A stretch of DNA of 64,000 nucleotides from Capsulimonas corticalis (GTDB lineage Bacteria; Armatimonadota; Armatimonadia; Armatimonadales; Capsulimonadaceae). Under the pieces are notes generated by a model that was given only the letters and a program-made list of their open reading frames with translations, was not told where the DNA came from and ran no database searches. Each line of letters opens with the position of its first letter. Within the stretch, counting starts at the first letter, position 1. Shown here one piece after another: positions 1 to 64,000 of the stretch. The translations under genes and the position numbers were made by a program. Location: contig NZ_AP025739.1 in the NCBI RefSeq assembly GCF_003574315.2, positions 6,386,001 through 6,450,000 of the forward strand. The letters are read 5' to 3'.

Positions 1-2073
1 CTCCGCGCCGCCGATCTCCGTGATCAGGGCGAGGCCGAAGCCCTCAATGTTCACCGGTCCATCAATTGGAATAGACATCTGATAGTCGGGTAGATCGAAG
101 GAGACCGGGCGGATCGGCTGCGAGAGGCGCGCGGCCAGCACGCCGAGCGTGCGCTGCGCGGAATCGACCGATGCGATCGCCGCCGTCGCGTAAATAAAGA
201 CGCGGCGCTCCCCGACATAATTGAACGCCGTCCGGTTACTGATCGAATCCGTGTCCACGTAGTGCGCCGCGACGATCTCTCCGGTTTTCCCGTCTCGTCC
301 CAGCACCCAGAAGTCGTTCGCGAGCGGCTCCGTGGCGTCGGACTGCTTGACGCTGTTTGCAAGCGCTACCATGATAGCGGGGTTTGGTCCGCGCGCGGCC
401 GCGATCGGCATCTGCGTGAGCGTGTCGATCGGCGTCTGCTGGTAGATCGTCGGGATAGAGATCGTTCCGGCGAGCGCCGCGCGGGTGAAGTAGTCGCGGC
501 TGCAGTAATAAAACCGTCCGCCGATATCGTCGAACACATATCCGCTGAAGGTATCGCAGATGTGCTGGATAAACTCGTCGCGGCTCTGGCCGTTCGCTGG
601 GCGCCACAGCGGCTCTTCGCCGAAGTCCGCCTCGTCGAGCGTCACGCCATCCTCTTCGACGATAATATCCGCCGGGTCAACGCCGGCGTCGTAGAGGATG
701 CGGTAAACCGCGCTCGCGTGCGTCATCGCGTCGAAGCGCTGCGAGTCGGAGAGAAGCGAGTAGCGCAGCATCTTGCGCCGGCCGCTGCACGGTACGGTGA
801 TCTTGCTGTCCCGGCCGTCGATAAACTCCACTGGGTCCGAGTATCCCGAGAAGATCTCGGCCATGGCCGCGTCCACGCCATCCTGCTGAAGGTAGACCCT
901 CACCTTTCGGTTCCACAGGTCCTTGACGCTCGTCCAGCGGTCGTTCGGGTTGTCGAGCGTAAAACTGAAGGACTTTTGCCCGCGATCGCGTGAGAGCGTG
1001 AGATTCGCCGACTGCGGAGAGCCGATATTATTCGTCGTGTAGACGCGATTACCAAGTCCGCGGTCAAATCGGATATCGACGCCGAAGAGCTGCGGCGTCA
1101 CTGTAGACTTGGGCGCCGTCATCGTCACGGTCCAGGCGATCTGCTCGGGACGGTTCATGGGAGTCGGCGCATAGGCGTTCCCGGCGCCGTCCTTGAGTGA
1201 GAGCACGGCTGCGCAGCCGTCCTGCATCTCCGCCTGGACGCGCGCCTCGATCGGTCCGGCGACTGGCGCGTACGGCGTCGCGGTCGGAACAATGCCCACC
1301 GTGCCGGAATTTGCGATATTGCGCAAGGTATTGATCGTCAGCAACGCGCGCACGGCGGGATTAGGCGTCAGCGTGACCTGCGCCGATTCCGTCGTGACAT
1401 AATAGACGTCCTCGCCGGGTGTTCGCGCCCCCTTCAGCGCGTCGCTCGTGTCGGGACGCGTACCAGAGGAGACCTCAAAATAGGATCCCTGGTTTGTGAC
1501 AAAGAGGATCCGCCCGCGCCGCCATGGGATGATCGCGATCTGAAGCAGCTTGCCGATCAGGTCCTGACCGCCAGAGGCGAGCGGAACATCCTCAGCCAGG
1601 AATTGCTGTAGCGCCCCTGGCCGAAGGTCCTCGACATCCGCCGTGCCGTCGGCGTGGATATGGAGATTGAACCATTGCCCGAACTGGCAGACCAGGTAGT
1701 CATCAAGCGGCTGCCCGGAAACGCCGTAAACAAAGGTTTCGAGGAACAGGGCCTGGTTCGGATCGAACTGAGGCGAGACCAGCGTGCCGGAGGCGTTTCC
1801 CTTACTCGACATGAAGAGCGCGTTGTTATCACCGCGTTTGATCTGCTCCCAGGCGGTATTGTCGAGTGTGAAGTCGGTTAGTTTCGTCTTGCCGGCCGCC
1901 GCCGGCCAGGTCGCCTCAAAATTGATAGGCTTCAAGATGGCGCCTTGCCCGCTCGGCAGGATCCAGGCATTCTTCGTCACCATTTTGACCGGAGAGGACA
2001 TACCATGGACGACGCTGAAGCCCTCCTCGGTCACGAAACTGCCGGCGATATCGAGCTGGATGAGGAGGGCCAT
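1..2073 (-). CDS. Phage tail hub / minor tail protein (C-terminus beyond the window)
   Basis: The reading frame is open from ATG 2073 to the left edge (691 codons, no stop seen). AGGAGC lies 5' of the ATG. No enzymatic motif is visible. The beta-rich, Gly/Pro/Thr-rich sequence includes a stretch around residues 345-400 (key residues SFTLDNPNDRW, GYSDP) of the kind seen in siphophage distal-tail, hub and tail-associated proteins. It lies just downstream of the tape-measure gene in the leftward late operon, where the baseplate or hub protein is expected. The tail role is inferred from position and composition; the exact structural role is uncertain. Confidence 0.6.
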   Translation of the reverse strand, partial: MALLIQLDIAGSFVTEEGFSVVHGMSSPVKMVTKNAWILPSGQGAILKPINFEATWPAAAGKTKLTDFTLDNTAWEQIKRGDNNALFMSSKGNASGTLVSPQFDPNQALFLETFVYGVSGQPLDDYLVCQFGQWFNLHIHADGTADVEDLRPGALQQFLAEDVPLASGGQDLIGKLLQIAIIPWRRGRILFVTNQGSYFEVSSGTRPDTSDALKGARTPGEDVYYVTTESAQVTLTPNPAVRALLTINTLRNIANSGTVGIVPTATPYAPVAGPIEARVQAEMQDGCAAVLSLKDGAGNAYAPTPMNRPEQIAWTVTMTAPKSTVTPQLFGVDIRFDRGLGNRVYTTNNIGSPQSANLTLSRDRGQKSFSFTLDNPNDRWTSVKDLWNRKVRVYLQQDGVDAAMAEIFSGYSDPVEFIDGRDSKITVPCSGRRKMLRYSLLSDSQRFDAMTHASAVYRILYDAGVDPADIIVEEDGVTLDEADFGEEPLWRPANGQSRDEFIQHICDTFSGYVFDDIGGRFYYCSRDYFTRAALAGTISIPTIYQQTPIDTLTQMPIAAARGPNPAIMVALANSVKQSDATEPLANDFWVLGRDGKTGEIVAAHYVDTDSISNRTAFNYVGERRVFIYATAAIASVDSAQRTLGVLAARLSQPIRPVSFDLPDYQMSIPIDGPVNIEGFGLALITEIGGAE

Positions 2074-2133
2074 AAGAAACGCGCTCCTGGAGGCGGCGAT
2101 AATGAATTAGTAATGAATTGGTGTGCGCCAAAT

Positions 2134-4245
2134 TTAATGCTGTGCGCCCAGGCGACCGCCGGTCGTGCTGCCGCCGAACATCGTGGCGAGAACCGCCAGC
2201 ACTTCGTCAGCCGTCTCCTGCTTGAGCGTTTGTCGAACCTTGCCGTCAAGGGAAATGTTAATGATGGTTGGTCGCTTCGCCGCCTGGAGGAGCGCAGCCT
2301 TCATGGGATCCGCCGTCTTCGCCCCCGGGCCGCCGAGGGAACGGAAGAAGCGCCGGCCAATACCTGTGCGCTTCAGGACCTCGTCGTCGGAAATTCCGCC
2401 GCCGCCGATGATCGTCGCGATCGTTCGATCCATCAAATCGCGTTTGTCGGCGATCTTGGCGATTCGCGCTTTTTGTTGGAACTCTTCCGCCTCGTCCAGC
2501 AGCTTGTATTTCGCTCGATCGTCGGTGGCGAGCTTGGCGTTCGCCAGCAGCAGGTCATGCGCCTTCATGAGGTGCGCGATCTCGGTCGCCTTCGCGGCGT
2601 TCATTTGCTGCTGGGTGGCGTGCTGGTCCTTCAGGAGCGCGAGCTCGCGCTCATCGTGCTTGATGTTGTATTGGAGGTCCGCCGGCAGTTCGTATTTGTT
2701 CGCGGCCTCGCCGGCGGCTTCCTTGGCGCGAGTGGCGGCATCGGCTTTCGACATGTCGCCAGCAGTCTTCGCCTCAGCGGCTGCCTTGGCTTTCATCGCG
2801 GCGCGCTGCGGCGCGCCGCCCAGACGCATGAACATGTCATGCGTCTGGGCCATCTCACGCAGAAGCTTCGGATCATTAGGATGATCGCGCAACTTCTTGC
2901 GCAGGTCGGCCATACGGTTGATCTGGGCGGATAGATCCGTGACGCCGTCCCCGCGCAGCTTTGCGTCGTTCTCGGCCATCTGCTCGCCGAGGATTTTGTA
3001 TGCGCCGACGGCCGCCATGATCGCAGGAGTTGCGAGTATCGCCCCGCCGATGAGACCGGGAACGAGGGCGCCGGTTCCTTTGAGCCCGAAGCCGCCCATT
3101 TTCGCGATTCGGCCGGTCGCCCCCTCCGCCGCGCCCATGAAGCCGATCTTTCCAGGCATAGAGGCAAGCAGGTTCTTGAGAGCCTGCCATCTCGTAATGG
3201 TGCTGCCGAGTTCGCCTTTTTCTTTATCCAGAGTGCCGAGCTTATCGATCTCTGCTTTGTTCTCGTCCTTCGCGGCGATTTCTGCAAGTTTTTTGGCTCC
3301 GGCAAGACCTTTGAATCCTTTGCCGGAGGAATCGGCGGCAATCTTCGCGAGGTTGGCGGATGTCCTGAAATCACGAAGAGAGCTCGCGATTTTGAGCGCG
3401 GTCCCCACCGCGATCAGTCCGGCGGCCATACCGAGGAATTTGTCTCCAGCGCCAGGAACGTTTTTTATTGCGTCAGACACATTATTGATGGAATCCGCAA
3501 CCTTGTTGAGAATTGCGATCGTTGTGGTTAGCTTCGCCGCTCCTAGATTCGCCTGAAGACCGGTGATCGAGTCTTCGATCATGGAGGAGCTGCCGGATAA
3601 TGTCGTCCGTGATAGTTTCTCGTCGAGACCGGTATCCCCGCGCTTGGCCATAATCGAACGGATCGCCGCAAACGCCTGCTCCGGGGTAATTTTGCCTTGA
3701 ACGGTTTGTCCTGGCTTATACGGTAACCCGGCCGCCTCAAAGACTGCCGCTGTACTGATGCCAAGGCGAGGGAAGCCTTGCTGTCCGAGCGCGGATCCCG
3801 TTCGCCCAGTCTGGAGACGCTCCCACAGATTCGCCACTTCCTGAAGAGGCTTCCCGGTTGCCGCCGCAAGGTCGGCGATGTCCTTCAGATTATCCTTGAC
3901 ACTCATCTGATGAAGAACGAGCGACTGGGCGGCCTGACTGATTTCGAGGTATGTCGCCTTGGAAGCCAGACCGTACTTCTGGGCGAAGTCGAGATCAAAC
4001 GCAGCCTTTTGGGCGCCTTCGACCGCCGCCATTGCCTTCTTGATCTCATCGAGCTGGCCTGCAACTTTGATGGACTTCACGCCAAACGCGAGAGCGGCTG
4101 ACCCTGCGCCCAGGAAAACATTCCCCATGGCATTCAGGCGAGCGGTCTTGCCGGCGAATTCGTCTTGATTATTTGCAATTTTCCGCAGGACCGGGCTGAA
4201 ATCGTCCTGAAGAATTGCGCGCGTCAGCATCGTCTCGAATGACAT
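2134..4245 (-). CDS. Tail tape measure protein
   Basis: A 703-residue protein that should set tail length and line the tail tube before DNA ejection. The first 120 residues (FSPVLRKIANNQ, then QLDEIKKAMAAVEG) match the N-terminal helical region of the TP901 tape-measure type. Hydrophobic, glycine-rich helices at about 270-300 and 390-430 resemble the membrane-active segment of such proteins. Long charged helices rich in Ala, Lys and Glu follow (440-650). It is the largest protein of the late operon and precedes the tail hub, as expected. At 703 residues it is short for a siphophage, implying a short tail if undivided. Confidence 0.85.
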   Translation of the reverse strand: MSFETMLTRAILQDDFSPVLRKIANNQDEFAGKTARLNAMGNVFLGAGSAALAFGVKSIKVAGQLDEIKKAMAAVEGAQKAAFDLDFAQKYGLASKATYLEISQAAQSLVLHQMSVKDNLKDIADLAAATGKPLQEVANLWERLQTGRTGSALGQQGFPRLGISTAAVFEAAGLPYKPGQTVQGKITPEQAFAAIRSIMAKRGDTGLDEKLSRTTLSGSSSMIEDSITGLQANLGAAKLTTTIAILNKVADSINNVSDAIKNVPGAGDKFLGMAAGLIAVGTALKIASSLRDFRTSANLAKIAADSSGKGFKGLAGAKKLAEIAAKDENKAEIDKLGTLDKEKGELGSTITRWQALKNLLASMPGKIGFMGAAEGATGRIAKMGGFGLKGTGALVPGLIGGAILATPAIMAAVGAYKILGEQMAENDAKLRGDGVTDLSAQINRMADLRKKLRDHPNDPKLLREMAQTHDMFMRLGGAPQRAAMKAKAAAEAKTAGDMSKADAATRAKEAAGEAANKYELPADLQYNIKHDERELALLKDQHATQQQMNAAKATEIAHLMKAHDLLLANAKLATDDRAKYKLLDEAEEFQQKARIAKIADKRDLMDRTIATIIGGGGISDDEVLKRTGIGRRFFRSLGGPGAKTADPMKAALLQAAKRPTIINISLDGKVRQTLKQETADEVLAVLATMFGGSTTGGRLGAQH

Positions 4246-4325
4246 ATGGAATACACTTTCACAGGAGAACTGAACGCAATCCTTTGAGTCCTGGCGCCTG
4301 GGAATTAATCAATCGGAAACAACAA

Positions 4326-4349
4326 GAGCCTCGGCAGTTGCCGAGGCTC
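4326..4349. terminator. Hairpin with T-tract, probable bidirectional terminator
   Basis: An 11-bp perfect stem (4326-4336 with 4339-4349) with a 2-base loop, followed by TTTTCTTG on the + strand. It separates the tape-measure gene from the leftward regulator gene at 4440-4892. The T-tract favours stopping rightward transcription. The other strand has a weaker tract (CTTGTT). Confidence 0.6.
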
Positions 4350-4439
4350 GTTTTCTTGTATTGGTGTCAGTATCGCGCTATTCTGGGAGAAGCTTCAAAA
4401 ATTCGTCATTTTAGGAGAGCCTACGAACTTTGGCTGCCG

Positions 4440-4892
4440 TTATTCTGCTTCTTCGCCCAGTTTAGACATCACATCGCGTACCGCAACCGCGTAAGTCGAG
4501 CCTACTGGGATCTCTAGGTTTTGGCAATACACCGCCGCCAATACATCTGTACAGTTCCACAGACGACCAAGCAGCCAACGAATAGGCTTGTCTTCTCCGC
4601 CCACTTCCACAACACTGGATTCCTCAGTCAAGTCGCACCATTCACAGAACGCGTCACGCAGATGTGATGGGGCATGTCCCTTTCTCAAGCGATTAGGTGA
4701 CCCTGCGGGCCGCCCGCGCTCCAACGACCCACCTCGCCGTTCAAGATAGGCTTGTAAGTCTGTCTCTTCGACTGCCCATGCTCGCTCATTGATCTTGTGA
4801 AGGTTTACTCCTGCATTCTCCAAAGCCCTTTTTATACTTGAGCGCGAAACTCCGGCCTTTGTCGCCGCATCCGGCATTCCTATAAGTACCAT
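4440..4892 (-). CDS. Small putative DNA-binding protein (helix-turn-helix)
   Basis: 150 residues. Residues 6-50 (PDAATKAGVSRSSIKRALE, then a basic stretch and WAVEETDLQAYLERRGG) look like an excisionase or MerR-type helix-turn-helix with a wing. The remainder (WCDLTEES, GRLWNCTDVLAAVYC) is unrecognised. ATG 4892 lies exactly six bases after a TATAAT box and has no Shine-Dalgarno, so the mRNA is probably leaderless; Met6 (4877) is a fallback start with ATAGGA upstream. It is transcribed divergently from the rep cassette at 5036-7386, so it could regulate that cassette. Function is inferred only. Confidence 0.55.
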   Translation of the reverse strand: MVLIGMPDAATKAGVSRSSIKRALENAGVNLHKINERAWAVEETDLQAYLERRGGSLERGRPAGSPNRLRKGHAPSHLRDAFCEWCDLTEESSVVEVGGEDKPIRWLLGRLWNCTDVLAAVYCQNLEIPVGSTYAVAVRDVMSKLGEEAE

Positions 4893-4898
4893 GGATTC

Positions 4899-4904
4899 AT
4901 TATA
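4899..4904 (-). promoter_or_regulatory. -10 box of a leaderless promoter
   Basis: TATAAT on the minus strand, six bases before ATG 4892. Transcription would start at or next to the A of the start codon. The same spacing recurs at 49879, 51932 and 57260. No clear -35 box was found at 17 bases. Confidence 0.5.
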
Positions 4905-4937
4905 GCATAATATATTGCAACGTGTGCATCTTTATAC

Positions 4938-4966
4938 TTGACAAATAATGCGACATGTGTTACAAT
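4938..4966 (+). promoter_or_regulatory. Strong sigma-70 type promoter for the rep cassette
   Basis: TTGACA at 4938-4943 and TACAAT at 4961-4966 are separated by exactly 17 bases. The start would be near 4973, giving a leader of about 60 bases before the first gene. This is the best consensus promoter in the window and makes the 5.0-7.4 kb cassette independent of the leftward late operon around it. Confidence 0.75.
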
Positions 4967-5035
4967 ATATTAAGTTCAAAGAAAAACGCCGACCGTCTCT
5001 CCTGGAAAAAGTAACGATCGGCGCAGTGCGAAAGG

Positions 5036-5452
5036 ATGACTCTCACAATGTATTTTGACACAACAGGCGCACAAAAAGTTGCAGCCGCCGCCCCAAAGAA
5101 TTTCGCCGAGCTATCCTGGATCCGCGAGCAGGACCGCCAGAGCGCGCGTATCGCCGCCGCCGACGGCGCCGCAATCTCCGCGACCTTTTATTCCGTTCAA
5201 GACATCATCAGCCGCGCGTCCTTCGTTCGCAACGAGTGGGGAACGCTCACGGACTTCTCCGGTAAGTTTCTCCAAAGCGCCATGGATGTTACGATCGATG
5301 GATCGCGCTTCACCGTCTATTGCAAGAAAGGTGACGACGGACTGGAATGGTCCGCGCGCTGCCCGAGCCGTCGCCATCATCTCGCCGCCGCCGTCATCGA
5401 CGCGGTTCAGCGCCGGCTTGAGATGAGCCGCGCCCAGAAGGCGGTGAACTAA
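5036..5452 (+). CDS. Hypothetical protein, first gene of the rep cassette
   Basis: 138 residues, unrecognised. The N-terminal part is Ala-rich and helical. The C-terminal half has alternating beta pattern (VTIDGSRFTVYCKKGDDGLEW) and a final helix (HHLAAAVIDAVQRRLEMSR). GAAAGG abuts ATG 5036; ATG 5048 (MYFDTTG) is the better-spaced alternative start. It overlaps the next gene by one base (TAATG), so it is translationally coupled to the metallopeptidase-like gene. No membrane segment or signal peptide. Confidence 0.6.
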   Translation: MTLTMYFDTTGAQKVAAAAPKNFAELSWIREQDRQSARIAAADGAAISATFYSVQDIISRASFVRNEWGTLTDFSGKFLQSAMDVTIDGSRFTVYCKKGDDGLEWSARCPSRRHHLAAAVIDAVQRRLEMSRAQKAVN

Positions 5453-5985
5453 TGGTCCTGCAAAATGATCCTCAAAACCAGCCGACTTTCCGTACGATTT
5501 CGCGACGCGAGAAGCAGGACATTGCATCTGCTGTCGCACTCAAGATTAAAAGTCTCGTGAAGGGAGACCGCTCGGACGTCAGAAACTGGGTGAGGGCGGC
5601 TCACATCGTCGCCTTGATGGTGAAGACGGTTTCTTTCTGGTGTGCGGCGCAGCCAGAGATCGCGCATTTGGTCGATAAGACACGCGGGATATGCTGGAAA
5701 ATCCCGGAGATCAACGCATCCGAACACAACACGAATAAGCTCCGAGCGACCCTCATTATCTACGACGCGAGGCTGTCCGCCAAGGAGCAGATCCGGGTGC
5801 TGGCGCATGAAATGACGCACGCGATCCTCTGGAATACGGAATGGAGCTTTGAGCGCGATTTCGATCATCACGACGACTACGAAGGTTTTAATGGATCTCG
5901 TTATGATACCGTCGATCACCGGATCGCGCGCATGGTCGAGCACATCGTGGACAACCCCAAATTCTGGACCGAGCAGCAGGATTAA
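5452..5985 (+). CDS. Zinc metallopeptidase-like protein (HExxH)
   Basis: 177 residues. Residues 118-128 (AHEMTHAILWN) give a gluzincin-type HExxH with His119, Glu120 and His123. The acidic and His-rich stretch after it (DFDHHDDYEGF) may supply a third ligand. The upstream DARLSAKEQIRVLAHE is similar in layout to ImmA/IrrE and SprT-type phage peptidases, but I cannot assign the family firmly. It starts at the coupled ATG 5452 and is two bases from the rep gene. It may process a regulator of the cassette, by analogy with ImmA; that is inference. Confidence 0.6.
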   Translation: MVLQNDPQNQPTFRTISRREKQDIASAVALKIKSLVKGDRSDVRNWVRAAHIVALMVKTVSFWCAAQPEIAHLVDKTRGICWKIPEINASEHNTNKLRATLIIYDARLSAKEQIRVLAHEMTHAILWNTEWSFERDFDHHDDYEGFNGSRYDTVDHRIARMVEHIVDNPKFWTEQQD

Positions 5986-5987
5986 CC

Positions 5988-6860
5988 ATGTCCGAACAGG
6001 CCGACGAAACCTTCATCATGGTCCCGGATTCCGTCCTTGCGCGAACGGACTTGCAGCCGAACGAGAAACTCTTGTTCGGCCTTGTCTCCTCGCTCGCTTC
6101 CGGGCACGGTTACTGCTGGGCGTCGAACGCCTATCTCGCGAAGCGAATCGGCGTCAGTGACCGCCATGTCAAGAGACTGCTGTCCGAAATCGAGAAACGC
6201 CAAATGATCCGAAGCATTGTTCACAAGGACCGTCGCAATCAACGGCATATCTATATTACGTACTGCACGGTGCAGGTCCCTAGTGATCCACAGGTCCCTA
6301 GTGATCCACAGGTCCCTAGTGATCCACAGGTCCTTAGTGATCCACAGGTCCTTAGTGATCCACAGGTCCTTAGTGATCCACAGGTCCTCTCCTCGGGATC
6401 TACAGATCCCGACCCTAGGGACACGTGGGTCCTGTCATCGGGACACGTACGTCACCACGCTAGGGACGGAGGTGTCCCCATAATAGATAATCTAAAAGAA
6501 AACAAAAAAGAAAGAGAAAAAAGAATTGAAGAAATAGCGCCGGAATCGCGCGCTAACGCGCAAGATACTCTCTCTCCAGATTCTTCGTTTTTTGATCCTC
6601 TTTCTCCGGAGAAAAAAACAGACGAAGAAAAAGGCCGCCTCGGCGACATCGTTTGCGAAGTCGTTGTGTCTCACGAATCGAGAACTCTTTCGCGTCGCAC
6701 GAAGAAACAGGATTGGTCCGGAATGGATGATAAAGGCCGTCAGCCTTACCGCGAGGCGGCGCGGATCGAACTCATTGGGCTTGGGATCGACTGCCCACCG
6801 GCGTTGGCAATTGAAAGCCGGGCGTTTAACCTTTGGACACTTCACCAGAAAGCAGGGTAA
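5988..6860 (+). CDS. Helix-turn-helix replication initiator-like protein with internal iterons
   Basis: 290 residues. Residues 1-95 form a winged helix-turn-helix (LQPNEKLLFGLVSSLASGHG, then NAYLAKRIGVSDRHVKRLLSEIEKR) of the type found at the N-terminus of phage O-like and plasmid replication proteins. Residues 96-131 are six hexapeptide repeats (QVPSDP or QVLSDP) encoded by perfect 18-bp DNA repeats. A low-complexity Lys/Glu-rich stretch follows (LKENKKEREKRIEEI), encoded by very A-rich DNA. The C-terminal region (about 205-290) has a small domain with basic residues. The layout (HTH, iterons in the coding sequence, then an AT-rich tract) parallels lambda O. Replication function is inferred. 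Confidence 0.65.
   Translation: MSEQADETFIMVPDSVLARTDLQPNEKLLFGLVSSLASGHGYCWASNAYLAKRIGVSDRHVKRLLSEIEKRQMIRSIVHKDRRNQRHIYITYCTVQVPSDPQVPSDPQVPSDPQVLSDPQVLSDPQVLSDPQVLSSGSTDPDPRDTWVLSSGHVRHHARDGGVPIIDNLKENKKEREKRIEEIAPESRANAQDTLSPDSSFFDPLSPEKKTDEEKGRLGDIVCEVVVSHESRTLSRRTKKQDWSGMDDKGRQPYREAARIELIGLGIDCPPALAIESRAFNLWTLHQKAG
6273..6388 (+). repeat. Six 18-bp iterons inside the rep gene (putative origin)
   Basis: Six direct 18-bp copies start at 6273, 6291, 6309, 6327, 6345 and 6363. The unit is CAGGTCCCTAGTGATCCA in copies 1-3 and CAGGTCCTTAGTGATCCA in copies 4-6. A truncated seventh begins at 6381. Diverged CTAGGGAC and GGGTCC motifs continue to about 6470. There are no spacers, so this is not a CRISPR array. 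Period-18 iterons that keep the reading frame are typical of initiator-binding sites located inside initiator genes. Confidence 0.75.
6481..6540 (+). other. A-rich tract, candidate DNA unwinding element
   Basis: About 60 bases that are mostly A on the + strand, within an otherwise G+C-rich region and starting about 100 bp after the iterons. It is coding (rep residues about 165-184). By analogy with the AT-rich region next to the lambda iterons it could be where strands open. Inferred from composition and position. Confidence 0.4.
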
Positions 6861-6864
6861 CTCG

Positions 6865-7386
6865 ATGATGCACATACCAATATTCCGACTTGCTGAAGAA
6901 TTGGGACTTGACAGATCTAGTCTACTCAAATTCATCAAGAAATCTGGGTTCCAAATCATTACCTTACCGCGCACGCTGGGATCGCGCGGGCAAGCAGTTT
7001 CCGCTCTTACGAACGAAGATGCGGCACTGGTGCGAAAGTTACGTGGTTGTGGAGTGGAGCACCAAAAGGAAATGGCCCCGTCAGATCTACAAGGATATTT
7101 CTACGCAATCCAAATCATCCCTGAATTTGTTTCTATAAGAGTCAGACTTGGCTTCACAAGTGATGTATCGGCTCAATTGGTGGCTGTCCGTGTTTCGGCC
7201 CCAACGGCAATGCTCCTTAAGTTATGGCGTTGTCGTCCAGCATGGCAGGCGGCAGTCATTGATTCGATAACTCGTAGCGGATCAAAAATGATCCTCGGCG
7301 AAATCTACGAGTTCGATAGTGTAGAAGAAATGCTCTTGAGAGCAGACGCCTTTTTCACTCTCATGCCTGTCGATCCTACTCCTTAG
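6865..7386 (+). CDS. Hypothetical protein, possible T5orf172/GIY-YIG-like domain
   Basis: 173 residues from ATG 6865, four bases after the rep stop. Residues 1-45 (IFRLAEELGLDRSSLLKFIKKSG) look like a small helix-turn-helix. Residues 75-165 (FYAIQIIPEFVSIRVRLGFTSD, then LLKLWRCRPAWQAAVIDSI and IYEFDS) resemble the T5orf172/MUG113 branch of GIY-YIG folds: a beta strand ending in GFTSD, then a W, then a glutamate near EFDS. The usual catalytic Arg and Tyr are not clear. It is the last gene of the cassette, followed by a strong terminator. Confidence 0.55.
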   Translation: MMHIPIFRLAEELGLDRSSLLKFIKKSGFQIITLPRTLGSRGQAVSALTNEDAALVRKLRGCGVEHQKEMAPSDLQGYFYAIQIIPEFVSIRVRLGFTSDVSAQLVAVRVSAPTAMLLKLWRCRPAWQAAVIDSITRSGSKMILGEIYEFDSVEEMLLRADAFFTLMPVDPTP

Positions 7387-7422
7387 CACGCCGTGGTGCG
7401 GCCGGCAAGGACCGTCCATCAT

Positions 7423-7459
7423 AGAAGGACCGCTCTCCCGAATGGAGAGCGGTCCTTCT
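7423..7459. terminator. Strong bidirectional terminator
   Basis: A 16-bp perfect stem (7423-7438 with 7444-7459) and a 5-base loop lie between the convergent end of the rep cassette and the leftward tail genes. No long T-tract follows on either strand, but stem strength and position between convergent genes support termination both ways. Confidence 0.65.
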
Positions 7460-7478
7460 GCTGCGCCATCGGCGACGA

Positions 7479-8096
7479 TCAATTCTCCGACACCCCATCA
7501 TACACCGCGCCAGCGGCCGCGAATAATCCCGCAGTGACACCTATCGATACAGCGCTAAAGGCGCTGTATCCGCCTACGCTCGCCGAACCTTCTCCCATTG
7601 CGCCAAAACTGCCCGTAGACCCGCTCACCGGAGCGGAAGAGCGATTGTTCTCCGCAATCCCGCGTTTGATTTCTTTATCGACAGCATCGTGGAACGATTT
7701 CGTCGTTTTCAGGACGACGACGCGCATGATATCGCGCTTGCGCTCCCGGACGGTGCCGACCATGAACTTCGCGTGTTGAGAATCGTTCCAAATTGATACC
7801 GTCCACCGGTTTCCCGACTGCTGAACCCGCGTCCGCCACGAGTTCGCGAAATCGCCGCCACCAATATTGATCAGGTAGTCAGGAAATCCTGCGCTGCCAG
7901 CCGGCAGACGAGTGGCGTACGGATTGCCTTTATCTCTCAAGTCCTTTTTCGTAAGGCTGCCATGCGAGAGATTTTCCGCCACTCTTTTCATTTCGGTTGC
8001 ATGCAGTTTTGCAGCCGTTCGGAAACGAGCTTCGATATTACCGGCCAGGATACGTTTTCGAGCGGCAAGAGCCCCCGCATTGGTCACGAATGCCAT
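7479..8096 (-). CDS. Hypothetical structural protein of the tail operon
   Basis: 205 residues. N-terminal helices (ARFRTAAKLHATEMKRVAENLSHG) are followed by a beta-rich part (PDYLINIGGGDFANSWRTRVQQSGNRWTVSIWND). This resembles HK97 gp10-like connector or tail-completion proteins in size and secondary structure. The last 50 residues are Ser/Gly/Ala-rich. It sits between the tail assembly chaperone and the inserted cassette, so it is read late. Family assignment is uncertain. Confidence 0.5.
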   Translation of the reverse strand: MAFVTNAGALAARKRILAGNIEARFRTAAKLHATEMKRVAENLSHGSLTKKDLRDKGNPYATRLPAGSAGFPDYLINIGGGDFANSWRTRVQQSGNRWTVSIWNDSQHAKFMVGTVRERKRDIMRVVVLKTTKSFHDAVDKEIKRGIAENNRSSAPVSGSTGSFGAMGEGSASVGGYSAFSAVSIGVTAGLFAAAGAVYDGVSEN

Positions 8097-8112
8097 TTAC
8101 TTCATCCTGGCG

Positions 8113-8732
8113 CTATTGATCAAATACATCATCCCAAGTCTGTGACTTACTCTCAATCAAAATTTCTTCCATTGCGAGGTTACGATACATTTCCGTTAGC
8201 GGGATACCTGGATTCATTCGATTGTATGCCTCTGGAGTCGTGTGGAGCGTCTTCAGGCAGAAAGCGCGCCACCTTACTCCAAAGGGTCGCCGCCCTCTTC
8301 CCCTTCGTTGATCTCAGCCTTGGCAGCGCCGATACCGTCAGGAACTTCCTCATCTCCAGGCTTTAGCGGATCAGAAATAAGGCGTGAGCAAACCCAGGCC
8401 CGGACATGGAGGGCGCCCAGAAATGCGAATCCTTCCGCCGCGAACTGAAGCCATTCAAGCGCTGTCAATTTTGGTTCCGTGACGCACGCAGACACCCAGC
8501 ACGCCGCTTTGATATCGCCGTGGTCCGGCTTGTAGACTTGCCCGGTAACCGGGTGCGTCACGGGAATTGGCAACCTCTTCAAGTGCTCTATTTCCGCATT
8601 CACGGCCTCAAGCTCGTCTTTCTTAGTAACGCCACGGATATGAGCGCTACCTCCAAGCTCCTCCACGAGAAAATCCTCCTCAAGTGGCTCAGGGCTTTTG
8701 TAGGCCAATAACTGCTCTTTAGTCAGATACAT
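8113..8732 (-). CDS. Tail assembly chaperone, -1 frameshift product (gpGT-like)
   Basis: The heptamer CCCTTTG at 8286-8280 (minus strand) is in the X_XXY_YYZ register: zero-frame codons are CCT TTG, four bases before the zero-frame TAA. A -1 slip after CCC TTT opens 55 further codons (GGA at 8280 to TAG at 8113-8115), giving about 206 residues instead of 152. The extension includes PGIPLTEMYRNLAMEEILIES and ends QTWDDVFDQ. Lambda-type tail chaperones (G and G-T) use this arrangement between the tube and tape-measure genes, which matches the gene order here. Inferred, but site, register and an open extension all agree. Confidence 0.75.
8274..8732 (-). CDS. Tail assembly chaperone, zero-frame product (gpG-like)
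   Basis: 152 residues, mostly helical and acidic, with a Glu/Gly-rich end (EGEEGGDPLE). It follows the tail tube gene and precedes the tape-measure region, the conserved place for the chaperone that coats the tape measure during tail assembly. It ends just past a slippery sequence that allows the longer fusion. No enzymatic motif. The HPVTGQVYKPDHGDI stretch near residue 60 is unrecognised. Confidence 0.65.
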   Translation of the reverse strand: MYLTKEQLLAYKSPEPLEEDFLVEELGGSAHIRGVTKKDELEAVNAEIEHLKRLPIPVTHPVTGQVYKPDHGDIKAACWVSACVTEPKLTALEWLQFAAEGFAFLGALHVRAWVCSRLISDPLKPGDEEVPDGIGAAKAEINEGEEGGDPLE

Positions 8733-8774
8733 TGTTCGTAACCGTCCTTGATAGGGATTTTATAGCCGTGGGCT

Positions 8775-9245
8775 TTAGTCGAGCGAGACGATCGCGAGCG
8801 TGCTGCCGCTCGCCGCGTAGAACGGCGCGCCTTCGACCGTGAGGGTCAGCGTGTTTTTGGTCTGATCTTTTCCGAGCGCGATATCGAGGTCCTCGCAGCG
8901 GCAAAGGAGCTGCCAGGATTCACCGGTCGTCGACGATGTGAATTGGAATGTCGCGTAAGCGCCCTGAACAAAGATCGCCGTGAATTGGTTCGCGTCATAG
9001 TCCGAAAAACCGACCAGCGTCACCGATCCTGTTCCCCACCGAAGCGGGCGTGACGATTCCACCGTATCTGCGCTCGACGTGGTATCGCCATACATACGCT
9101 TGGGAGGCTTGATCGTACACGTTTCCGCGAGTGCGATGAAGGCGATTGTTGTCCCCGCTGTGCCGCCTGAGAAGCCGGTGCAGGACATAACCGTCACATC
9201 CCGCATCTGATGGCGCTTTTGATGCGCTAGTACTGGTCCAGGCAT
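8775..9245 (-). CDS. Probable major tail tube protein
   Basis: 156 residues, beta-rich, no signal peptide. The C-terminal half (GESWQLLCRCEDLDIALGKDQTKNTLTLTVEGAPF) has the strand pattern of tail tube proteins. It lies directly upstream of the chaperone gene and downstream of the connector genes, where the siphophage tube gene is expected. The long gap between VMSCTGFSGG and the WGTGSVTLVGFSDYD strand resembles the loop that joins tube subunits. Assignment rests on order and fold pattern. Confidence 0.6.
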   Translation of the reverse strand: MPGPVLAHQKRHQMRDVTVMSCTGFSGGTAGTTIAFIALAETCTIKPPKRMYGDTTSSADTVESSRPLRWGTGSVTLVGFSDYDANQFTAIFVQGAYATFQFTSSTTGESWQLLCRCEDLDIALGKDQTKNTLTLTVEGAPFYAASGSTLAIVSLD

Positions 9246-9248
9246 GGC

Positions 9249-9557
9249 TTAGTTTTCCTTTCCCGCAGCGGGCTTGGCGGATTGATCTGGACTGGTGGAT
9301 AGATTCGGACTGGTGGACTGCGCGGAGTTGTTGGTCGGTACCGCAGTGCTGTTGATCTGCACAGGAGTGCTGAGCGGCGCTCCGCCGGTCAGAGGGGAGT
9401 TCGGATCGATTTCCACCGTCGCAGCCGGCGCGCTCGATTTGACGAACTCCCCGTTTGCGTACTGGGCTCCGCAAAATGCGCATCCGTAGCTTGAGGGAAT
9501 TAAGCTCGGGACATCGGGCAGCCGGTGCGGCGTTCCGCACACGCAGTCTTTCATCAT
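9249..9557 (-). CDS. Hypothetical zinc-ribbon protein with Ser/Thr/Pro-rich tail
   Basis: 102 residues from ATG 9557, preceded by GGAGC at good spacing; upstream in-frame codons lack a start signal. Residues 1-35 hold CVCG and YGCAFCGAQY, likely one four-cysteine zinc site. The rest is Pro/Ser/Thr/Asn-rich and probably disordered (INSTAVPTNNSAQSTSPNL). The role in tail or head assembly is unknown. Confidence 0.55.
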   Translation of the reverse strand: MMKDCVCGTPHRLPDVPSLIPSSYGCAFCGAQYANGEFVKSSAPAATVEIDPNSPLTGGAPLSTPVQINSTAVPTNNSAQSTSPNLSTSPDQSAKPAAGKEN

Positions 9558-9592
9558 GGGTCTATGCTCCGGAGCCTGGGCTCCACAAGAAA

Positions 9593-9623
9593 GCGACCTT
9601 GCTGGAATTTCCAGCAAGGTCGC
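9593..9623. terminator. Intergenic hairpin in the late operon
   Basis: A 13-bp perfect stem (9593-9605 with 9611-9623) and 5-base loop, 35 bases upstream of ATG 9557 and downstream of the 9686-10183 stop. There is no T-tract on the minus strand, so it may attenuate, stabilise or mark processing of the late mRNA rather than terminate fully. Confidence 0.5.
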
Positions 9624-9685
9624 GAGGGTCTACAACAATATTCAAAAAAAACCGAAAGCCGGTCCTTAGGTTTCACGGGGAGTAA

Positions 9686-10183
9686 TCACGTCCAGTATTC
9701 GAACCACTTGACCACGACACCGAGCGATGCGGCGGCCAGACTCTCCTGCTGGTCGGTGCCGTTTAGCATCTTCTGCATCTCGCTCTTATCGCCGAGCGCC
9801 ATACTGATCTCCTCGACGCCTTCAATATAGGGCGAGCCCATCACCGTCACACTTTGGAGCCGGTAATCCGATCGCACTCGCTGCGCGATCGCCTGGAGGC
9901 GCGCCAGGATCGTATCCGCCGCGTTTCCGGTCCCGGCTTCCAGTGCGCGAATATGATGAACAGTGATCGGAACGCTGATGAGCTCCCCTGTTCCCTGCTG
10001 CTCGCTCACCGCGTCGCCGTACTCCAGGACCGTCAGCGGCAGACTTGCCCCTTCGAACTCCACCTGCTGGACGGAGGTGATCTGAGGAAGCGCCGTCACG
10101 GTCTCGCCGGCGATCGTCAGCACATCGACGATAATGGCCGCGAACAAATTGATCGCGCCGGAGACGTTGAAAGCGATGGCCAT
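9686..10183 (-). CDS. Probable tail terminator / tail completion protein
   Basis: About 165 residues from ATG 10183; GTG 10204, just after the upstream stop, would add seven residues. Features are an N-terminal helix (AINLFAAIIVDVL), beta strands, and an alternating block VPITVHHIRALEAGTGNAADTILARLQAIAQRV. Size, order (after connectors, before the tube protein) and the ~160-residue alpha/beta layout fit gpU-like tail terminators. No direct motif proof. Confidence 0.45.
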   Translation of the reverse strand: MAIAFNVSGAINLFAAIIVDVLTIAGETVTALPQITSVQQVEFEGASLPLTVLEYGDAVSEQQGTGELISVPITVHHIRALEAGTGNAADTILARLQAIAQRVRSDYRLQSVTVMGSPYIEGVEEISMALGDKSEMQKMLNGTDQQESLAAASLGVVVKWFEYWT

Positions 10184-10206
10184 ATGGAATCCAATCCGAA
10201 GCACGC

Positions 10207-10941
10207 TCAGAAGCTGACGCCGGCGGGAACCTGCGCGAGATGGCGCGCGATACCGCGCTGATCTCCCGTGGACGGAAAAACTTCGCTGGGCCCATTCATC
10301 GCCCAGGCCGTGCCGTCGGCGCGCACGATCACATCCTTGAGCGCTAGGGGAATGCTCGTGAAGACTCGCACTTCGCGCGTGTCCATGGAGCCGCCCGCCA
10401 TCAGTTTCTCGGTATCGGTGAACGGCTCCAGATAGGCGATAACCTTGCCGGCGTCCGTAAAGCCTGTGTCCTTCAGCTTCTTGGTGACCGAGTCCGTGCG
10501 CTGGGCCTGCGTCTGCGGCGTCCAGTGGTGAACCGTCTCGCAGGGAGACAACGGGTTATTGTTGGCATCGACGGCGAGTAGCGCTCGGCAAGCGACCAGG
10601 TGATAAGTGATCAGGGTATCCGCGATCAGATCGGCATCGACCCGATGCACTTTATTCGTCCCGCCATGCCAGATCAATGTTTGTAGCGGCTGGGGATCGA
10701 TCTGCACGCCATTGATCAGGAAATCGAGGGAAGGGACTTCGTAGATTGCAGGATCGATGATCGGTCCGCCGCCGTCCCGGCTGGAGAAGTGCTGCGCCAC
10801 GGACGTCAGCGCGATCGGTTTGCGCTTCGCGTGCGTCTTGACAGCGCCGACCGTCGCCATAGATCCGTATGCGACGATATGGTGCAGTTTTTGCCGGGCA
10901 ATATTTGCGCCTAATCTGTTGACGACGGGCGGGTTTAGCAT
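10207..10941 (-). CDS. Hypothetical head-tail region protein
   Basis: 244 residues. No recognisable domain. Contains DPAIYEVPSLDFLINGVQIDPQPLQTLIWHGGTNKVHRVDADL, a beta pattern suggesting a capsid- or connector-associated fold. Lies between the gp6-like connector and the tail terminator. No signal peptide or membrane segment. Structural role inferred from position only. Confidence 0.5.
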   Translation of the reverse strand: MLNPPVVNRLGANIARQKLHHIVAYGSMATVGAVKTHAKRKPIALTSVAQHFSSRDGGGPIIDPAIYEVPSLDFLINGVQIDPQPLQTLIWHGGTNKVHRVDADLIADTLITYHLVACRALLAVDANNNPLSPCETVHHWTPQTQAQRTDSVTKKLKDTGFTDAGKVIAYLEPFTDTEKLMAGGSMDTREVRVFTSIPLALKDVIVRADGTAWAMNGPSEVFPSTGDQRGIARHLAQVPAGVSF

Positions 10942-10956
10942 CAGTCTCTCCGCTAG

Positions 10957-11577
10957 CTAGACACTAATGCGTCGGTAGCCGCCACCATGAAGCGTCTCTT
11001 TGAAGATCCGTCTCCATTCTTCGATTAGAGTGCCGATGGGCTTGAAATTACCGCTTGCGAATTTGATGTCTTCCGCCACGGCCACACCGTTCGTAATGGA
11101 GAATTCGAGTTCCGGCGCCGATAGCAGCGCCGCCTTACACAGGATCGCATTGCGTACGTTCGCGCGCAGCGCCGTCGTGAAGCCCCATTTGCCCGTCACA
11201 ACGATCGATTGCATGATCGACGACCCGGGCCGCGAGTAAAAACGCAGGTACGTGATCGGCTTACCCTTCGCGAGCGCGTTCTGCGGATACGCGTAGAAAT
11301 CTCGCCCCAGAACAAACGGCGTTCCCGCGACGGTCAGCGAGGTTAGCTCCACGAGACCGGCGCCAAGGTCCAGATCGCGCGAGGTCCTGGGCGGATCAAA
11401 GGAGCGCGAGCCGACCGTGGTGTCGTCCGCGAGGAACGGCGCGAAACCGGTCCCGTCCTCCCACTCCGTGATGGCCGAGAAGATCTTCGTTTCCACATCC
11501 AGATCATCGGGAATACGCTGCCCTGCGCCCAGCAGGAACTTGCGGAAGTCGGAGGCGTCGGGGTACCCGGTGTCCAT
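10957..11577 (-). CDS. gp6-like head-tail connector protein
   Basis: 206 residues from ATG 11577, with AGGAGA eight bases upstream; the longer upstream frame lacks such a site. The N-terminal half (YPDASDFRKFLLGAGQRIPDDLDVETKIFSAITEWEDGTGF) and the VELTSLTVAGTPFVLGRDFYAYP strands resemble phage gp6-type connector proteins, followed by a helical bundle (LRANVRNAILCKAALLSAPELEF). It should join the portal to the tail. Position downstream of capsid and upstream of tail genes supports this. Confidence 0.55.
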   Translation of the reverse strand: MDTGYPDASDFRKFLLGAGQRIPDDLDVETKIFSAITEWEDGTGFAPFLADDTTVGSRSFDPPRTSRDLDLGAGLVELTSLTVAGTPFVLGRDFYAYPQNALAKGKPITYLRFYSRPGSSIMQSIVVTGKWGFTTALRANVRNAILCKAALLSAPELEFSITNGVAVAEDIKFASGNFKPIGTLIEEWRRIFKETLHGGGYRRISV

Positions 11578-11609
11578 TATTTCGTCTCCTCTATGGCTTT
11601 TCGCCGCTT

Positions 11610-11795
11610 TTACTTTGTTTCCTGAGGCCCGCGCACCATCTTGTCGACGGGCGGCGCCTTCACGGACTTGCCGGCCGGCGCAGGCAGTTCCTCCGCCGCG
11701 CCGCGTCCGACCAGAAGCTGCCCGACGCCGGCGCCGACTTCCACCACATCGCCCCGGTTCTTCCCGTCCCATTTTTCGTTCAGTTTGATGATCAT
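11610..11795 (-). CDS. Small conserved-type phage protein
   Basis: 61 residues. IIKLNEKWDGKNRGDVVEVGAGVGQLLVGRGAAEEL forms a KOW-like or SH3-like beta pattern often seen in small phage head-region proteins. The C-terminal third is Pro/Lys-rich. Its start overlaps the stop of the 11792-12187 gene (ATGA), so it is translationally coupled. Function unknown. Confidence 0.55.
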   Translation of the reverse strand: MIIKLNEKWDGKNRGDVVEVGAGVGQLLVGRGAAEELPAPAGKSVKAPPVDKMVRGPQETK

Positions 11796-12187
11796 GGCTG
11801 ATGTCCTTCGATTGAGGGCTCATAGCCCTCAATCAGTTCTTGCAGATAAAGCGCGGCGACTTCGTCGGAGACGGCGCCAGGGTGGCCGGTATGGCGGAAC
11901 CGCTCGTCGCGCAGAATATGGTAAAGTTCTCGGTGGCCGAGGCCGCCGCGCTCGGCAAGACGCCGGAGCGTCTGCCCATGGTTTACCATCGCCTGGCGCT
12001 GGTGCGGCTCGGCGAGCTTGTAGGGAAACCACTGCGGCCAATCCGGATGCTCGCGAACGTCCCTTTCCGAAAGTAGGAACGGCATCAATGCATCGTGAGC
12101 GTTCTGATCAATCTTCACGATCTGAAGCGGGATCGTTTCCCACCGATACTTTTGAAGTGCCCGTGCGTGATTGTGAGGGATTTTCAT
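11792..12187 (-). CDS. Hypothetical late-operon protein
   Basis: 131 residues from ATG 12187, coupled by ATGA overlap to the methyltransferase-glycosyltransferase gene upstream. Trp/His/Arg-rich (HPDWPQWFPYKLAEPHQRQAM, then HRELYHILRDERFRHTGHPG). No domain recognised. It sits between a virion-modification type gene and connector genes. Confidence 0.5.
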   Translation of the reverse strand: MKIPHNHARALQKYRWETIPLQIVKIDQNAHDALMPFLLSERDVREHPDWPQWFPYKLAEPHQRQAMVNHGQTLRRLAERGGLGHRELYHILRDERFRHTGHPGAVSDEVAALYLQELIEGYEPSIEGHQP

Positions 12188-13701
12188 TGCCACGCGCCCG
12201 CCGGCTTCCCTGTCTTCAGCCAGTCACTGACATACTGAGTCTTCAAACCAAGTTCCTCACTCGGCCAGGTTGCCATGAGCTGGAGGTGACCGATCGGGAC
12301 ACGGTTCGCCAGGTACAGCGAGTTGCCCGCCTCGGCCCACTGGAGCCAGAAGGCGACGTCGCTGTCCACGCGCCCGTCGCCCCAGCGGCCGGCGTCGTCG
12401 GGCCGGGCATGGAACCAGGGACGCGGCAGGCGGCGCAGCGCGTCCACGCGGATCATCGTCAGGCCAAAATGGCCGGTTCGGATCTTCAGAACGTCCGTCT
12501 CGAAACGTGAATAATCGATCTCGGTTGCGCTCTTGCCGTCGTCGCCTTCCACGGTAAAGAGCGAATGATCGTTCTCGCGCCGGATCTGGACCGGGCAAAG
12601 CGCGTCAATGTCGGGCCGCGCTTCCATGACGCCATACAGCGTCCGCACATCCTCAGCGGTGAAAAGCGAATCATAATCGATCGCCAGGAGATACTTCGTC
12701 CCGTCGTCCATATGGCTTTCGAAGACGCGTGTCATCCCCTGGTCCCAGAATACGCCGCCGCTCTGCTCGAAGCTGATCGGATGGGCGCAGACGGCGCGGA
12801 TAATGCAGAACTGCGTGTCCGTGAAGCCAAGGCGCGGTACGGTAGCCACGGCCGCGACGTCGCCGGGCTTGATGACGATGGAGGCAAAGCGCAAATCCGG
12901 ACCTGATGATGCTTTCACGCTGTCCTGTGGAACTGTCTTAACATCAGCGACATGATCTAGAATTGAGCAATGGACCACACAAAGATTGCCTTCATTCTCC
13001 CAATACACTTTGACGCAATTGGGGTGCTTTTCGTAGATCTCCAAGACATCGCCAAAGCCGTTTCCACAGTCGCCGGAATTGTCCCAAACTTGATCGCCCA
13101 CAGCAAACCCGTGTGGGTTCTCTATTCGTCCAGGAGCAGGATTATTGATCGATGAATAATCCGCCGGAAGAGGTTTCATCCCCACCAGGTTCAGCGAAAC
13201 GGGAAGCGAGGCGCAGTCCGCGACTTCGGAATCCCATGTGTAGATGTTGACCAGTCCCAGATGCTCCATTGCCGCGCGCAGGCTCTGCTCATCAAAAATG
13301 GCGCCGTGGTGATCATTATCATCCACATGCCCGCCCATCAGATACCCTTCCAGCGGAAGCGCGGCGGCGGCGGAATTGGTGAGGGATTCGAGGTAGCGCC
13401 TTGCGATCCATTCGAAGTTCGGGACGGCGACACAGAGAAGCCCGCCCGGCTTCAAGACGCGAACCCAGTCGGCCAGGACCGCCATCGTCTCGCGATGGCT
13501 GAAATGCTCCAACACGTGTGAGGCGCGCACGCCGCAGACGCTTTCATCATCGAAAGCCAGTGGGTAGACTTCGCCGCGCCAGAGAATGGTGTCTTCGTCC
13601 ACGTGAAGGACATCCTTTTCGTATTTGCGGTCGATATTGATGTGGCCGCGAAGTGGAAGATCCCCAGAGCCTAGATTCAAAAGGAGGTTTTGAGGATTCA
13701 T
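12184..13701 (-). CDS. Methyltransferase - glycosyltransferase-like fusion
   Basis: 505 residues from ATG 13701 (ATGA overlap with the upstream gene). Residues 1-165 are a class I SAM-dependent methyltransferase: LLLNLGSGDLPL (motif I), INIDRKYEKDVLHVDED, VRASHVLEHF and VLKPGGLLCVAVPN. Residues 190-270 form a beta-rich linker (FAVGDQVWDNSGDCGNGFGDVLEIYEKH). Residues about 275-500 look like a GT-A glycosyltransferase or related domain (TKYLLAIDYDSLFTAEDVRTLY, with an acidic D-Y-D). Such enzymes may modify virion proteins or surface glycans; the target is unknown. The centre carries one copy of the dispersed GATCGAT palindrome. Confidence 0.65.
   Translation of the reverse strand: MNPQNLLLNLGSGDLPLRGHINIDRKYEKDVLHVDEDTILWRGEVYPLAFDDESVCGVRASHVLEHFSHRETMAVLADWVRVLKPGGLLCVAVPNFEWIARRYLESLTNSAAAALPLEGYLMGGHVDDNDHHGAIFDEQSLRAAMEHLGLVNIYTWDSEVADCASLPVSLNLVGMKPLPADYSSINNPAPGRIENPHGFAVGDQVWDNSGDCGNGFGDVLEIYEKHPNCVKVYWENEGNLCVVHCSILDHVADVKTVPQDSVKASSGPDLRFASIVIKPGDVAAVATVPRLGFTDTQFCIIRAVCAHPISFEQSGGVFWDQGMTRVFESHMDDGTKYLLAIDYDSLFTAEDVRTLYGVMEARPDIDALCPVQIRRENDHSLFTVEGDDGKSATEIDYSRFETDVLKIRTGHFGLTMIRVDALRRLPRPWFHARPDDAGRWGDGRVDSDVAFWLQWAEAGNSLYLANRVPIGHLQLMATWPSEELGLKTQYVSDWLKTGKPAGAWQ
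13141..13160. repeat. Dispersed GATCGAT palindrome, copy 1
   Basis: ATTATTGATCGATGAATAAT, inside the methyltransferase-glycosyltransferase gene where it encodes YSSINN. Identical to the copy at 45291 in the ParB-fusion gene. One base departs from perfect symmetry. Confidence 0.7.
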
Positions 13702-14444
13702 TTGTGCGGCGCCTCCCACGACGGATTGGTGCATGGGCAGACGTGGTTATGATTTTCAACCCAGAAGTGATGCACTTCGCAGGCAAGTTCGGCGCTGCCA
13801 CGCGTCGCGCAGGTGCAACGCTCTCCGCTCTCGTTTTGAAGTTTCCACCCCTCACCGCTTGCCGTCTTATAACGCCGGTCGAAAATGACTTCGTCTCCGA
13901 TACCTGAAGTTTGGCCGTATAGAAGTGCGTGAGTGAAATAGGAGATCTGTTTCGCATCCTGGACAGGCAGGTGGACGTTCTCCGCCTCAAGGTTGATTTT
14001 TACGTCTCCAATCGACTTACGAATACCGAAGCATTCGTTGGCGCAGTCATAAAATTCGAGCCGCGCTTCGTCTATGTCGATAGATCGTGTGTAGAACTTT
14101 GCTGCCCCAAACTCATAATCCACTGCATAGCGATTCAGCGGGCGTTCGTCTTCAGCAAGCGCCTGGTTGTCGTCCCCACATGCGATGGCGTTTTCTACAA
14201 CACGCCCCGGAACTTCGCCTGGGCACGCAGATTCACGAATTGAAGCGTCGCGAAGAATTTCATTAATCCGCTGCTGTGCGGGACAATAGTCAAAACGCAG
14301 ATTGTTTAGTTCTTCGTTGGCCGCCATCGATTCCTCGAGGAGTCTCTTCGCTTCCACTTCCAGGAAAATCTTGCGCGCGGCTCTCTTGCCCGACTCAGCG
14401 AGCAGAGAATTGATCTCCGCGACTTCTTGCTCTGTTAATGCCAT
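13698..14444 (-). CDS. Hypothetical protein behind a structured leader
   Basis: 248 residues, unrecognised. The first 45 are strongly helical (LTEQEVAEINSLLAESGKRAARKIFLEVEAKRLLEES). The C-terminus is Cys/His-rich (CTCATRGSAELACEVHHFWVENHNHVCPC), suggesting metal binding. It is preceded by a hairpin leader whose loop is complementary to its Shine-Dalgarno, so translation is probably controlled. It is coupled to the next gene by ATGA. Confidence 0.55.
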   Translation of the reverse strand: MALTEQEVAEINSLLAESGKRAARKIFLEVEAKRLLEESMAANEELNNLRFDYCPAQQRINEILRDASIRESACPGEVPGRVVENAIACGDDNQALAEDERPLNRYAVDYEFGAAKFYTRSIDIDEARLEFYDCANECFGIRKSIGDVKINLEAENVHLPVQDAKQISYFTHALLYGQTSGIGDEVIFDRRYKTASGEGWKLQNESGERCTCATRGSAELACEVHHFWVENHNHVCPCTNPSWEAPHK

Positions 14445-14512
14445 CTGCTGACGCCCTCCCGAGACGCCCCCGATACAATTTCACCCTGCGAGCGTCGGGA
14501 GCGCTCGCAGGG
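14445..14512 (-). promoter_or_regulatory. Leader RNA with loop complementary to the Shine-Dalgarno, copy 1
   Basis: On the minus strand an 11-bp perfect stem (14512-14502 with 14494-14484) carries the 7-base loop CUCCCGA. Thirty-nine bases separate the stem from ATG 14444, and this spacer contains UCGGGAG, exactly complementary to the loop and including the GGGAGG Shine-Dalgarno. The leader at 23976-24041 has the same geometry with a compensatory change in the loop-Shine-Dalgarno pairing. Confidence 0.6.
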
Positions 14513-14548
14513 CTATGGTTTGGCCGAAGCCTATTTTTTGGCTTTCGC

Positions 14549-14884
14549 CTATCTGTCATAACTTGTCGGCAACTCAGCTTTATAAAGAAGGACTTTAAAG
14601 TCATCTCCTAATTGCTTAGCGCGCAGGGCAACTATTTTTTTGTGAATGGTCTTTTCGTCGTCACCATCAGCCACGGCTTCTAGAAATAGGAGATCGCTCT
14701 CCATTTTTTCGACTGTTGGACCGCCCTCAGCGGTGTGGTCATACCATCCGCATGCACATCCTGCCCACTTCATCACTTCTAAGGCTCGCTTTGCGACTGC
14801 CTGAGTTGTGATGTTTTCTTGAACGGGACCATCGCTGTTAAAATCTTTTGGCTCTTTAGAGGCCGTTGTAGTTTGATCGTCCAT
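14549..14884 (-). CDS. Hypothetical protein
   Basis: 111 residues, acidic and helical, with WAGCACGWYDHTAEGGPTVEK near the middle. GGGAGGGAGC upstream of ATG 14884 is a strong Shine-Dalgarno; the same UCGGGAG seen in the two structured leaders lies here too. Between the virion protein gene and the leader-controlled gene. No domain recognised. Confidence 0.5.
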   Translation of the reverse strand: MDDQTTTASKEPKDFNSDGPVQENITTQAVAKRALEVMKWAGCACGWYDHTAEGGPTVEKMESDLLFLEAVADGDDEKTIHKKIVALRAKQLGDDFKVLLYKAELPTSYDR

Positions 14885-14930
14885 AATTGCTCCCTCCCGA
14901 GGAACCTGGAAAATGAATGCGCTTTTAAGC

Positions 14931-14961
14931 GCAGGCTAAGACTGTATTGGTCTTAGCCTGC
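14931..14961 (-). terminator. Hairpin after the virion protein gene
   Basis: A 12-bp perfect stem (14931-14942 with 14950-14961) with a 7-base loop, followed on the minus strand by a GCGC/AAAAGCGC palindrome. It lies 20 bases after the 14982-15431 stop. Possible terminator or attenuator that lowers downstream expression after the abundant head proteins. Confidence 0.5.
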
Positions 14962-14981
14962 ATTTGATTTCAGCAGACCAG

Positions 14982-15431
14982 TTAGCCAGTAACAACGACA
15001 GCAACGTTCTGCGACGCCGCGCCGACGGGCGTCTGCTCCGCGCGGCCGAGCTGCGCGATCGCGCTGACGATCTGCGTGGTCTGCGGAACGTCCACGACCT
15101 GGATATAGCGCTTGCGACTCCGAAGGTCCACGTTGAACGAGGCAAACGGGGCGGTGCTAGCCACGGTCTTCTCATTCGGGATGGCGAAGCCGCCCGCGCC
15201 GCCGCCGACAAACTGGGGAATGTCGGTGAACGATGTGGCGTTGGTCACATCCGCTTCCTGGAGCTTGAGGACCGTCGGCGAGTTGGTGGCGTTATTGGCC
15301 GGCGACGTGATTAGATCCAGCGTCATCGCGTCGAAACCGGCGGTATCGATGATCCCCGACGCGGTCGCGCCGTTGGTGAAGGACGCCGGCGCGATTGCGA
15401 CGACCTTCTTAAAGTTGTGAGTACCGATCAT
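14982..15431 (-). CDS. Probable head-associated virion protein
   Basis: 149 residues from ATG 15431, with GGGAGAGA nine bases upstream; ATG 15437 is an alternative. Pattern ASGIIDTAGFDAMTLDLITSPANN, then TVLKLQEADVTNATSFTDI, is typical of the small beta-sandwich proteins often encoded just after phage capsid genes (decoration or head-fibre type). Cysteine-free. Role inferred from this pattern and from position directly after the capsid gene. Confidence 0.6.
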   Translation of the reverse strand: MIGTHNFKKVVAIAPASFTNGATASGIIDTAGFDAMTLDLITSPANNATNSPTVLKLQEADVTNATSFTDIPQFVGGGAGGFAIPNEKTVASTAPFASFNVDLRSRKRYIQVVDVPQTTQIVSAIAQLGRAEQTPVGAASQNVAVVVTG

Positions 15432-15480
15432 ATTCATTCTCTCCCGGCGCCAGCAGGCGCGCCGTAGATAATCCGCCCCG

Positions 15481-15519
15481 CCGCCCACGCGCACCGCCGT
15501 GGGCGGTGCGCGTGGGCGG
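15481..15519. terminator. Very stable hairpin after the capsid gene
   Basis: An 18-bp perfect G+C-rich stem (15481-15498 with 15502-15519) with a 3-base loop, between the capsid stop (15580) and the virion protein start (15431). No T-tract. It may act as an RNase-blocking or attenuating element to set capsid mRNA abundance. Confidence 0.55.
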
Positions 15520-15579
15520 ATGGAGCGGAGGATTTTGGTCAAAGGCGAGGTCTGTTTAGGACGAGGACGGGGCCGATGA

Positions 15580-16977
15580 TTACGCGTTCGGCGTGATCAT
15601 CGCGACGAGCGGGCCGACCTTGCGGTTGGCCGCGACGGCGTCCGCGTTGCCGATGTCATGCACGATGATATCGACGCGCTCAGTGCCCTTGATGGCAAGC
15701 TGGTCGTTCGCGAAGCGGTACTCGCTCGACGTGGCGATCGTGGTCTCGCGGCGATCGCCAAACAGCGCGGCCAGGCTCAGGTCTCCGAAGAAGACCGGGA
15801 TCTGGTTCTGCGCCGAGGACTGGGGCATCGCCTGGCTGATGCGCACGGGATAGCCCATGAACGTCAGCTCCTTGCGGCCCATCGCCACTTCCATCGCGGT
15901 GACGCCGCCGGCGGCGAGCATCAGTGCTTCCATGACGTCCGAGTAGAACGCCTGGGAGCAGTACCAGGCCGCGTCCTTCTGGAGCGCGTACTGCGGGCAG
16001 AGACCCTTCAGCTTGCCAAAGTCCTTCAGCGTGATGCTGTCCCAGTTATTCGCGTAGCCGGCGCCGCTCGCCACATAGAGGCCGGCGATATTGGCGACGG
16101 TTGCGCTGAGACCCAGGAACTTATTCGTGACGCCCGTGATGCCGCCGTAAGCGCTCGTGGCGTCGCCGACGAAGCCCGCGAAGTCCTCGGTCAGCGCGAA
16201 CGCGTACGCGATCTCGCCGGCCAGGTCGTTCGTAATGTCGATGATCGCGTCTTCGTTCAGCTCGCTCGAATAGAGCGCAAGGCACGCGAGCTTCTTCGCG
16301 ATCAAGGTCACCATGTCCCAGCCTTTTTGGCTCTCGGTGATTCCTTGCCCGTCGGTGACCCAGTACGCCTTCAGGCCGCCGGTGCGGCGCGGAACCATCT
16401 TGGTGTCGCTGCGCATGGTCGACTTCTTCGCATACTTGCGGAAGACGCCGTAGATTTCGCGGAGGACGATCAAATCGTTGTCGAACTCAGCCGGCACCAG
16501 GAAGCCGCCGGCGGCGTTATCGGTCTCGCTCTGGGAGCGAAGCTCGATCCCGTTCTTCGCGCACCACGCCTGGGACTTGGCGTTGTTGCCAAGGGTCGCC
16601 AGCAGGAAGTGGCCCATGCGATACGCCTTGGTCTGCGCCTTCTCCAGATCGTTCGTGATCTTGAGGAAGTTCTCAGGGCGGGAGAGTTTAAACTCCACGG
16701 GGACGATGCCGGTCTTTTCCGCGAAGGTCGGCGCGCTGTTGCCAAGTTCCGGGCGCTGGCCCAGAGTCGCGATCTCGGCTTCCCGCTCGGCGTTCGCCTT
16801 GCGGATATCTTCAATGCTCTTCAAGCGGACGATCTCGGCGTCCAGCGCCTTGATCTCGTCGTTGGCTTTTTCGATAGCGTCCAGGTCCTCGGTGGTCTGC
16901 TCAGCCTTCGCGAACAGGTCTTTGACCTGCTTGACCAGCAGCTCGCGCGCCGCCATCTTCTCTTGCAGTGTTTTCAT
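15580..16977 (-). CDS. HK97-family major capsid protein
   Basis: 465 residues from ATG 16977. Residues 1-75 are a coiled-coil (QEKMAARELLVKQVKDLFAKAEQ to IRKANAEREAEI), typical of the cleaved delta/scaffolding domain of HK97 capsids. The mature shell domain starts near 100; NAAGGFLVPAEFDNDLIVLREIYGVFRKYA is the classic P-loop/E-loop entry and MGYPVRISQAMPQSSA the conserved C-terminal strand. The prohead protease gene lies directly upstream, as expected for proteolytic maturation. Confidence 0.9.
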   Translation of the reverse strand: MKTLQEKMAARELLVKQVKDLFAKAEQTTEDLDAIEKANDEIKALDAEIVRLKSIEDIRKANAEREAEIATLGQRPELGNSAPTFAEKTGIVPVEFKLSRPENFLKITNDLEKAQTKAYRMGHFLLATLGNNAKSQAWCAKNGIELRSQSETDNAAGGFLVPAEFDNDLIVLREIYGVFRKYAKKSTMRSDTKMVPRRTGGLKAYWVTDGQGITESQKGWDMVTLIAKKLACLALYSSELNEDAIIDITNDLAGEIAYAFALTEDFAGFVGDATSAYGGITGVTNKFLGLSATVANIAGLYVASGAGYANNWDSITLKDFGKLKGLCPQYALQKDAAWYCSQAFYSDVMEALMLAAGGVTAMEVAMGRKELTFMGYPVRISQAMPQSSAQNQIPVFFGDLSLAALFGDRRETTIATSSEYRFANDQLAIKGTERVDIIVHDIGNADAVAANRKVGPLVAMITPNA

Positions 16978-17052
16978 GGATTGTGTCTCGCGGCGCCGTG
17001 AGCGCCGCCGGGAAATGCGAAGACAGGCACATGAAAAAGCAGCCCAAAACAA

Positions 17053-17088
17053 AAGGAGCCCAGGCGCGCTATCCGCGCCGGGCTCCTT
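17053..17088 (-). terminator. Intrinsic terminator between protease and capsid genes
   Basis: On the minus strand AGGAGCCCGGCGCG pairs with CGCGCC-T-GGGCTCCT around a 5-base loop, followed directly by TTTTGTTTT. It lies between the protease stop (17190) and capsid start (16977). A capsid promoter downstream, or partial read-through, would then be needed. Confidence 0.7.
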
Positions 17089-17189
17089 CGGTCAAAGGCT
17101 GCTATTTTGTGCTGTCTATCGGGAAATGTGAGTGCTGCGGACCATATCAAGAATGGTTCGCTGGTTTTGTGAATTTTTCTGCCGAGACT

Positions 17190-18629
17190 TTACTCGCCGA
17201 GGACTCCCGCCAGCTCCTGGATCAGGAAATCACGCCGAGCCTTGAGAACGGACGCGGCCGGAGCAAGCTTTTCACTTACTTCAAGTGACTTTTCAGTCGC
17301 CTCTTCCGCGTTGTTCTTTGTCTCCTCCAGCAGATCGTCGATCGCCTTGACGCAGTCCGCCAGCGCGTCGCGGTGCGAGGTGAGCTTCTGCCGGTTGGTT
17401 TCCGACAGCGCCCGCCCTTCCTTGACGCGGATGAGATGGATCGCCTTCGCGCGATCGGAGCAGCTCTTCACGGCAGCACGCACCGTTCCCAGCTGTTTTT
17501 GAAACGATTCCCCGGCATGCAGGGAATCGGACAATTGTTTGACGTCGGGGCCGCCCGCCATCGCTTCGAGTTCGACCTCGACTTCTTCGGCGTCCTGCGC
17601 GCCTTCGACGCCGGACATAATGGCTTCGATCACACGGAGCAGTACGTCCGTGAACTCACCTGCGGCGCCTTCAATGGCGACCAGCGCATCGGCGAGCGGA
17701 GGGCGCACGCGGACATAGTCTCCGGCGACATCGTCCCAGGACCAGTTGCCGCGCAGCTGCGCGGCGACGATGTAGTACATCGTGTAGCACAGATCGTAGG
17801 CGGCGCTCAGCGTCATATCGATCTCGATATCGCCCAGGTACTCGCCCTTCAGCGTCACCTTGCCGTCTTTGGCGATCGCCACCAGTTCGCGCGCTCCGCC
17901 CGGCGCCGGCGCCGATTTCGGGACGAGCACGGTTCCGTCAGGCAGCGTGATCGGCGCGCCGGCGTCGGAGAGCTCCTTGAGCAAGGCCGGCAAGGCGGCA
18001 AGGGTGATCTGTCCGGATTTTTGATTGTCTGATTTCACGTCGACCGCCTCCGCCCAGCGGTTCATGCCGACCGGGACAATGCTATATTCATAAAGCTCGG
18101 GGATATTGATGATGCCCCGGCACGTCGTCTTCCAGGACTTGATCCCATCCGCATCAAAAAGGGACAGGTCGTATCCATTCGCCTCAGCCCAGGTCAGCAG
18201 CGCCTGTCCGGAGGCAAACCATTTGTAATCGCCGGCGTACATGCCAAAGCCGACGGACTCGCCGATCCAAAGTCCCTGCGCCAGGCGCTCCATGCAGATC
18301 GTGCGGGCGTCCTGCGCCTTCTGCGTGGTGTGGAAGACCGCGCGGCTGACGAGCTTGTTGCCGTCCTCCTTCGCGGAAATCGGCATCGCGACGATCTCCG
18401 TCCACTCCCATTTGTGGTCGGTAGGGACGAATCCACGCTTCAGGAAGCTTTCCAGCGCCCCGCTCTTCGTGAACGCGCCCGGGAAGATCACATCCGCGCC
18501 TTCATCCATCACGCCCATGACCGAAGGCACGGAATCGATATAGTTGTCTTCGATGGACGTGTTGGCAGCCTTCAGATTGAAGAATTTGTCAACGCGCGTG
18601 AGATTATTCACGACTGTGATGTCACTCAT
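17190..18629 (-). CDS. Prohead protease with C-terminal helical extension
   Basis: 479 residues. Residues 30-200 match HK97-type serine proteases (S78): FVPTDHKWEW (His72) and PELYEYSIVPVGMNRWA (Ser183) carry the catalytic residues. It cleaves the capsid delta domain and itself during head maturation. Residues about 330-479 are helical coiled-coil (GESFQKQLGTVRAAVKSCSDRAKAI to VKAIDDLLEETKNNAEEATEKS), about twice the usual family length, suggesting a fused internal scaffold. Located between portal and capsid. Confidence 0.85.
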   Translation of the reverse strand: MSDITVVNNLTRVDKFFNLKAANTSIEDNYIDSVPSVMGVMDEGADVIFPGAFTKSGALESFLKRGFVPTDHKWEWTEIVAMPISAKEDGNKLVSRAVFHTTQKAQDARTICMERLAQGLWIGESVGFGMYAGDYKWFASGQALLTWAEANGYDLSLFDADGIKSWKTTCRGIINIPELYEYSIVPVGMNRWAEAVDVKSDNQKSGQITLAALPALLKELSDAGAPITLPDGTVLVPKSAPAPGGARELVAIAKDGKVTLKGEYLGDIEIDMTLSAAYDLCYTMYYIVAAQLRGNWSWDDVAGDYVRVRPPLADALVAIEGAAGEFTDVLLRVIEAIMSGVEGAQDAEEVEVELEAMAGGPDVKQLSDSLHAGESFQKQLGTVRAAVKSCSDRAKAIHLIRVKEGRALSETNRQKLTSHRDALADCVKAIDDLLEETKNNAEEATEKSLEVSEKLAPAASVLKARRDFLIQELAGVLGE

Positions 18630-18680
18630 GGGAAGGCTTTCGTCGGGGGAATGTCGTGAGAATCAAAGAGTTCCGATCTC

Positions 18681-18780
18681 ACGACAGATCTATTCTTACG
18701 ACAGATCTATTCTTACGACAGATCTATTCTTACGACAGATCTATTCTCTCGGCAGATCTACTCTTACGATAGATCTACTT
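18681..18780. repeat. Six tandem 17-bp repeats containing AGATCT
   Basis: Unit ACGACAGATCTATTCTT, copies start at 18681, 18698, 18715, 18732, 18749 and 18766; the last is cut to 15 bases. Copies 1-3 are identical, copy 4 differs only at its last base, copies 5-6 are diverged. The array fills most of the portal-protease spacer and overlaps the portal stop codon (18775-18777). No spacers, so not CRISPR. Function unknown; binding-site array is plausible. Confidence 0.75.
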
Positions 18781-20133
18781 GTCGGCGGCGTCAGGATCGT
18801 CGCTGACGCCCTGGGATCCGTCGGGCGTTGCGGTTTTTGCCGGCATCAACTCGAAATAATATCCGTCAATCTGCTCGTCCTTCTCGTAACCAAGACCGGC
18901 GCGCGCTTCGCTCAGTTTGCCGATACCGTTCTTGAAGTCGCCCCAGAAGCGTTTGTGCTTGGCGTCGAGGTCCGGCTGAAGGTCACGGACTTTGTCGTAG
19001 TTGAACGCGACGACCTCGTCCGGCGCACTCTTTTGCCCGGCGTGAAAATCGGGCAGCAATTCATCCGTGAGTGTCTCCCCGAACACGGAAAGCATCGGGA
19101 TGATGCCGTTTTCGTAGGACGCCTCGCGCGCCTCTTTTTTGTTCGCGTACTTCGTGTTGCCGGAGGGAAGTCCGACCGCCATCGGCTCGATGCCGAGCGT
19201 GGCGAAGATCCGCGACTCCGGACGGTCCCCGATGGTGTCGAGCGCCATTTCCTGCGGGGTGGATCCTATGCGATCGGCGCGTACGGGAATCGAGGGCATG
19301 ACCAGGCCGCCCCGGTTGTCCGCCGAAATACCTACCCGGACCTTGTCTTTCAGCTCGTCGACCGTATCCGTGTCCATCTCGGCGTCGTCGCCGACGGGGG
19401 AGATCATGATCGCGACGCCGAGGTTTTTCAGGATCGACGCGGTGAACGTCGCGATCTCGTTGTCGGAGACGACTTCGCGGAACTCAGCGCGGAAGGGGGC
19501 GTAGCCCTTCCGGTTGTTCTCCAGATCGAGACCGTTCTTGAAGTGGATGACGTTGGCGCGCGCATAGACTTCCGTCTTACCATTTGGGAGCGTGCGCTTG
19601 TAGAACTCGGTCGGCCCGTTCCCGAGCGGCGCCAGAGGCTCCATCTGCCAGTGCGCGATATACCAGAGCTGCTGAACGGACCCGTACCCACCGGACCCGC
19701 GCACCTTGACGATATAGGCGTTTCCGTCCAGCTTATAGGACGCAGCGCAGGCCTGGAGCATCGCGCGCCAGCTGTATTCGCCGTTGGGCCTGCGAAGCAG
19801 CTGAATCAGTGCGTGCCCGGGGATCGGCGTGGGCGTTCCGTCGGGATCCGAGACGACTTGAAGGCGCGGCTCCGCGACCTTGTTGAAGATATATTGGATT
19901 CCGATCGAGATCGCCGGGTTTTCCCAGAGCGGTCCCGCCTCGTTTTGCCAGTTGCGGACGCTGCCCCGGTAATACTGATGATTGCGCCCGGAGAGCACAC
20001 TCCATCCGGCGTCGCCTTCGGCCGTCACGCCGCCATCCTTAATGGACAGGACCGCGTTCAAACCCCGACGGATCTGCTGGCGGAGGCCCGGCAGCTTCCC
20101 GGTATTTAGTTTTCCGGCCTTGAAGACTGCCAT
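18775..20133 (-). CDS. Portal protein (HK97 family)
   Basis: 452 residues. NPAISIGIQYIFNKVAEPRLQV at the start, the PNGEYSWRAMLQACAASYKLDGNAYIVKVR block, and VIHFKNGLDLENNRKGYAPF are typical of HK97 portals. The C-terminal region (LQPDLDAKHKRFWGDFKNGI) is the helical barrel. It forms the dodecameric DNA entry ring and docks the terminase. Order terminase-portal-protease-capsid is canonical. Confidence 0.9.
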   Translation of the reverse strand: MAVFKAGKLNTGKLPGLRQQIRRGLNAVLSIKDGGVTAEGDAGWSVLSGRNHQYYRGSVRNWQNEAGPLWENPAISIGIQYIFNKVAEPRLQVVSDPDGTPTPIPGHALIQLLRRPNGEYSWRAMLQACAASYKLDGNAYIVKVRGSGGYGSVQQLWYIAHWQMEPLAPLGNGPTEFYKRTLPNGKTEVYARANVIHFKNGLDLENNRKGYAPFRAEFREVVSDNEIATFTASILKNLGVAIMISPVGDDAEMDTDTVDELKDKVRVGISADNRGGLVMPSIPVRADRIGSTPQEMALDTIGDRPESRIFATLGIEPMAVGLPSGNTKYANKKEAREASYENGIIPMLSVFGETLTDELLPDFHAGQKSAPDEVVAFNYDKVRDLQPDLDAKHKRFWGDFKNGIGKLSEARAGLGYEKDEQIDGYYFELMPAKTATPDGSQGVSDDPDAADK

Positions 20134-20142
20134 AAGGGATTG

Positions 20143-20271
20143 TTATTCCGGCTTCTTGAAGTACGCGATCGCGGCCAGAGAGCCCAGCGCGAGCACGATC
20201 AGGACGACGCCCAGTTCGGCGACGCCGCCGGCGACAGCCGTCGCATATTCGAACAATTTGAATGGCGTCAT
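20143..20271 (-). CDS. Small membrane peptide between terminase and portal
   Basis: 42 residues: a short N-terminus MTPFKLFEYATAVAGG, one hydrophobic segment of about 21 residues (ELGVVLIVLALGSLAAIAYF) and a basic end. Single-span small peptides at this locus are common in phages and of unknown use. Starts 18 bases after the terminase stop, ends 10 bases before portal ATG. Confidence 0.5.
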   Translation of the reverse strand: MTPFKLFEYATAVAGGVAELGVVLIVLALGSLAAIAYFKKPE

Positions 20272-20289
20272 AGGTGTACTTGTCCAGGT

Positions 20290-21864
20290 CTACATCAACT
20301 TGAAAACGCGTTTCTTTTTGCTCATGCGCCGGAGCGCCTGCGTGAGTGCGTCTACATCGTCGTCTTTGGCGGCGTTTGGGAATGCTGTCAGCCGGTCGAG
20401 GGTTACCTTGATCCATGGATAAAGCGCAGGGTGCGGAAGATACACATTTCCGGACTCGCACATCGGAGTGACGGCATGAGCGCGGGAGACTTTATCACCT
20501 TCGGGTTCGATAGGGATGAGCCCCGGGATCTCTTTTTTCAGCGAGGAAATTACCGCAGGTCCGTTTGCCTTATCCTCAACGAGTTTCGCGAGCGCCAGCG
20601 GCCACTTCTCCGTCATCGCGCGAACGGCCGCGATCGTGGCCGTGAAATCCATGCGTTCACAAACTTGATCGAGCAGGAAGCAATCGGCTTTGACCTGAGC
20701 CCAGACCTGCCCGGCGACGAAGTCCGCGCCCTTGCTGTCTTTGAACGACATATCCCAGGACTGGAGGAGTGTTTCAAATCCCTCAGGGATCTCGATGACG
20801 GGGCTGTCAAAGAATGAGCCGTCCTCCAGGACAATGGTAATCGGCGGGAGTTTGCCGAGCAGACCTTTGGGAACCCAGTAGCGCCACCAATGGCTTTTGA
20901 AGATGATGCCGGCGGCGGGTCGCGGCGACTGCTGATGCTGCCCGGCAAAATCCGTTTCGCCCAGATCCTTTTTCAGCTGACTGAGTACTTGCTTCGTGAA
21001 CATCTCCGGGAACAAGAGATCCCCATGCTCAGTCCGCGGATCTGACCAGAATTCAGTGCGCATTTCGTCTTCGCCATCATTAAGATCATTATCCTTGGAG
21101 AAGATGAATGTACGCGAACGGCGCTCCGGCTCAAATTCCGACGGCAGGCAAAGATGCTCGAAGCCGCCCTTCGCAAGTATATGTCCGGACAGATCTTCTT
21201 CATGCAAACGCTGCATGATCACGACGCGCTTGCCGCCACGCGGATCATTGATCCGCGTGGGCATCACTTTGTCCCACCAGAAGATGCACTCGTCGCGGGT
21301 CGCCTTCGAATGCATTTCCTTGGCGTTCAAAGGGTCGTCGACCACGATCTTGTTTCCGCGAAAACCAGTAGCGCGGCCGCCGACGGACATCGAAAACCGA
21401 AAACCGGTCTTATCGTTCTGAAACCAGGACTTAACGTTCTGGTCGCCCTTCATTTTCCAGTCCGGCTCGAACCACTCCTGGTACCAGTCGGAAGTGATCA
21501 GGTCTCGGCAACGAACGCTATCACGGATTGCAAGATCCACGGCGTAGGACGAGAATAGAGAGCGTTCGCGCGGATTTTGGATCCATTCCCATGCCGGCCA
21601 GAAGACACTAACTAGGAGCGACTTCATATGCCCGGGTGGGATATTAATGAGCAGGTCACGGATGTGACCTAAAGTCACCGCCTCCAGATGATCACAGATA
21701 CAGTCCACATGCCAGTTGTTGATCAGCGGCATTCCCGGCTCAATGATGTGCCATGAATGCTGAACAAAGTCACGCAGATGCGCGCGGCATGCGGCTATAT
21801 CACGCCGACGTCGCTCCGCTCGGATTTGTGCCGGTGTCCAGATCTCCAGAGCCGGCTTCGGCAT
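20290..21864 (-). CDS. terL: Terminase large subunit
   Basis: 524 residues from ATG 21864. N-terminal packaging ATPase: Walker A-like PPGHMKS at 76-82, Walker B IVVDDP at 173-178. C-terminal RNase H-type nuclease: LQSWDMSF supplies the first Asp, DKANG and the acidic cluster DDDVDAL the others. It cuts concatemers and pumps DNA into proheads via the portal. The first 65 bases overlap the small-subunit gene. Belongs to the Terminase_6-like type. Confidence 0.9.
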   Translation of the reverse strand: MPKPALEIWTPAQIRAERRRRDIAACRAHLRDFVQHSWHIIEPGMPLINNWHVDCICDHLEAVTLGHIRDLLINIPPGHMKSLLVSVFWPAWEWIQNPRERSLFSSYAVDLAIRDSVRCRDLITSDWYQEWFEPDWKMKGDQNVKSWFQNDKTGFRFSMSVGGRATGFRGNKIVVDDPLNAKEMHSKATRDECIFWWDKVMPTRINDPRGGKRVVIMQRLHEEDLSGHILAKGGFEHLCLPSEFEPERRSRTFIFSKDNDLNDGEDEMRTEFWSDPRTEHGDLLFPEMFTKQVLSQLKKDLGETDFAGQHQQSPRPAAGIIFKSHWWRYWVPKGLLGKLPPITIVLEDGSFFDSPVIEIPEGFETLLQSWDMSFKDSKGADFVAGQVWAQVKADCFLLDQVCERMDFTATIAAVRAMTEKWPLALAKLVEDKANGPAVISSLKKEIPGLIPIEPEGDKVSRAHAVTPMCESGNVYLPHPALYPWIKVTLDRLTAFPNAAKDDDVDALTQALRRMSKKKRVFKLM

Positions 21865-22444
21865 AGATGCTTTCAAGCAATTTGAACCTCTCCTCGCTGA
21901 GCTTTGAGAGCTCCACCGGCGGTTCGTTCTTGAGAGCGATCGCGCCGCCATCCTTGCCTGTCAGTTCGCGCCGGTTCGTATAAGCGCCGCCGCGCTCTTC
22001 CGCCGCCTGCTTTGCCGCCTGGAGGAGAAGGACGTCGTTCCCGTTGATTTCGCAGCGATCGACAACTGACTGGATCTTTTGGAGCCGCACAGCGGGATTC
22101 GCGATCGGGATGTCGTCAAGGCGGTCCAGGTACCGAGCTCGTCGCTCGAAAAACAAAGCCTTCAGCGCTTCCGCCATTTCCTTTTCGCCCTGCACCGTGT
22201 TAGGGTTGTAGCGATTGATCGTCGCCTTCGGCACATCCCGTCCGAACAAATCCATAATCTCGGAGCGTATCTCTGTTGGCCCAGCGTACTGCGCCAACCG
22301 GTCGATGATATAAGTAACGATATCTGATGGCAGCGTTTTGGGACCTGGCACGGTGGAAGCCGACACCTTCGGCGAGTCGGCTTTCGCCACACCCCCCTTG
22401 GCCGCCACCGGCGGCTTCGCCGCATCTTTCCTAGGTCGTCCCAT
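21800..22444 (-). CDS. terS: Terminase small subunit
   Basis: 214 residues from ATG 22444 with AGGTG upstream. A Lys/Pro/Ala-rich disordered start precedes an HTH-like block (DIVTYIIDRLAQYAGPTEIRSEIMDLFGRDVPKATINRYNPN) likely binding the packaging site, then helices for oligomerisation (FERRARYLDRLDDIPIANPAVRLQKIQSVVDRCE). It overlaps terL, the usual arrangement. Confidence 0.75.
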   Translation of the reverse strand: MGRPRKDAAKPPVAAKGGVAKADSPKVSASTVPGPKTLPSDIVTYIIDRLAQYAGPTEIRSEIMDLFGRDVPKATINRYNPNTVQGEKEMAEALKALFFERRARYLDRLDDIPIANPAVRLQKIQSVVDRCEINGNDVLLLQAAKQAAEERGGAYTNRRELTGKDGGAIALKNEPPVELSKLSEERFKLLESIYAEAGSGDLDTGTNPSGATSA

Positions 22445-22451
22445 CGCACAC

Positions 22452-23111
22452 CTAAACCATTCGCAGACAATTGCCGCACGCGGCCCGAATCGACGCCTCA
22501 CCGATCAGCGGCGGCAGGTTCGAGACGCGCACCAGCTCCGCCGTCGCGCCGGCGCACGCCCCGGCGCCGTACCGCTCGGCGACACCGACAAACTCCTCGA
22601 CATCATGGCCTCGGAGCGCCAGGATCGGTTTGCCGGTCGATTTGCTGAATTTCTTAATCCGGAATTGATCTTTGGCGTGAGCAATATGGTAAAGTTCGTG
22701 CTCGACCAGCGCGCAAAAATTGACGTCGGGGTTCTCGGCGGCGAACACAGCATCCAAGGTGATCAGGAAATCGAGATTTCGGGGAAACCATGCGGACAGC
22801 TGAAGATCGTGGCGCGCCTTTTGCCAGCGATTGCCCTGGCAGATCGGCTTCTCGGTCATGCCGGCGACCGCATGGCCGCCGCGAAAGTTCGGCGCATTCG
22901 TCCAGAGGAACCCGATCGACGCCGTCCGCAGATGCTGGTGTGCGGGATTGGCGAGCGGCCCATCCTCGTCGATGATCGCGCGCATGACCCACTCGGCAAG
23001 GTCCTCGGCCGGTTCGAACCGCGTCACCATCCGCCCTTCGTCCGACAGGCGAGATGGCGGAAGCGGCCGCGACAGCATCGCGCGCTCGATTTGTCGTTTG
23101 GTGGCTAGCAT
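22452..23111 (-). CDS. Phage metallopeptidase-domain protein
   Basis: 219 residues. FCALVEHELYHIAHA gives the HExxH zinc site (His138, Glu139, His142); the strand before it (LDFLITLDAVFAAENPDVNF) and the length match the putative phage metallopeptidase family found beside terminase or in early regions. It lies seven bases upstream of terS. Substrate unknown; a role in head maturation or host-protein cleavage is inference. Confidence 0.7.
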   Translation of the reverse strand: MLATKRQIERAMLSRPLPPSRLSDEGRMVTRFEPAEDLAEWVMRAIIDEDGPLANPAHQHLRTASIGFLWTNAPNFRGGHAVAGMTEKPICQGNRWQKARHDLQLSAWFPRNLDFLITLDAVFAAENPDVNFCALVEHELYHIAHAKDQFRIKKFSKSTGKPILALRGHDVEEFVGVAERYGAGACAGATAELVRVSNLPPLIGEASIRAACGNCLRMV

Positions 23112-23149
23112 GTGCTATATGGGGGTAGATTCTGATGAGGGTGAACGTC

Positions 23150-23431
23150 TCAGCCGCCAAACTCTAGCGACTTACTCCCGCCGGGTAACTGCTCCAACCA
23201 GAGATACGCCGTCTCCGCACAGGTAATAGCTTCCGAAAGCTCGCGGTTATACAGGAGGCCCGTGCTTTTGCAGTCGCGAGCTACAGTGATGATTTTCTGC
23301 ATTTCGGCGCGCAGGAAGTCGGCTTTCTCAGCAGCCAGCGATTTAGGATCGACCTCCTCAGGATCATCGGTCCACGTACAGCCAGGCTTGCCGCAAAACG
23401 GGGTCCGGATCCCGGGGGTGCACTTACACAT
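23150..23431 (-). CDS. Hypothetical Cys-containing small protein
   Basis: 93 residues. The start has CKCTPGIRTPFCGKPGCTW, a possible zinc-knuckle with four cysteines, followed by helices (SLAAEKADFLRAEMQKIITVARDC). Its first codons overlap the end of the upstream gene, so it is coupled. No family recognised. Confidence 0.55.
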   Translation of the reverse strand: MCKCTPGIRTPFCGKPGCTWTDDPEEVDPKSLAAEKADFLRAEMQKIITVARDCKSTGLLYNRELSEAITCAETAYLWLEQLPGGSKSLEFGG

Positions 23432-23975
23432 GGTTTGCTTCCTTATCCTGTGGACGAACCCAGTGTTGCCAGCTTTGCTCTTTAGTGGAATTCAAAGCAC
23501 GGGGGTTCTCAATCGCGTTGCCGACATGCCGAACAGCCGCCTCCCACGCTGTTTGAATGGCGACTGGCAGGTCATCAAACGCTGGCATAGGCTCACCGCG
23601 AAAGTTCTTGTTGCCGGTTGATGCAGCGTAGGCGCGGTATGCGCTCGCCGCCATGTCCGTCCAGGCGAAACCTGCCTGTACTTGGCACGTTGGCTGCTCA
23701 TCTCCAGTCATCTTGAAACGCAGTGTCGTCAGCTGTTCGACCACAACATCCAGCGCGTCAACGGTATCGAAGATCATCCGAACCGGCGTGTTGAGTTCTG
23801 ACGTGGACTTTCCTTTCCATTCACCGTAATAGCGTCCGACTTCTCCCGGCTCATGGACTATGAATGCGATTTCGTCTTCACATTCGCGGTCAAGACCTTT
23901 GCTAGGACAGATCGCAATATCGCCAGAACCGAAATGTAGAATGAGAGATCCGTCGTCTCCAGGATAACTTGGCAT
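23424..23975 (-). CDS. Hypothetical protein behind a structured leader
   Basis: 183 residues, unrecognised. N-terminal half beta-rich (SLILHFGSGDIAICPSK, EIAFIVHEPGEVGRYYGEWKGK), C-terminal half helical (FAWTDMAASAYRAYAASTG). Preceded by a hairpin leader homologous to that of the 13698-14444 gene, with the Shine-Dalgarno complementary to the hairpin loop. Confidence 0.55.
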   Translation of the reverse strand: MPSYPGDDGSLILHFGSGDIAICPSKGLDRECEDEIAFIVHEPGEVGRYYGEWKGKSTSELNTPVRMIFDTVDALDVVVEQLTTLRFKMTGDEQPTCQVQAGFAWTDMAASAYRAYAASTGNKNFRGEPMPAFDDLPVAIQTAWEAAVRHVGNAIENPRALNSTKEQSWQHWVRPQDKEANHV

Positions 23976-24041
23976 ATTTGACGCCCTCCTGAGGCGTCTC
24001 CTGAAATGTTTACTCCGCAGGCGTCAGGAGCGCCCACGGAG
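23976..24041 (-). promoter_or_regulatory. Leader RNA with loop complementary to the Shine-Dalgarno, copy 2
   Basis: On the minus strand an 11-bp stem (24041-24031 with 24023-24013; two G-U pairs) carries loop CUCCUGA. The 37-base spacer before ATG 23975 contains UCAGGAG, complementary to the whole loop and including the AGGAGG Shine-Dalgarno. A second short hairpin (23980-23998, GACGCC with GGCGTC) would place that Shine-Dalgarno in its loop. Compare 14445-14512. Confidence 0.6.
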
Positions 24042-24103
24042 CAGCGAGTACATTTTCATCGCGTCTCAATCCCTATCCGCCGCGCGCGCCGCACATCAGA
24101 CGT

Positions 24104-24454
24104 TCAGTCAGAGCCGGCAGCGACTAGGGGATTGACGCCGTAGCCGTAGAAACCCTCGGCGTCCTGGCGCTTCTGTGCGTCGGTTCTCTGGTCCAGTTTG
24201 CCGTATCCGCCGCGCGCGGCATGCCGCAGGTTCCGAACTTGTCGCGAAAGCCGCTTGGCGTGGGCGCCGCGAAGCGACTCCAGCGAAAATCCCGTCGCGC
24301 CAGTAAAAGGCCATTTGTTCTGCGATGGCATTCGCCTGACAAGACGAGTGGAGACCTTGTTATAACTTCGCGGCTGATCGATCAGCAACCGTCTCGGCAT
24401 CACACCGGCCAGTGCGCCCAGCGCCGTAATTGCGTGCAATGTTCGTGCGTTCAT
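24104..24454 (-). CDS. Hypothetical basic protein
   Basis: 116 residues, strongly basic (RRLLIDQPRSYNKVSTRLVRRM, HAKRLSRQVRNLRHAARGGYGKLDQRTDAQKRQDAEG). The N-terminus is mildly hydrophobic (ALGALAGVMP), too short for a clear membrane span. May bind nucleic acid; no domain recognised. Confidence 0.5.
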   Translation of the reverse strand: MNARTLHAITALGALAGVMPRRLLIDQPRSYNKVSTRLVRRMPSQNKWPFTGATGFSLESLRGAHAKRLSRQVRNLRHAARGGYGKLDQRTDAQKRQDAEGFYGYGVNPLVAAGSD

Positions 24455-24461
24455 AATATTC

Positions 24462-24656
24462 CTACCGTTTACGAAGTTTATTCCAGGTGCTTTGCAGTTG
24501 ATGGTCCGCCTCGTCCCGCGCCTGGCGATCCGCCTCGCGCTTCTCGACTCGCTTCATCTCCGCCGCCGCGTACTCCGTCGTGCATCCGAGCAGGATCGCC
24601 GCCGTCTCCGGCCTCACTCCGTCGCGGACAAAGCGCATCCAGACAGCAGAGTTCAT
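24462..24656 (-). CDS. Hypothetical small helical protein
   Basis: 64 residues. SAVWMRFVRDGVRPETAAILLGCTTEYAAAEMKRVEKREADRQ looks like a helix-turn-helix-like pair followed by a charged helix. Seven bases separate it from the next gene. Possibly DNA-binding; not assigned. Confidence 0.5.
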   Translation of the reverse strand: MNSAVWMRFVRDGVRPETAAILLGCTTEYAAAEMKRVEKREADRQARDEADHQLQSTWNKLRKR

Positions 24657-24677
24657 GGTAGTGCACGCGATTTGAAA

Positions 24678-24770
24678 TCAAGATCCGCCGCCGCGCGGCC
24701 AGGCGCACCAGAGGACGGCCAGCAGCATGACGGCGGCGAGAATGCCGATAGTTGCAGAGAAGACGCTCAT
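24678..24770 (-). CDS. 30-residue membrane peptide
   Basis: Thirty residues, nearly all one hydrophobic segment (FSATIGILAAVMLLAVLWCAW) with a PRGGGS end. Start overlaps the stop of the upstream gene (ATGA at 24767-24770), a sign of translational coupling. No function can be given; membrane location is predicted from composition. Confidence 0.45.
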   Translation of the reverse strand: MSVFSATIGILAAVMLLAVLWCAWPRGGGS

Positions 24771-25243
24771 ACGGCCGCCTTGCGCTCGGCCTTCGCGCGG
24801 GTGATCAGGTCCCCGATGACGCCGTTGTGGTCGCAGAAAAACTGAACGCGCGATTTGTCTGCTACCTGCTTACCGAGAACGCACGGAGCGACAGTCACGT
24901 CGTCAAAACCGTCGATCAGTGTCGTGTGGTCCTTGACATCGAGCTTCATCATCGGGTCGGGCGCGCTTCGCCGGCAAAGATCATGCCGCTCGGCCTCAAC
25001 TTCGGTGTAGCGGCGAACGTGCTTCTGGTAGCTGCGCGAGGTGGCCACGCTCTCGACGTGAAGGCTGACTTCTTTGGCTGCGATCCGGCGCATGCCCTCC
25101 AGGCGCCGCGTCATTGGCGCCGCGTTCCAGGCTTTTGCGGCGGCGAGGACTTTGCGCGCGCGGTCCACGGGAAGCTTCATAAAGAGCGCCATTCCCTCAG
25201 CGGTGATATTGGGATGCGCTTGCACGATTTGATTTGCTGTCAT
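24767..25243 (-). CDS. Hypothetical phage protein
   Basis: 158 residues from ATG 25243 with GAGG seven bases upstream; the longer frame would run into the terminator region. N-terminus QIVQAHPNITAEGMALFMKLPVDRARKVLAAAKAWN is a helix-turn-helix-like bundle, followed by a basic part and a beta segment. First protein gene downstream of the tRNA-like genes, probably start of the packaging operon. Confidence 0.5.
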   Translation of the reverse strand: MTANQIVQAHPNITAEGMALFMKLPVDRARKVLAAAKAWNAAPMTRRLEGMRRIAAKEVSLHVESVATSRSYQKHVRRYTEVEAERHDLCRRSAPDPMMKLDVKDHTTLIDGFDDVTVAPCVLGKQVADKSRVQFFCDHNGVIGDLITRAKAERKAAV

Positions 25244-25303
25244 GAGAGCCTCACAGATGCAAGGAAGAAGATCGGGGATGAAATGAGCAAGGACAAACAA
25301 AAA

Positions 25304-25339
25304 GGACACACTTACGGCGTATAACCGTAAAGTGCGTCC
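25304..25339 (-). terminator. Intrinsic terminator downstream of the tRNA genes
   Basis: On the minus strand GGACGCACTTTACGG pairs with CCGTAAGTGTGTCC (imperfect, about 14 bp) and is followed by TTTTTGTTTG. It lies after the tRNA-Asp-like gene and before ATG 25243, so it would end the tRNA or early transcript. Confidence 0.65.
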
Positions 25340-25415
25340 AGCAGCAGCCAATTTTACGTCTAGCTCTCTCGACGTCTGATATGTGATTGTGCAGTGAAGG
25401 AAGGTGAACGGATCG

Positions 25416-25435
25416 ATTATTGATCGATCAATAAT
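25416..25435. repeat. Dispersed GATCGAT palindrome, copy 2 (perfect)
   Basis: ATTATTGATCGATCAATAAT, a perfect 20-bp palindrome two bases from the CCA end of the tRNA-Asp-like gene. Intergenic. Best copy of the five. Confidence 0.75.
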
Positions 25436-25437
25436 TC

Positions 25438-25514
25438 TGGGGCCCGCGGGCCGCTGTGAGCAACCATCTTCCCGATGACAAATCGGGCGCTCTACTATAT
25501 TGAGCTACGCAGGC
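25438..25514 (-). tRNA. tRNA-Asp (GTC)
   Basis: 77 nt including an encoded CCA. All four arms fold: acceptor GCCTGCG with CGCGGGC (one G-U), D-arm GCTC/GAGC, anticodon stem CCCGA/TCGGG with loop TTTGTCA (anticodon GTC), 5-nt variable region, T-stem with two G-U pairs. The T-loop CTCACAG departs from the usual TTCRANY, so function may be altered. Confidence 0.8.
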
Positions 25515-25586
25515 ATAAATGATTCCGGTTACCAGGAACGGCCCGCGAAGTCCGTCACTCCGGATTGCACTTTTCATGCAAGGCGC

Positions 25587-25665
25587 TGGTCCGAGGGGAA
25601 GGATTTGAACCCCCGACCTCACGGTTTTCAAGGCCGTGCGCTCTACCAGGCTGAGCTACCCAAGG
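25587..25665 (-). tRNA. tRNA-like gene, anticodon TGA (Ser) with short variable arm
   Basis: 79 nt including encoded CCA. D-arm GCTC/GAGC and T-arm GGGGG-TTCAAAT-CCTTC are normal. The anticodon arm is CACGG...CCGTG with either a 9-nt loop or a sixth C-A pair and the 7-nt loop CTTGAAA (anticodon TGA). Acceptor CCTTGGG with CCCTCGG has two mismatches. A serine tRNA should have a long variable arm; this one has about 5 nt, so identity is uncertain and it may be degenerate. Confidence 0.6.
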
Positions 25666-25787
25666 ATAAAGTGCAGTCTCTCCCGCTGTCACGCCCTGGT
25701 TAGGATTTCTCTGTACGGAGACGTCGGCGTTCGCGCTCCTGATGGGGTATTCGGTTAAATCTTAATATCCATTGATCTAAATCTAGC

Positions 25788-25853
25788 GGGGCGGCGCACT
25801 GATCCTAGTTACGTGACCTCGCCACGGTTCGGAAATTGTCGCCGCCCCTTTTT
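25788..25853 (+). ncRNA. Possible small structured RNA end or terminator
   Basis: GGGGCGGCG (25788-25796) pairs with CGCCGCCCC (25840-25848), followed by TTTTTGTT on the + strand; the 43-base interior can fold further. All nearby genes are leftward, so a rightward terminator here suggests a short + strand transcript starting within the tRNA region. Evidence is structure only. Confidence 0.3.
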
Positions 25854-25984
25854 GTTGGGTGACTGTCACGGTTTCCTCCAGGAACGGCGAGCCTTCCGCG
25901 TGGGTGAAGGGCCGTCCTAATGCTGGAGTGATTTCATTATCACACGCCTGTTCGTATCTGTCTATAGTGTAAGCTCATTTGGTA

Positions 25985-26017
25985 TGTTGAAAATGTGGGT
26001 CACCCACATTTTCAACA
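25985..26017. terminator. Perfect hairpin at the end of the early operon
   Basis: A 15-bp perfect stem (25985-25999 with 26003-26017) and 3-base loop, 38 bases after the stop of the 26055 gene. Likely terminates or stabilises the 3' end of the long leftward early mRNA. No U-tract. Confidence 0.6.
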
Positions 26018-26054
26018 GCATAGGCGTACTTTATATTACATTACATAACGTATA

Positions 26055-26561
26055 TTAGGCCGCCATCATCGCCTCGAACTCACCCTCGTAACGCTCTCGG
26101 TACTCTTCGCATGTACGTTCCGGGATGTTGCTGGTCCGCGCCAGTTCGTCTACCGACGGCCGCGTCATGAATCGCCGCTCTACGTTTCGGCGGTTCGTAT
26201 GGTAGAGATAATGCACTTTGAAGACTTCGTAGGCGCTCACATAAACGAGTGGATGCGGCGTGCTGGCGCCGCGCACGGCCACGGGTTTCGGCTTGCCCAT
26301 GATGCGCTCGGTCTTTTTACGCTCGGAGAAGCAGAAACTTCGTTTCAGGCCCGACTGCATCAGCTCGCCCAGCGATGGCCGCACGTCGAACTCGCCGGCC
26401 TTCGTTCGTTTGTAGACGAGATAGAGATACCACTTGTCGAAAACGTCCGCGCGTTCGACGTAGGGCGGCGGCACTGGCAGTTCGCCGGTCTGCGTCGCCT
26501 CCTCGATCTGCTCCGGCGTTGGACGACTCCCAGGGGTGATTTCTTTCATGATGAGCAACAT
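26055..26561 (-). CDS. Hypothetical protein, last early gene
   Basis: 168 residues. A central VDELARTSNIPERTCEEYRERYEGEFEAMM block and FDVRPSLGELMQSGLKRSF are helical and resemble paired helix-turn-helix units; YSAYEVFKVHYLYHTNRRNVERRF lies between. ATG 26549 is an alternative start. May be a late-gene regulator given its place at the end of the early operon; that is inference. Confidence 0.5.
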   Translation of the reverse strand: MLLIMKEITPGSRPTPEQIEEATQTGELPVPPPYVERADVFDKWYLYLVYKRTKAGEFDVRPSLGELMQSGLKRSFCFSERKKTERIMGKPKPVAVRGASTPHPLVYVSAYEVFKVHYLYHTNRRNVERRFMTRPSVDELARTSNIPERTCEEYRERYEGEFEAMMAA

Positions 26562-26576
26562 AGATTTCGGTTTCCG

Positions 26577-27077
26577 TCAGAGCGGCTTCGGCGTTAGGTC
26601 GCCTGGCAGATAAAGCGGGTGGCGCGGCTCACCATCTTTCGTCAGGTCCAGATAGTGCAGGCGATACCCGTTGGAAGTCAGTAACGTTTGGACACGGTGC
26701 GCCCCGTTGCGGTGCGCACCGTGCGCTCCCCATGCGGCGATGATCATTCCCGCCAGAGCCGCCTGGGAGAGCAGCACTTCATCATTTATTGGTCCGATGG
26801 GATCCGCTGCGCCCTTCATCGCCTCCGGATGGCGCGCACGGAAGGCAAAGACATTCACCATGAAAAGGCCGCCGAAGCCCCATCGCTTAGCGTAGGCGCG
26901 GCATTTGCAAATGGTGGCGTCGTCTTCGGTCTCGTCCGCAGTAGACGGGTTCAAGCCAATAAACATGACCGGCGCTTTGGAAGCGTCCCAGACACGGCGC
27001 AGGACATATCGGTATTGGCGGCATTCGGAGAGTTCCGCGCTGCTCTGCTCGGCGGGATGTTCGTTTTCTAGCATCAT
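26577..27077 (-). CDS. DUF1643 family protein
   Basis: 166 residues. YRYVLRRVWDASKAPVMFIGLNPSTADETEDDATICKCRAYAKRWGFGGLFMVNVFAFRA is the DUF1643 signature (LNPSTAD, then the Cys and the GF...VNLF-like strand). Members occur in phages and bacteria; biochemical role is not established. Start overlaps the upstream stop (ATGA). Confidence 0.8.
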   Translation of the reverse strand: MMLENEHPAEQSSAELSECRQYRYVLRRVWDASKAPVMFIGLNPSTADETEDDATICKCRAYAKRWGFGGLFMVNVFAFRARHPEAMKGAADPIGPINDEVLLSQAALAGMIIAAWGAHGAHRNGAHRVQTLLTSNGYRLHYLDLTKDGEPRHPLYLPGDLTPKPL

Positions 27078-27778
27078 TCGTCACGCTCCTCGCAAGTCGG
27101 GAACGGGTGCGTCGAAGATATTATTCGCCAAACCTCTCGGCGCCCACTTACAGGATCTGTAACCGAGATTGTTCCAGTTGGCAATGTTTCATCGATTACG
27201 ATAGGCACACCCATGAAGGTTTGCGGCGCTTTCGGTTTTACGCTGAACACCTGCGCCAGCCCGCGCCCAATTACCATATCCTGGTTTGCTGTCGCATCCT
27301 GCTCCGTCTGAGGCGCCTCATCAGCATCAACCGTTTGCCGCAGAGCTGTCATCAATCCGTCGTGCGCCTTCAATCGCCACTGCTGTATCTTTTTGCAGCA
27401 CTCCACCGGGTCCACATCCGCCTCATCAAAGCGCCGAACAATCATGGAAGCATTTGCCTGGATTACGTTGAGAGGGCCAATTGCGACGGCCATCGCCGTT
27501 CTTAACAATTGATTTTGTGCCACCGCAGCTTCCGCCCGCACTCGTTCCGCCGCCGCGACGGCGCGCAGGGCTTGGAGTGGATCAGGCCACGGCACGCGCG
27601 AAAGGTCTTTCGGATCAACGTAACCCGGCCTCTCGTCATACCAATTAACTTTATGCGAGTACGGGGCATCATCGGGATCATTATCAATTAACTCAAGAGA
27701 GCATAGACCGAATTCGCGATGGTATAATTTCTCACGCGGTTGAAAGTCCGCCGCCTGCTCCGTCGTCAGATCGCTCAT
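27074..27778 (-). CDS. Hypothetical protein
   Basis: 234 residues, acidic. A central helix (LQALRAVAAAERVRAEAAVAQNQLLRTAMAVAIGPLNVIQANASMI) is coiled-coil-like. The C-terminal part has a beta hairpin pattern (PIVIDETLPTGTISVTDPVSGRREVW). No domain recognised. Coupled to the DUF1643 gene. Confidence 0.5.
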   Translation of the reverse strand: MSDLTTEQAADFQPREKLYHREFGLCSLELIDNDPDDAPYSHKVNWYDERPGYVDPKDLSRVPWPDPLQALRAVAAAERVRAEAAVAQNQLLRTAMAVAIGPLNVIQANASMIVRRFDEADVDPVECCKKIQQWRLKAHDGLMTALRQTVDADEAPQTEQDATANQDMVIGRGLAQVFSVKPKAPQTFMGVPIVIDETLPTGTISVTDPVSGRREVWRIISSTHPFPTCEERDE

Positions 27779-27976
27779 TTACCAATCCCCCAGGCAACAA
27801 GGCCCGTACTCAACGCCGTTTACGATTTTCGTTCGGCTCGGCGAGTAGCTGGCGCCGCATCCGCAGCACATACCGATCTTGCCTTGGCCGTCGATTGTCG
27901 TCTCGATTTCGTCGTCATCGCAGATGCATTTGATCTCGGCGCATTCACAAAAGCGACGTTTTGCTTTCTCGACCAT
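27779..27976 (-). CDS. Small cysteine-rich protein
   Basis: 65 residues with nine cysteines: CECAEIKCIC, then MCCGCG and PCCLGDW. Probably binds one or two zinc ions. Stop is one base from the next ATG. No family recognised. Confidence 0.55.
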   Translation of the reverse strand: MVEKAKRRFCECAEIKCICDDDEIETTIDGQGKIGMCCGCGASYSPSRTKIVNGVEYGPCCLGDW

Positions 27977-27990
27977 CAGGATCTCCTTCC

Positions 27991-28644
27991 CTACTCCGAT
28001 GAGCTTCCGCTATCGCTAGTGGCCCCGCTCTCACTCGACGGCGATGAGGAATCGCTGGAGGACGGGGCGTCCGATTCACTTGAGGTTTCATTTGGCGCTA
28101 CGTCCGGCGGTGGCGTTGCTTCGGGCGCTTCCGTCGGAGTTTTATCTCCCTCGCCAGGCGGCGTCTCCCCCTCCGACGTCTCCTTGTCCTGCGGATCCAG
28201 ATCGGCCTTCTCACCCTTCTCCGCGAGTTCCTCGTCCGTCAGCGGCTCCTTAGTCGGATCCTTCGGAACGTTGATCGATACTTTCTGATCCATCGGTATC
28301 GGCGCCGACGGCGCGGCGGACACCGCTCCCCACGCCCCTGACCTCGGAAGGCTGATCGGAGCCATGGCGCTTGGCGGCCGCCCCGGCATCGTGTATGGCC
28401 GGTTATTGACTTCATAGCGATAGTACTGATTGTTCGGCGTGCGCGTGTAGAGGTATCGCTGATCGTCGTAGAAGAGGCTGCCATACGTGTGGTAATAGAG
28501 CGGCTGCGGCGGGGGATAGGCTCCCTGCTCCGTGCCGCGAGAGACACAGACGACGACGACAATCAGCACAACGACCAGCAGGAAGAAACCAATCAACCCG
28601 TAGGAAAAACCTGTAAACGCACCATTATTCGAATTTTTATTCAT
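27991..28644 (-). CDS. Membrane-anchored protein with long Ser/Pro/Glu-rich tail
   Basis: 217 residues from ATG 28644, which overlaps the end of the YqhA-like gene. One membrane span (LIGFFLLVVVLIVVVVCV, residues 17-34), then a Tyr-rich segment (QPLYYHTYGSLFYDDQRYLYTRTPNNQYYRYEV), then about 100 residues of low-complexity acidic Ser/Pro/Thr repeats. Likely partner of the overlapping membrane protein. Role unknown. Confidence 0.55.
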   Translation of the reverse strand: MNKNSNNGAFTGFSYGLIGFFLLVVVLIVVVVCVSRGTEQGAYPPPQPLYYHTYGSLFYDDQRYLYTRTPNNQYYRYEVNNRPYTMPGRPPSAMAPISLPRSGAWGAVSAAPSAPIPMDQKVSINVPKDPTKEPLTDEELAEKGEKADLDPQDKETSEGETPPGEGDKTPTEAPEATPPPDVAPNETSSESDAPSSSDSSSPSSESGATSDSGSSSE

Positions 28645-29185
28645 GTGTATGACCTTCGAGTAAACCTTCGGGCTTGTGAATAACTTCCTCGCGCGTAACC
28701 GCCCAGAGAACGAGCGTGGAAACCATGAGCACGATGTGCACCGCGACTTTGACGACGACTTCGTGGCTACTATATTTGCTCGGCTCCAGGAAGACGGGCA
28801 GCAGTCCGACCGCGCTGACACCCATCAGGGACATACTCATTTTCACCTTGAGCAGTCCCGCGCTCATGTGGCTGAGCCAGCTCGGCTTCTTCTCGCCGCT
28901 GGGGATCTTCAGTTCTTCGACGAAGGTGGAATACGACCCCTGGATGATCATAACGATCAGGTTCGCCACCATGACCTGGTCGAGCTGTGAGAGCACGTTT
29001 AGCATCGTCAGCTCCGCATCCAGATTATGGAAGTGGCGCATCAGTCCCCAGAGCGTCTTAACGAACATCAGTAGAAACGCCACCACGGAGAGCGAGAGCA
29101 AAACGTACATCGGCACCAGGATCAGGCGCACGTTAAAAATCAGGCGCTGAACGCCGGCGTGCGCCCTGGCTTCAAGAAGGTTCAA
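28637..29185 (-). CDS. YqhA / UPF0114 family membrane protein
   Basis: 182 residues, four membrane spans. The FNVRLILVPMYVLLSLSVVAFLLMFVKTLWGL start, LSQLDQVMVANLIVMIIQGSYSTFVEELKI middle, and SWLSHMSAGLLKVKMSMSLMGVSAVGLLPVFLE match UPF0114 (YqhA) across the full length. The family's function is not settled. Presence in a phage early operon, overlapping a second membrane protein, suggests envelope alteration or exclusion of other phages; that is inference. Confidence 0.8.
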   Translation of the reverse strand: MNLLEARAHAGVQRLIFNVRLILVPMYVLLSLSVVAFLLMFVKTLWGLMRHFHNLDAELTMLNVLSQLDQVMVANLIVMIIQGSYSTFVEELKIPSGEKKPSWLSHMSAGLLKVKMSMSLMGVSAVGLLPVFLEPSKYSSHEVVVKVAVHIVLMVSTLVLWAVTREEVIHKPEGLLEGHTHE

Positions 29186-29615
29186 TCATCACCTCATTCT
29201 CTATCATCATGACTTTCTCGTTTAGCTGATCGCGGTGCGCGCAGAGTCCCGACCTCGTATGCATAAGTAATGGATCCGTGGCGCACTGCTGGCAAGAGTG
29301 GTTCAAAATGGCGGCGATCCGAACCGCCCCATATCCAACCGGATCACTCGCGAGCGTCATCAAAGTGAATCGATCCTGCCTCGCCGCCTGAATGCGGTTT
29401 CCCTCCTCGATGACCAGTTGCGCCGCGATCCAGCGCTGCTTAGCATGCGCTTGTCCTGGCGCGTCGGATTCGATCCGGATGGCCCCGCGCGCCGCGCTGT
29501 CGGCCAGTCGGTTCAGCACGTCCGCGCCGCGCTCCAGCGACGTCAGCGTCTCCGGCGCCGCAAGGCCCAGGTCGTAGATCATCGCGCACCGCGCCAAAAA
29601 CTCTTCTTTGGTCAA
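29172..29615 (-). CDS. Hypothetical helical protein
   Basis: 147 residues from TTG 29615, which has AAAGGA seven bases upstream; ATG 29657 inside dnaC is the alternative. Helical N-terminus (EEFLARCAMIYDLGLAAPETLTSLERGADVLNRLADS), a Cys pair (SCQQC). It follows the helicase-loader gene by 13 bases, so a replication role is possible but not shown. Confidence 0.5.
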   Translation of the reverse strand: MTKEEFLARCAMIYDLGLAAPETLTSLERGADVLNRLADSAARGAIRIESDAPGQAHAKQRWIAAQLVIEEGNRIQAARQDRFTLMTLASDPVGYGAVRIAAILNHSCQQCATDPLLMHTRSGLCAHRDQLNEKVMMIENEVMIEPS

Positions 29616-29628
29616 TTTGGTATCCTTT

Positions 29629-30651
29629 TCAACGCGTCGCCTTCGGGCGGCCGTCATCGGTGAAGTTCGGATCCCAAAACGGATCCTCGCTGTCGGGAAG
29701 CACCTGCTGGCGGTGGTCGCTGCCGGCGATAGAGATGAGCGGACAGCGACCGTAAAGCCGGCTGACGATCCGCTCGTCATATCGATCCGTCAGCTCGTCC
29801 ACCGAGAGATTGGTGGTCACGAACGTCGTTTTCTGCATGCGCCACCGATGCTCCAGCAGCTCCATGATCTGTCCGCGCGCCCATTCGCCTCTGGTGCTCA
29901 CTGGCTCCGCGCCCAGATCGTCGAGGACCAAAAACTGTGGCCGCTCCACGAACCATTTACGAAGCTGGGTCGTGCTCGGCACATCCGTCTGGCCCTCGGT
30001 CCGGCTGAACGAATCGCGGTAGTAGCGCAGCAGCTCCTGCTCGGTGATATACCGGGCGTTCACGTCGCGGCCATGCCGGCGGATGATCGAGCAAAGTGTT
30101 GCGAACGCGAGATAAGTCTTCCCCACACCGCTCCGTCCCGTCAGCGTCAGGCCCTTGTGCCCGGGTGTCCACTCCTCGGCGAGGCGCTTGCAGAGACCAT
30201 GCGCGAGGCGGTTCCCGTCGTCGATCCGCAGCGGCCCCAAAAACTCCGTCGCCTCGAAATTGGCCTTGCGGAAGTGAGGCGGAATCCGTGCGTCCTCCAT
30301 CGCCGTATGCACGAGCCCCGCGACCCGCTGCTCACGACGTCTTTGAATATCATCATCGCCTTTGCGCCTGATTCCGAGGTTACTTTGATGGACAATCCGG
30401 GTGTGGTAGACAAGCTTGTCCGCAGCAAATGGCTTGATCATGCCCTTGTCCGCCATCGCATAGATCTCGTCTTCATAGTCCTTGAGCGTTCTTTGGGGCC
30501 GAGTGTAAGTCCCGACGCACAGGCCGTCACGGTGACGCTTCTGGCCGGAGATGGGCGAAATGGTCGCGGCGCGGCGCTGGACTTGCTCCGCAACCTCGGC
30601 CTGGGTCGTGTCTGCCGTTACTGCTGGATTTGAAATCACCTGGTTTCCCAC
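29629..30651 (-). CDS. DnaC-like helicase loader ATPase
   Basis: 340 residues from GTG 30651, preceded by AAAGG at good spacing; the longer frame begins only with TTG. AAA+ core: Walker A GRSGVGKT at 172-179, Walker B LVLDDLG at 241-247, sensor TTN at 279-281, Arg-rich DERIVSRL. N-terminal region (120 residues) basic and likely contacts DnaB. Loads host helicase at the phage origin together with the DnaD/DnaT-like gene upstream, which it overlaps. Confidence 0.85.
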   Translation of the reverse strand: MGNQVISNPAVTADTTQAEVAEQVQRRAATISPISGQKRHRDGLCVGTYTRPQRTLKDYEDEIYAMADKGMIKPFAADKLVYHTRIVHQSNLGIRRKGDDDIQRRREQRVAGLVHTAMEDARIPPHFRKANFEATEFLGPLRIDDGNRLAHGLCKRLAEEWTPGHKGLTLTGRSGVGKTYLAFATLCSIIRRHGRDVNARYITEQELLRYYRDSFSRTEGQTDVPSTTQLRKWFVERPQFLVLDDLGAEPVSTRGEWARGQIMELLEHRWRMQKTTFVTTNLSVDELTDRYDERIVSRLYGRCPLISIAGSDHRQQVLPDSEDPFWDPNFTDDGRPKATR

Positions 30652-31687
30652 TGGTCTTGCCTTTCTCCGCCTTGTTCTGTGAGTCGGTCTTGCTGCGCTC
30701 AATGTCGAGCGCGTTGAACGGAACGTTGCTGACGAAATCGAAATCCGTCAGCCACTTCGCCGGCGCTTTGATACAGCGCATCTCGCTTTGCGTCGGCGGC
30801 CTCGCCGAGAACGGCGCCAGGTGCATCTCGATCTGCGCGATCTGCTCGTGCGATGGCTGCACCTGATCCCAGGCGGCGGCGATCTGGTGAGGCGCCTGCT
30901 GCCGGGGATACTTCAACCGAAAACTCTCGAACGCCTGCGGCTCGTGCCGCGGTACTCCTGAAGCGGCGCGGACGGGCGACCTCGGCGGCGGCGCAGCAGT
31001 CTCTCCTGGCATCCCCGGCCACGCCTCATCGGCGGATCCCGGTCGATCGCCAAGCCCAATCCTGGAAGTCTCTTCCTGCGGCGCTTCGGACTGAGATCCG
31101 TTCTCCCCATGAGAAGCGCCTGCCTCATCCCCCATAGAGAGAGTGAGAGATTCCTGATTCGAAAGTGAAGGAGAAGGAGAACAACGCCCGCGTGGGTTAT
31201 CATTTGACGGCAAGTGCGCGTCATCGCGCGCAAATGCGCGCACTTGCGCGCTGTCGTCATCATCCTCGGAATTCTGCGCTCCACTTACACCCTTTGCGCT
31301 CGGAAGCGCGGGCCATGCGGGGTTCGCCGGAAACTTGGACTGATCGCACATACGCTTGGCGGTCCGGATATGAGTCTGGAAGGAGAACCATTTGTCCGGA
31401 TGGATGGCCATGTACTTTTTATTGTCGACTTCGTAGAGGCCTATGAGCCCCTGGCGCGCGTAGATCTCAATGAAAGATGCAATCTCGGGGATACCTACCA
31501 GCGGATTCATCGGCACGATCCGAGCCTTGACGCGCGCGGCCGATGCCGGCGCGCGTCCCCAGTCGTCGAAGAACGTCAGAAACCATGGCCAGAAGAGCGC
31601 CGCCATCGGGCACTCCTCGGTCTCAATGATTTCGGTTAGCGAGTCGTCCTCGCTCATATCGTTCGTGATAAAAATCTTGCGCGCCAT
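30527..31687 (-). CDS. Phage replisome organiser-like protein
   Basis: 386 residues. Residues 1-115 (DSLTEIIETEECPMAALFWPWFLTFFDDWGR to EIASFIEIYARQGLIGLYEVDNKKYMAIHPDKW) form the winged helix typical of phage replisome organisers. A disordered Ser/Pro/Glu middle follows, then a helical DnaD/DnaT-like end (FRLKYPRQQAPHQIAAAWDQVQ, PTQSEMRCIKAPAKWLTDFDF). It binds origin DNA and recruits the loader encoded next. Overlaps dnaC by 125 bases. Confidence 0.7.
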   Translation of the reverse strand: MARKIFITNDMSEDDSLTEIIETEECPMAALFWPWFLTFFDDWGRAPASAARVKARIVPMNPLVGIPEIASFIEIYARQGLIGLYEVDNKKYMAIHPDKWFSFQTHIRTAKRMCDQSKFPANPAWPALPSAKGVSGAQNSEDDDDSAQVRAFARDDAHLPSNDNPRGRCSPSPSLSNQESLTLSMGDEAGASHGENGSQSEAPQEETSRIGLGDRPGSADEAWPGMPGETAAPPPRSPVRAASGVPRHEPQAFESFRLKYPRQQAPHQIAAAWDQVQPSHEQIAQIEMHLAPFSARPPTQSEMRCIKAPAKWLTDFDFVSNVPFNALDIERSKTDSQNKAEKGKTSGKPGDFKSSSNGRHDPGRGCGASPAPRRDHFAHLRPEASP

Positions 31688-31714
31688 TAGTTATGCCTGT
31701 CTGCTGGACTGATA

Positions 31715-32518
31715 TTAGGAAATCTTCGTTGGTTGGTCCGCTACGAGCGGCTGCATCGCCGCCATGTTTTCGAGCGCTGTAAGAGCATCATTCATCGCAC
31801 GCGCCGCCGCGCGTATATCCTCGTGGGCGCGGGTAAGGTTTCGACGCATGACCTTGCCGTCGATAAGGCTTAGTGTCCGTACGATTTCGCCGATCCGATG
31901 CCCGTTGTAATGGTCGATCCGGATACCCGAGACTTGTTCGAACGCGTCAAGGCTGCTCTGAAGCTGCTTGTGGCCTTCCTCGATACCTGAGCACTTCTCT
32001 TTCCAGTCTTTTTCCGCACGCTCGAATCCCAGCAGCCTTCCCTGCTCGCGCGCCGCGCTTTCCACAGCGTACAAATCTTGTGTCGCCGGCGAGAAGTTTT
32101 GCGCCTGTCGTAGAATGCCGGCTAGCATGGGCCGGGACATCGGCAGTGGATCCATTTTAGGCGCCTTGACTTTGATCACAAGCTTGCCGTTCTGAACGAC
32201 CATCAGCCCCCATGTCGCCGGCAGTTCCGCATCCTTTACGATTTGGTCGTCGCCAGCGACGACCCACCAATAATCGCAGTAACGGGCGATCTCGTCGGCT
32301 TTCTCAGGTTTCTTCAGTTCGCGGAGCCAGTCATTACGGAATGTCTTAACTTCGATCCCAGAAAGATGAATTCCACGGCTTTGCCAGAACGACATTACCA
32401 GCGCATCGGCGCTGCGGGCGAAGCTGTTGCCGGTGGAACTGCGTACTTGCTCCATGAAGGCGTATTCGTTTTTCGGGTAACGGGCGCGCAGAAGCGCCAT
32501 AACGTCGGCGGTCGTCAT
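31715..32518 (-). CDS. Putative PD-(D/E)XK nuclease-like protein
   Basis: 267 residues. Residues 25-120 (SADALVMSFWQSRGIHLSGIEVKTFRNDWLRELKKPEKADEIARYCDYWWVVA) carry Asp, then G-I-E-V-K, the PD-(D/E)XK core, followed by the conserved RYCDYWW and LPATWGLMVV. C-terminal half is coiled-coil. Such proteins act in DNA repair or resolution; exact activity unknown. Confidence 0.65.
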   Translation of the reverse strand: MTTADVMALLRARYPKNEYAFMEQVRSSTGNSFARSADALVMSFWQSRGIHLSGIEVKTFRNDWLRELKKPEKADEIARYCDYWWVVAGDDQIVKDAELPATWGLMVVQNGKLVIKVKAPKMDPLPMSRPMLAGILRQAQNFSPATQDLYAVESAAREQGRLLGFERAEKDWKEKCSGIEEGHKQLQSSLDAFEQVSGIRIDHYNGHRIGEIVRTLSLIDGKVMRRNLTRAHEDIRAAARAMNDALTALENMAAMQPLVADQPTKIS

Positions 32519-32554
32519 CTTCAGTCTCCGTAAAATAAAGAGGTTTATCGGGGC

Positions 32555-32650
32555 TCACCGTATGGACCGGGAACGCCGGCCACCGCGCCGATGCTGGATC
32601 CGCGCCGTCAGGCGCTTACCAGCAAAGAGCGCCGTTAAGAAAAACTTCAA
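32555..32650 (-). CDS. Possible 31-residue basic peptide
   Basis: TTG start overlaps the ASCH gene stop (TTGA). Short hydrophobic KFFLTALFAG then an Arg-rich tail (RLTARIQHRRGGRRSRSIR). No start signal beyond coupling. It fills most of the gap between 32518 and 32647; may not be real. Confidence 0.25.
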   Translation of the reverse strand: MKFFLTALFAGKRLTARIQHRRGGRRSRSIR

Positions 32651-33165
32651 AGCACGAGTTCCTCTGGGACATGGAACCAGCCCTGCTTGCCGCTGTAGGG
32701 GATCGGCTCCTCGAACACGCGCACCATTTCGGTCACGAAGGCGTATCGACCAGGGTTATAGTCGCCGAACGCCTCCTCGTAGTCGCCGTATCGGTGGCGC
32801 GCCGCCGCCTTCGAGGTCGTCTCGCGGCAGTCCACAATATTCACGATGCAGAGAAGCGCGGAGCAGGGCATCAGATCCCGAATGACCTTGTCGTAGGCGG
32901 CCGCTGTCCGTCCGCCGAGCGCGTCCCAATCCACGTCCTTCAGAATCGTCGCGAGGAAGACTTCCTTGAACGGTTGTTCGGCGCACTTCAGGCGCTCGCC
33001 CGGTTGGAACCGCTGGGCGGCGTGGATGACAATCGGCCCTCGGTACGTGGTTGACCAGTGGCGCGTCTCGTTGCGCTTTTCTTCGAGCGCCATCAGCATT
33101 GCCCACGGGTTCCAGAGCGAAGTCGCAGGGATGAAGCGGGGTTTGACTGGCGGGTTAATGATCAC
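32647..33165 (-). CDS. ASCH-domain protein
   Basis: 172 residues. SLWNPWAMLMALEEKRNETRHWSTTYRGPIVIHAAQRF is the ASCH (PUA-like) signature, including the RNETR-x-W-x-T and GP-[IV]-x-IHA stretches. ASCH proteins bind or process modified nucleosides or RNA. In a phage with several DNA-modifying genes it may read or recycle modified bases; inference. Confidence 0.75.
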   Translation of the reverse strand: MIINPPVKPRFIPATSLWNPWAMLMALEEKRNETRHWSTTYRGPIVIHAAQRFQPGERLKCAEQPFKEVFLATILKDVDWDALGGRTAAAYDKVIRDLMPCSALLCIVNIVDCRETTSKAAARHRYGDYEEAFGDYNPGRYAFVTEMVRVFEEPIPYSGKQGWFHVPEELVL

Positions 33166-33475
33166 GGCGCGGCTCCTTCCGGTTGGCCGGACAAGAACGA
33201 TGCAGTTTCCCGTAGGCGCGCATGGTGGCGACCATGATACTGATCTCGACCGGACTGTTGACCCGGTACGAGTCGCCGCAGTGATCGCACATCAGCGTGA
33301 AATTCTCGGACAGGCGAACGTGGTCGACGCCGCCTCGCACCGCATCCGGGTCATCCTCGTCCTCGTCCGCAGCGTCGAGGATTTGCATCTGAAGAGAGGT
33401 GATTTCGGCGTTAAGGCTTTCGATCTTCTTCCGGGCCTCGGCCAGGTCGATCTCCGATTGAGTTCTGAGCGCCAT
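33155..33475 (-). CDS. Small coiled-coil zinc-finger protein
   Basis: 106 residues from ATG 33475 (TGATG overlap with the upstream gene). A helical start (EIDLAEARKKIESLNAEITSLQMQILDAADE) is followed by a CDHCGDSY...HRSCP zinc site. End overlaps the ASCH gene start. Unknown role. Confidence 0.55.
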   Translation of the reverse strand: MALRTQSEIDLAEARKKIESLNAEITSLQMQILDAADEDEDDPDAVRGGVDHVRLSENFTLMCDHCGDSYRVNSPVEISIMVATMRAYGKLHRSCPANRKEPRRDH

Positions 33476-34095
33476 CAACCCACCGTTCCTTCCGTAGTCG
33501 TCGGCTGGTCCAGCGCCGCTTCCAGCGCCTCGCCGACGTTCAATGCGAGCAGGGCGTCCGCCATATCCGCCATGCGTTTCCTGACGCCGTCCGGAGTGCG
33601 CGCGTGGCGAAGCAGCTCGTTGTGCTCGGCGCGGGTCAGCAGGACATAGTCGCAGAGCAGGCGGTCCGCATCGGTGAGATAGCCCTCGTAGTCGCGCGGA
33701 TGCATGCGCTGGATATTCTCTGGTGTGAAGCCGTGAATTGCAAGCAGTACGTGCGCGGTTTCGTCGAGCTTATCAATTGGGATCTCCGGCGGCGTCCGCA
33801 GGGCACGCTCATCACGCAGCATGCGCACCAGATCGTCGATCAGGATCTGCTTCTCTTCCAGAAACGCCTTAATATGCCGGACGACCATGCCCGGATAGTC
33901 CCACAGACCAGGATGGCCAGGGTAGACGATCTCCCAGATGGCGTTGAAGTCCTTTGTGTGCGTGCGCCGATTATCCTCGATCTGGGCTTCCAGGTCTCGG
34001 ATTTTCTGCTGCGCCTGCTCCAATGCTTGATCCCGTTGCTCAATGGCTGCGTTCGCCTCCGCCAGATCGATATCCGCCTGCTGTCCAAAGTCCAT
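33475..34095 (-). CDS. Coiled-coil protein
   Basis: 206 residues from ATG 34095 with GGGAG upstream; ATG 34122 lacks one. Residues 1-50 (DIDLAEANAAIEQRDQALEQAQQKIRDLEAQIEDNRR) are a coiled coil, echoing the shorter next protein (shared IDLAEA start). The rest is helical and acidic. The shared motif suggests the two interact or arose by duplication. Confidence 0.55.
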   Translation of the reverse strand: MDFGQQADIDLAEANAAIEQRDQALEQAQQKIRDLEAQIEDNRRTHTKDFNAIWEIVYPGHPGLWDYPGMVVRHIKAFLEEKQILIDDLVRMLRDERALRTPPEIPIDKLDETAHVLLAIHGFTPENIQRMHPRDYEGYLTDADRLLCDYVLLTRAEHNELLRHARTPDGVRKRMADMADALLALNVGEALEAALDQPTTTEGTVG

Positions 34096-34180
34096 GACTC
34101 TCCCGTCCTCTTTCTGATTCATATGTTGCGATCCAGGACGTCTTGCCGGAGCAGCGGCGGCCGCTCCGGCGTTCGCCCGC

Positions 34181-34846
34181 TTATGCGCGAGCCGGCCAGT
34201 TCCAGGTGCCTGGCGCTGGCGTCGGACTGTCGTCGAAGAGAACGCTGGTGCGCCACTCGACGTTCATAAGCGCGTCATTTGGCCCGTCGGTGAAGACTTG
34301 AAGCTGCACACAGCCGCGAGACGTCTTGTCTATGGAATTGCGGTTCCAAACGCGGACGACCATTGCGGGGCGAATTTGCCCAGCGCTTGGACCATCCGGC
34401 AGAATGTAGTGAACGACCCGGCCTTCGGTGAGGCCGGGAATGGGATCGGTCGTTATTGGCTTTTCAGGAGGCAATATGGTAGCGTTTTGGTTTATCGGTA
34501 GAAGCGCGCCGACGATTGCGCAAAAGACTTTATCTTTATATTGCTGGACTTCGGGAAGATCGGCATATGGCACGAGGCAGGGGTGTGTCTTCTTCTCCGC
34601 GTCCTTGACTTCTCCATAAACCCAACCGTCGGCGATCTTGTATTCGCACCAATTTTCGTGCATTTGAGCTGATGTAATGCCTGGATTATCGAGATAAGCT
34701 CGAACGCCTGCAACCGCCGATTGCCGCTGCCATTCCTCGGCATCGTTCCAACTGACCTGGCTAGTGTCGCCGATAGCCTCACACAAACCGCGATTGGCTT
34801 CATGGCAGACTTGTGCAACTGCCGACACTTCGATGCTATTTGCCAT
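34181..34846 (-). CDS. RyR-domain protein
   Basis: 221 residues. Residues 25-110 (SWNDAEEWQRQSAVAGVRAYLDNPGITSAQMHENWCEYKIADGWVYGEVKDAEKKTHPCLVPYADLPEVQQYKDKVFCAIVGAL) match the RyR domain: H-x-x-W, DGWVYG, and KTHPCLVPY. In bacteria this domain is linked to nucleotide-type ligand binding in conflict systems. C-terminal half is beta-rich with RPAMVVRVWNR. Possible anti-defence role is inference. Confidence 0.75.
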   Translation of the reverse strand: MANSIEVSAVAQVCHEANRGLCEAIGDTSQVSWNDAEEWQRQSAVAGVRAYLDNPGITSAQMHENWCEYKIADGWVYGEVKDAEKKTHPCLVPYADLPEVQQYKDKVFCAIVGALLPINQNATILPPEKPITTDPIPGLTEGRVVHYILPDGPSAGQIRPAMVVRVWNRNSIDKTSRGCVQLQVFTDGPNDALMNVEWRTSVLFDDSPTPAPGTWNWPARA

Positions 34847-34911
34847 TTGTTTCTCCTTCGCGGCCTTTCGGTCTGCATCGCCGCCGGCCGATTCACGGCG
34901 ATGACACTTGA

Positions 34912-35271
34912 TTAGTTAGCAACTTCCTGCACCGAAATGATATTGCGATATATCGAGAAGAATGGATTTCGCCATCCGATGACCTCAAATCGATAGGTGT
35001 GTCCGGCGGTAATCTGTCCGTAGACATCGCTGGAATTGAACTTGCCATTCAGGAGCGAGTCTTCGTCTTCCAACGTCTCGTGATCCGTGTAGATCAGGTA
35101 TTTGTCATGGTCACGGTCAGAGCGCTTGATGGCCTTGTCGACCACTTTAGCGGTAATCGTTTCTCGGTGCGCATTGCGGACAAGGCCGCCAGCTACGCCG
35201 AGCGCGATCACCAGAAGAAGGCAGCCACAACTGAATTTCGCGTCGCCACCCGATGATTTCTTCAATGTCAA
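34912..35271 (-). CDS. DUF1523-like membrane-anchored protein
   Basis: 119 residues. One N-terminal span (CGCLLLVIALGVAGGLV). YLIYTDHETLEDEDSLLNGKFNSSDVYGQITAGHTYRFEVIGWRNPFFSIYRNI matches the DUF1523 pattern of bacterial and phage proteins. Outside face likely. Function of the family unknown. Confidence 0.7.
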   Translation of the reverse strand: MTLKKSSGGDAKFSCGCLLLVIALGVAGGLVRNAHRETITAKVVDKAIKRSDRDHDKYLIYTDHETLEDEDSLLNGKFNSSDVYGQITAGHTYRFEVIGWRNPFFSIYRNIISVQEVAN

Positions 35272-35284
35272 ATCGTCCTCTCGT

Positions 35285-35563
35285 TCACCGTATCAAAGTC
35301 GCCAGCCGCGCGTTCACGGCGTCATAGAGCGTCATACGCTGCCCGTCCGGCCGCAGCACGCAGGCATCCCGCGAAGGCCATCTCCCGAGGCCGCAGCCAC
35401 CGGCCAGCGTGAAGCGCGCCGGCGCATAGTCGTGATCGTCTCCAGCAACCTTGATCAGTGTCGGGATCGGCGGTGCCCCGGGTAATAACCGTGGCGCCTT
35501 CAACCAACCGTTGACCGTGGCGACATCCGGCGCGGGATCTGCGAAGAGATCAAGCTGATCCAT
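35285..35563 (-). CDS. Hypothetical protein
   Basis: 92 residues from ATG 35563 with AGGAGG seven bases upstream. Starts MDQLDLFADPAPD, a clamp-binding-like QLDLF motif, which could tether it to the beta sliding clamp. The rest is unrecognised (FTLAGGCGLGRWPSRDACVLRPDGQRMTLYDAV). Confidence 0.5.
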   Translation of the reverse strand: MDQLDLFADPAPDVATVNGWLKAPRLLPGAPPIPTLIKVAGDDHDYAPARFTLAGGCGLGRWPSRDACVLRPDGQRMTLYDAVNARLATLIR

Positions 35564-35573
35564 CGCCGGCCTC

Positions 35574-35909
35574 CTAATCGATCCCCCACCAGGCCACCGT
35601 GACGGGATATGCCTCCGGATGGTCTGAGGGAACGATATGGAAGGTGACCAGGTCATTCGCCTCATCATCCTCGTCCCAGAAATAGTCGTGCGCGGACGTC
35701 GCCGCGAGGGCCACGGTGCAATCCGCCTCTTCCATCAGGCAGAAATCGCTGCTCGCGCTCCGGTCGTGGAGCGCGGCGCTCAGAATGTCCTGGAACTGCT
35801 CGGGGGCGATGTGTCCCTCGACATAGGCGCCGACGATCTCGGTCTCGTCGCTGCCGGAGTAGAGCGCCTGGAGGAGCACCGTTCCAGTGGGTGTGGTAAT
35901 AAATGTCAT
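35574..35909 (-). CDS. Hypothetical acidic protein
   Basis: 111 residues, pI clearly acidic (DYFWDEDDEANDLVTFHIVPSDHPEAYPVTVAWWGID). Alpha/beta. Start overlaps the previous stop (ATGA at 35906-35909). DNA-mimic character possible from charge alone; no family recognised. Confidence 0.5.
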   Translation of the reverse strand: MTFITTPTGTVLLQALYSGSDETEIVGAYVEGHIAPEQFQDILSAALHDRSASSDFCLMEEADCTVALAATSAHDYFWDEDDEANDLVTFHIVPSDHPEAYPVTVAWWGID

Positions 35910-36670
35910 ATCGTGTCCTTTCGAATTCGTTCGATAGAAATGAGCGGCTGATCGCTTTCGATCACAATGTCCCAGGCGTCGCCATATCGCTCGGGGTGCT
36001 CGGACCAGAACTGTTGCCTTATCGCCTGGCGCATCTCGCTTGCCCGGCGCGCGGCCATCGTGCGCGGATCGCCGTCATCTTGTCGCGGGATCAGCAGACG
36101 CATTCCCTGAAGCAGACTTCGAAGGACGGCCATATTATTGAACTGTGCTCGCCGCGTCGCGATCGCTTCCGGAGTGTCCGGATCGGTGCTCAGCACCGTG
36201 TCCCGGATGGAATAGGAGATCGCCTCCTCGACTTCGGCAATCTCTCCTCGCTGAACGGAATCGTAAAGGTCGAGCGCGTGATCCATGACCCGCGCCTGCG
36301 TTCCCGTCATGCGCACGAGGTATTCGCTCTCGCCTGCGGGCGTATCGCGCCGGGATGCATTCGGGAAGATCCTGGACACATGGTCTTCGAAGACCGCGTA
36401 CGCCCGTAGGTTCAATGTTAATGCATCCCACTCAATATGGCAGCCTTCACGAAACGGCGTAAGCACCTCATATTTCTCAGCGTATGAGGTCAGTTCACGT
36501 AAGTAGTGGCCTTCGATAGGGCCACTGCATTTCGTTTCGCCGATCGGCAACCGCAGGAACCCGTTCGCAAAATCCTCACGATCCTCGCGAACGTCTCCCT
36601 TCCGGATCGGCAGGCGCAAATAATAACTGGCGATCGCATCAGGAGGGCAGTTATCCCATTCAATCACCAA
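35906..36670 (-). CDS. Hypothetical protein
   Basis: 254 residues; begins TTG 36670 or GTG 36667. Unrecognised. N-terminal beta-rich region (YYLRLPIRKGDV, FLRLPIGETKCSG), then helices (ARVMDHALDLYDSVQRGEIAEVEEAI). Upstream a 20-bp tandem duplication brings two AAGGATGAG copies close to the start. Confidence 0.5.
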   Translation of the reverse strand: MVIEWDNCPPDAIASYYLRLPIRKGDVREDREDFANGFLRLPIGETKCSGPIEGHYLRELTSYAEKYEVLTPFREGCHIEWDALTLNLRAYAVFEDHVSRIFPNASRRDTPAGESEYLVRMTGTQARVMDHALDLYDSVQRGEIAEVEEAISYSIRDTVLSTDPDTPEAIATRRAQFNNMAVLRSLLQGMRLLIPRQDDGDPRTMAARRASEMRQAIRQQFWSEHPERYGDAWDIVIESDQPLISIERIRKDTI

Positions 36671-36674
36671 AATT

Positions 36675-36714
36675 GGCTCATCCTTGGGAAGCTTGGCTCA
36701 TCCTTGGGAAGCTT
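36675..36714. repeat. 20-bp tandem duplication
   Basis: GGCTCATCCTTGGGAAGCTT occurs twice in a row directly upstream of the 35906-36670 gene, duplicating its ribosome-binding region (minus-strand AAGGATGAG). Likely a recent slippage event. Confidence 0.7.
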
Positions 36715-36734
36715 GGATAATCCGATTTCAGATA

Positions 36735-37070
36735 TCACGCGCGCACCGCCTTCGCGCTCTGCGGCGCTTCCAGATACTCGCGCTCGGCCCCGGCCCACAG
36801 GTCCTCATAATCGGGCTTCGGTTTTTCGACCTCGACGCGCCGGGCATGAAGACTGAGGTCCGACCAGTTCATGTTGTTGCTGGACCAGTCGCTCAGCTCA
36901 CTATTGCTGCCCAGCGTATAGGCGAACTCCTCATCGAACATCTTCTGGTAGGCGAGTGACCCGCGCTCGCCTTCGTCGATGGCGTAGCTGTCCGCGCGGT
37001 GCCTGGCGACGACCTCGGCGGGGATGTCGAACATCTCGCCGTTCTCAAGTTTTACGCGCATGATTTTCAT
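36735..37070 (-). CDS. Hypothetical small protein
   Basis: 111 residues from ATG 37070 with GAGAGG upstream. Starts KIMRVKLENGEMFDIPAEVVARHRADSYAIDEGERGSLAYQKMFDEEFAYTL, a pattern seen in short phage proteins of unknown role. Ends in a disordered Glu/Ala stretch. Confidence 0.55.
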   Translation of the reverse strand: MKIMRVKLENGEMFDIPAEVVARHRADSYAIDEGERGSLAYQKMFDEEFAYTLGSNSELSDWSSNNMNWSDLSLHARRVEVEKPKPDYEDLWAGAEREYLEAPQSAKAVRA

Positions 37071-37097
37071 GGTCTTGTTCCTCTCCGGCGGCAAAGG

Positions 37098-37517
37098 TCA
37101 GTGTATGTGGGGCGGGTTGGGAGCTTCGCGGCGCGGGACAAGCGCGTTGATCGAGTCCAGTTGCCGCTGCAACTCCTCGATCTGACGGGAGATCAGACTG
37201 CTGCTGTGCTCGTAACCTTGCCGATGAATCGTTCGAACTTCAATCATCGCCAGGTGGAACGCCTCGGTGCAGGCGCGGCTCTCTTGCTCCGCCTCGATCA
37301 GCTCGGCGAGATCGGCTTCGCCCTGCAAATGTCGCTCGAATAATTGCGATCGGTGAAGAAAGGCGCAGTACTGGCGGTCAGCCGCTGCGTCAGCCGCTTC
37401 GCCGGCGGCGCGCATCGATTCCGCGATATTCTTGGAATACAGCATGGCCTCCAGTGCCTGCTGACAGCCGTCGCGCGCCTCCGCGATCTGCTCTTTTGTG
37501 AATGAATCGTCGAACAT
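37098..37517 (-). CDS. Hypothetical coiled-coil protein
   Basis: 139 residues from ATG 37517, AAAGGA upstream. Nearly all helical (EARDGCQQALEAMLYSKNIAESMRAAGEAAD, ELIEAEQESRACTEAFHLAMIE, SSLISRQIEELQRQLDSINAL). Terminal PPHIH. No domain. Confidence 0.5.
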   Translation of the reverse strand: MFDDSFTKEQIAEARDGCQQALEAMLYSKNIAESMRAAGEAADAAADRQYCAFLHRSQLFERHLQGEADLAELIEAEQESRACTEAFHLAMIEVRTIHRQGYEHSSSLISRQIEELQRQLDSINALVPRREAPNPPHIH

Positions 37518-37571
37518 AATTTCAAATTTCCTTTCCGTCAAAAAGGCCGGGCTAGGCCGGCGTCGTCAATA

Positions 37572-38171
37572 TCAAGTCATGTCCGTCGAAGCAACAGCAG
37601 TAAGAACGCGCCGTTTGCGGACAGTGTCACGTGTTGCCTCAGGCTTTAACCCCATCGCTTCCAGCAGATCTCCGTTCGCAAGCAAGTATTCGCGCCCGAT
37701 CCGCCCACACTCTTCGTCGCAGTGCTGGTTATGAACGCTCACCGGACCGCCGCGCTTGCCTTTGTTCGCGGCGAGGTGCGCGGCCGTTGGATGCCCGTCC
37801 AGCAGAACAGTCTCGATCTGTCCGAGGCGCGTGACGGCAAGGCGGGCCTTTGCGATCAGCGGCGCCGGCACGTTTTCGGCGTTGTACTCCCAGAACGTCC
37901 AGCCGAGCGCGATCTTACTGTCGCAGTAAACGGTACCACTCCAGCCTTCGGGAAGCGAGAGAAGGCCTTTCGTCAGCGCAATCATCTCGGTATTGTTGTT
38001 CGTGACCGGAAGATAGAAGCCAAGCTCATCCTTCATAAAGGGCTTCACCACGCCGCATTCGCTGTGAATGCGCTCGCCGCTCGCGTCCACCTGTGCCCAT
38101 GCCCAGGTTCCGCCGATCAGAGATGGGTTCTTGCGGATGACACCGCCATCCGTATACAAAGCCGCGATCAT
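37572..38171 (-). CDS. Ribonuclease H-like protein
   Basis: 199 residues from ATG 38171 (AAAGGA upstream). Core of RNase HI: ALYTDGGVI (Asp), GGTWAWAQVD, NNNTEMIALTKGLLSLP (Glu), GTVYCDSKIALGWTF (Asp), then NVPAPLIAKARLAV and VLLDGHP. The three acidic residues are in order. It may remove RNA primers during phage replication. A Cys-rich C-terminus (NQHCDEECGRIGREYL) is additional. Confidence 0.8.
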   Translation of the reverse strand: MIAALYTDGGVIRKNPSLIGGTWAWAQVDASGERIHSECGVVKPFMKDELGFYLPVTNNNTEMIALTKGLLSLPEGWSGTVYCDSKIALGWTFWEYNAENVPAPLIAKARLAVTRLGQIETVLLDGHPTAAHLAANKGKRGGPVSVHNQHCDEECGRIGREYLLANGDLLEAMGLKPEATRDTVRKRRVLTAVASTDMT

Positions 38172-38172
38172 A

Positions 38173-38649
38173 TCAATCCTTTCCCGCCCACGAATCGACT
38201 TCCGCCCAGTCGTAAGCCGCCCAGAGAATCCCAGAGGCGTTAGCCCCGCGCGCCCACATGATTTCAAAAACTCGCTGATCGTATTGATCGATCAATAATC
38301 GCGCAACGTTGGATCGGTGGCATGTCTCCGCGTTCCGGCACCCACACATCAAAATCACGGAATGCGGATGCTCAAGGACATACTGCGCTCCGGCGGCGGC
38401 GTCGACCAATTCGATCTGGCGGCTTCCGTCCGCGTTCGCGGGCTCCCGGTAGCGCTTATTGCCAAGCTGCACGCAGCGCGCATAACGATCGCCGAGAAAC
38501 TCGCGAAGGGCTCCATGCCGCCATTGCGGATGCGCGCTCCAGGCGCGGTACCGGATGTCCACAATCGTCGCGTCCAGGCGCTCCGCGATCATCAATAGGT
38601 CCGCCGGCTTGCGTCCCTCGTAGCCCATCGTGTAGACCGTAGGCGTCAT
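38173..38649 (-). CDS. DUF488 family protein
   Basis: 158 residues from ATG 38649 (ATGA overlap with the gene upstream). Starts PTVYTMGYEGRKPADLLMIAERLDATIVDIRYRAWSAHPQWRHGALREFLGDRYARCVQLGNKRY and contains VILMCGCRNAETCHRSNVA, both DUF488 hallmarks (VDIR, LGN, C-x-C...CHR). Function in phages unknown; possibly nucleic-acid related. A dispersed palindrome lies in its 3' end. Confidence 0.8.
   Translation of the reverse strand: MTPTVYTMGYEGRKPADLLMIAERLDATIVDIRYRAWSAHPQWRHGALREFLGDRYARCVQLGNKRYREPANADGSRQIELVDAAAGAQYVLEHPHSVILMCGCRNAETCHRSNVARLLIDQYDQRVFEIMWARGANASGILWAAYDWAEVDSWAGKD
38280..38299. repeat. Dispersed GATCGAT palindrome, copy 3
   Basis: CGTATTGATCGATCAATAAT; the inner 16 bases are a perfect palindrome. 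Lies within the DUF488 gene (encodes LLIDQYD). Shares the 17-base core with all other copies. Confidence 0.65.
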
Positions 38650-39071
38650 GGCGACCGCCTCCGGGAATTCTCTAGCGCCTCCTCCCATCGCACCTCTGGG
38701 ACGCCCAGGAACAGGCGGGCTCGGTTGCGATAGCTCCACTGCAGCATGGGTCCGCAATCATCAAAACCCGTTGGCTCATTGTCGTTGAGTGGGATTCGGC
38801 GGCGATAATACTCATCTGCAAGCCAGCGCGCATGCCGGTCGACTTGCTCGTCGCTTTCCAAACTCACCGGGGCTTCCGTACTGATCGTCACGTAAATGGC
38901 TCGATGCGAATGATCCTCACACGTGAAGGCGATTCCGCCCTCCGGAAACCGCTCAATCTGGTCCCCATAGCTTTCCGCCAGAAGCTGCGCGCTGAAGCCG
39001 TTGAGATGAGCATTCACGACTGAATGTAGGTTCGCGCAGAAATATCCGATATTGATGACTGCCTTTGACAT
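38646..39071 (-). CDS. Hypothetical protein
   Basis: 141 residues. N-terminus AVINIGYFCANLHSVVNAHLNGF and a middle beta part (GIAFTCEDHSHRAIYVTISTEAPV) are unrecognised. C-terminus Arg-rich (WSYRNRARLFLG). Coupled to the DUF488 gene. Confidence 0.5.
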   Translation of the reverse strand: MSKAVINIGYFCANLHSVVNAHLNGFSAQLLAESYGDQIERFPEGGIAFTCEDHSHRAIYVTISTEAPVSLESDEQVDRHARWLADEYYRRRIPLNDNEPTGFDDCGPMLQWSYRNRARLFLGVPEVRWEEALENSRRRSP

Positions 39072-39072
39072 A

Positions 39073-39456
39073 TCACGCTCCCGCCGCGTCGATGATCGCG
39101 GACGCCTCAGAGACTGTCATCCCCGCCGCCTGCATCGCCGTCGCATGTCCGTAGCGAAGCAGGTAACACTGCTGCCCCGTCGTCGCGAGGTCCGCGCTGC
39201 GCTTGCGCGGCTGTGTCAGGAAGACCGACGACGGCGGCGCTTCCGAGATCGGCGGACGCGGAACGAATGGCTTCGCGCTCACGCGGTGATGGCATTTGCG
39301 ACAGGCCCATCCGCGATCGACCAGCGTCAAATCCGTCTTATGCGTTCCGCCCGGCTTTGTCTGGACGCCGCAGACCGGCAGGCCGTCCTCGCCGGCGATG
39401 TGCCAGGTGCGATGCTTCGCCGCGCGGTAATAGCGGCGGGTGATGATTTCGCTCAA
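39073..39456 (-). CDS. Hypothetical zinc-site protein
   Basis: 127 residues from TTG 39456, which has AAGGAG six bases upstream; ATG 39507 adds 17 residues but lacks a signal. TWHIAGEDGLPVCGVQT and GWACRKCHHRV give a likely four-ligand zinc site. Basic C-terminus (QPRKRSADLATTGQQCYLLRYG). Unknown role. Confidence 0.5.
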   Translation of the reverse strand: MSEIITRRYYRAAKHRTWHIAGEDGLPVCGVQTKPGGTHKTDLTLVDRGWACRKCHHRVSAKPFVPRPPISEAPPSSVFLTQPRKRSADLATTGQQCYLLRYGHATAMQAAGMTVSEASAIIDAAGA

Positions 39457-39606
39457 TAAAATCTCCTTCAACGCAGGACCTTCGGCATTTGGATATGCTT
39501 GCGTCATCTAAGCAAGCAAGCGATATTTCACTTTCCGGCCCTGTACATTCCCATCGGGCAGAGGTCTCTGGGCACAGGATTGTACAGTGATTTGCTGCAC
39601 GGCGCT

Positions 39607-39996
39607 TCAGCCGTAAACGAGTTCCCTTTCCTGAGCCGCCGCCGGCGCGCTCCGTCTCTTATCTTCCACGACCCGACGATACGCAAAGAGCAGACGCTCC
39701 GCCGGAAGCGCGTTCAGCGCGATCACCTTGCCCTCAAACGTTGCCGGGTCGAAGTCGCCTCTCGTGTAGGCGTCGACCGTGCGCGCCCAGTGGCGCAGCA
39801 GCTGGCGCGTCCAGTCTTCGGGCGTCACGGTCCCAGGAACCACCGCGCCCTTCGCCCCGGGCTGTCTGCCGATCGTACACGCGGGCTGCTTCTCGAAATC
39901 GATCCACGGCCAAAGCACGAGATCGCTGTCGCGGGTGCGCAGATACCGCTCCGTCCAGTTGACGATTTCCTCGCATGGCCAGGGCTTTCGGGTCAC
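39607..39996 (-). CDS. Hypothetical protein
   Basis: 129 residues from GTG 39996, with AGGAGG just upstream. TRKPWPCEEIVNWTERYLRTRDSDLVLWPWIDFEKQPACTIG is distinctive, helical and Trp-rich. Stop two bases from the upstream gene's. No family recognised. Confidence 0.5.
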   Translation of the reverse strand: MTRKPWPCEEIVNWTERYLRTRDSDLVLWPWIDFEKQPACTIGRQPGAKGAVVPGTVTPEDWTRQLLRHWARTVDAYTRGDFDPATFEGKVIALNALPAERLLFAYRRVVEDKRRSAPAAAQERELVYG

Positions 39997-39997
39997 C

Positions 39998-40465
39998 TTA
40001 GACCTCCTCGATCGTGATGCCGTGTCGCGCTTCAATCAGGCGCTTCTTCAGCATGAAGACGGCTGTTCGAATACCCTTCGCATCTTCCACTCTCTTCTGT
40101 CCGCTCTCGATCCAGGTGTAGCGGAAGTCGGCGATGTATTCGAAGATCAGCCGCTCGCCTTCGAAAAAGCGATATGGGACCTGCATCTCCAGTCCCGAAA
40201 TACTGCCCGCGATCTGCATCGCTTTCAGCAGTCGGTAGCGATTACCCTCACGCTTGGATGCGAATGTATAGCCGTCGATTTCCACCGGTTCATTGCGGTA
40301 TTTAGGCTTCTTATCCACGTCCGTCTGAGCGCCTGTAGGATCCGTGCGCGCGCTTCCCGACTTGCTGGCAGGGAGTGGAATAGCGGCGACGCCCATCTGT
40401 GCGCGGATCTGCTCCGCCGCCTTCGTCCCGTACTTATCGATGTCTCGAATGTCGATGCCTGCCAT
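39998..40465 (-). CDS. DUF1064 (PD-(D/E)XK-like) nuclease
   Basis: 155 residues. KYRNEPVEIDGYTFASKREGNRYRLLKAMQIAGSISGLEMQVPYRFFEG, then YIADFRYTWIESGQKRVEDAKGIRTAVFMLKKRLIEARHGITIEEV, is the DUF1064 pattern; A-D-F and V-E-D-A-K-G place the catalytic Asp, Glu and Lys. Members act as Holliday-junction type or nicking nucleases in phages. Confidence 0.8.
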   Translation of the reverse strand: MAGIDIRDIDKYGTKAAEQIRAQMGVAAIPLPASKSGSARTDPTGAQTDVDKKPKYRNEPVEIDGYTFASKREGNRYRLLKAMQIAGSISGLEMQVPYRFFEGERLIFEYIADFRYTWIESGQKRVEDAKGIRTAVFMLKKRLIEARHGITIEEV

Positions 40466-40686
40466 GTCGATGTCGTCCTATCACCAAAATCAAGACTCGT
40501 GTCCGAAATCTGTTCTCGCGGGCCGCATCCCCGGCGAGGCTCCCACTTCTTGCGGCCCGCGAGTGTTACTAGAATCCGCCGGCGTTCCATCTGCTCGCCG
40601 GGGCGCCTCAATCCCCCGGTCTGGCGCTGCTCGTTTAGATTTATCCAGGCCGCCGCCCCGCCTGAAATCGCAAATTCAAGATTTCT
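40466..40686. other. Gene-free gap with a stable hairpin
   Basis: No reading frame of note. Apart from the 40515-40563 hairpin, I see no promoter consensus. A+T-richer near 40660-40690. Confidence 0.4.
40515..40563. terminator. Long-loop hairpin within the early operon
   Basis: A 13-bp perfect stem (40515-40527 with 40551-40563) with a 23-base loop, between the 40687 gene stop and ATG 40465. No T-tract; may be an attenuator or RNase processing site of the early mRNA. Confidence 0.45.
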
Positions 40687-41166
40687 TTAATTCCTATATT
40701 CGAGAATATGAAGGCCTGCTTTCGTGAAACCGCAGAAACTCCATCCGGCCATCTTGAAGCAGTATCCAGGGTTTGCGCTCTGTACTTTCTCCGCGTTGAC
40801 GAAGGTGAAGAACCGTTGCGGTTTCCATTTCACTACCGCCGCTTCCACTGCCTCGCGGATCATCAAACTGGACTGCACGGATCCTTCATTGCGGAATACG
40901 CTGCACTCCACGCCCCACTGGTCGTCTTTGCGAAACTCCTCGCTGCGCCAGACGAATAGCGCGTCACCGGTCGCGGTGATCAGTGTCATGTCCTCGCCGG
41001 GCCCCGCGATTCCGGAGGTATAGTGCGTATCCTTAGGCTTCGGGCAGCTATAATGCCGCTGGAAGAGCGGAACTACATTCACATCGCAGCTTTTGGCTCG
41101 GTACCAGTGATCTGAGACGCGGACCAGTCCGCTCTCCGCCGGCGTGAAAAGCGCGGCGGTTCTCAC
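40687..41166 (-). CDS. GNAT-fold protein, possibly Mom-like
   Basis: 159 residues. LFQRHYSCPKPKDTHYTSGIAGPGEDMTLIT, then FRNEGSVQSSLMIREAVEAAVVKWKPQRFFTFVNAEKVQSANPGYCFKMAGWSFCGFT, has the acetyltransferase-like order of a HYS motif, a central strand-helix unit and a final Gly-Trp strand, resembling Mu Mom in layout. Its start overlaps the end of the Dam-like gene. Mom modifies adenine and is tied to Dam methylation in Mu, so co-location is suggestive. Family identity is inference. Confidence 0.5.
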   Translation of the reverse strand: MRTAALFTPAESGLVRVSDHWYRAKSCDVNVVPLFQRHYSCPKPKDTHYTSGIAGPGEDMTLITATGDALFVWRSEEFRKDDQWGVECSVFRNEGSVQSSLMIREAVEAAVVKWKPQRFFTFVNAEKVQSANPGYCFKMAGWSFCGFTKAGLHILEYRN

Positions 41167-42053
41167 GCTCTCACCTCGAGCTCTAAAGATTGCTGACCAC
41201 GGGCCTGGGCCGCAGCAGGATTAAGCCACAGAGATTCCATGCGCGTTGCGCTTCCGGTATTGCTCGCGATCACGCCGGCGCGGTCACATCGGATCCAGTT
41301 GTTGAAGATCTCATCGTAAAGGTCGCATCGATATCCGCTCACGATCACCATTGCCGCGCTCGAGCTCAGGGCCGCCGCCATGGTTCGGTGATCGTCATCG
41401 GTCATCTCATGCGCGTACGCTTTCTCCCCTGGCCAGCGTAGCGAAGACCTGGTGCTGCGCACATAGGGAGGATCGCAATAAAGCAGCGTCTCGGGAGTGG
41501 AGTGCGATTGAACGAGTTCAATCGCACTCCGGTTCTCGATCGTCACGCCGCGCAGCCGCTGCACCACGGCTGGCAGCGCGGCCGGCAATCCCGCCCAGTC
41601 CGCCGCCGGCGTCATGTAGGAGCGGTAGGCATAGGATCGAAATCCTGTTTTGCTACCCTTGCCCGACGCACTGGACGAAAAACCCATGAAAGACCGGACC
41701 ATCAGGCGGCGAGCGCGCTCCACGGGATCCAGGATATTGCGATCGTAAGCGGTGTCGAATTCGGCGCGCGCGAACGGCGTCAGGCGGATCGCATTGATCA
41801 GATCCTTCGCGGCCGCCGGTTCGCGCAGCACGCGGAACAGATTGACGACCTCCCCGTCCAGATCGTTGATCACCTCGCCGAAGGCGCGCGGCTTCTGGAG
41901 AAGGACGGACGCGGCTCCGCAATACGGCTCGACGTAAACGCGATGAGGCGGCATTTGGCTGATGATCCACGACGCAAGACGCCATTTCCCACCGTGATAT
42001 CTCAGGACAGGGCGTCGGCATTTGGCGTCTGCGTTCATGAGATCTGATTTCAT
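41163..42053 (-). CDS. DNA adenine methylase (Dam / D12 class)
   Basis: 296 residues from ATG 42053 (ATGA overlap with the C5 methylase). RYHGGKWRLASWIISQMPPHRVYVEPYCGAASVLLQKP is the start of D12 enzymes with motif I; LLYCDPPYVRSTR gives the DPPY catalytic motif. GATC-type or related target is likely but unproven. Would protect phage DNA or alter gene control. Confidence 0.9.
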   Translation of the reverse strand: MKSDLMNADAKCRRPVLRYHGGKWRLASWIISQMPPHRVYVEPYCGAASVLLQKPRAFGEVINDLDGEVVNLFRVLREPAAAKDLINAIRLTPFARAEFDTAYDRNILDPVERARRLMVRSFMGFSSSASGKGSKTGFRSYAYRSYMTPAADWAGLPAALPAVVQRLRGVTIENRSAIELVQSHSTPETLLYCDPPYVRSTRSSLRWPGEKAYAHEMTDDDHRTMAAALSSSAAMVIVSGYRCDLYDEIFNNWIRCDRAGVIASNTGSATRMESLWLNPAAAQARGQQSLELEVRA

Positions 42054-43924
42054 ACAGCCACCGCCATCAACGTCTTGAAGATCGTTGTGCAAAGCGCCTC
42101 TGCGGTCGCAACAGGAACCGCATTGCCAATCTGCTTGATTTGCGCCTCGCGCGTCCCGGTGAAAATATACGACTTCGGAAATCCCTGGCCGCCAGCGAGC
42201 TCGTGCGGCTGGAGCATCCGGTAAAGAATGTCGAGGTAGCCGACGACGTCGCCTTTGTCGATCAAGTGATGATATTCGGGCGCCACCAGGGCGAACCGGT
42301 CGTTCCCCGTCGCGGAGAGCAGCGGCTCGTCCACCGAATGCGCGCCGCCGGTCCCGTTATAATTGATCAGGAATGGCGTATGTTGTCGGATTACAAGATT
42401 AGGCTCAGCGATACCCAGGCAATTCGAAGTGTCGAGAGCAGGGAGCGGCGAGCCAACCGAAAGTACGCGCCCATCACCGTCGTTTCGCCCCTGGTGCGAG
42501 CCATGATATTTCGTCATGAACGCCGGCATCGTCTCGTTCCATTCAGGAACAGTTTCGATCAGCGCCAGATGTTCATAATTCGAGGTGACCGCTGGCAGCG
42601 GGGCGTCGAGCGAGGCGGCGTCACTTCCTTCGTAATATTTCACGAGGAAGGCGTTAACCGAGTCGGTTACGATCTGAGGCTCCGCAACTCCCATGATGTT
42701 ACCGGTCGTCAGCGCGCGCATGGGAACATCCATCGGATGTGCGTCCGCATTCTTGCGATTGACCACCATATAGGGCTCCAGTAACGCCAGTTCCCCACGT
42801 TTGGCTCCAGTAACGGTGAAGAGCGGCTTATCCACGCCCCGGCATCGATTCCCGGATCCCGTGTGCGTGATCGGCGCGATGTAGGGCTCGGCGACACCGA
42901 ACTGCCGGCGCGTCATGATCGTTGGGAACGGTTTCTCCAGGCTGTAACCATCACGATGGTTCTGGAGCACGACGAGAAACGGCTGGCAGATCGCTCCGGC
43001 GCCGTGGCTGGTGACGGCGGACAATGGCGAATAAATCGAGTGCGTACGCGGCTGCTGCCCTTCTCGCTCCCCGAAATTCGGAACAAGGAATGGCAATCCC
43101 GCGAATTTGTAAACACCGGCGTGGATGCGCTTCATCGTCGCGGCAACGAGGTTTTTTTTGCCCTGAGCCGGCCGATCGTAGATCGATGTGCCCTTCAGTT
43201 TCCAGTCGATGATGTCACGGGCGACAAGCTGAGCCTTCTTCCCTGGACGCGACGCGACTTCAGCGGCGGGAACGTGCGTAATTTCCGGCCAGGCAGGCGC
43301 GATACCGCCGAGCCGGGCCTGGATGAACAGGCGTTTGCGGCTGGTTGGATCGCCATATTCGCAGCAGGTAAGCACCTTGAATTCGACGGTATAGCCAAGC
43401 TCCTCCAAGTTGCGGATAAAGTTTCGGAAGAAGCGGCCTTCCTCTTCTTTGATCGGCTTCCCGATCAAGCAGGATTTCAGGTGCTCAGCGCCTTCCTCCA
43501 CCCCACAAGTGCAGGGATGAAGCGGCCCCCATTTCTGGAATTCCGGCACGTTCTCAATCAAGATGTGGTGAACATACAGCGCGTCTGCCCATCGAAGGAT
43601 GTCCCAGGCGCTTGATCGCTTTTGTTCGCTCTTGGGCTTACCCCCGCGCGCATTGGAGTGATGGGTGCATTCCGGCGCCGCGCAAAGAAGATGGACAATC
43701 CCGCCTGGGACAAGCTCGCGAGGATTGGCGCCGTCCACCGGAGCGCAAATATGTGTGGCCTCTGGATGATTGAGCGTATGCGAATCGATCGCGACTGGCC
43801 AGTGGTTGATCGCGAGAAGCGCCGCCGTATAGCCAACCTTCTTGGCGGCATTGCGCAGACCTTGACTGATCCCGCCGGCCCCGCAAAAGAGATCCACGCA
43901 AACAAATGGCTTCTTAGGAGTCAT
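42050..43924 (-). CDS. DNA cytosine-5 methyltransferase with long internal repeat region
   Basis: 624 residues. Motif I VDLFCGAGGISQGL; motif VI ENVPEF (124-129); motifs IX-X at the C-terminus (HELAGGQGFP, KQIGNAVPVATAEALC). The motif IV catalytic Pro-Cys is replaced by APECTHHS, with Cys86 after Pro-Glu; this PEC form occurs in some phage enzymes. Residues about 260-560 are a target domain with degenerate repeats of the type aPhsvDePLpavTs. Larger than typical M.HpaII-type enzymes. Confidence 0.85.
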   Translation of the reverse strand: MTPKKPFVCVDLFCGAGGISQGLRNAAKKVGYTAALLAINHWPVAIDSHTLNHPEATHICAPVDGANPRELVPGGIVHLLCAAPECTHHSNARGGKPKSEQKRSSAWDILRWADALYVHHILIENVPEFQKWGPLHPCTCGVEEGAEHLKSCLIGKPIKEEEGRFFRNFIRNLEELGYTVEFKVLTCCEYGDPTSRKRLFIQARLGGIAPAWPEITHVPAAEVASRPGKKAQLVARDIIDWKLKGTSIYDRPAQGKKNLVAATMKRIHAGVYKFAGLPFLVPNFGEREGQQPRTHSIYSPLSAVTSHGAGAICQPFLVVLQNHRDGYSLEKPFPTIMTRRQFGVAEPYIAPITHTGSGNRCRGVDKPLFTVTGAKRGELALLEPYMVVNRKNADAHPMDVPMRALTTGNIMGVAEPQIVTDSVNAFLVKYYEGSDAASLDAPLPAVTSNYEHLALIETVPEWNETMPAFMTKYHGSHQGRNDGDGRVLSVGSPLPALDTSNCLGIAEPNLVIRQHTPFLINYNGTGGAHSVDEPLLSATGNDRFALVAPEYHHLIDKGDVVGYLDILYRMLQPHELAGGQGFPKSYIFTGTREAQIKQIGNAVPVATAEALCTTIFKTLMAVAV

Positions 43925-43928
43925 GGAT

Positions 43929-46412
43929 TTAGAAGCCCTCCGACTGTGTGGCGCGTGTCAGCACGATGGAGCTCAGGCGCTCGGACAGATTGATATTTTC
44001 AGCATGGTTTTCGTTATAGGCGTCCGTAAGCATGCGAAGCGCATTCTTGGCCTTTGGGACAAGGCGGTATTCGAGCAGCTCCGCAATTGCCTGATCCGCC
44101 GTCAGACCCATTTCCCAGAGCGCGTCCGTGCTGTCCTTTGAGAGTGTCACGGTGCGGTCATCGGTCTGATCGGCAGCCTGCGCCCCCTGCATCGATGCTC
44201 GAACGCCGTCACGAATGTTCACCATCGTCGCCGCGCTGAGCGGACAATGGTGGCAAATCGAGGGGATATCCTCTCCGATCAGCACCTCGACCGGCCCGGT
44301 CGGTGTAGCGGCCTCCGGTACTGAGGCTGCCTGTGCGTCCACTGTGTCATGTGGTGCAGATGATCGTACTTCGCAAGGCGCGTCGTCCGCAGATGATGAA
44401 GCTGGCGCGTCTTCGTGCGCTGCATGCTCAGTCGCTCCAGCAGCGGCCACCACCGGCACGGGATCTCCGGACGAAAATACGTCCTGTGCGACCATCTCAT
44501 GACTGCCATCAATTTCCTCCTCGTTGCTATTTGGGGATCGTTCTGACATTGCCGGCGCCGGAGGCGCTTCGACTTCGGCGGCGGGGATCGGTCCCGGCTC
44601 AGAGAAGACGGTGGCCGAAATTGTTGGCGCCACCACATTGAAGTAGGGAGACGCGGCCGAGCGCTGAAGGTCGGCGATATGATCGGTAATTACCTGATCC
44701 AATTTGCTGACGGACCAGGACGCGGCGAAAGCGTCTCCAGCGAACTTGATCATCGACGCTTCGGTCCCCTGTAGCTTACGCAGCTTCAGCAATTTGAAAC
44801 CGTGCGTGGCGGAGATGCGCCCGTGGCGAAGATGATCCTGGACACTTTCAGGAAGCGTGAGTAAGTTCAGCGTTTGACTGATGGAAGATTGATCGACGCC
44901 AGTCTCCGCCTCAATTTCCGCCTGTGTCTGACCGAGTTTCACGCGGTTCGCATATCCACGAGCGCGCTCCAGGGGATTGAGAGGCTCACGCTCATCGTTT
45001 TCGGCCGTCGCGATACGCGCCATCTGCAAATCATCGTAGACAGCGACTTCAGCGCGCAATGAAGCAAGTCCCGCGATCTTCGCCGCGCGGAAGCGCCGCT
45101 CGCCGCAGGCGATCTCGAACTTGCCGGCGTCTTTTGCGGCATGGCGGACGACAATCGGCTGGAGTTGCTTGTTTATGGTCAGGCTGCGCGCCAGGTCCTC
45201 CAGCGGTTTTTGAGCGAATATGTCACGCGGCTGAAAAGGATTGGGAAGGAGATTCTCAAGCGGAATATCTTGCGTGTCAGGGCCGACAGCATTATTGATC
45301 GATGAATAATTCTCAGAGCCTGACGAATTATTTTCGATGCGCGCTTCTCCCACGGATGTGACCAGTGTCAAGACAGGAGCCGCCGGCTTATTCAGAACGA
45401 TGATCTTCGTGCTGACGGCCGTCTTCTTATCGCTCTCCAGGAAGGAGCCGTGGGGAACTTCGAACGCCTCGCCGTCATTGACCCGGAACCACTGCTGGAA
45501 GAGCGATGCCTTCTTATCGGACCGAAAGAACGCGCCGTCGGACATCACGGATACAAGGCGCCCGCCCGGCGCCAGCAACTCATACGCGTGACGGACATGA
45601 TCGATATCGACGCCGCGCTCGAACGGTGGATTGCAGACAAATCGATCGAAGAGCTCTTCCGAGCGCCATTCGAGGAAATCGGACCCCGCAATCGGATAAC
45701 CTTTGGCCGATAAGATCTCGCGAAGCTGAAGGTTGATCTCAATCACCGTGAGCGGGACGTCGGGATGTTCGGCGCGGATCCGGTCGGCGATATGGCCGCT
45801 GCCTGCCTGGGGCTCGCACGTCCTCATTCCCGCTTCGATCTCGGCAAGCTCCAAAAGGCGCGTCACCAATCCGTCCGGCGTCGGGAAGTAGCCGGGGATG
45901 TTGACGCCGACCAGCCCGCGCATCAGCTTGCGCAACTTCAGTGCTTCTTTCGATTCCCCGCCGGCGTCCTCGGCGGCGGCCTCCAGAATCTTCTTCGCTT
46001 CATCAAAATCCGCTGCGGTCGCGATGCCAGCAGCGAGTAGTCGCCCCTGCTCGCTGCTGGATCCGATCCAGTCCGGGAACTTCGTATTGAAGAGAATGTT
46101 TTCGATGACCGACTTCGTCTTGATTCGGGAGACGACCAGAGGAACCGTGCCAGCGTCGTGGGCATCCGCCAGATATTGCAGTGATGCCTGGACGCGCTGC
46201 ATCCGCTTCGCGTCGCGCTCGGCATCCTCCGCCTCACGGATACGCTTGGGTGTGTTGGCAAGGCGAGGGGCAAGCTTGACATCGATGGCCGCCTGCATCC
46301 CGTTCGCCAGAACGCGCAGTTTGTCGGAGATCTTCAGATCCTCGCCTTCGCCGGCCTCTCTTGGCGCGAGTTGACCGACTGTCTGAATTTTAGTATCGAT
46401 TTCAGCAAGCAT
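43929..46412 (-). CDS. N6-methyltransferase - ParB fusion
   Basis: 827 residues from ATG 46412. Residues about 170-340: methyltransferase with CEPQAGSGHIADRI (motif I) and CNPPFERGVDI (NPPF motif IV). A linker (345-380) holds a dispersed palindrome (YSSINN). Residues 383-560: ParB/Noc domain, GERRFRA (437-443), NDEREPLNPLERA and an HTH (ETGVDQSSISQTLNLL). A disordered acidic section and a C-terminal Cys motif (CHHCPLS) with helices complete it. No ParA is nearby. May bind the dispersed palindromes; inference. Confidence 0.8.
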   Translation of the reverse strand: MLAEIDTKIQTVGQLAPREAGEGEDLKISDKLRVLANGMQAAIDVKLAPRLANTPKRIREAEDAERDAKRMQRVQASLQYLADAHDAGTVPLVVSRIKTKSVIENILFNTKFPDWIGSSSEQGRLLAAGIATAADFDEAKKILEAAAEDAGGESKEALKLRKLMRGLVGVNIPGYFPTPDGLVTRLLELAEIEAGMRTCEPQAGSGHIADRIRAEHPDVPLTVIEINLQLREILSAKGYPIAGSDFLEWRSEELFDRFVCNPPFERGVDIDHVRHAYELLAPGGRLVSVMSDGAFFRSDKKASLFQQWFRVNDGEAFEVPHGSFLESDKKTAVSTKIIVLNKPAAPVLTLVTSVGEARIENNSSGSENYSSINNAVGPDTQDIPLENLLPNPFQPRDIFAQKPLEDLARSLTINKQLQPIVVRHAAKDAGKFEIACGERRFRAAKIAGLASLRAEVAVYDDLQMARIATAENDEREPLNPLERARGYANRVKLGQTQAEIEAETGVDQSSISQTLNLLTLPESVQDHLRHGRISATHGFKLLKLRKLQGTEASMIKFAGDAFAASWSVSKLDQVITDHIADLQRSAASPYFNVVAPTISATVFSEPGPIPAAEVEAPPAPAMSERSPNSNEEEIDGSHEMVAQDVFSSGDPVPVVAAAGATEHAAHEDAPASSSADDAPCEVRSSAPHDTVDAQAASVPEAATPTGPVEVLIGEDIPSICHHCPLSAATMVNIRDGVRASMQGAQAADQTDDRTVTLSKDSTDALWEMGLTADQAIAELLEYRLVPKAKNALRMLTDAYNENHAENINLSERLSSIVLTRATQSEGF
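45291..45310. repeat. Dispersed GATCGAT palindrome, copy 4
   Basis: ATTATTGATCGATGAATAAT, identical to copy 1 and encoding the same YSSINN peptide, here in the linker between the methyltransferase and ParB domains. Confidence 0.7.
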
Positions 46413-46414
46413 GG

Positions 46415-46924
46415 TTATCGCCAGTCTCCGTTCTTGCCAGCCGGACGGGTGCCGCATTTGAACGAGCGGATCGCGGAGACTTCGGGACGGCGGCAGGAGG
46501 TCGGAAGTTCGACGAAGACGGGGCCCGCAACTTTCTGCGCATCCTCTTCGGAGACCGGCTCCGCGATCTCAACCATCAGCGTCAGCGCCGACTGCTCCTC
46601 GCGCCAGGCGGCGAGGCGCGCTTTGTGCGACCGGTTCTCCCACGGCGCCACGGCGAAGATCAGCGCCTGGATCAGGAACCCCGCCGCGAGCCAGTAGAAG
46701 AGTGCGCCGCCGGCGAGGCCACAAGCGGCCGAAAGCGCGAGCGAGCATCCCGCCAGACAGTACATCACGCGGTCGCTGAACGCGATATGCGCGAAAACAT
46801 CCGGCGAGCTCTGAATTGAGCGAACCATGACCAGATGCGGCGACTCGGTCTTTGGCGCATTCGATTTTGAAAAATCGGTCTCCGATAAATCCGATTTTTC
46901 GAGTGAGGGATCCAGGAACTCCAT
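46415..46924 (-). CDS. Two-span membrane protein
   Basis: 169 residues from ATG 46924, GGAG upstream (ATG 46936 is possible). Two adjacent membrane spans (VMYCLAGCSLALSAACGLAGGALFYWLAAGFLIQALIFAVA). Flanks polar; C-terminus faces the cytoplasm or outside unclear. Ends two bases before the MTase-ParB ATG. Function unknown. Confidence 0.55.
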   Translation of the reverse strand: MEFLDPSLEKSDLSETDFSKSNAPKTESPHLVMVRSIQSSPDVFAHIAFSDRVMYCLAGCSLALSAACGLAGGALFYWLAAGFLIQALIFAVAPWENRSHKARLAAWREEQSALTLMVEIAEPVSEEDAQKVAGPVFVELPTSCRRPEVSAIRSFKCGTRPAGKNGDWR

Positions 46925-46960
46925 CGCGATCTCCATTTTCTCGGCCGCTCGGCCGGTGCG

Positions 46961-47329
46961 TTAATTCTGGGAATGAAGCAGGCGCTTTGGCAGCACGTAA
47001 ACCGTATCCACGCCGGCGGCGAGATCTGGCCACATGAGCGCCGCGAACGCTTCGTCGTTGATCCGCTGCTCATCATTTCTTTGTTGCTCGTTTTGGGCAG
47101 AGTGGACGACTTCGTGCGCGGTCGGGGCGGCGCCGCTCTTCTCTTCGCGATGCTTTTCCAGGTGCAGATGGTGGAGCATCAGTTTGAGCGCGAGAACCTT
47201 CTCGTAGGCGGTCAGGCACTCGTCCATGGAGCCGCGACCGAGGCAGAGCGATGTTTCCGCGATGACCATGCCCGCCGTCGCCTTGCCGATCGCCATCATG
47301 ACGTTGAGAATTTTGGAAGTGGCGTTCAC
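46961..47329 (-). CDS. Hypothetical helical protein
   Basis: 122 residues, GTG start overlapping the upstream stop (GTGA). All-helical (LTAYEKVLALKLMLHHLHLEKHREEK). No domain recognised. Between the annealing protein and a membrane protein gene. Confidence 0.5.
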   Translation of the reverse strand: MNATSKILNVMMAIGKATAGMVIAETSLCLGRGSMDECLTAYEKVLALKLMLHHLHLEKHREEKSGAAPTAHEVVHSAQNEQQRNDEQRINDEAFAALMWPDLAAGVDTVYVLPKRLLHSQN

Positions 47330-48156
47330 GCGCGGCCCCCTTCCCGCTCCAGGCGCTCGCGGCGCTGGCTCTCAAACTCGCGGTCCTGTGGTCGCGTCGA
47401 GGATTGCGCGGGACGTGTCGAGGATTGCGCGGGGCGCGTCGCAAACGTGGCGGCCGGCGAGGGCGACTCGGCCGCGCCGCGTTCGCGCTGGCAGGCCGGG
47501 CAAAGCGCGTCGCCGTAATTGTGTTTGGAGAAGTCCGCCTGGGATTTGCTGAGCGTTCGGTCGCAGGAGGCGCAGGACGTGCTCACGGCAGGAGCCTCGG
47601 TGGTCTCGCTGCTCTCTGGCTGCTCATCCTGTCGCGTAAACTCCGAAGCGGGGCGTGCGGCGGGATGACCTGAGCGCTGTCCACGGCCCTGTCCGCCGCG
47701 CGACGAGTCGCCGTAGCGTCCCGCCTGGGCAGCGTCGCCATGCCGGCTCCCTTGTGGAGTGTCAGCGAAGCGGCCGCCGGCGACTTCGTCAAGCTCGGGT
47801 GCGAACTGCGTACCGTAGCCGCAAAGCGCCAGTGCGCGGCCGACGCTTCCGGTCTCGGCCTTCTCGATATAGTCGCCGAAGCCCTTGATGTCTTCCTTCT
47901 TCGTGCCCATCGCCATCAGGCGGCCGTCGGCGTTGAAGATCTTCGCCTGGAAGATGGCGAACTGCTTGTCGTTGTCGATGGTGAGCGGGTTGGTCTCGAT
48001 TGTCCAGTCCGGATGCTCGGATCGGAACCACTGGACGCGGGCGGACACGGGAAGATATTTCCGGCCGCCCTGAACCGCGATCAGGTGCTTATTGGGGTCA
48101 AATACCGGTTTTTGGACAGTATTTGTATTGCAATTGGAATTTTGGGGTATAGTCAT
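47326..48156 (-). CDS. Rad52/DdrA-like single-strand annealing protein
   Basis: 276 residues. Residues 18-125 (HLIAVQGGRKYLPVSARVQWFRSEHPDWTIETNPL to YIEKAETGSVGRALALCGYGTQ) match DdrA/Rad52-like annealing proteins, including the conserved K-A-E-T-x-x-x-GRAL. A long disordered Arg/Gln/Ser linker and a C-terminal zinc finger (CASCDRTLSKSQADFSKHNYGDALCPAC) follow, with short STRPAQS repeats. Promotes phage recombination. Confidence 0.75.
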   Translation of the reverse strand: MTIPQNSNCNTNTVQKPVFDPNKHLIAVQGGRKYLPVSARVQWFRSEHPDWTIETNPLTIDNDKQFAIFQAKIFNADGRLMAMGTKKEDIKGFGDYIEKAETGSVGRALALCGYGTQFAPELDEVAGGRFADTPQGSRHGDAAQAGRYGDSSRGGQGRGQRSGHPAARPASEFTRQDEQPESSETTEAPAVSTSCASCDRTLSKSQADFSKHNYGDALCPACQRERGAAESPSPAATFATRPAQSSTRPAQSSTRPQDREFESQRRERLEREGGRA

Positions 48157-48171
48157 TTTCGTATGATCCTT

Positions 48172-48278
48172 ACGACCCGGGAGCTGTTGCCACAGCGCTT
48201 GACCGGGTCGTTTTGTTTTGTCGGGCCCGTAACTAATCCTCTAACTAATCCTCTAACCAATCCTAAAACCAACCCTAC
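48172..48278. repeat. Stem-loop and four 12-bp repeats before the annealing-protein gene
   Basis: ACGACCCGG (48172-48180) pairs with CCGGGTCGT (48203-48211). Then a 12-bp unit AACTAATCCTCT occurs at 48231 and 48243, with diverged copies at 48255 and 48267. The block lies between the LuxR-type gene and ATG 48156. May be operators for the small regulator; inference. Confidence 0.5.
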
Positions 48279-48508
48279 GCCGCTGCTGAGATCTCCAGCA
48301 GCCCACGGCTGCGCGCAATATTGATCGCCTGGATCCGGTTCGAAACGCCCAGCTTCTCGTAAGTGTTGTAGAGGTGAAAGTCCACCGTTCGCTTGGAGAC
48401 GCCCTCGCGGCTGGCGATTTCTCTGTTGATCAGGCCTGTCGCCGCCATCCGAAGCATGTTCCGCTCCTGACGGGTCAGAGACTGCCCGGTCGTCGCTTGC
48501 TTTGCCAT
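48275..48508 (-). CDS. LuxR/GerE-type DNA-binding protein
   Basis: 77 residues from ATG 48508, GGAGGG upstream. Nearly all is the GerE helix-turn-helix (SLTRQERNMLRMAATGLINREIASREGVSKRTVDFHLYNTYEKLGVSNRIQAIN). No sensor domain, so a stand-alone regulator of the early operon or the repeats downstream. Confidence 0.8.
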   Translation of the reverse strand: MAKQATTGQSLTRQERNMLRMAATGLINREIASREGVSKRTVDFHLYNTYEKLGVSNRIQAINIARSRGLLEISAAA

Positions 48509-48565
48509 CAAACCCTCCCAAACTGCGAACTCAAATGTGCAATTCGCCCTTCGTCTCCACTCGCG

Positions 48566-48787
48566 CTATGCGGCCTTCGCCGCCGCCTGCATCCTCTGCT
48601 CGTGATTTCGTGTCATGATGGCGCGGTCTTCCGCAGTGAAGCGGATCCCGCGCGCCGCGAAAAGCTCCCTGGCGAGCGCGATCTGGTATTCCAGGCGATC
48701 GTGGATGATTCGCTCGCCCGGAGCGGAACTCTCCATGATCACCCGCCCGTCCGCCGTTGACAATGTAACCCGCAAAGGCTGCTTCAT
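48566..48787 (-). CDS. Hypothetical small protein
   Basis: 73 residues, GGGAGA before ATG 48787. Starts with strands (LRVTLSTADGRVIMESSAPGERI) then helix (YQIALARELFAARGIRF). Not assigned. Early operon. Confidence 0.55.
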   Translation of the reverse strand: MKQPLRVTLSTADGRVIMESSAPGERIIHDRLEYQIALARELFAARGIRFTAEDRAIMTRNHEQRMQAAAKAA

Positions 48788-48838
48788 TGACGTCTCCCCA
48801 CACTCTCAAAATCAATCAGAAGATAATTACAAAATCAA

Positions 48839-49153
48839 TTAAGCCGCGAGCGGCAGTTCACAAAAGAATGGTTCAGCAGCGGCTTCCTCGTCCGTACCGC
48901 AATGTCCCGACGAGAACCGAAGAACCAGATCGCACTCGCCGCCGTCGGCGTTCATCTGATCGGCGAAGTAGGCGTTCATCTGATCGGCGAAGTAGGCGTT
49001 CATGCGAAGCGACAGCGCCTCCCGCTCCTCCATCGCCTCGTCTTGCGTCAACGCCCCATGGAAGATGAGGATCGCGAGCAGATCGAGGTCCGCGTCAAAC
49101 TCCGTGACGCCCGCCGGGACCATCACGCCAAGCGCCTGAGCAGCCGTTCCCAT
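48839..49153 (-). CDS. Small acidic protein with MNAYFADQ repeats
   Basis: 104 residues, acidic. MNAYFADQ occurs twice (then MNADGG), from a 24-bp tandem repeat at about 48949-48996. C-terminal CGTDEEAAAEPFFCEL. Possible DNA mimic by charge; function unknown. Start overlaps the previous stop. Confidence 0.5.
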   Translation of the reverse strand: MGTAAQALGVMVPAGVTEFDADLDLLAILIFHGALTQDEAMEEREALSLRMNAYFADQMNAYFADQMNADGGECDLVLRFSSGHCGTDEEAAAEPFFCELPLAA

Positions 49154-49533
49154 TACGCCGCCGCCTTTCGGCTGGCGTTCATTTTCTGAGCCGCCAGGCG
49201 CTCCCGGCGATTCGCCTCGATCCGCTGCTCGATCACGACTTCGAAGGCGCGCGCCAGGAACGGGGTGCGGTGACCGACCTGGGTTCGGTCGCGGTCCACG
49301 TCGGTTGTGCCGGGAACCCGGAAGACCTTCGCGAAGTCGTCCTGCTCCATCATGTGCGTCAGCAGCATGTGATCGTCCGAGACCGTGATTTCGTAGTCGC
49401 TCTGGATTGCCGCCACCTGCTCGCTGAGGAGCTGCGCGCGGTGCGAGGCTTCGATCTCCCGGGTTCGGCGCTCAAAGGCGGCAACTTCGTTATTCACCTC
49501 GACCAGATTGCGGAAATATGCGGCGGCGGACAT
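49153..49533 (-). CDS. First leftward early protein
   Basis: 126 residues from ATG 49533, GAGGAG nine bases upstream. Helical (EVNNEVAAFERRTREIEASHRAQLLSEQVAAIQ), then basic C-terminus (EQRIEANRRERLAAQKMNASRK). First gene from the operator-covered promoter at 49568; likely an early regulator or DNA-binding protein. Confidence 0.55.
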   Translation of the reverse strand: MSAAAYFRNLVEVNNEVAAFERRTREIEASHRAQLLSEQVAAIQSDYEITVSDDHMLLTHMMEQDDFAKVFRVPGTTDVDRDRTQVGHRTPFLARAFEVVIEQRIEANRRERLAAQKMNASRKAAA

Positions 49534-49567
49534 CTTTTTTTGCTCCTCAGTAGAGTGGACTGAGGAT

Positions 49568-49618
49568 ATTATAACAAATTGTTCTAAAAATAGCAAGATT
49601 TTTAGAACAATTTGTTAT
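49568..49618 (-). promoter_or_regulatory. Early leftward promoter covered by a 48-bp inverted repeat
   Basis: On the minus strand TTGCTA (49596-49591) and TATAAT (49573-49568) are 17 bases apart. A perfect inverted repeat with 21-bp arms (49571-49591 with 49598-49618) covers it and contains two ACAAWTTGT sites (49574, 49607). The same sites recur at 49919 and 49943. This is the probable early promoter and repressor operator. Confidence 0.75.
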
Positions 49619-49872
49619 TTAATTTTGTCAGGGTTCACCAATTCTGCCATCTCCTCATTCGTCATCCCATGGATCGACGCGAGGGCACGGATCACGTAAT
49701 AATCTTTTACGCCACGGTTCTCGATCGCGATGATGGATCCGCCGCTGCGCTCCTTCTCTCCAAGGATGGCGGCCACCATGTTGGCAAATTCTTGTGCGCT
49801 GCACCCCTTGCCGTTATTCATGGCGTCGCGGAGCTTTCGCAATTCCGAATAGACTTCTAATTGCTTAGGCAT
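49615..49872 (-). CDS. Cro-like small regulator
   Basis: 85 residues from ATG 49872, which lies six bases after TATAAT with no Shine-Dalgarno (leaderless). ELRKLRDAMNNGKGCSAQEFANMVAAILGEKERSGGSIIAIENRGVKDYYVIRALASIHG fits a compact XRE-type helix-turn-helix. Divergent from the repressor and sharing operators, so a Cro role is inferred. Confidence 0.6.
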   Translation of the reverse strand: MPKQLEVYSELRKLRDAMNNGKGCSAQEFANMVAAILGEKERSGGSIIAIENRGVKDYYVIRALASIHGMTNEEMAELVNPDKIK

Positions 49873-49878
49873 GGAGGG

Positions 49879-49959
49879 ATTATAACATATTGTATTGGGG
49901 ATAGCAATATGTTTTAAAACAATTTGTCGCTTTATTTTTGCAACAAATTGTTTTATACT
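49879..49959. promoter_or_regulatory. Divergent lysogeny promoters and operators
   Basis: Minus: TTGCTA (49907-49902), 17 bases, TATAAT (49884-49879) for the Cro-like gene. Plus: TATACT (49954-49959) for the repressor, no clear -35. Operators: ACATATTGT (49885), ACAATTTGT (49919), ACAAATTGT (49943). Two opposed promoters with shared operators are the classic genetic switch layout. Confidence 0.7.
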
Positions 49960-49984
49960 GTGTCTATCTCCATTAGGAGACAAA

Positions 49985-50470
49985 ATGATAGCCTGTTTAG
50001 AAATTGAGATTGACTTTATGAGCAAGGAAAACGCAAGCACGTTCAGCCTATGGTTGGCCGAGCAGCGTCGCCAATACCCTGAAAAGTTATCCCAAGATGA
50101 TTTGGCCGATATGGCTAATATCACCCAAGGCTACGCATCTGCCCTGGAACGAGGCGCTCGGGCGCCTTCAAAAAAAGTTGTCGAAAAACTCGCTAGGGCG
50201 CTGGCCCCGCCCGGCTCAGATGTAGATTTTGTTCAGGCCCTTATAGCTTCCGGTTTAGATGCTGCTGGCTTTAAAGTTGAACAGCGAATAATTACCCGAA
50301 AGCGTGACGCTGAACTCGATCATCTCTTCGAACAGCTTAGTGGACGCCAAGACAAAATTCCGCTGGCGAAGAATGTCCTCAGGGCAATCTTGGAAAGCGA
50401 TTCAGATACGGCAATCGGACACCGCTCAAAATTCGATGATGACTTTGAGGACGGTACGGAGGGTGAGTAA
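49985..50470 (+). CDS. XRE-family phage repressor
   Basis: 161 residues from ATG 49985, AGGAGA upstream. FSLWLAEQRRQYPEKLSQDDLADMANITQGYASALERGARAPSKKVVEKLARAL is an N-terminal XRE helix-turn-helix. The C-terminus is short and acidic; no LexA-like protease domain, so induction probably needs the ImmA-like protease next door. Divergent from Cro. Confidence 0.8.
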   Translation: MIACLEIEIDFMSKENASTFSLWLAEQRRQYPEKLSQDDLADMANITQGYASALERGARAPSKKVVEKLARALAPPGSDVDFVQALIASGLDAAGFKVEQRIITRKRDAELDHLFEQLSGRQDKIPLAKNVLRAILESDSDTAIGHRSKFDDDFEDGTEGE

Positions 50471-50473
50471 GCG

Positions 50474-50872
50474 TTGCACATGGATGTATACGGGATTGAC
50501 CTGGATTGTATCGGGAAGAACCTGCATCGGAAGCTCGAAATGTTGTATGACGGCTATGTCGCCGACGAAGTCATGTCAGGCATCAGAGTGGCGCGTGGGC
50601 TTGGGATCGAAATGGTCGCAGACAGAAATCCTAGATATGGGGCTGCTTTTTACACTCCTACTGATCGTGGATGCATCGTGATTAACTTTCACTACGCGCC
50701 GACCACCATCGCTCACGGTATCCGGCACGAGATCGCCCACCATTTGCTCTGGGCGGGCGCCTGCCTGGATTACGAATGTGATCATGGATTATGGGGAGAT
50801 CATCTTCCGCTTCAGCCAGGGCTTGACGCGGCCCAAATTCGCCACATCCTATGCAAGCTTGCAGTGAGGTAA
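50474..50872 (+). CDS. ImmA/IrrE-type metallopeptidase
   Basis: 132 residues; TTG 50474 or ATG 50480. HEIAHHLL at 85-92 is the gluzincin zinc site, inside a short domain typical of ImmA. It likely cleaves the repressor to induce the prophage, as in ICEBs1. Overlaps the zinc-ribbon gene region. Confidence 0.8.
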   Translation: MHMDVYGIDLDCIGKNLHRKLEMLYDGYVADEVMSGIRVARGLGIEMVADRNPRYGAAFYTPTDRGCIVINFHYAPTTIAHGIRHEIAHHLLWAGACLDYECDHGLWGDHLPLQPGLDAAQIRHILCKLAVR

Positions 50873-50889
50873 TATCAGAGGTCGACCGT

Positions 50890-51606
50890 ATGGAATGTCC
50901 CGACTGCGGCTATATCATGACGGCGTTCGATCTCGACTGCGCGCGGTGTCAGAAATATGGGAAGCCGGCGGCCAAGGCCGCTGCGCCAGCCGTTACCCCA
51001 CAGGATAACCATTGCTCAACCTGCGGACTGCTGAACGATGCCGGAACTGAGATTTGCAAGCAATGTAACGCGCCCCTCACGGGTTCTCCACTCATTGTCG
51101 TTCACGCACCGACCGCGCTTCTTGTCTCGCCAGCAGACCCCCTTGAGAAGACTGTTAGCGCGTGGCGTCCGGGAGCCGTAAAGTTCAACCAGGCCACACC
51201 TCAGCAGATTGACGAGCAGGCGACACGTTCGATTCGGGAAGCGACGAAGGAAAGATCCGGAGGTTTCACCATCGTCCCAATCTGGATATTCTGGTGGGCA
51301 GGACTTATTGGACCCTTCCTTGTTTACGTTGGAGGCATCTGGTCGATACTCGGGATCCCGCTCTGCGGCGCCTTTTTGTGGGCGATCTATGAGGGCATAG
51401 GGAAGCCGCTCCTCGGCCGGGTTGGCTCTCTCGACGAGAAGGAGTTAGCTGGGGAGAGATATCGCTGGCGAAATATGCATATCGGTTTATGCCCGATCTG
51501 CAATGGTTCGATCGTCCTGATCGCTAACGAGGATCGCCGCGAAATGACATGCGCTCACTGCCGAGGCCCATTGTTATTCGAAGGCGGCTACGTTTCACCC
51601 AGGTAA
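50890..51606 (+). CDS. Zinc-ribbon membrane protein (lysogenic cargo)
   Basis: 238 residues from ATG 50890. Three zinc sites: CPDCGYIMTAFDLDCARC, CSTCGLLNDAGTEICKQC, and CPICN...CAHC near the end; two membrane spans between (VPIWIFWWAGLIGPFLVYV, IWSILGIPLCGAFLWAIYEG). Co-directional with the repressor, so expressed in the lysogen. Function unknown; could alter the host envelope. Confidence 0.6.
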   Translation: MECPDCGYIMTAFDLDCARCQKYGKPAAKAAAPAVTPQDNHCSTCGLLNDAGTEICKQCNAPLTGSPLIVVHAPTALLVSPADPLEKTVSAWRPGAVKFNQATPQQIDEQATRSIREATKERSGGFTIVPIWIFWWAGLIGPFLVYVGGIWSILGIPLCGAFLWAIYEGIGKPLLGRVGSLDEKELAGERYRWRNMHIGLCPICNGSIVLIANEDRREMTCAHCRGPLLFEGGYVSPR

Positions 51607-51881
51607 TGAATATGATCAATCCAGATTTTATTGAACGCTGGGCCGCGCGGCTCCTGAAGCGCGGCGAACGCTGGTCCAAGCGCAAGATTGCGACCTGGGC
51701 GACGGGCCTGATCGCGTCGGCCATTCTCGGGCCGCACATGCACCGTCCAACACTCAAAGATGCTGTGCTTCTGATGCAACAGGCAATTTCAGGCCCAGGG
51801 GCGCCGCTCAATCAGCAAACGATGGAACGGAACAATCAAAAAGATATCGACGCCATGAATAAGGCGATGCAGAAGCGCTGA
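51606..51881 (+). CDS. Hypothetical small protein
   Basis: 91 residues; ATG 51606 overlaps the previous stop (TAATG). Helical, one weakly hydrophobic stretch (TWATGLIASAILGPHM). Polar Asn/Gln end. Coupled to the zinc-ribbon protein and likely its partner. Confidence 0.5.
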   Translation: MNMINPDFIERWAARLLKRGERWSKRKIATWATGLIASAILGPHMHRPTLKDAVLLMQQAISGPGAPLNQQTMERNNQKDIDAMNKAMQKR

Positions 51882-51901
51882 AATATTGATCGATCAATAA
51901 T
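51882..51901. repeat. Dispersed GATCGAT palindrome, copy 5
   Basis: AATATTGATCGATCAATAAT, intergenic, directly after the 51881 stop and 30 bases before the -10 box of the cargo operon. One base departs from perfect symmetry. Confidence 0.7.
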
Positions 51902-51931
51902 TTAACCTGTGACGGTTACCTTCAGAAGGAA

Positions 51932-51937
51932 TATAAT
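51932..51937 (+). promoter_or_regulatory. -10 box of a leaderless promoter for the cargo operon
   Basis: TATAAT six bases before ATG 51944. A poor TGTGAC-type -35 lies about 17-18 bases upstream. AAGGAA is 13 bases from the ATG, too far for efficient use. The palindrome copy 5 sits about 30 bases upstream. Confidence 0.5.
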
Positions 51938-51943
51938 TGATTT

Positions 51944-53050
51944 ATGGCATGGGAACCTTACGTAGAATTCGCAAATTTCATTTGTAAGTTTGGCGAAGAC
52001 ACCAATCTTCTTGATCTCGCTAACGATGTCGTCCTGCCAGCCCTACTTTCGCATCCTGAAAAATATGAGTTCATGTCGAGCACATATTTTCTCTATGAAA
52101 CCCGATTAGAGATGTTGCCCTTTGACGGCCGCGATGAACTGTGTTTGGTCGGCACTTTTATCCAAGACACGAGGCATCGGAGCGTACAAGTCTTTGACCC
52201 TGAGCTTGGATTGGTGGAAAGCCTTAGTGAAACTCCTTATGCGACCTCCGCTTCCTTTGTCCTGATATTAAGGAACCATAAGCTTCTCTACTACCATGAG
52301 ACCCCCGAGGCGCCTCCTCTTGGATCCTTCAAGAACGTCGTAACCCGAAACATTCGACGGTATTACAAGCAGTATGTTGATGATCGGATAGCCGAAGCTG
52401 CCGCTGAGGTACAATCTAGAAAGAATCCTACCAAGACCGCAATCAACGCGGCCAAGAGCGCTACGCGCCGAACGTATGGCCGATTCACCCTGGAAATTAT
52501 CTCTCTCTCAAGTGAAGATGACTTCAGGGCCTACATTCAGCAGATGTCCCGGCTCGTTTCCGTTCGAATTGAACTGGTGGACACAAATGATGAAAACGAC
52601 AATGATCCGTTCTTTGACGATGTCCGGGAGAAGAAAGAAGCAATAGGATCGGACAGGACGGCTTTGTCTCACGAAAACACCGAAGGTCTGAATCGTGAGG
52701 AGGCAATCAACCAGTTGAGCGCGGCGACAGCCCAAGGTAATTCACATATCTCGGTGGTCGGTTTTGACGAAGCGGGGGTTGAGATTCGTGGGGGCGCGAC
52801 GGATTACAAGACCCGAATCACATTGCCGCTCGAAAGCCGCGAAAATAGAGATGGCGGCAGTCCGGACGTGGAAGGAAATGTTATTTCCCGAACCGAAAAC
52901 GCCGGAATCTTAATGCGGCGAATGCTTTCCGCATTCGGAGCCTTCGTGAGGCGTGGAGTTCACATTGATGAGACCCCTGAAGCAGACGCACAAATCATTG
53001 AATCCAAAATTGCGGCTGTCCAAGAACAATTCAACATCGGAGCCGGGTAA
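51944..53050 (+). CDS. Unknown soluble protein of a two-gene cargo operon
   Basis: 368 residues, no known motif. N-terminus 1-145 alpha/beta (YVEFANFICKFGEDTNLLDLANDVVLPALLSHPEKYEF; a strand TFIQDTRHRSVQVFDP), then a basic helix (RKNPTKTAINAAKSATRRTYG), a second domain (200-280) and a C-terminal beta part with VVGFDEAGVEIRGGATDYKTRITLP. No membrane span. Its gene overlaps that of a four-span membrane protein by 83 bases. Sensor-effector defence function is a hypothesis. Confidence 0.6.
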   Translation: MAWEPYVEFANFICKFGEDTNLLDLANDVVLPALLSHPEKYEFMSSTYFLYETRLEMLPFDGRDELCLVGTFIQDTRHRSVQVFDPELGLVESLSETPYATSASFVLILRNHKLLYYHETPEAPPLGSFKNVVTRNIRRYYKQYVDDRIAEAAAEVQSRKNPTKTAINAAKSATRRTYGRFTLEIISLSSEDDFRAYIQQMSRLVSVRIELVDTNDENDNDPFFDDVREKKEAIGSDRTALSHENTEGLNREEAINQLSAATAQGNSHISVVGFDEAGVEIRGGATDYKTRITLPLESRENRDGGSPDVEGNVISRTENAGILMRRMLSAFGAFVRRGVHIDETPEADAQIIESKIAAVQEQFNIGAG

Positions 53051-53675
53051 AGATAGACCGTTCAACCCTGCCAGCCTGACAGAAGAAAAAGATCTGTGGG
53101 ACATTTGGGTTCAGATACGGCATATCAAGGAAAGCAAGTTCAATGTTTCATCGACTTGGCTAATTGTCTTCTTGAACGTTTTATATGCCGTATATACCCC
53201 TGAGTCCACTCACGTTCTGGCGGATAAGGTCCGAAGCTGGTCAGATCTTGGGCTGAACTTTGGAGCGTCACTGCTTGGTTTCCTCATAGCTGGATTTACG
53301 ATCTTCGCTACTCTGGTAAAGCCTGAGCTTTTCCTACAGATGGCGCAGCACATTGACAAGAAAACGGGTCTCAGTTATTTGAAGGGTTCCTTCTTCAGGT
53401 TTATTAAGATCTTTACCGTGATCTTGTTCTTTATATTCACCTGTTATCTGGTAAAGGCATTTGCTCTTCCATCTGGCCTACTCTCAATTTTCGTCAATCG
53501 CGTATTGATAGACCCTGGAGAATGCAAGCGGTATTTGGCTCAGATCGGGATAGTGTTTGTATCATCCGTGTTTTTTTATATGGTGGTGTTGGTTCAGTCC
53601 TTCATCTTCAACGTGTATCATTCCATAATGACGTCACTGCGATGGGAAGCTGAATATCCGACACCTCCAAAATAA
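52968..53675 (+). CDS. Four-span membrane protein, partner of the 51944 gene
   Basis: 235 residues from ATG 52968, GGAG upstream (a GTG at 52953 is possible). Spans: WLIVFLNVLYAVY, GASLLGFLIAGFTIFATLV, IFTVILFFIFTCYLVKAFAL, IGIVFVSSVFFYMVVLVQSFIF. Cytoplasmic N-terminus. Overlap with the upstream gene indicates coupled synthesis. Such soluble-plus-membrane pairs often act in phage exclusion; untested here. Confidence 0.6.
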   Translation: MRPLKQTHKSLNPKLRLSKNNSTSEPGKDRPFNPASLTEEKDLWDIWVQIRHIKESKFNVSSTWLIVFLNVLYAVYTPESTHVLADKVRSWSDLGLNFGASLLGFLIAGFTIFATLVKPELFLQMAQHIDKKTGLSYLKGSFFRFIKIFTVILFFIFTCYLVKAFALPSGLLSIFVNRVLIDPGECKRYLAQIGIVFVSSVFFYMVVLVQSFIFNVYHSIMTSLRWEAEYPTPPK

Positions 53676-53708
53676 ATTGTTCAGACAATAACGGCAATTT
53701 TACTTACT

Positions 53709-53735
53709 CGGCCTTCCAATACGGGAGGCCGTTTT
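53709..53735 (+). terminator. Intrinsic terminator after the cargo operon
   Basis: A 9-bp stem with one G-U pair (53709-53717 with 53723-53731), 5-base loop, followed by TTTTAATTTT. It separates the cargo operon from the integrase. Confidence 0.7.
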
Positions 53736-53764
53736 AATTTTAAATATCGCACGGATTCCCCTAA

Positions 53765-55342
53765 ATGACCACGAGGAAACAAGTCCACCTTTCCTTCACC
53801 CCGCTTCGGTACTGCATTTACCGCCGCGTCAGCAAAGAAAGCCAGGTCGAGCGCGATCTCTCCCTTCCCGAGCAGGAAGCGCAGCAGATCGCCTATGTCG
53901 CGGCGCGCGGCGGCGTGGTCACGCACAACTTCCAGGACGGAGGTATCAGCGCCTGGGGAGAGAAGGGCGATCAGCGCGCCGAGTTCCAAAAGGCGATCAC
54001 CTGCGCCAAGGCCGGCGAGTACGATGTCTTTCTAATCCATAAATCCGATCGCGTTTTTCGGTACCGTACGCACGCTGTTACATACAAGCATCTCCTCAAG
54101 CAATATGGCGTGAAGGTGGAAAGCGTCACCGAGCCATGGGTGGGCGGGGACGATCCCTCCGAGAAGCTGATCGAAGGCGTTATGGAGTGCGTCTCGGAAT
54201 TTCACAGCGATAATCTTTCGACGGAACTCAAAAAGGGAATCCACAGCGCGGCCGCCAATAAAGGTCGCCAGCACGGTCCGCCCGTCTATGGTTACCGTTA
54301 TGCCGAGCCCGGCGTGCGCGGCGCCGGCTGGGCGCTCGACGATGAGGCCGCGCGCTGGGTCAAATGGATATTCGAGACGTACGTCGGACAGCGCGCCATG
54401 CTCGTCGATCTCGCCCGGCAGCTGAACGCCATGAAGATCCGTCCACCCGGCACGAACGGCGCGCGCCGCAACGTTTACCTCGACGGCTGGCAGGCGCAAA
54501 CGATCTCCCACATGCTCCGAAACATCGTCTATACCGGCCAGTGTAAATTGAATGGCGATGTCTTTCCCGGCGCCCATCCGGCCATCATCACCGCCGAGAC
54601 CTTCGCCCAGGCCCAAATCCTCGTAGAGGCCCGCCGCCCTGGGAAGATCTCGGAGATTGACGCCATGTTCGCCGGCGGTCTCCTGCTCTGCCCGCACTGC
54701 GTCGAAGCAGGACGCAAGAGCGTCCTGCACACCCATATCCGCAGTCCAAAAACGGGCAAGCGCGAAGCCTGCTACGTCTGCTCCGTTCGCATGGGAATGT
54801 ACCGCGCGAAGGGATCCGGACTTGCCCCATCGCAGGAGTGTCCGGGTTTCAACATCATGGAGGGTAAGATTAGGCGAATGGTTATTGAAAGCCTGGAACG
54901 GATCCGGAACGAGGGCGGGATCGTGGAACTGCTCGCCGAGCATCCACATCTCGCCGAACGCCTCCTGGAGCCGCCGCCGCTTGAGGCGCCGTCCCCGCAC
55001 CCCGACCCGCAAATCATACGCAAAGAGCTTGACCTGATCCCAACACGCATCATGGCCCTCTCCGATCAGAACCAGCGCGGCTACATTACGCTCGATCAGA
55101 TGGGAAACGCCATCGCCGAAATCGAGCGCACGAAGACACTGCTGCTGGAGCAGCTCGCGATCGCCGAGACCGCGCGTCCACTGAAGCTCCTGAAGCCTTT
55201 CGACGCCCATCGCCTGCTCGTGATGATCCAGAGCAATCAGCACACCACCGAGGAAAAGCGCGCATTCCTTCAGGATTGGCTTGCTGGGATCCTGGTTTCC
55301 GCTGACAAAAAGTTGGTGGATTTCCGCATTCCTCAGCTGTAG
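53765..55342 (+). CDS. Large serine integrase
   Basis: 525 residues. Resolvase domain 16-150 with catalytic Ser23 (YRRVSKES) and KSDRVFRYR; recombinase domain from about 165 (HGPPVYGYRYAEPG); zinc ribbon (LLCPHC...CYVCSV) and a C-terminal coiled coil (NAIAEIERTKTLLLEQLAIAET) as in phage serine integrases. No Shine-Dalgarno. Adjacent to the truncated phage B capsid gene, matching the att site position. Confidence 0.9.
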   Translation: MTTRKQVHLSFTPLRYCIYRRVSKESQVERDLSLPEQEAQQIAYVAARGGVVTHNFQDGGISAWGEKGDQRAEFQKAITCAKAGEYDVFLIHKSDRVFRYRTHAVTYKHLLKQYGVKVESVTEPWVGGDDPSEKLIEGVMECVSEFHSDNLSTELKKGIHSAAANKGRQHGPPVYGYRYAEPGVRGAGWALDDEAARWVKWIFETYVGQRAMLVDLARQLNAMKIRPPGTNGARRNVYLDGWQAQTISHMLRNIVYTGQCKLNGDVFPGAHPAIITAETFAQAQILVEARRPGKISEIDAMFAGGLLLCPHCVEAGRKSVLHTHIRSPKTGKREACYVCSVRMGMYRAKGSGLAPSQECPGFNIMEGKIRRMVIESLERIRNEGGIVELLAEHPHLAERLLEPPPLEAPSPHPDPQIIRKELDLIPTRIMALSDQNQRGYITLDQMGNAIAEIERTKTLLLEQLAIAETARPLKLLKPFDAHRLLVMIQSNQHTTEEKRAFLQDWLAGILVSADKKLVDFRIPQL

Positions 55343-55353
55343 TGCGAAAAATA

Positions 55354-55878
55354 TTAACTCCCTCGACGCCACCTGAAATCCCCAGCTTGAACAGCTAAAA
55401 TCACCACTCCGCGCCGCGACCAATCAACTTGATGTATTCGGTAATGCACATTGGTGCCGGTGCTCATGAAATCACGCGCGAGCTGATCGATCGTTTGTCC
55501 GGCCTGGAAGCCGAGGATATCGGCCGCCTGAGTCAGAATGGGATCGATCGCCGACCACGTCAGCACGTCCGAGACCTGAATAAAGTCTCCGTACTGCGCG
55601 ATGCCTACCGTCACCGGCGTTACCGTCAAGTTGTTGCCCGTCGGCGTAACGCCTTCGGAGAGCGGCGAAGTCGCGGGACTCAGCAGCTCAAAACGCCGCA
55701 TCTGCATGGTCGTTCCGGCGTTCTTGTCAATCGGCCGATCGTCCGCAAACTGCGCGTGGATCAAATTTGGGCGCGCCGCCTTGAGAAGCCGCCGATCATA
55801 CGCGATCCGCACTTCCGCCGGCAAGCTGCCGCCCGCGCCGGGAGTTGTCCCCGGTCCAAATACATGTGTCGTCGCCAT
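55354..55878 (-). pseudogene. Truncated N4gp56-type major capsid gene (phage B)
   Basis: 174 codons. RIAYDRRLLKAARPNLIHAQFADDRPIDKNAGTTMQMRRFELLSPATSPLSEGVTPTGNNLTVTPVTVGIAQYGDFIQVSDVLTW is a strong match to N4gp56 capsid proteins (usually 300 residues or more). Family sequence ends at TGTNVHY and is replaced by about 30 unrelated codons. The remainder is presumably beyond prophage A's other end. Confidence 0.8.
55415..55450. other. Probable attachment site (attR) junction
   Basis: On the minus strand the phage B capsid frame reads on-family to STGTNVHY (55460-55435), then changes to an unrelated tail that stops at 55354. The integrase stop is 93 bases away. Serine integrases act on short sites next to their gene, so the crossover is expected here. 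The other junction is left of the window. Confidence 0.6.
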
Positions 55879-55943
55879 GGCTAGTTACAGTCCTTACTGT
55901 GTCATAAAAGAAGCGCCCGGCCCCACTGGCCGCACGCTGAAAA

Positions 55944-56090
55944 GCCCTCACCCGGCCCTTCGCCAACTCTCTTTATTCGGGGAGAGGGTTAAGATGAGAT
56001 CAAGATTTGGATCTGTGATCCAAAAGACCTTATCACTCCCTCTGACTCCCCCTCTCCCAAAATAGGGAGAGGGGGCAGGGGGGTGAGGGC
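55944..56090. repeat. REP/MITE-like element
   Basis: Ends in inverted repeats GCCCTCACCC (55944-55953) and GGGTGAGGGC (56081-56090), with an internal CCCTCTCCC/GGGAGAGGG hairpin. 147 bp long, directly after the scaffold gene stop. A related piece lies at 58485-58531. A dispersed host repeat is likely. Confidence 0.6.
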
Positions 56091-56094
56091 CGAT

Positions 56095-56877
56095 CTACCG
56101 ATATGTTTGCAGCGTCTTACGCAGCTCTTGTTCGTACCATTTGTCGAAGTCGGGGGAGTTGATCTCCGGCACGCCGCCCCGGCGCGGGGCGTTTTTGCCG
56201 CCGCCGCCCTCGGGAGCGCCGCGCCTTCGGTCCCCTTCCTTCTGGTTGTGATAGTCCGCGATCACCCGCTCACGGTAAGCCGTCCGCTGCTCGTGCGACT
56301 CTCGCGCGAGGTCCGCGACCGGCCGGCCCGTTGCGGCGGCCATCGCCCGCACATAATCCGTGTCCGCCTCGGGGTAGCGGCGGCTCACGGCGGCGAGGTC
56401 TTGCTCGCGCATCCACCCCGCCAGCTGCTCGCGCTCCCGCTGCAGCGCGCGATGCTCCAGCTCCGCCCGCAGACGCTGACTTGCGACCTGCGGATCCAGC
56501 AGGCCCTGGTCGACCTGCTGCTGATACGCGGCCGCCACTTGCGTTTGTTCGGCCTCCAGGGCGCGCTGCTCCAACGCCTCCTGCACAGCCTCGGGACTAT
56601 CATATCCTTCAGCGCGAAGCGCCTCCAGGATCGGCGACCACCGGTTGAGCTCCTGATAGCGCTCATTGACCTGATGGAACCGCTCGTACGGCACCGGCCC
56701 CCGCGCTTCATCCTCGTCGGCATCCTCATTTAACGCCTGATCGATGTCGTCATCTTCCGAAAGAGCGGCGACCTCTTCCGAATCCTCGGGTGAAGCGTAC
56801 CAGTCCGCAATCTCCATGCCGTCCGCGGGCGACGCGTCGGCTCCGTCGTTTAACGCCCCTTCATTAAAATCATCCAT
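56095..56877 (-). CDS. Head scaffolding protein (phage B)
   Basis: 260 residues, acidic N-terminus (EVAALSEDDDIDQALNEDADEDEARGPVPYERFHQVNERYQEL) then Gln/Glu/Arg-rich coiled coil and a basic C-terminus with FDKWYEQELRKTLQTYR. Typical scaffold layout, located before the N4gp56 capsid gene. Confidence 0.7.
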   Translation of the reverse strand: MDDFNEGALNDGADASPADGMEIADWYASPEDSEEVAALSEDDDIDQALNEDADEDEARGPVPYERFHQVNERYQELNRWSPILEALRAEGYDSPEAVQEALEQRALEAEQTQVAAAYQQQVDQGLLDPQVASQRLRAELEHRALQREREQLAGWMREQDLAAVSRRYPEADTDYVRAMAAATGRPVADLARESHEQRTAYRERVIADYHNQKEGDRRRGAPEGGGGKNAPRRGGVPEINSPDFDKWYEQELRKTLQTYR

Positions 56878-56903
56878 GGATGTATAAGTCCCCTCGAAAA
56901 CGC

Positions 56904-57224
56904 CTATTTCTTACCGCGCGGCCGACACGCCGTCTTGGCCTTCGCCGCTGCGGGCTTCGCCTTGATCGAATACGGCTTCGACGCCGGACGCGCTGCGCGC
57001 GGCTTCACCGACGCAATCATCACCGGTGGCAGCGCCGGCAAAAGATGCGCCCCGCCTCCACTAATTGCCGCAGCGGCCCGGGGGTGGATCTTCGTGATCG
57101 GAGCGTCGAGCGGAGGGACCGCCCCAGTCATTGCCGTCACACTCGGCAGGATACGCCCAGACACCGCGCGTCCCGGCAATACGGGATGCGGCGTCAGATG
57201 AGGATCGATCATTCGTTTCGCCAT
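56904..57224 (-). CDS. Small basic Pro/Ala-rich protein (phage B)
   Basis: 106 residues, basic, Pro/Ala-rich (PKPYSIKAKPAAAKAKTACRPRGKK at the end). No domain. Between portal and scaffold genes; possibly a minor head protein. Confidence 0.45.
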   Translation of the reverse strand: MAKRMIDPHLTPHPVLPGRAVSGRILPSVTAMTGAVPPLDAPITKIHPRAAAAISGGGAHLLPALPPVMIASVKPRAARPASKPYSIKAKPAAAKAKTACRPRGKK

Positions 57225-57259
57225 AGTAGATCTCCTGACATAGATTTGATTTCTGCTGG

Positions 57260-57265
57260 TACACT
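57260..57265 (+). promoter_or_regulatory. -10 box of a leaderless promoter
   Basis: TACACT exactly six bases before ATG 57272. CTGACA lies 19 bases upstream as a weak -35. Same spacing as at 4899, 49879 and 51932. Confidence 0.45.
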
Positions 57266-57271
57266 GACGTT

Positions 57272-57805
57272 ATGAAAATTCACTCGCAAATGTGGAGCAG
57301 GCTTACGGCTGCGCTACTACTTAGCGGCTTATGTATTCCTGCAAGCGGCGGCGATCTGACGAAACCAAGAAGTAACACAATGGATCAGGTCATGTCGCGC
57401 CGTGCGCAGTATATTCTCGAGCATTGTAATCACCTCACTCTTTTCTCGCTGGATCCTGAGATCGTCCCAATCGCGCCCGGCGGATCCGCCAAAAGGCATG
57501 CATTTCATGGATATCGACTTGCCAGCTCTCTGACAATCCGCAATGCGGTAAAGCGCCGTGAAATCGTCGCGGAGCTCGAAAGGGGGCTGACCGCGAACGA
57601 GCTTGGCGCCGGCTGCTTTGAGCCGCATCATGGCGTTCGCGCGACATTCCATGGCCAATCCGTGGACTTGGTGATCTGTTTCGGATGCGCCAACGTTGAA
57701 ATTTTTACCAGCGCCGGCGAATCACGGGCAACCACGTCGAAATTCCCACAACCCCTTCTCGACCGATTACTGCATCACAATTCCAACGTCCTTACGACGT
57801 CCTGA
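57272..57805 (+). CDS. Secreted protein of unknown function
   Basis: 177 residues with a signal peptide (LTAALLLSGLCIPASG, cleavage near 25). Then DPEIVPIAPGGSAKRHAFHGYRL and CFEPHHGVRATFHGQSVDLVICFGCANVEIF, which is of a type seen in several bacterial groups. Opposite in strand to the phage genes and with its own promoter, so it is cargo. Confidence 0.6.
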   Translation: MKIHSQMWSRLTAALLLSGLCIPASGGDLTKPRSNTMDQVMSRRAQYILEHCNHLTLFSLDPEIVPIAPGGSAKRHAFHGYRLASSLTIRNAVKRREIVAELERGLTANELGAGCFEPHHGVRATFHGQSVDLVICFGCANVEIFTSAGESRATTSKFPQPLLDRLLHHNSNVLTTS

Positions 57806-57878
57806 ATGGGCGTTCCACACATCAAGGAAAACGGGCAAACAGGAAGGCGCGACAGGCAAATCTCCACACAACCATAAA

Positions 57879-60057
57879 TTAATCCGACACCCCCGGTATC
57901 GTCTGTGACGGCCCCCCATTCGCTTCCGCCGAATGCTCCGCGCGCCACTTCTCGATCTCCAACTGAGCCTTGTGCGTCTCCAGATCCATCGCGTGCTGAT
58001 GGTCGATCGCCTTGAGCTGCGCCTCGTGCTCCATCTGGGTGCGCGCCGCCGTCTCCTCCTGCTGATGCTGGATCGCCGCGAGCTCTGCCGCATGTTGCTG
58101 CTGGGCCTGCGCCATCTCAGCCGCATGCTGCTGCTGCATTGCCGCCGCTTGCTCGGGATCGGGCTGCGACGCCTTCGCGATCGCCAGCGCATCCATCCGC
58201 GCCTGGAGCATCGTCTCGTAGACCGTGTCCGGATTCGTGTACTCCAGCTCTTCCAGCAGGATCTTCGCCGCCGTCGGGTCTCCCGAACGAACGCGCCTGC
58301 ATCACCGGCGCCAGCCATCCGTCCGCCGGCGGAGGCGGAGGCGAAGACGCCAAAGGCGCGCCTCCGTTCCCCGCCCCCATCGCTCGCCCCAGGGAATCGG
58401 GAGAAGCAAGCCCATTCGGCAGCGAGCCACCCCCACCCGCCCCGATCGCCTGCTCCCCCACTGGGGGCCGAGGAGCATCCAAATCCTCTCCCAGAATTGG
58501 GAGAGGGTGGCGCTTCAGCGCCGGATGAGGCCCAGCCCCCGTCCCTTCCGAAACCCAAACCAGTCTCGGCTCTTTGTAAAACTGCGCCGCCAGCGCAATC
58601 TCCCACTCCGCGCGCCTCTGATGCCACGTTTCGATATTCTCGATAAAGTCCGCCATCTGCGTCGTATCCGATTCCAGCAGTTGCTGAATCGCCGACGCCG
58701 CCGTCACCCCGGCCGGCACCCCGCCTTCGGAGACTTCATGCACTCCAGAGATATCGTTCATATCCCCCTCGTCCATCTGAAGCATTTGCAGTAGAAACGG
58801 AGGCAGCGGCGGCGCGGGGATATGCTGTGGCGGCACGCTGCCCTGCTTGTAATAGATCACCTCGCCCGGCGCGGCGCTGTCGAAGGCGTCCACCCCAATC
58901 TCGCTGCCCTCCTGGGCGAGGATCTTTCCCCAGGCCGTCTTGCGATGCTCGATCGTCCGCGAAATCCCTTCATTGTACGACCGCTGGGCCGAGATCAAAT
59001 CGGAGACGGCGTTAAGCCCATACACCGTGCTTTGCCCATCTTCAAACGATAATGGGACAAACGGGAAATCATCCTTCTTAGCGTACGGCCATGGATCATC
59101 GCGCAGCACGCGTCCGCCGGCCACCGTAATCAATCGCCCTTCAGGAAAGCGCAGCGTAGGCTTCTCCCACAGCTCCTTCACCAGCACGCTCTTCTGCGAC
59201 TGCCCCGGCTCCGAGCCGCGCCCATATTCCCCGACCACCGACGCCAGTCGGCTCTCGACATATCCGCCAACTCCGCCGCCGGCGTCGCCCTCAATGTCCA
59301 GAGCCCTGTCCCCATACTTCGCCCGCAGCTCTTCCAGCGATCGGACTTTCGCGTGGATCAGCCACGCCACGTCCTCCCACTCACGCGCCTTCGGATCCAG
59401 ATAGATCTCGAAGATCGGCGCGATGTCCTCGCAGATATCGCCGATCGCCGCCGTGGACGATCCCACGATCGCCCCGGCCGCATCGAATTTTGGAACTTCC
59501 GCGCGCCGGTCCGGGTCCCAGTAAATCTTCAAAAACGCCGTCGATGTCGTCAGCGCGAACCGCGCCAATCTCTTCACCTGATGGGGACGCCGCCAGATAT
59601 TGTCCAGATGCTCGATCAGCGCCCGCGCCTCAGCCGCCGCCGCTCGGTCCAGATCCGACGCCGTGAGCGGCGCCACCCCCGCGTCCGGCGACGCGCTCAG
59701 TCCCCGCGCCAGCAGCTTCTTGATCTTCGGCCGGATCTTATTGCGCACGGCGTAGACCTGATGCGGGCGCCGAGGATCGCGCATCGACCGCAGTATTCCA
59801 TGCGCATTCGACCAGCTCACCCATTGGTTGCCCAGATAAAACGCCAGGCTCTCAAACCACGCCGGCTCATGGATTCGACGATTATCCGCCGCGCTGTTAT
59901 ATCTCTCGTCCACCAGCCGCGCCAGCGCAATCTCATCTTCCCCGGGCATCGTCGGCGTCCGAATCACATCGTCCGCCGACAATTCGCTATCCACGTTCGA
60001 CGGGTCCCGCAGCGTCACCGTCGCCCGCGCCTTCTTCTTCGGAATTTGCTCAGCCAT
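57879..60057 (-). pseudogene. Frameshifted portal gene (phage B)
   Basis: Frame 1 (60057 to 58117) encodes a portal of the podovirus-like type (ERYNSAADNRRIHEPAWFESLAFYLGNQWVSW, SFEDGQSTVYGLNAVSDLISAQRSYNEGISRTIEHRK). The natural C-terminus (SGDPTAAKILLEELEYTNPDTVYETMLQARMDALAI and Gln-rich coiled coil) is in another frame ending at 57879. The switch is near 58290-58310. A REP-like insertion at 58485 lies just before it. So the gene is probably dead. Confidence 0.7.
58485..58531. repeat. REP-like element inside the portal gene
   Basis: CCTCTCCCAGAATTGGGAGAGG hairpin then TGGCGCTTCAGCGCCGGATGAGG (each given in part; two inverted repeats), related to the 55944 element. It adds residues such as HPALKRHPLPILGE not expected in a portal. 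Confidence 0.6.
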
Positions 60058-60343
60058 GCGTCGCCGCTTCCTCTCCCGTCATCGGGTCGACCAGGCTCCC
60101 CGCATGATCCACCCCAAACTCCTCACGCAGCAGCCGTCGATACCGCTCCAATTGCTGCTGACGCTCCACCTTCCCCGGATCCTCATAAGCATCCGGCTCC
60201 GCCGTCTCCACAAGCTCCAATTTCGGCCCTTGCGTCTCAGCCTCGTCAGCTTCCGCTGGCGCCTCACCCGCCACACGCCGACTGCGCAGCAACAACAGCC
60301 CCATCAACGTCCCAGCAAGCACTCCGACGACAAAATCATCCAT
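60050..60343 (-). CDS. Small membrane-anchored protein (phage B)
   Basis: 97 residues from ATG 60343, AAAGGAG upstream. One N-terminal span (DFVVGVLAGTLMGLLLL), then acidic (EAPAEADEAETQGPKLELVE) and a basic C-terminus with RYRRLLREEFGVDHAGS. Overlaps the portal start. Unknown role. Confidence 0.5.
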   Translation of the reverse strand: MDDFVVGVLAGTLMGLLLLRSRRVAGEAPAEADEAETQGPKLELVETAEPDAYEDPGKVERQQQLERYRRLLREEFGVDHAGSLVDPMTGEEAATHG

Positions 60344-60369
60344 TGGCTTCTCCTTTGTGGGCTCGCCCC

Positions 60370-61980
60370 CTACCACTCATCCTCACTCTCCATCAGCGCA
60401 TGCGGCAGCCGCTTCGGGTCGATCACCTTCACACCCCGATACTTCAGCACACGCTCCTCGTCCGAATCCGGCCGCTTTGCCCGCGCGGGTCTCGAAAGCA
60501 ATCCGTATCTCAAGGAGTCGGCACCGTGATCCTCCGCCGTCGTATCCAGATCTTCCAAGTCCCTCGGATCCGGCCCCAGTGTCCCAATCGTCCGAATCAG
60601 ATTCGGACAGCGGCCTTGGAACACTGTCAGCGCGCCCGGTTCGTGCAGATATTCGCGCACCCGCGCCCAGCCGTTCACGCGGTCGTTATTGGCCCGGATG
60701 ACATTGAGACCTTCACTCCAATACTCCTCGGCGATATATTTGCCCGGATGCCCCGCCCGCGCCTTCGCCTCTTGCGGCGGGAAGATCGATGGGTCCGCAT
60801 AGATCGGGCATGACTTTGGCGCGATCCCATAGCGCTCCAAAACCTGCGCGACTTTCACCGCCTGCTCCCCCGGCGTCAGACGGGTTTCATACACCTCATC
60901 CATCACCGTCACATTGCCGGCGTCGTCACTCGCCATCAAAAGAAAGCAAAACGGAGCGGCCTTGCCATAATCCAATCCTCCAAAAAAGCGATACCACGTG
61001 GGAATCTCCACCGAGAGCCGCACATGCTTCGCCTCCGACCACTCGGAGAAGTACGCGCCTTCTTGAACATCCCAGTCGCCGCGCAGCAATCGCGCCTGCT
61101 CGACTTCCGGAAGCGACTTCAAATTCACCAGATAGTGCGGATCGATCTCTAAGAGAAGCTTGTTGTCGTAAACACTGGAGAAGATAAACGTGACGGACTT
61201 TCCAGGCAGCCCTTCCTCATCACGCCAGTTTTCGTCCACCCAAACGATCTCGCCATTCACCCGAGTAAACCAGCGCAGCTCTCCATGCGCCGCCCGGTCC
61301 AGACGGTTCTTATCCAGCCACGGCGCCAGAAACTTCTTCACCCACGAGCCCGCCTTCGGATTCGTCGTCGCCCGCACATAAGGCCGCACGCCGCTTGTTG
61401 ATCGATTGCGCGACAGCAAATAGAAGAACTGGTCTTCCGTGAAGTGCGTCAGCTCATCAAAACAAATGAGCGGAATCTCCGTCCCCTGCCAGTCATGGAC
61501 AGTATCCGCGCGCTGCAAATGAGCCATTTTTCCTTTTGCCCCGCTCGGAAACTTCCAGCTCAAAGTCGTCAAGTTCGGCTTCGCGCCAGTCCTTGGAAAA
61601 AGCTTTAGCGACGCATCCCACAAGCCCCCATTCGCCGTAATCGGCGGCGACGTGCGACGAAAAATCACGAAGTTAAAGTAAGGATTATTCCGATGACGCA
61701 GACACTCCAGCAGCAGCCCAAAGGTCTTGCCGCCGCCCGCCGCCCCGCCAAAAATCACGATATCCGCGCGACTGTTGTAAAAATCCGTCTGCGGCCCCGG
61801 CTGCGGTGGAGGAAGTCCCACTGGCGCCCGATCCCGCTCCCGCCGCAACGCTTTTGACGCGGGGCTTTCACTCTTTGACGCCGTCCTTCCGCCGCTAGAC
61901 GCGCTGGGGCTGGATGTCGATCGCTCCCCATCGGCGTTCCACAAAGTCAAGGAGTTTGGTGCGCGTGTCATCGTCGTCAA
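60370..61980 (-). CDS. terL: Terminase large subunit (phage B)
   Basis: 536 residues. Walker A GGAAGGGKT (78-86), Walker B LICFDE (171-176), nuclease GGLDYGKAAPF and CPIYADPS. The family differs from prophage A's terL. First 50 residues low-complexity. Overlaps the small subunit by 86 bases. Confidence 0.9.
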   Translation of the reverse strand: MTTMTRAPNSLTLWNADGERSTSSPSASSGGRTASKSESPASKALRRERDRAPVGLPPPQPGPQTDFYNSRADIVIFGGAAGGGKTFGLLLECLRHRNNPYFNFVIFRRTSPPITANGGLWDASLKLFPRTGAKPNLTTLSWKFPSGAKGKMAHLQRADTVHDWQGTEIPLICFDELTHFTEDQFFYLLSRNRSTSGVRPYVRATTNPKAGSWVKKFLAPWLDKNRLDRAAHGELRWFTRVNGEIVWVDENWRDEEGLPGKSVTFIFSSVYDNKLLLEIDPHYLVNLKSLPEVEQARLLRGDWDVQEGAYFSEWSEAKHVRLSVEIPTWYRFFGGLDYGKAAPFCFLLMASDDAGNVTVMDEVYETRLTPGEQAVKVAQVLERYGIAPKSCPIYADPSIFPPQEAKARAGHPGKYIAEEYWSEGLNVIRANNDRVNGWARVREYLHEPGALTVFQGRCPNLIRTIGTLGPDPRDLEDLDTTAEDHGADSLRYGLLSRPARAKRPDSDEERVLKYRGVKVIDPKRLPHALMESEDEW

Positions 61981-62413
61981 TCGTCTCCTGCGCGGCCTGC
62001 ACCAGCGCCGCGCCCATCTGTCCCATCACCGCGTCCAGCGCCGCCAGCCCGATCGCGCCCGCGCTCTTCTGCTTCTCGATCCTCAGCGCGAGCGTCCCCA
62101 CCTGCGCCAGCAGCGATCCCGCCGCCGCCACATCCAAAATCTTCACCGGTTTCGCCGGCCGCTCCGGGTTCCCGAACGATTCATGCCACGCGATCAGCGC
62201 CGCCGAAAACCGGTCATAGCGCTCCACATAATCCGTCAGCAGCGCCCGCAGCAACGCCAGCTCCGGCAGCAGATCCAGCGGCTCCAAATCCCCCGCATGC
62301 CTGGCCGCAAGCTCCTTCAGCCTCTCGCTTTGCAGCGCGCGATATCTGCCGCCGCTGCTGGGACGCTTACGCGCCGCCCCGCCGTCTTTCTTGCCCGGAG
62401 CACTATCCGTCAT
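61895..62413 (-). CDS. terS: Probable terminase small subunit (phage B)
   Basis: 172 residues from ATG 62413 (ATG 62428 possible). A Lys/Arg-rich start (GKKDGGAARKRPSSGGRYRAL) likely binds DNA; helices follow (LLPELALLRALLTDYVERYDRFS, SLLAQVGTLALRIEKQKSAGA). Position and overlap with terL support the call. Confidence 0.6.
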   Translation of the reverse strand: MTDSAPGKKDGGAARKRPSSGGRYRALQSERLKELAARHAGDLEPLDLLPELALLRALLTDYVERYDRFSAALIAWHESFGNPERPAKPVKILDVAAAGSLLAQVGTLALRIEKQKSAGAIGLAALDAVMGQMGAALVQAAQETIDDDDTRTKLLDFVERRWGAIDIQPQRV

Positions 62414-62545
62414 TACTTTCCACCCCATTCGTAATGCCAGCGAAATTACTGGATTTTGCCTTGACTGCTCCAAAACCATATGTTCCCCATGCAATCGAGC
62501 CGAGAATAGTACTATCTCAGCGTCCGCCAGCCAGGGGTAGAAAAC

Positions 62546-62779
62546 ATGATGAACCATCTCCATCGCACGATATTCGCGGTTTTGGCGTTCGCCGCAATCG
62601 CCGCCACCGCCCACGCCGGCGCTCCGGTGCGCCATGCGAAAGTCAAAACGACCGCCCGGCGCCCGAACACGACGCCGCGACCGCAAGTCGCCCTCTCCGG
62701 CTTCACCTTGCTCCCGATGAGCCCTACTTTGCGCGTCCTGGCAGCCTCCAGCCAAATACTCCAAACCTCCAAGCACTAA
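62546..62779 (+). CDS. Small secreted protein, FTLLP type
   Basis: 77 residues with a signal peptide (IFAVLAFAAIAATAHA). Mature part basic (KVKTTARRPNTTPRPQVALSGFTLLPMSP). Paralogous to the 62961 gene in layout and the ALSxFTLLP motif. Outside phage B. Confidence 0.5.
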   Translation: MMNHLHRTIFAVLAFAAIAATAHAGAPVRHAKVKTTARRPNTTPRPQVALSGFTLLPMSPTLRVLAASSQILQTSKH

Positions 62780-62960
62780 GCAGCAGTAACTCAGTTGAGG
62801 CAGCCGATCGTCAAGTGTAAACATGACATTACGACCGCTTCCTTGAGAGAAAAGCTTCAGTATTTCAGGAAGTCTCAACTCATCCTGGCATGGATTCTGC
62901 AAGGAAGGTTACCGACCAGCAACATTTGCTCTTGCACGCCAACACAGAGGTAGCCACATC

Positions 62961-63215
62961 ATGATCAAGTTCCATGGCGTCATCGCCGCGATTTTGACCG
63001 TTTCCACCCTCACGCTGCCCTGCGTCCACGCCGCCCCCGCGACCGGCCATAAAAAAGCCGCAGTCAAGCGCCGCGCCATGTCGCTGCATCGCACTCTGCA
63101 AACACCGATCCTTGCGGACAAAATCGCGCTCTCGCCTTTCACACTACTTCCGACCGAGAAACCAGGACGCACTCTGCCATCGGCGGTGCAAGTATCCAAC
63201 GACCGTTCCCAGTAA
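62961..63215 (+). CDS. Small secreted protein, FTLLP type
   Basis: 84 residues with a signal peptide (VIAAILTVSTLTLPCVHA). Basic mature part ending KIALSPFTLLPTEKPGRTL. GAGG upstream of the ATG. Tandem paralogue of the 62546 gene; function unknown. Confidence 0.5.
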   Translation: MIKFHGVIAAILTVSTLTLPCVHAAPATGHKKAAVKRRAMSLHRTLQTPILADKIALSPFTLLPTEKPGRTLPSAVQVSNDRSQ

Positions 63216-63222
63216 GACAAAC

Positions 63223-63543
63223 TCAGAAGTCCGCACTCCGTTCGACTGGATTTGCGGCTGGGGCACGCTTCTTCACCATCTGCTCAATCGCTCCAGGAGG
63301 ACACTGCAGCAGTGGCCGGTCGTCCGCGCGCAGTTGATAGGGACGCCCCGCGTACGCCTCCGTCGGCCACCGCCGCACCGTATCCCGGTCCGGCGCTCCC
63401 GTCCCCGCGTCATCCGGCGGCACATGCACCACCCGATACTCCGCCCCTGCCTCCGCACAAGCCACCTTCAGCAAATCCCGCTGTGCCCGCTCACCCGCCA
63501 AAGCCCGCATCAAATTCCGCCGGTGCTCCGCAAAAGTAGACAT
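63223..63543 (-). CDS. Hypothetical protein
   Basis: 106 residues from ATG 63543, AGGAG eight bases upstream. Helical start (TFAEHRRNLMRALAGERAQRDLLKVACAEAGAEYRVVHVPPDD). Not assigned. First gene right of the phage B terminase on the minus strand. Confidence 0.5.
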   Translation of the reverse strand: MSTFAEHRRNLMRALAGERAQRDLLKVACAEAGAEYRVVHVPPDDAGTGAPDRDTVRRWPTEAYAGRPYQLRADDRPLLQCPPGAIEQMVKKRAPAANPVERSADF

Positions 63544-63885
63544 ATGATTCACTCCTGAGTAAAAAATAAACCGCCTGCCCAGGCGGTGTCCGACATAAAA
63601 AAGCGAGCGTGAGAATGACGATCTCTCACCCAGCAGCACAATGGATCTTTAATATTGCTTCTCCATCAAGATTGAGGCGGCGGAACGTGGAGATACGCCC
63701 CGCCGCCCCAAAAAGAGGAGGAGAAGTTTCGATCACAATATTATAATACCGCACATATGTTCGTATATCTACCCTTCCGGCATAAACTCTTTTCCATATG
63801 GAAAAGGCGTGCGCGCGTGGAACTAAACCTCCCGCAATTATGCTATATAGAGGGAACCAACGCTTTACCCTCCCGGAGATCCCCT
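63544..63885. other. Gene-free stretch before the edge gene
   Basis: No gene recognised. Holds an 18-bp perfect palindrome (63789-63806) and A+T-rich runs around 63730-63780 that could be promoters for the flanking genes. Confidence 0.4.
63789..63806. repeat. 18-bp perfect palindrome
   Basis: CTTTTCCATATGGAAAAG, about 80 bases upstream of ATG 63886; a possible dimeric regulator site. Single copy in the window. Confidence 0.45.
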
Positions 63886-64000
63886 ATGCGCCATTCATCG
63901 CTGAAAACCATTACACTCGCCGCGCTCGCCGCCGGCGTTCTGTCCACACCGCAAATCGCCGCGTACGCGGCCACCCCAGCGCCCGTCATCGCTGATCCCG
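63886..64000 (+). CDS. Secreted protein, N-terminus only
   Basis: 38 codons to the window edge. Signal peptide LKTITLAALAAGVLSTPQIAAYA, then ATPAPVIADP. GGAG upstream of ATG 63886. Family cannot be told from the part seen. Confidence 0.55.
   Translation, partial: MRHSSLKTITLAALAAGVLSTPQIAAYAATPAPVIADP

Follow-up and report, generated by a model that had tools for sequence, protein, structure and literature searches.

A cluster of four tightly packed genes lying antisense within the tail operon of a Capsulimonas corticalis prophage is probably an accessory replication module, controlled by its own repressor and carrying its origin inside the initiator gene. Phage genomes normally have one replication module, located in the early region. 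If a further module with its own repression and an in-gene origin is indeed present here, turned against the tail operon, then such modules can travel as cassettes that bring their own regulation, and one must ask under which conditions a prophage uses either origin. The prophage is about 99.8 kb long and of the serine-recombinase type; positions are those of the window, i.e., the whole 64,000-nt stretch of DNA analysed. The entire prophage is lodged in the capsid gene of another prophage.

The four cassette genes are encoded on the plus strand between the tape-measure gene, which ends at 4245, and position 7479; the ORF listing shows all of their reading frames open and closely packed. The left neighbour (2134-4245, minus strand, 703 aa) shares 30% identity over 161 aa with proteins annotated as tape measures in Geobacillus phages TP-84 and PK2.1. 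The right neighbour is an ORF of 205 aa in the tail region (7479-8096, minus strand) with insignificant neck/tail-completion similarity only, followed by a probable tail assembly chaperone (8274-8732, minus strand), which was assigned by its position near the tape measure and has homologues in two related genomes, G005 and G003. The original prediction described a self-contained replication cassette at 4893-7459 with a promoter, a divergent regulator, and metallopeptidase-like and rep-like genes. Promoter, metallopeptidase, and rep-like genes were all recovered, whereas the regulator (4440-4892) falls outside that span and two genes, the first (5036-5452) and the fourth (6865-7386), had gone unmentioned. 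The reading of the cassette as a self-contained, separately regulated replication module, reversed within the late operon, is supported by its anatomy, the relatives of its initiator, and two decayed relatives that do not carry it.

The third gene (5988-6860, plus strand) encodes an O-like replication initiator of 290 aa. Residues 21-70 match HTH_36 (PF13730) with 37.3 bits (E 2.4e-9; cut-off 25), and the PHROG matches are to replication-initiation families, the best being phrog_270 (replication initiation, E 3.7e-15), in agreement with the predicted rep-like gene; the C-terminal domain matches nothing. Directly after the winged helix, six full 18-bp iterons and one partial copy (6273-6388, plus strand; TRF 18 bp x 6.4, 98% matches) run in frame and encode QVPSDP or QVLSDP. 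These are the six in-frame iterons originally noticed; 9 iteron family members are observed in the gene, against at most 4 in its codon shuffles. The iteron was not found elsewhere in the window or in the four flanking stretches scanned. Two inverted half-iterons, CTAGGGAC, lie outside the array at 6415 and 6460 (6415-6467, minus strand). The 64 kb contain five occurrences of GTCCCTAG/CTAGGGAC, every one within 6276-6467, and 4 of 20,000 codon shuffles produced at least two half-iterons. About 90 bp downstream of the array lies the predicted A-rich tract, a candidate unwinding element (6477-6536) with a 60-bp minimum of 21.7% GC at 6477. Among 60-bp sites of positions 1-55400, the element's share of the window, it ranks second in AT content, and only 0.02% of the 60-bp windows in these 55.4 kb are lower in GC. 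Iterons, inverted half-iterons, and AT-rich tract are found at one location in the initiator gene. The originally proposed likeness to lambda O, i.e., in-gene iterons followed by an AT-rich tract, agrees with the lambda-type precedent, in which 4 to 6 iterons and an AT-rich tract lie midway along the initiator gene (PMC7466680). Furthermore, another initiator-like gene of the same genome (28% identity) has TGTCCCA-core repeats at the same place, and these have GTCCC in common with the cassette iteron GGTCCCTAG.

Nine distant phage relatives were fetched for the initiator gene. The homologous gene is annotated as an initiator or replication protein in eight of them and as an HTH protein only in the ninth; it adjoins DnaB or a helicase loader in most, phage CAP having no helicase or loader alongside. 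Repeated peptides occur just after the winged helix in most of the relatives' proteins, as judged by eye from translations: PPDKNVGTPPDKIVTTPPDKNVG in Cormatin, three copies of ESLGGIPKN in CAP, and TTKLSTPTTKLSTP in phi39:1. In a 9-mer DNA-repeat test, most relatives did not rise above codon shuffles. Initiator relatives are also present on plasmid records of 35-60 kb. In IMG/VR, close relatives were confirmed for none of the regulator, peptidase, tape measure, tail-tube gene, capsid, chaperone, and initiator; the initiator has no close relative to show selection. In the comparison with related phages suggested with the original prediction, the cassette is absent beside the tail chaperone in G005 and G003, both of which are decayed or contig-limited. 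In G003 the chaperone homologue lies behind a homologue in the tail-tube position.

Transcription of the cassette is predicted to start from a promoter at 4938-4966 (plus strand; TTGACA-17-TACAAT, an 11/12 match with extended TG), which bears out the consensus promoter first noted at 4938. With up to 3 mismatches allowed, the 7.65-Mb genome has just two sites that match its sequence, TTGACAAATAATGCGNNATGTNNTACAATATAT. Divergent to it is the regulator gene (4440-4892, minus strand, 150 aa) with an HTH_17/AlpA-like N-terminus; it weakly matches HTH_17 (E 0.02) and the excisionase/regulator family phrog_66 (E 0.0018), and its C-terminus weakly matches BRA0787_fam. The regulator promoter (4899-4928, minus strand) is a 10/12 match in which the start codon follows 6 nt beyond the -10 hexamer. 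Because TATAAT lies at 4904-4899 and the ATG at 4892, the transcript should begin at or beside the ATG, and the regulator mRNA is apparently leaderless, as had been predicted; the TATAAT-to-ATG spacing is similar in homologues of the regulator. The divergent promoters are enclosed by a candidate operator (4908-4972) with inverted arms at 4908-4921 and 4959-4972 (14 nt, 93% complementary).

The recurrence of this switch is new. The prophage has it a second time at a distance of 35 kb, with the operator at 6,355.9 kb of the genome; there, a perfect 16-bp dyad surrounds the same promoter and the operon carries non-replication genes (DUF3560 and PAPS reductase-like). Also new is its regulator's reappearance in a related genome, there in divergent orientation to serine recombinases. 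Over about 70 aa, the regulator matches its homologue in the same prophage at 44% and those in G006 at 56-58%, and promoter and divergent regulator are kept as a unit at other loci. Such a recurring switch, with the same promoter framework and diverged operators, is a concrete marker for finding further cassettes.

Among the remaining cassette genes, the first (5036-5452, plus strand, 138 aa) has no assigned function and shares 30% identity over 77 aa with the leading gene of the operon under the paralogous switch. The second (5452-5985, plus strand, 177 aa) encodes an M78 (ImmA/IrrE-like) metallopeptidase, matching Peptidase_M78 (PF06114) just over the cut-off (22.3 versus 22 bits) and having HEMTH as its HExxH motif, consistent with the metallopeptidase-like gene of the original prediction. 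The fourth (6865-7386, plus strand, 173 aa) has an N-terminus weakly like the IF-2 N-terminal domain (E 0.37). It matched no family in Pfam, NCBIfam, or PHROG, searches in phages, plasmids, GTDB contigs, and the phylum returned nothing convincing, and its single-sequence structure model was unusable (pLDDT 34). A resemblance to a GIY-YIG homing endonuclease was considered, using a query written with this gene in view; its single hit was the gene itself, and the test was discarded as circular. No helicase or loader gene is among the cassette genes. A perfect hairpin closes the cassette (7423-7459; 16-bp arms, 5-nt loop, -33 kcal/mol); it is strong, but a T-run is absent on both strands, so the strong terminator predicted here was overstated. 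The gap between regulator and tape measure holds a hairpin resembling a two-way intrinsic terminator (4326-4349; 10-bp stem, T-rich tail on both strands, about -22 kcal/mol). The only RNA families in the window are two tRNAs.

From this anatomy a course of events can be proposed. In the lysogen, the regulator would occupy the dyad around the divergent promoters and keep the cassette operon silent. Derepression, in which the M78 peptidase might assist in the way that ImmA acts on ImmR, would allow the four genes to be transcribed against the tail operon. The initiator may then bind the iterons of its own gene, the adjacent A-rich tract would melt, and loading of a host or phage helicase would create a second origin at about 6.3-6.5 kb, in addition to that of the pair at 30 kb. 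This other replication pair (29629-31687, minus strand) comprises an initiator (30527-31687; phrog_1408, E 1.1e-6) and a DnaC-like loader (29629-30702; phrog_50, E 1.3e-39), confirming the DnaC/replisome-organiser pair predicted 24 kb off; the nearest loader is 23 kb away. We consider it rather unlikely that the prophage has two independently repressed origins, the second antisense in the tail operon, with firing and transcription there competing with tail expression. If true, this would be a two-origin phage with a replication mode apart from the lytic programme, e.g., amplification without virion assembly.

The original prediction saw in the cassette a captured mini-replicon or satellite-like element. 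That it is such a remnant, once self-replicating, now fixed in the late operon, and perhaps still replicating independently, seems unlikely to us. The unit is complete, with regulator, promoter, initiator, origin, and closing hairpins, and both the plasmid-borne initiator relatives and the two relatives without the cassette beside the tail chaperone fit a capture. Nevertheless, no integrase ORF was found in 4246-7478, nor a transposase or primase in the cassette; its ends show no att site or target duplication, repeats common to both flanks do not exceed 7 bp, its span disrupts no gene, and its switch is common to a prophage operon of non-replication genes. With integrase, longer flank repeats, and interrupted gene all missing, and no packaging gene found in the cassette, the satellite-like part is not supported; a free mini-replicon may have been captured. 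Because the switch is common to another operon of the same prophage and to recombinase genes in a related genome, an exchange of modules between related phages is indicated no less strongly.

An inert relic, with an array that arose by chance as a minisatellite expanding in a decaying gene and that initiates nothing, is quite improbable: six near-identical copies imply recent expansion and close relatives are absent, but each of the four closely spaced genes has kept an open frame, inverted half-iterons lie outside the array with an AT-rich tract beside it, and distant initiators have peptide repeats in the corresponding position. There is very little likelihood that the extra initiator and iterons form an exclusion or decoy module that titrates or misdirects the replication of superinfecting relatives using the same iterons. 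Copies of ori-lambda placed ectopically in the cell arrest lambda replication (PMC4488673), and the confinement of the iteron to the cassette, within the stretches scanned, fits such a role; however, a full repressed initiator operon exceeds the need, and no relative sharing these iterons was found among phages. Hardly credible is a normal early region, ordinary in relatives. Although a regulator, a peptidase, and an initiator are what an early region typically encodes, the same prophage has the other replication pair, itself complete, and at 49.9-50.9 kb an HTH_3 repressor next to what may be a peptidase, and the two chaperone-bearing relatives, though both decayed, are without the cassette there.

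The proposed accessory replication module shares features with several known systems. The ICEBs1 ImmR/ImmA switch joins an HTH regulator and an M78 peptidase in one control region; the cassette has both, but its peptidase is in the divergent operon and its regulator belongs to a type other than ImmR (HTH_3). Like morons, the cassette is a reverse-oriented insert between late genes and may be insulated, with an 11/12 promoter, a canonical terminator on the left, and a hairpin lacking a T-run on the right; yet it comprises several genes, forms a replication module under its own regulator, and is not a lysogen-expressed fitness gene. It also resembles HE-PICIs in being a putatively replication-competent unit among prophage late genes with a small HTH regulator; these, however, have an integrase, a primase, and an interrupted co-oriented late gene (PMC10111431). 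Membership was rejected, since these features and att sites are absent from the cassette, whose only replication gene is an O-like initiator, not of the primase type. In the HTH_36 phage initiators (phrog_270, 428, 391, and 345; Flavonifractor phage Cormatin, Leuconostoc phage LLC-1, and Cellulophaga phage phi39:1), a winged helix is likewise followed by a repeat-coding linker, and most of those fetched have DnaB or a loader directly after the initiator, in place of the 173-aa gene here. The cassette has the winged helix, tandem repeats, and AT-rich tract of this O-like group, and is without the adjacent helicase or loader, which is common but not defining. It departs from lambda in having no P-like loader adjacent, in the 18-bp head-to-tail spacing of its iterons, in its place in the tail operon, and in the presence of a second replication pair; like the lambda O-gene origin (PMC7466680), it has iterons followed by an AT-rich tract within the initiator gene, in what is probably a repressor-controlled operon.

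The source genome of the window is a single contig of 7.65 Mb, in which the window spans positions 6386001-6450000. Between the tape-measure gene (2134-4245, minus strand; 30% identity to the proteins annotated as tape measure in Geobacillus phages TP-84 and PK2.1) and a minus-strand gene encoding 205 aa (7479-8096) lie five differently arranged genes. The regulator (150 aa) reads leftwards from 4892 on the minus strand, and the other four form a rightward operon with intergenic gaps of ≤4 bp: gene 1 (138 aa, 5036-5452), gene 2, an M78 metallopeptidase (177 aa, 5452-5985), gene 3, an O-like initiator (290 aa, 5988-6860), and gene 4 (173 aa, 6865-7386). The operon promoter (4938-4966, 11/12 consensus match) is divergent to the regulator promoter (4928-4899, 10/12 match), whose -10 element ends 6 nt before the regulator ATG. 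The consensus promoter, the divergent leaderless regulator, and the metallopeptidase-like and rep-like genes of the original prediction were all recovered. A canonical two-way terminator is located at 4326-4349. The predicted strong terminator at 7423-7459 is indeed a perfect, strong hairpin (-33 kcal/mol), but it has no T-run, so the label goes beyond what can be read from the DNA.

The initiator gene carries a candidate origin. Residues 21-70 constitute an HTH_36 domain (E 2.4e-9), and eight PHROG families of initiators or loaders match the protein at <1e-5. Behind this domain, 6.4 in-frame copies of CAGGTCC(C/T)TAGTGATCCA occupy 6273-6388, and an AT-rich 60-bp site starting at 6477 (21.7% GC) is the second most AT-rich within window bases 1-55400. 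The predicted resemblance to lambda O, with six 18-bp in-frame iterons and an A-rich tract, holds: in the lambda layout, the initiator gene likewise has iterons in its middle, followed by an AT-rich tract (PMC7466680). In a 9-mer count that covered both strands and tolerated one mismatch, the gene contained a family of nine, against at most four in twelve codon shuffles. The core GTCCCTAG or its complement occurs five times in 64 kb, three times inside the array and twice inverted, at 6415 and 6460, where the underlying coding stretch gives an unrelated peptide. Shuffling the codons of this stretch produced two or more cores in 4 of 20000 trials, a pattern that argues for selection on DNA, beyond peptide repetition alone.

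The N-terminal part of the initiator was matched by thirty phage records at 27-40% identity, nine of which were compared. The gene is annotated as initiator or replication protein in eight of these and as an HTH protein in one. Peptide repeats stand directly behind the winged helix in most of the translations; since DNA repeats exceeded codon shuffles in few relatives (9-mer test), the comparison of these repeats is qualitative. In most of the nine, a DnaB or helicase loader gene comes next after the initiator homologue. The cassette initiator fits the known class of initiators with an in-gene origin on the defining features tested, but the usual adjoining helicase or loader is missing as the following gene. 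As predicted, the prophage has another initiator with a DnaC-like loader (29.6-31.7 kb), and this pair could serve the cassette in trans. The same genome encodes a second HTH_36-like initiator at 6.92 Mb (7574-8542 of stretch L010; 28% identity), in which repeats of the TGTCCCA type occupy the corresponding place after the winged helix; an insertion-sequence-like gene pair adjoins it.

A DNA search of the genome revealed a 38-bp match to the cassette 35 kb leftward, at 6,355.9 kb, which is the promoter of a second, paralogous divergent unit with the same promoter framework (6,355.5-6,358.8 kb; L022:4499-7839). Its regulator is a 128-aa homologue (44% over 72 aa) with the same leaderless layout, and its first gene, related to gene 1 (30% over 77 aa), precedes DUF3560 and PAPS-reductase-like genes. 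When up to three mismatches are allowed, the 7.65-Mb genome contains exactly two occurrences of the pattern TTGACAAATAATGCGNNATGTNNTACAATATAT. The dyad around the second promoter is perfect (16 bp), whereas the cassette arms are different and less perfect, as would be expected for switches without cross-talk. Among all 291 genomes of the phylum set, strong homologues of the regulator were found elsewhere only in genome G006, in two copies, each divergent to a different serine recombinase gene; a copy of one ~150-aa gene adjoins each. The second unit in the same prophage and these recombinase pairings mean that the regulator-promoter unit drives different operons across related elements.

The element carrying the phage genes extends from about L021:5666 to about window position 55448 (genome about 6,341,666-6,441,448). 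The core ACCAATGT is present at both ends and is bordered, on the element side, by 16-bp inverted arms, TTGATGTATTCGGTAA and TTACCGAATACATCAA, which resemble the attP-type symmetry expected for a large serine recombinase; such a gene (53765-55342) stops ~100 bp from the right end. Joining the flanks in silico without the element gives a single open capsid-like reading frame, whose two parts show weak similarity, under curated cut-offs, to Phage_capsid_4 and Phage_capsid_3. Both switches hence belong to a single ~99.8-kb prophage, which is itself inserted in another prophage's capsid gene. Other features of this prophage are a tyrosine integrase gene at its left end, a tandem array between the portal and protease genes (18677-18777; 17-bp unit, 5.9 copies), and two adjacent genes (L021:8729-13415) that, by eye only, look ImuB-like and DnaE2-like, as in an error-prone polymerase set.

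Whether the cassette was inserted was approached through the probable tail assembly chaperone gene to its right (8274-8732, minus strand), found in only two other genomes of 291, G005 and G003. Neither has a replication cassette after this gene, which supports insertion but is not proof, because each region is either decayed or breaks off shortly beyond the chaperone. Both loci (L034 and L039, respectively) hold decayed tail gene remnants, and the end of the tape-measure protein has a homologous counterpart in L034. No repeat >7 bp links the two cassette flanks. Third-position GC is 0.45-0.55 for the regulator, initiator and gene 4, lower than the 0.59-0.86 measured for tail and head genes, and 0.69-0.71 for genes 1 and 2, not below that range.

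In a lysogen, the regulator would most likely repress the cassette operon; upon derepression, the operon would be expressed and the initiator would open the origin within its own gene. By analogy with ImmA, derepression may involve cleavage of the regulator by the M78 peptidase. Because the operon opposes the tail operon and is hairpin-bounded, tail transcription would either read through an active cassette or be blocked by it.

The suggestion of a satellite-like element was not borne out. The satellites known to sit within late genes, HE-PICIs, have an integrase and a primase and interrupt a late gene in co-orientation with it (PMC10111431), and the cassette fails as such a satellite on these features. 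What is unusual is the combination of a second, separately repressed replication module, placed antisense in a tail operon, with a switch shared within the prophage.

Follow-up and report, generated by a model that had tools for sequence, protein, structure and literature searches.

Phage leader RNAs with a hairpin loop complementary to tandem downstream sequences, the last usually the Shine-Dalgarno: a possible class of cis-acting translation switch

The leader of ribosomal protein S15, the alpha-operon leader and the preQ1 riboswitches control translation by sequestering the Shine-Dalgarno sequence (SD) in a pseudoknot; each has a single target and responds to a bound protein or ligand. ColE1 RNA I and RNA II form a kissing-loop antisense pair of two separate RNAs. 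Repeats at phage ribosome-binding sites (RBS) have also been described: in cluster K, the 13-bp SAS stands at the RBS of many genes of one phage and ESAS consists of upstream inverted repeats (discussed in PMC3203893, PMC11373665, PMC7302621 and PMC12699233), the latter having been interpreted as a promoter with inverted repeats (PMC11373665). Cluster EF Microbacterium phages are treated in PMC7302621, cluster M mycobacteriophages carry CR3/CR4 repeats with upstream stem-loops (PMC7953290), and in Beggiatoaceae TAACTGA repeats stand in tandem before start codons (PMC4679880).

Here we analysed 64,000 nt of the Capsulimonas corticalis chromosome (hereafter the window), in which two genes are preceded by leaders of like build (Table 1). 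A sequence-only reading of this DNA had described 11-bp stems closing 7-base loops (CUCCCGA in one, CUCCUGA in the other), spacers of 39 and 37 nt, and loop complements (UCGGGAG and UCAGGAG) at the SD of two unrelated genes; direct reading agreed on every one of these points, the complementarity of each SD copy to its own hairpin 1 loop extending over all 7 nt, and the genes were confirmed to be unrelated. Counting terminal pairs, hairpin 1 has 12-13 bp and a 7-nt loop in both leaders. That reading had missed two features shared by both leaders: shortly 5' of the AUG a second hairpin, of 6 bp, holds the SD copy as its 7-nt loop, so that both complementary 7-mers are hairpin loops; and the target occurs once more 11-12 nt upstream of the SD copy, at 22 nt from the AUG. 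The two leaders have a mean column identity of about 73% in pairwise alignment. For leader 1, a competing fold is predicted at -36.6 kcal/mol, compared with -30.1 for its two hairpins without the kissing contact. The gene directly upstream of leader 1 (14549-14884) also has an SD, UCGGGAG, as the loop of a small hairpin, GUUCC-UCGGGAG-GGAGC, in its own leader (14885-14960, minus strand), and the 12-bp hairpin that precedes it has a 7-nt loop, CAAUACA, not complementary to UCGGGAG.

Table 1. Features of the two window leaders and of the genes that follow them
Feature	Position	Strand	Remarks
Leader 1, hairpin 1: GCCCUGCGAGCG-CUCCCGA-CGCUCGCAGGGU	14483..14513	-	Read directly; -24.0 kcal/mol
Leader 1, parts of hairpin 1	5' arm 14513-14502, loop 14501-14495, 3' arm 14494-14483	-	11 bp plus terminal G.U
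Leader 1, distal target UCGGGGG	14467..14473	-	One G.U when paired to loop 1
Leader 1, hairpin 2: GGCGUC-UCGGGAG-GGCGUC	14450..14468	-	6 bp; loop 14456-14462 is the proximal target, including the SD
Leader 1, start codon AUG	14444	-	Spacer behind the 11-bp stem, 39 nt
Gene after leader 1	13698..14444	-	248 aa, without known family
Leader 2, hairpin 1: UGCUCCGUGGGCG-CUCCUGA-CGCCUGCGGAGUA	24011..24043	-	Read directly; -21.7 kcal/mol
Leader 2, parts of hairpin 1	5' arm 24043-24031, loop 24030-24024, 3' arm 24023-24011	-	11 bp plus two pairs; 3 G.U in total
Leader 2, distal target UCAGGAG	23998..24004	-	
Leader 2, hairpin 2: GACGCC-UCAGGAG-GGCGUC	23980..23998	-	6 bp; loop 23986-23992 is the proximal target, including the SD
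Leader 2, start codon AUG	23975	-	Spacer, 37 nt
Gene after leader 2	23424..23975	-	183 aa, weak match to PHROGs of unknown function

Like the S15, alpha-operon and preQ1 leaders, the element has a hairpin loop predicted to pair with or near the SD of its own mRNA, and the complementarity of loop and SD region is kept by compensatory change; it stands apart from them by its tandem targets, by an SD that may lie in a hairpin loop of its own, and by a pairing sequence free to turn over between phages. With ColE1 RNA I and RNA II the window leaders share two hairpins with fully complementary 7-nt loops, but here both hairpins belong to one leader and one of the loops is the SD. SAS, written as GGG-AUAGGAG-CCC, likewise allows a reading with the SD in a 7-nt loop, although the window SD hairpins (GGCGTC-TCGGGAG-GGCGTC and GACGCC-TCAGGAG-GGCGTC) do not match its 13-bp consensus, GGGATAGGAGCCC. 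We rejected SAS/ESAS as the present element because the coding strand of Adephagia has no upstream hairpin with a loop CUCCUAU (CTCCTAT) complementary to SAS. The CR3/CR4 repeats of cluster M resemble it in placing stem-loops 5' of a conserved repeat that overlaps the RBS of many genes; they too were rejected, as the loops of Estes, mostly 4-5 nt long, lack complementarity to the RBS repeat, and so were the Beggiatoaceae repeats, for which a complementary hairpin is not described (PMC4679880). A CsrA/Rsm operator did not fit either, the loops UCGGGAG and UCAGGAG being without ANGGA, and CsrA would not account for the complementary loop. In Rfam, the window and its relatives gave no family above the gathering score except tRNA, and in the open papers searched we found nothing like this element described; an earlier description elsewhere is possible.

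We think it fairly probable that the element is a cis-acting phage leader RNA that sets reduced or switchable translation of one operon gene. Hairpin 1 would fold upon transcription, its loop being the complement of a short sequence that stands one to three times in tandem between hairpin 1 and the start codon, the last copy being the SD in the window and in most relatives. The contact of loop 1 with the SD would take the form of kissing loops in the window, where the SD is in the second hairpin loop, and of an H-type pseudoknot elsewhere, and it should exclude the 30S subunit. The upstream copy would compete for loop 1 and so release the SD, and the ribosome, a protein or the RNA concentration might shift this balance. 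The hairpins, the complementarity, the tandem targets, the co-variation, the tolerance of G-U and the place before start codons are read from the letters of the DNA; that the pairing lowers translation when it takes in the SD, and that the distal copy acts as a decoy or switch, are what we would expect of such a leader, and translational control by pairing is plausible. The predicted 7-bp duplex of loop and target is worth -11.3 kcal/mol in leader 1 and -9.8 in leader 2, versus about -4 for the anti-SD CACCUCC on the same stretch.

The two window leaders are alike enough to be one cassette duplicated within one prophage, and so we considered whether the likeness is a chance or functionless one. 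Hairpin pairs with fully complementary 7-nt loops, both within 70 nt and with minimum stem lengths of 10 and 6 bp, occurred twice in the window (leaders 1 and 2) and not once in 60 dinucleotide shuffles; relaxing the stems to 6 and 5 bp gave 2 in the window versus a shuffle mean of 0.017. Moreover, the two loop-target pairs differ and yet remain complementary, and many independent relatives with other stems and other loops, described below, refute chance and duplication for the class as a whole; we find this explanation hardly credible. Across the 7.65-Mb host chromosome the CTCCYGA pattern matched only leaders 1 and 2, and a scan of the window and the 40 kb to its left found no further convincing element of this kind.

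Most of the window, which is part of a single-contig chromosome, is a prophage transcribed from the minus strand. Its genes include those for terminase, portal and capsid, and one for a serine recombinase (53765-55342). Neither the leader nor 22 kb of the prophage matched phage records in DNA similarity, and among 60 related genomes, viral contigs and phage records the proteins encoded after the two leaders had no usable relatives; because of this, covariation was studied at other loci, and the covariation evidence comes from these rather than from the window genes themselves. Several other features of this region were observed. The palindrome ATTGATCGATCAAT (or ...GATGAAT) occurs in the window at 13137-13160, 25412-25435, 38276-38299, 45287-45310 and 51878-51901; of its 8 sites in the 7.65-Mb chromosome, 7 fall within 83 kb around the prophage, two of them 20-31 kb left of the window, so that it is a candidate phage operator and its distribution a sign of a prophage extending leftward. 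Between the portal gene and the gene that follows it (18660-18794), a 17-bp unit (TCTTACGACAGATCTAT) is repeated in tandem about six times, 18-bp repeats at 6255-6398 code for PQVPSD/PQVLSD repeats within the ORF 5988-6860, and adjacent tRNA genes, Thr(tgt) and Ser(tga), lie inside the prophage at 25438-25665 (minus strand). To the right of the recombinase, 55354-63220 holds a second phage-like gene set, differing from that at 18775-21951, with what by eye are a portal-like protein (58117-60057) and a large-terminase-like protein (60370-61980), and is probably another prophage or a remnant. Finally, the gene at 22452-23111 (minus strand) matches PHROG 513, named transposase, at E 9e-64; its product contains EHELYHIAH, which looks like a metallopeptidase, and the family name may be wrong.

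Further copies and covariation were sought and came to light at about ten more loci with unrelated stems, as well as in chaperone leaders with co-diverging targets. When viral contigs were scanned for CTCCYGA and TCRGGAG separated by a spacer, 50 matches came up, nearly all of them chance, among which L030 and L036 show the whole structure with unrelated stems; a second scan that made a tandem target copy a requirement added L111, L116, L099, L193, L090, L104, L097, L105, L110 and L202. The loop 7-mer lay inside a hairpin in 13 of 92 complementary pattern matches versus none of 93 mismatched ones (Fisher p = 7e-5), a p value to be taken only as a guide, since the 13 include leaders 1 and 2, some loci from phages related to one another, and probably a few that do not truly belong. 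SD hairpins with other stems were seen as well: GCCGCC/GGCGGC in L111, CCGCC/GGCGG in L030 and UUGUC/GACAA in L036. In a pattern scan of genome contigs, none of 59 matches had a clear hairpin. Were the identity of the base pair at the variable position immaterial, members with CUCCAGA/UCUGGAG would be expected; of the 39 matches to this class, set beforehand, none was structured, and an after-the-fact reading is that ribosome binding may require a purine on the SD side.

A de novo scan of the collected loci found 35 cases of complementarity between loop and leader of at least 7 nt where 11.4 were expected, a figure that includes ascertained members and effects of local composition and was used for leads only (the second element of L116, L013 and L206). 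The second element of L116, at about 12290-12360 on the minus strand, has a different pairing sequence, GGGGCGGCCCGGA-CCCACGU-UCCGGGCCGCCU, followed by UACGUGGGAGGUAAAGAGAUG. Leaders of primase-like genes in L058, L060, L062, L064, L067, L069, L072, L081, L082, L087 and L089 carry GGGCUCCUGACUGAGCCC, another hairpin and then tandem UCAGGA copies 5' of the AUG; these are a possible divergent form with CUCCUGA partly in the stem, and for that reason the marine primase leaders (L058, L062 and others) were excluded from the core set.

Similarity to annotated Arthrobacter phage proteins identifies the product of the gene after the L116 element as a tail assembly chaperone, and leaders of this gene family offered loci that could be chosen by protein similarity, independently of leader sequence, to which named phages were added. 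A strong hairpin of at least 12 bp was present in 46 of 67 distinct chaperone leaders (many of the other 21 have a doubtful start codon call), falling into 15 loop classes, 14 of which have one to three complementary stretches downstream. In these leaders a 12-18 bp hairpin is kept while the loop diverges, and the one to three tandem targets diverge with it: CCCCAAC is accompanied by GUUGGGG, CUCCUGGCGGG by CCCGCCAGGAG, UCCCGAAUG by CAUUCGGGA and CGUUCGGG, CACCCCGA by UCGGGGUG and UCGGGGU, UUUUCUCCUGU by ACAGGAGAGAA and ACAGGAGAAG, and UUGUGGGA by UCCCACAA, UCCCGCAA and CCCACAGGA. The summed length of loop-target helices was 113 when each loop was matched with its own leader, a value reached by none of 20,000 permutations, the best of which gave 98. 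Named phages with the element include TM4, Che8, Karkharias, Isolde, AGM1 and Adephagia, the last with its copy at the tail assembly chaperone gene. Brevibacterium phage AGM1 has the loop UCUCUCCUG and three CAGGAGA copies; Adephagia and TM4 have loops with UUUCCUGGUG and three CACCAG-type copies each, the last copy of TM4, CACCAGGAGG, being on the SD; and Che8 pairs GGGCUGGC with GCCAGCCC. The phiC31 gp41 leader, with a single helix 46 nt from the start, was not counted as a member, and the annotated 'pseudoknot RNA' of Giles (10907-10974) showed no loop-SD arrangement.

Operators, too, would give repeats that co-vary between phages, and so the same pattern could be read at the DNA level, as a short operator present three times, once inverted within a palindrome, for a phage DNA-binding protein whose specificity varies from phage to phage. 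The inverted copy is, however, always the loop of a hairpin and on one strand relative to the gene, its position tracks the start codon and the SD, and G.U pairs are tolerated in the stems. Across distinct loop-target pairs the deviations from Watson-Crick pairing were 16 G-U, 2 A-C and 8 other, and because they are mostly G-U they point to RNA pairing rather than a DNA site, which we regard as very improbable. MAFFT put the loops out of register in the leader alignment. Of the selected loop-SD pseudoknot claimed at the outset, the pairing with the SD region stood: covariation, homologues fetched by protein and the G-U bias, across independent loci, strongly support selected base pairing of the loop with this region. 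Its simple form proved incomplete, given the SD hairpin and kissing loops in the window and several relatives, the usual two or three tandem targets, and a group of actinophage leaders with GUGGGAC, in which the paired targets lie 21-36 nt upstream of the AUG, off the SD; in most members the proximal target is 2-11 nt 5' of the AUG.

Complementarity alone cannot separate pairing in cis from pairing in trans, in which hairpin 1 or a cut leader fragment would act as antisense RNA against the transcript it comes from or against sister transcripts, and repression would track transcript number. The linker between a 14-bp stem and the first target is only 3-6 nt long in some members, and on a geometric estimate cis pairing at so short a distance is doubtful while the stem is fully closed; the short linkers of single-target members (3-5 nt, 14-bp stem) would suit intermolecular pairing better. 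Against this, loop and targets occur together within about 75 nt at all loci found, and where one genome has two elements (the window; L116) these differ in pairing sequence, as self-specific cis control predicts. We infer that the pairing takes place in cis in the cell and consider action in trans improbable.

Several elements stand in the gap between the gene of the major tail protein and that of the chaperone, which long GC-rich hairpins occupy, and the hairpin with its loop-target pairing might act there on the RNA itself, as an exonuclease barrier, a processing site or a transcription attenuator between the upstream gene (often the one for the major tail protein, which is highly expressed) and the gene next to it; translation would then change only indirectly. 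The GUGGGAC-group targets, off the SD, would agree with this. The last target is on the SD in most members, though, the window elements do not adjoin a major tail gene, and no U run follows hairpin 1 in the window, where it is trailed by GAAAUUGUA and AACAUUU; an intrinsic terminator was rejected on the latter ground. An effect at the level of the RNA itself seems to us rather unlikely, and a leader controlling translation in cis remains our preferred reading.

We judge the chances evenly balanced that these leaders form an unrecognised and widespread class of phage cis-RNA, present even in the model mycobacteriophage TM4, in which the loop would choose among tandem complements, the last usually the SD; each such leader would then be a kissing-loop switch of translation that is complete in itself, its pairing sequence drifting freely from phage to phage. 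From a single long transcript a phage operon has to yield its products in set proportions, such as plenty of tail tube protein beside little chaperone, and the way in which this is achieved is poorly known; the element stands at the gap between the tail protein and chaperone genes in several phages, and also before other phage genes. Its recognition rule is a simple one, a loop complementary to tandem downstream copies, and it is present in tractable laboratory phages. Because loop and targets evidently can change together, it may also serve as a compact RNA switch for engineering.

Follow-up and report, generated by a model that had tools for sequence, protein, structure and literature searches.

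A prophage protein joining a DarB-type adenine methyltransferase to a ParB-type CTP clamp, with a set of candidate private loading sites

A prophage of Capsulimonas corticalis encodes, in one polypeptide, an adenine methyltransferase followed by a ParB CTPase domain and a ParB HTH, and the same prophage carries seven dispersed palindromes that look like the landing sites of this clamp, which would probably steer the enzyme to the phage's own DNA. We put at roughly 0.5 the probability that the protein is a Noc-like, ParA-independent ParB clamp delivering an adenine methyltransferase to its own phage DNA in cis. Specifically, the HTH would nucleate on the seven private 16-bp palindromes (TATTGATCGATSAATA) across the prophage, CTP would close the ParB domain, and the dimer would slide off along the adjoining phage DNA, where the tethered methyltransferase would modify adenines in cis. 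Loading at a palindrome, closure by CTP and subsequent sliding are established behaviour of ParB and Noc (PMC8429893). The benefit would probably be protection from host restriction through marking of the phage genome, either ahead of packaging or while it replicates, a task shared with the C5 and D12 methyltransferases encoded in the same apparent operon. From sequence and predicted folds we infer binding, CTP use, sliding, methylation and the anti-restriction role with differing assurance: the methyltransferase half is likely active on DNA, delivery in cis by sliding stands just short of even odds, and protection from restriction as the benefit is more tentative again. An earlier note on this DNA had suggested that the protein might load at specific sites and methylate while spreading; the seven private ParB/Noc-type palindromes and the intact motifs of clamp and methyltransferase give this idea as much support as sequence alone can offer.

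The gene is a single uninterrupted reading frame, occupying 43929–46457 on the minus strand of the window (the whole 64,000-nucleotide stretch analysed, to which unprefixed positions refer) and encoding 842 amino acids. Of its two possible ATG starts, at 46457 and 46412, the latter comes 2 nt beyond the stop codon of the gene before it and is the more probable. The product of 827 residues, with the gene at 43929–46412, is the intact protein joining an N6-methyltransferase to ParB that the earlier note had described; residue numbers here follow the 842-residue version. From the N terminus, and all on the minus strand, the protein comprises an adenine methyltransferase of DarB/EcoKI/TaqI type that includes an N-terminal helical domain (residues 16–358; 45384–46412), a linker of mostly low pLDDT that contains one copy of the palindrome (359–395; 45273–45383), the ParB CTPase domain (396–487; 44997–45272), the ParB HTH (491–591; 44685–44987), a disordered segment rich in Ala, Pro, Ser and Glu (610–740; 44238–44630), and a C-terminal helical segment (741–842; 43932–44237). 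In the AlphaFold model, built on a 27-row alignment, both halves were predicted with high confidence and the linker and residues 610–740 were modelled as disordered. Residues 741–842 were modelled at low confidence, and a search for a canonical C-terminal dimerization domain gave no Pfam match in this region, which weighs somewhat against the clamp reading.

With respect to the methyltransferase half, the motifs expected of EcoKI/TaqI-like adenine enzymes are present as FPTP (191–194), EPQAGSG (215–221) and NPPF (276–279), the last of which the earlier note had already mentioned. In Pfam the best match, MTS, falls just below the cut-off (E=1e-4), hence no confident assignment, and phage DNA-methyltransferase families match this half with E values down to 7e-71; its pLDDT is mostly >90. 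Relatives of the METHYLTRANSFERASE half are of two kinds, namely domains within giant phage proteins of 1,000–3,500 aa, including those of Salisaeta phage SIP1 (gp43, 54%), Pseudomonas phages F116 and LKA5, and Vibrio and Shewanella phages, and stand-alone proteins of 330–400 aa in phages and plasmids. Identity to the stand-alone and virion-polyprotein phage methyltransferases ranges from 35 to 54%. Residues 16–358 match the stand-alone relatives end to end, the domain stopping where those proteins stop, which indicates that a complete enzyme was joined to ParB. The single-stranded DNA methyltransferases M.EcoGIX and M.BceJIII were considered as relatives and ruled out, as they are beta-class enzymes with DPPY (PMC7736820).

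DarB-type methyltransferases nearly always carry a C-terminal SF2 helicase, the presumed motor for their movement along injected DNA (PMC5512222). The fusion protein belongs to the same adenine methyltransferase family, and its matches include giant phage polyvalent proteins; it differs from these in that no C-terminal SF2/SNF2 helicase is present, the ParB domains standing there instead, and in that its gene, by position, is not a virion gene. The ParB clamp would thus take the place of the translocase usual in DarB-type phage enzymes. It is this position of the clamp, combined with the known sliding of ParB and Noc, that leads us to propose that methylation would be confined to DNA bearing the sites.

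The ParB half, for its part, contains the boxes NPFQPR (406), LQPIVVR (432), GERRFRAAK (452) and AENDERE (485), corresponding to the NPxQPR, LQPIVVR, GERRFRA and ENxxR boxes of the family. Pfam assigns ParB_N (PF02195) to residues 396–487 (E=4e-19), in agreement with the ParB/CTPase-type domain with GERRFRA of the earlier note, and HTH_ParB (PF17762) to residues 491–591 (E=3e-15); the NCBIfam matches are Noc (E=5e-40) and parB_part (E=4e-38). In Foldseek the top match is Geobacillus Noc, followed by Caulobacter ParB, Bacillus subtilis Noc and Spo0J, with type I M subunits and M.TaqI appearing later, and the closest solved Noc/ParB folds are structures with CTP or CDP. The fusion protein is the only PF02195 protein in the element of about 100 kb. 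As first noted, no ParA lies near: the genome has five PF13614 places, all outside the prophage, and the ParA-binding motif [LFI]G[KR]G[LFI] is absent from the fusion, whereas the host ParB has LGRGL. In the viral contigs searched we found no close relative of the whole protein or of its ParB half.

Consistent with a Noc-like function, Noc is the top structural and NCBIfam match, and the two proteins share the CTP-clamp motifs and the lack of a ParA (PMC7383237, PMC8429893), together with dispersed 16-bp sites, candidate ones in the case of the fusion, with A at position 1 and a Gln at position 173 (PMC7383237). They differ in cargo, which in Noc is a membrane anchor and here is a methyltransferase, in the prophage location of the gene, and in the inner bases of the site. 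At the specificity positions equivalent to Caulobacter 173, 179, 184 and 201, the fusion has Q, T, T and T and shares only Q173 with the Q, K, K, R set of Noc; K179, K184 and R201 are missing.

The candidate sites are ATTATTGATCGATSAATAAT palindromes, seven of which are spread over 83 kb of the gene's own prophage of about 100 kb; the remaining 7.5 Mb of the genome contains two near-copies that match less well. Their consensus can be written TATT-GATCGATS-AATA. Five copies fall within the window: TATTGATCGATGAATA at 45293–45308, inside the fusion gene itself at linker residues 384–389, and at 13143–13158, also intragenic; and TATTGATCGATCAATA at 25418–25433 (intergenic, beside tRNA-Thr), at 38282–38297 (15 bp 5' of the ORF starting at 38267, within an overlapping ORF) and at 51884–51899 (intergenic). 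The remaining two lie 30.8 and 20.4 kb to the left of the window, at genome positions 6355152 and 6365616. Overall, four of the seven are intergenic and three intragenic, and those in the window are spaced 7–13 kb apart. Two tRNA genes of the prophage (Thr tgt and Ser tga) lie at 25438–25665, one of them directly adjoining a candidate site.

Several counts show how private this set is to the element. A palindrome scan returned three exact copies of TTGATCGATCAA in the window, and the 7,645,051-bp genome holds five, all inside 6355154–6437897; the reversed control sequence gave zero matches in the same genome. When up to three mismatches were allowed in an 18-mer, 11 places were found genome-wide, of which the seven with at most one mismatch are those in the element, which makes up 1.3% of the genome (P about 2e-11). 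Shuffled sequence never yielded more than two similar 16-bp palindromes, with the caveat that GC-rich low-complexity palindromes also recur in the region. Sites are absent from the stretches of the interrupted prophage on either side of the element and from 18 other genomes of the order. The viral contigs searched have none either, which precludes a comparison of sites across phages. The earlier note had pointed to GATCGAT sites as containing Dam-type targets. Two GATCs are indeed present in each site, and GATCGAT occurs 15 times in the in-window part of the prophage, the relevant element being the longer palindrome ATTATTGATCGATSAATAAT; the neighbouring D12 enzyme is only a possible GATC methylase, its score against TIGR00571 being far below the cut-off.

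Does the ParB half read these sites? In ParB and Noc, residue 173 reads base 1 of the site, Arg specifying G (parS) and Gln specifying A (NBS) (PMC7383237). We checked this rule on the ParB loci of the order (18 relatives), within roughly 3.5 kb of each locus. A TGTTTCACGTGAAACA-type palindrome (TGTT...AACA) lies near 11 of 12 Arg-type chromosomal ParBs, TATT-N8-AATA lies near the Gln-type ParBs in four of five genomes, and orphan ParBs with Glu at the equivalent position have neither frame nearby. The fusion has Gln at this position and the element's palindrome has the TATT...AATA frame, as the rule predicts. In Caulobacter ParB, Gln173 needed Lys at 179/184 (PMC7383237), and the fusion HTH is without Lys at these positions and differs at several other DNA-contact positions too. 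These differences may fit the unusual inner bases of the site; they are not evidence for binding. Taken together, these observations make it probable that the ParB half binds the candidate palindromes, and the assignment of the sites to the fusion protein is strong but not proven, since a second prophage has similar dispersed palindromes and no detectable ParB.

That second prophage, at about 36–76 kb of the genome, contains seven dispersed TATTCCGCGCGGAATA palindromes (36678–71042), and it also holds one full copy of the element's site TATTGATCGATGAATA at 69151–69166. Even an unfiltered HMM search found no ParB in it, the best weak match being a Mu-F-like protein, and a palindrome array alone therefore does not prove a prophage ParB. 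The TATTCCGCGCGGAATA sites resemble the parS of relatives (TATTCCACGTGGAATA) and so could be read by a host-type ParB; it is possible that they serve such a protein or another reader. The chromosomal parB of the organism itself has copies of TATTCGCCGGCGAATA just downstream and others nearby, and canonical parS, tried as a site, has no copy in the genome at up to two mismatches. Two further ParB-like genes, at 4.51 and 1.80 Mb, have no sites of either the TATT or the TGTT frame around them.

These comparisons also bear on the chromosomal proteins. R173 has been called absolutely conserved in extant ParB (PMC7383237). The chromosomal ParBs of the host family (genome 1538813–1539751; loci L001 and L006–L009) have Gln at the 173-equivalent position and a parS-like TATT-N8-AATA, and the sister family retains Arg and the canonical TGTTTCACGTGAAACA, which looks like a natural parS switch between the two families. 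The switched ParB of the organism's own genome has an adjacent ParA and the LGRGL motif.

In its neighbourhood, the fusion gene is one of a group of methyltransferase genes. A C5-cytosine DNA methyltransferase gene (42050–43924, minus strand) lies 4 nt 3' of it and is overlapped by a gene for a D12-class adenine DNA methyltransferase (41163–42092, minus strand); the 5' neighbour in the same apparent operon (46415–46936, minus strand) has no family match. PADLOC, run on ten proteins in and around the operon in search of a restriction endonuclease partner, found only methyltransferases. With a further gene at genome 6363030–6363794, the element has at least four DNA methyltransferases. It also encodes a capsid protein, a terminase (20290–21951, about 22 kb from the fusion gene), a protease, a helicase loader and, at its right end, a serine recombinase (53765–55342, plus strand), and a DNA polymerase III alpha-type gene (phrog_405; genome 6346188–6349415) appears to belong to it. 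The right-hand 55 kb of the element lie in the window and about 44 kb extend to its left. The ends are marked by the split major-capsid gene of another prophage, into which the element is inserted: the N-terminal half is at genome 6441827–6441441 (the window-side half, 55354–55878) and the C-terminal half at 6341733–6341218, about 100 kb apart. The split may mean that one phage has disabled another, or it may be an interruption that is regulated.

Proteins of this kind are already known. Fusions of a ParB-CTPase fold with a DNA methyltransferase have been published from prophages (PMC12704722), 36 such enzymes were described in Paracoccus prophages (PMC6536676), and Bce_0392 is a ParB–methyltransferase fusion cited in PMC5512222. 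A proposal that ParB-like proteins steer modification to sites on the virus genome is relayed in PMC6536676. Like the published prophage fusions, the present protein combines the two folds in one prophage protein without ParA. The Paracoccus enzymes carry ParB at the N terminus and are encoded just ahead of the terminase. In the present protein ParB stands at the C terminus together with an HTH_ParB, the methyltransferase is of DarB type, and the gene is grouped with other methyltransferase genes at a distance from the terminase; a set of candidate sites has been identified as well. As far as our searches extend, what is new is the combination of a DarB-type enzyme with a complete C-terminal CTPase-HTH clamp, a private site set and a site in the linker.

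Moreover, the pairing of these two activities seems, from its sequence distribution, to have arisen more than once, as indicated by an independent fusion and by adjacent or nearby separate genes elsewhere. The 80 best viral loci include no case of a canonical ParB sharing an ORF with the methyltransferase, and two giant proteins have weak, distant ParB-like stretches. One of 80 genome loci has the same arrangement, a 754-aa protein on an Oscillibacter prophage contig in which a DarB-type methyltransferase is followed by ParB_N and then HTH_ParB; it differs in its shorter N terminus and its HTH residues, and identity is 27%. Viral relatives of the Oscillibacter protein mostly have the methyltransferase and ParB homologues as separate genes, and 394 genomes of that order gave no further fusion of its kind. 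A Peregrinibacteria protein of 2,321 aa contains a methyltransferase, a helicase and a weak ParB; on one viral contig the two are separate genes 1.8 kb apart; and on a Streptomyces plasmid they are adjacent, with a C5 methyltransferase further downstream. On viral contig L048 (4968–8620) consecutive genes encode a stand-alone methyltransferase, a DNA polymerase III beta-like protein, a DUF488-like protein and a canonical ParB, and a ThiF-like gene follows at some distance, an order that by eye is suggestive of a PRTRC-like cassette. The short stretches covered beside the Oscillibacter, L048 and Streptomyces plasmid genes contain no repeated palindromes.

In terms of alternatives, the main rival is silencing of the type carried out by KorB of plasmid RK2, in which the clamp would slide from dispersed sites to silence prophage genes as a long-range regulator and the methyltransferase, by methylating the GATC-rich sites, would modulate either the protein's own binding or promoters. 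KorB is among the Foldseek matches of the fusion. It is a CTP clamp of the ParB family, has several 16-bp operators, and can keep plasmid promoters silent over distances of up to 1.5 kb from an operator (PMC11790492). Four of the seven sites being intergenic, some of them just 5' of genes, would suit such a role, as would the adenine methylation possible on GATCGATC. KorB, however, has no methyltransferase and acts with KorA; three sites lie within genes, the window sites are 7–13 kb apart and thus far beyond 1.5 kb, and a silencer would leave the complete methyltransferase active site unexplained. We regard this reading as unlikely, though not negligible.

Temperate phages can have dispersed repressor sites, and the palindromes might accordingly be operators or stoperators of a phage repressor unrelated to the fusion, its ParB domain binding elsewhere. 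The second prophage would fit this account, as it has an analogous array and encodes a Cro/C1-type HTH protein but no ParB that could be detected. The account is weakened by the finding that in both prophages the intergenic regions adjoining the Cro/C1-type gene are free of sites, and the putative immunity intergenic region has none. The outer frame of the sites, moreover, agrees with the Gln-type ParB sites of the host family, and one copy is found where the fusion gene passes into its ParB part, with some ten codons between it and the ParB domain. A natural reading of this linker copy is that it was once an intergenic parS before a separate parB and was absorbed when the genes fused. We judge a repressor origin about as improbable as KorB-type silencing.

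Far less likely is a partition or incompatibility protein, whose ParB half would segregate a phage replicating as a plasmid with methylation as an accessory. The full ParB_N and HTH and the dedicated palindromes are compatible with this, and a ParABS system already present in a cell can be commandeered by parS-like elements (PMC10954446); the element, however, has no ParA, the fusion has no ParA-binding motif of the kind seen in the host ParB, and the host parS differs from the element's sites. With those sites scattered over 83 kb of an integrated prophage, the suggestion that methylation marks partition sites was not borne out. A chance or decaying fusion, in which read-through merged two neighbouring genes whose halves work, if at all, alone, is similarly improbable, for although the linker and tail are disordered and the collections searched hold no close relative, all motifs of both halves are kept over 842 codons and the Oscillibacter prophage has an independent fusion of the same two families.

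Many ParB-fold/methyltransferase fusions have been catalogued in prophages. The present case adds to such lists a complete CTP clamp with its HTH, named private sites and a residue-to-base rule for the outer bases, which together open to direct test the idea that the methyltransferase is targeted in cis by the clamp. We tentatively suggest, at somewhat less than the odds given to restriction avoidance, a form of self-marking in which a CTP-gated clamp replaces an ATP translocase and methylation is limited in cis to DNA with loading sites. If this is true, modification would owe its specificity to where the clamp loads and slides, and not to a recognition sequence of the methyltransferase.
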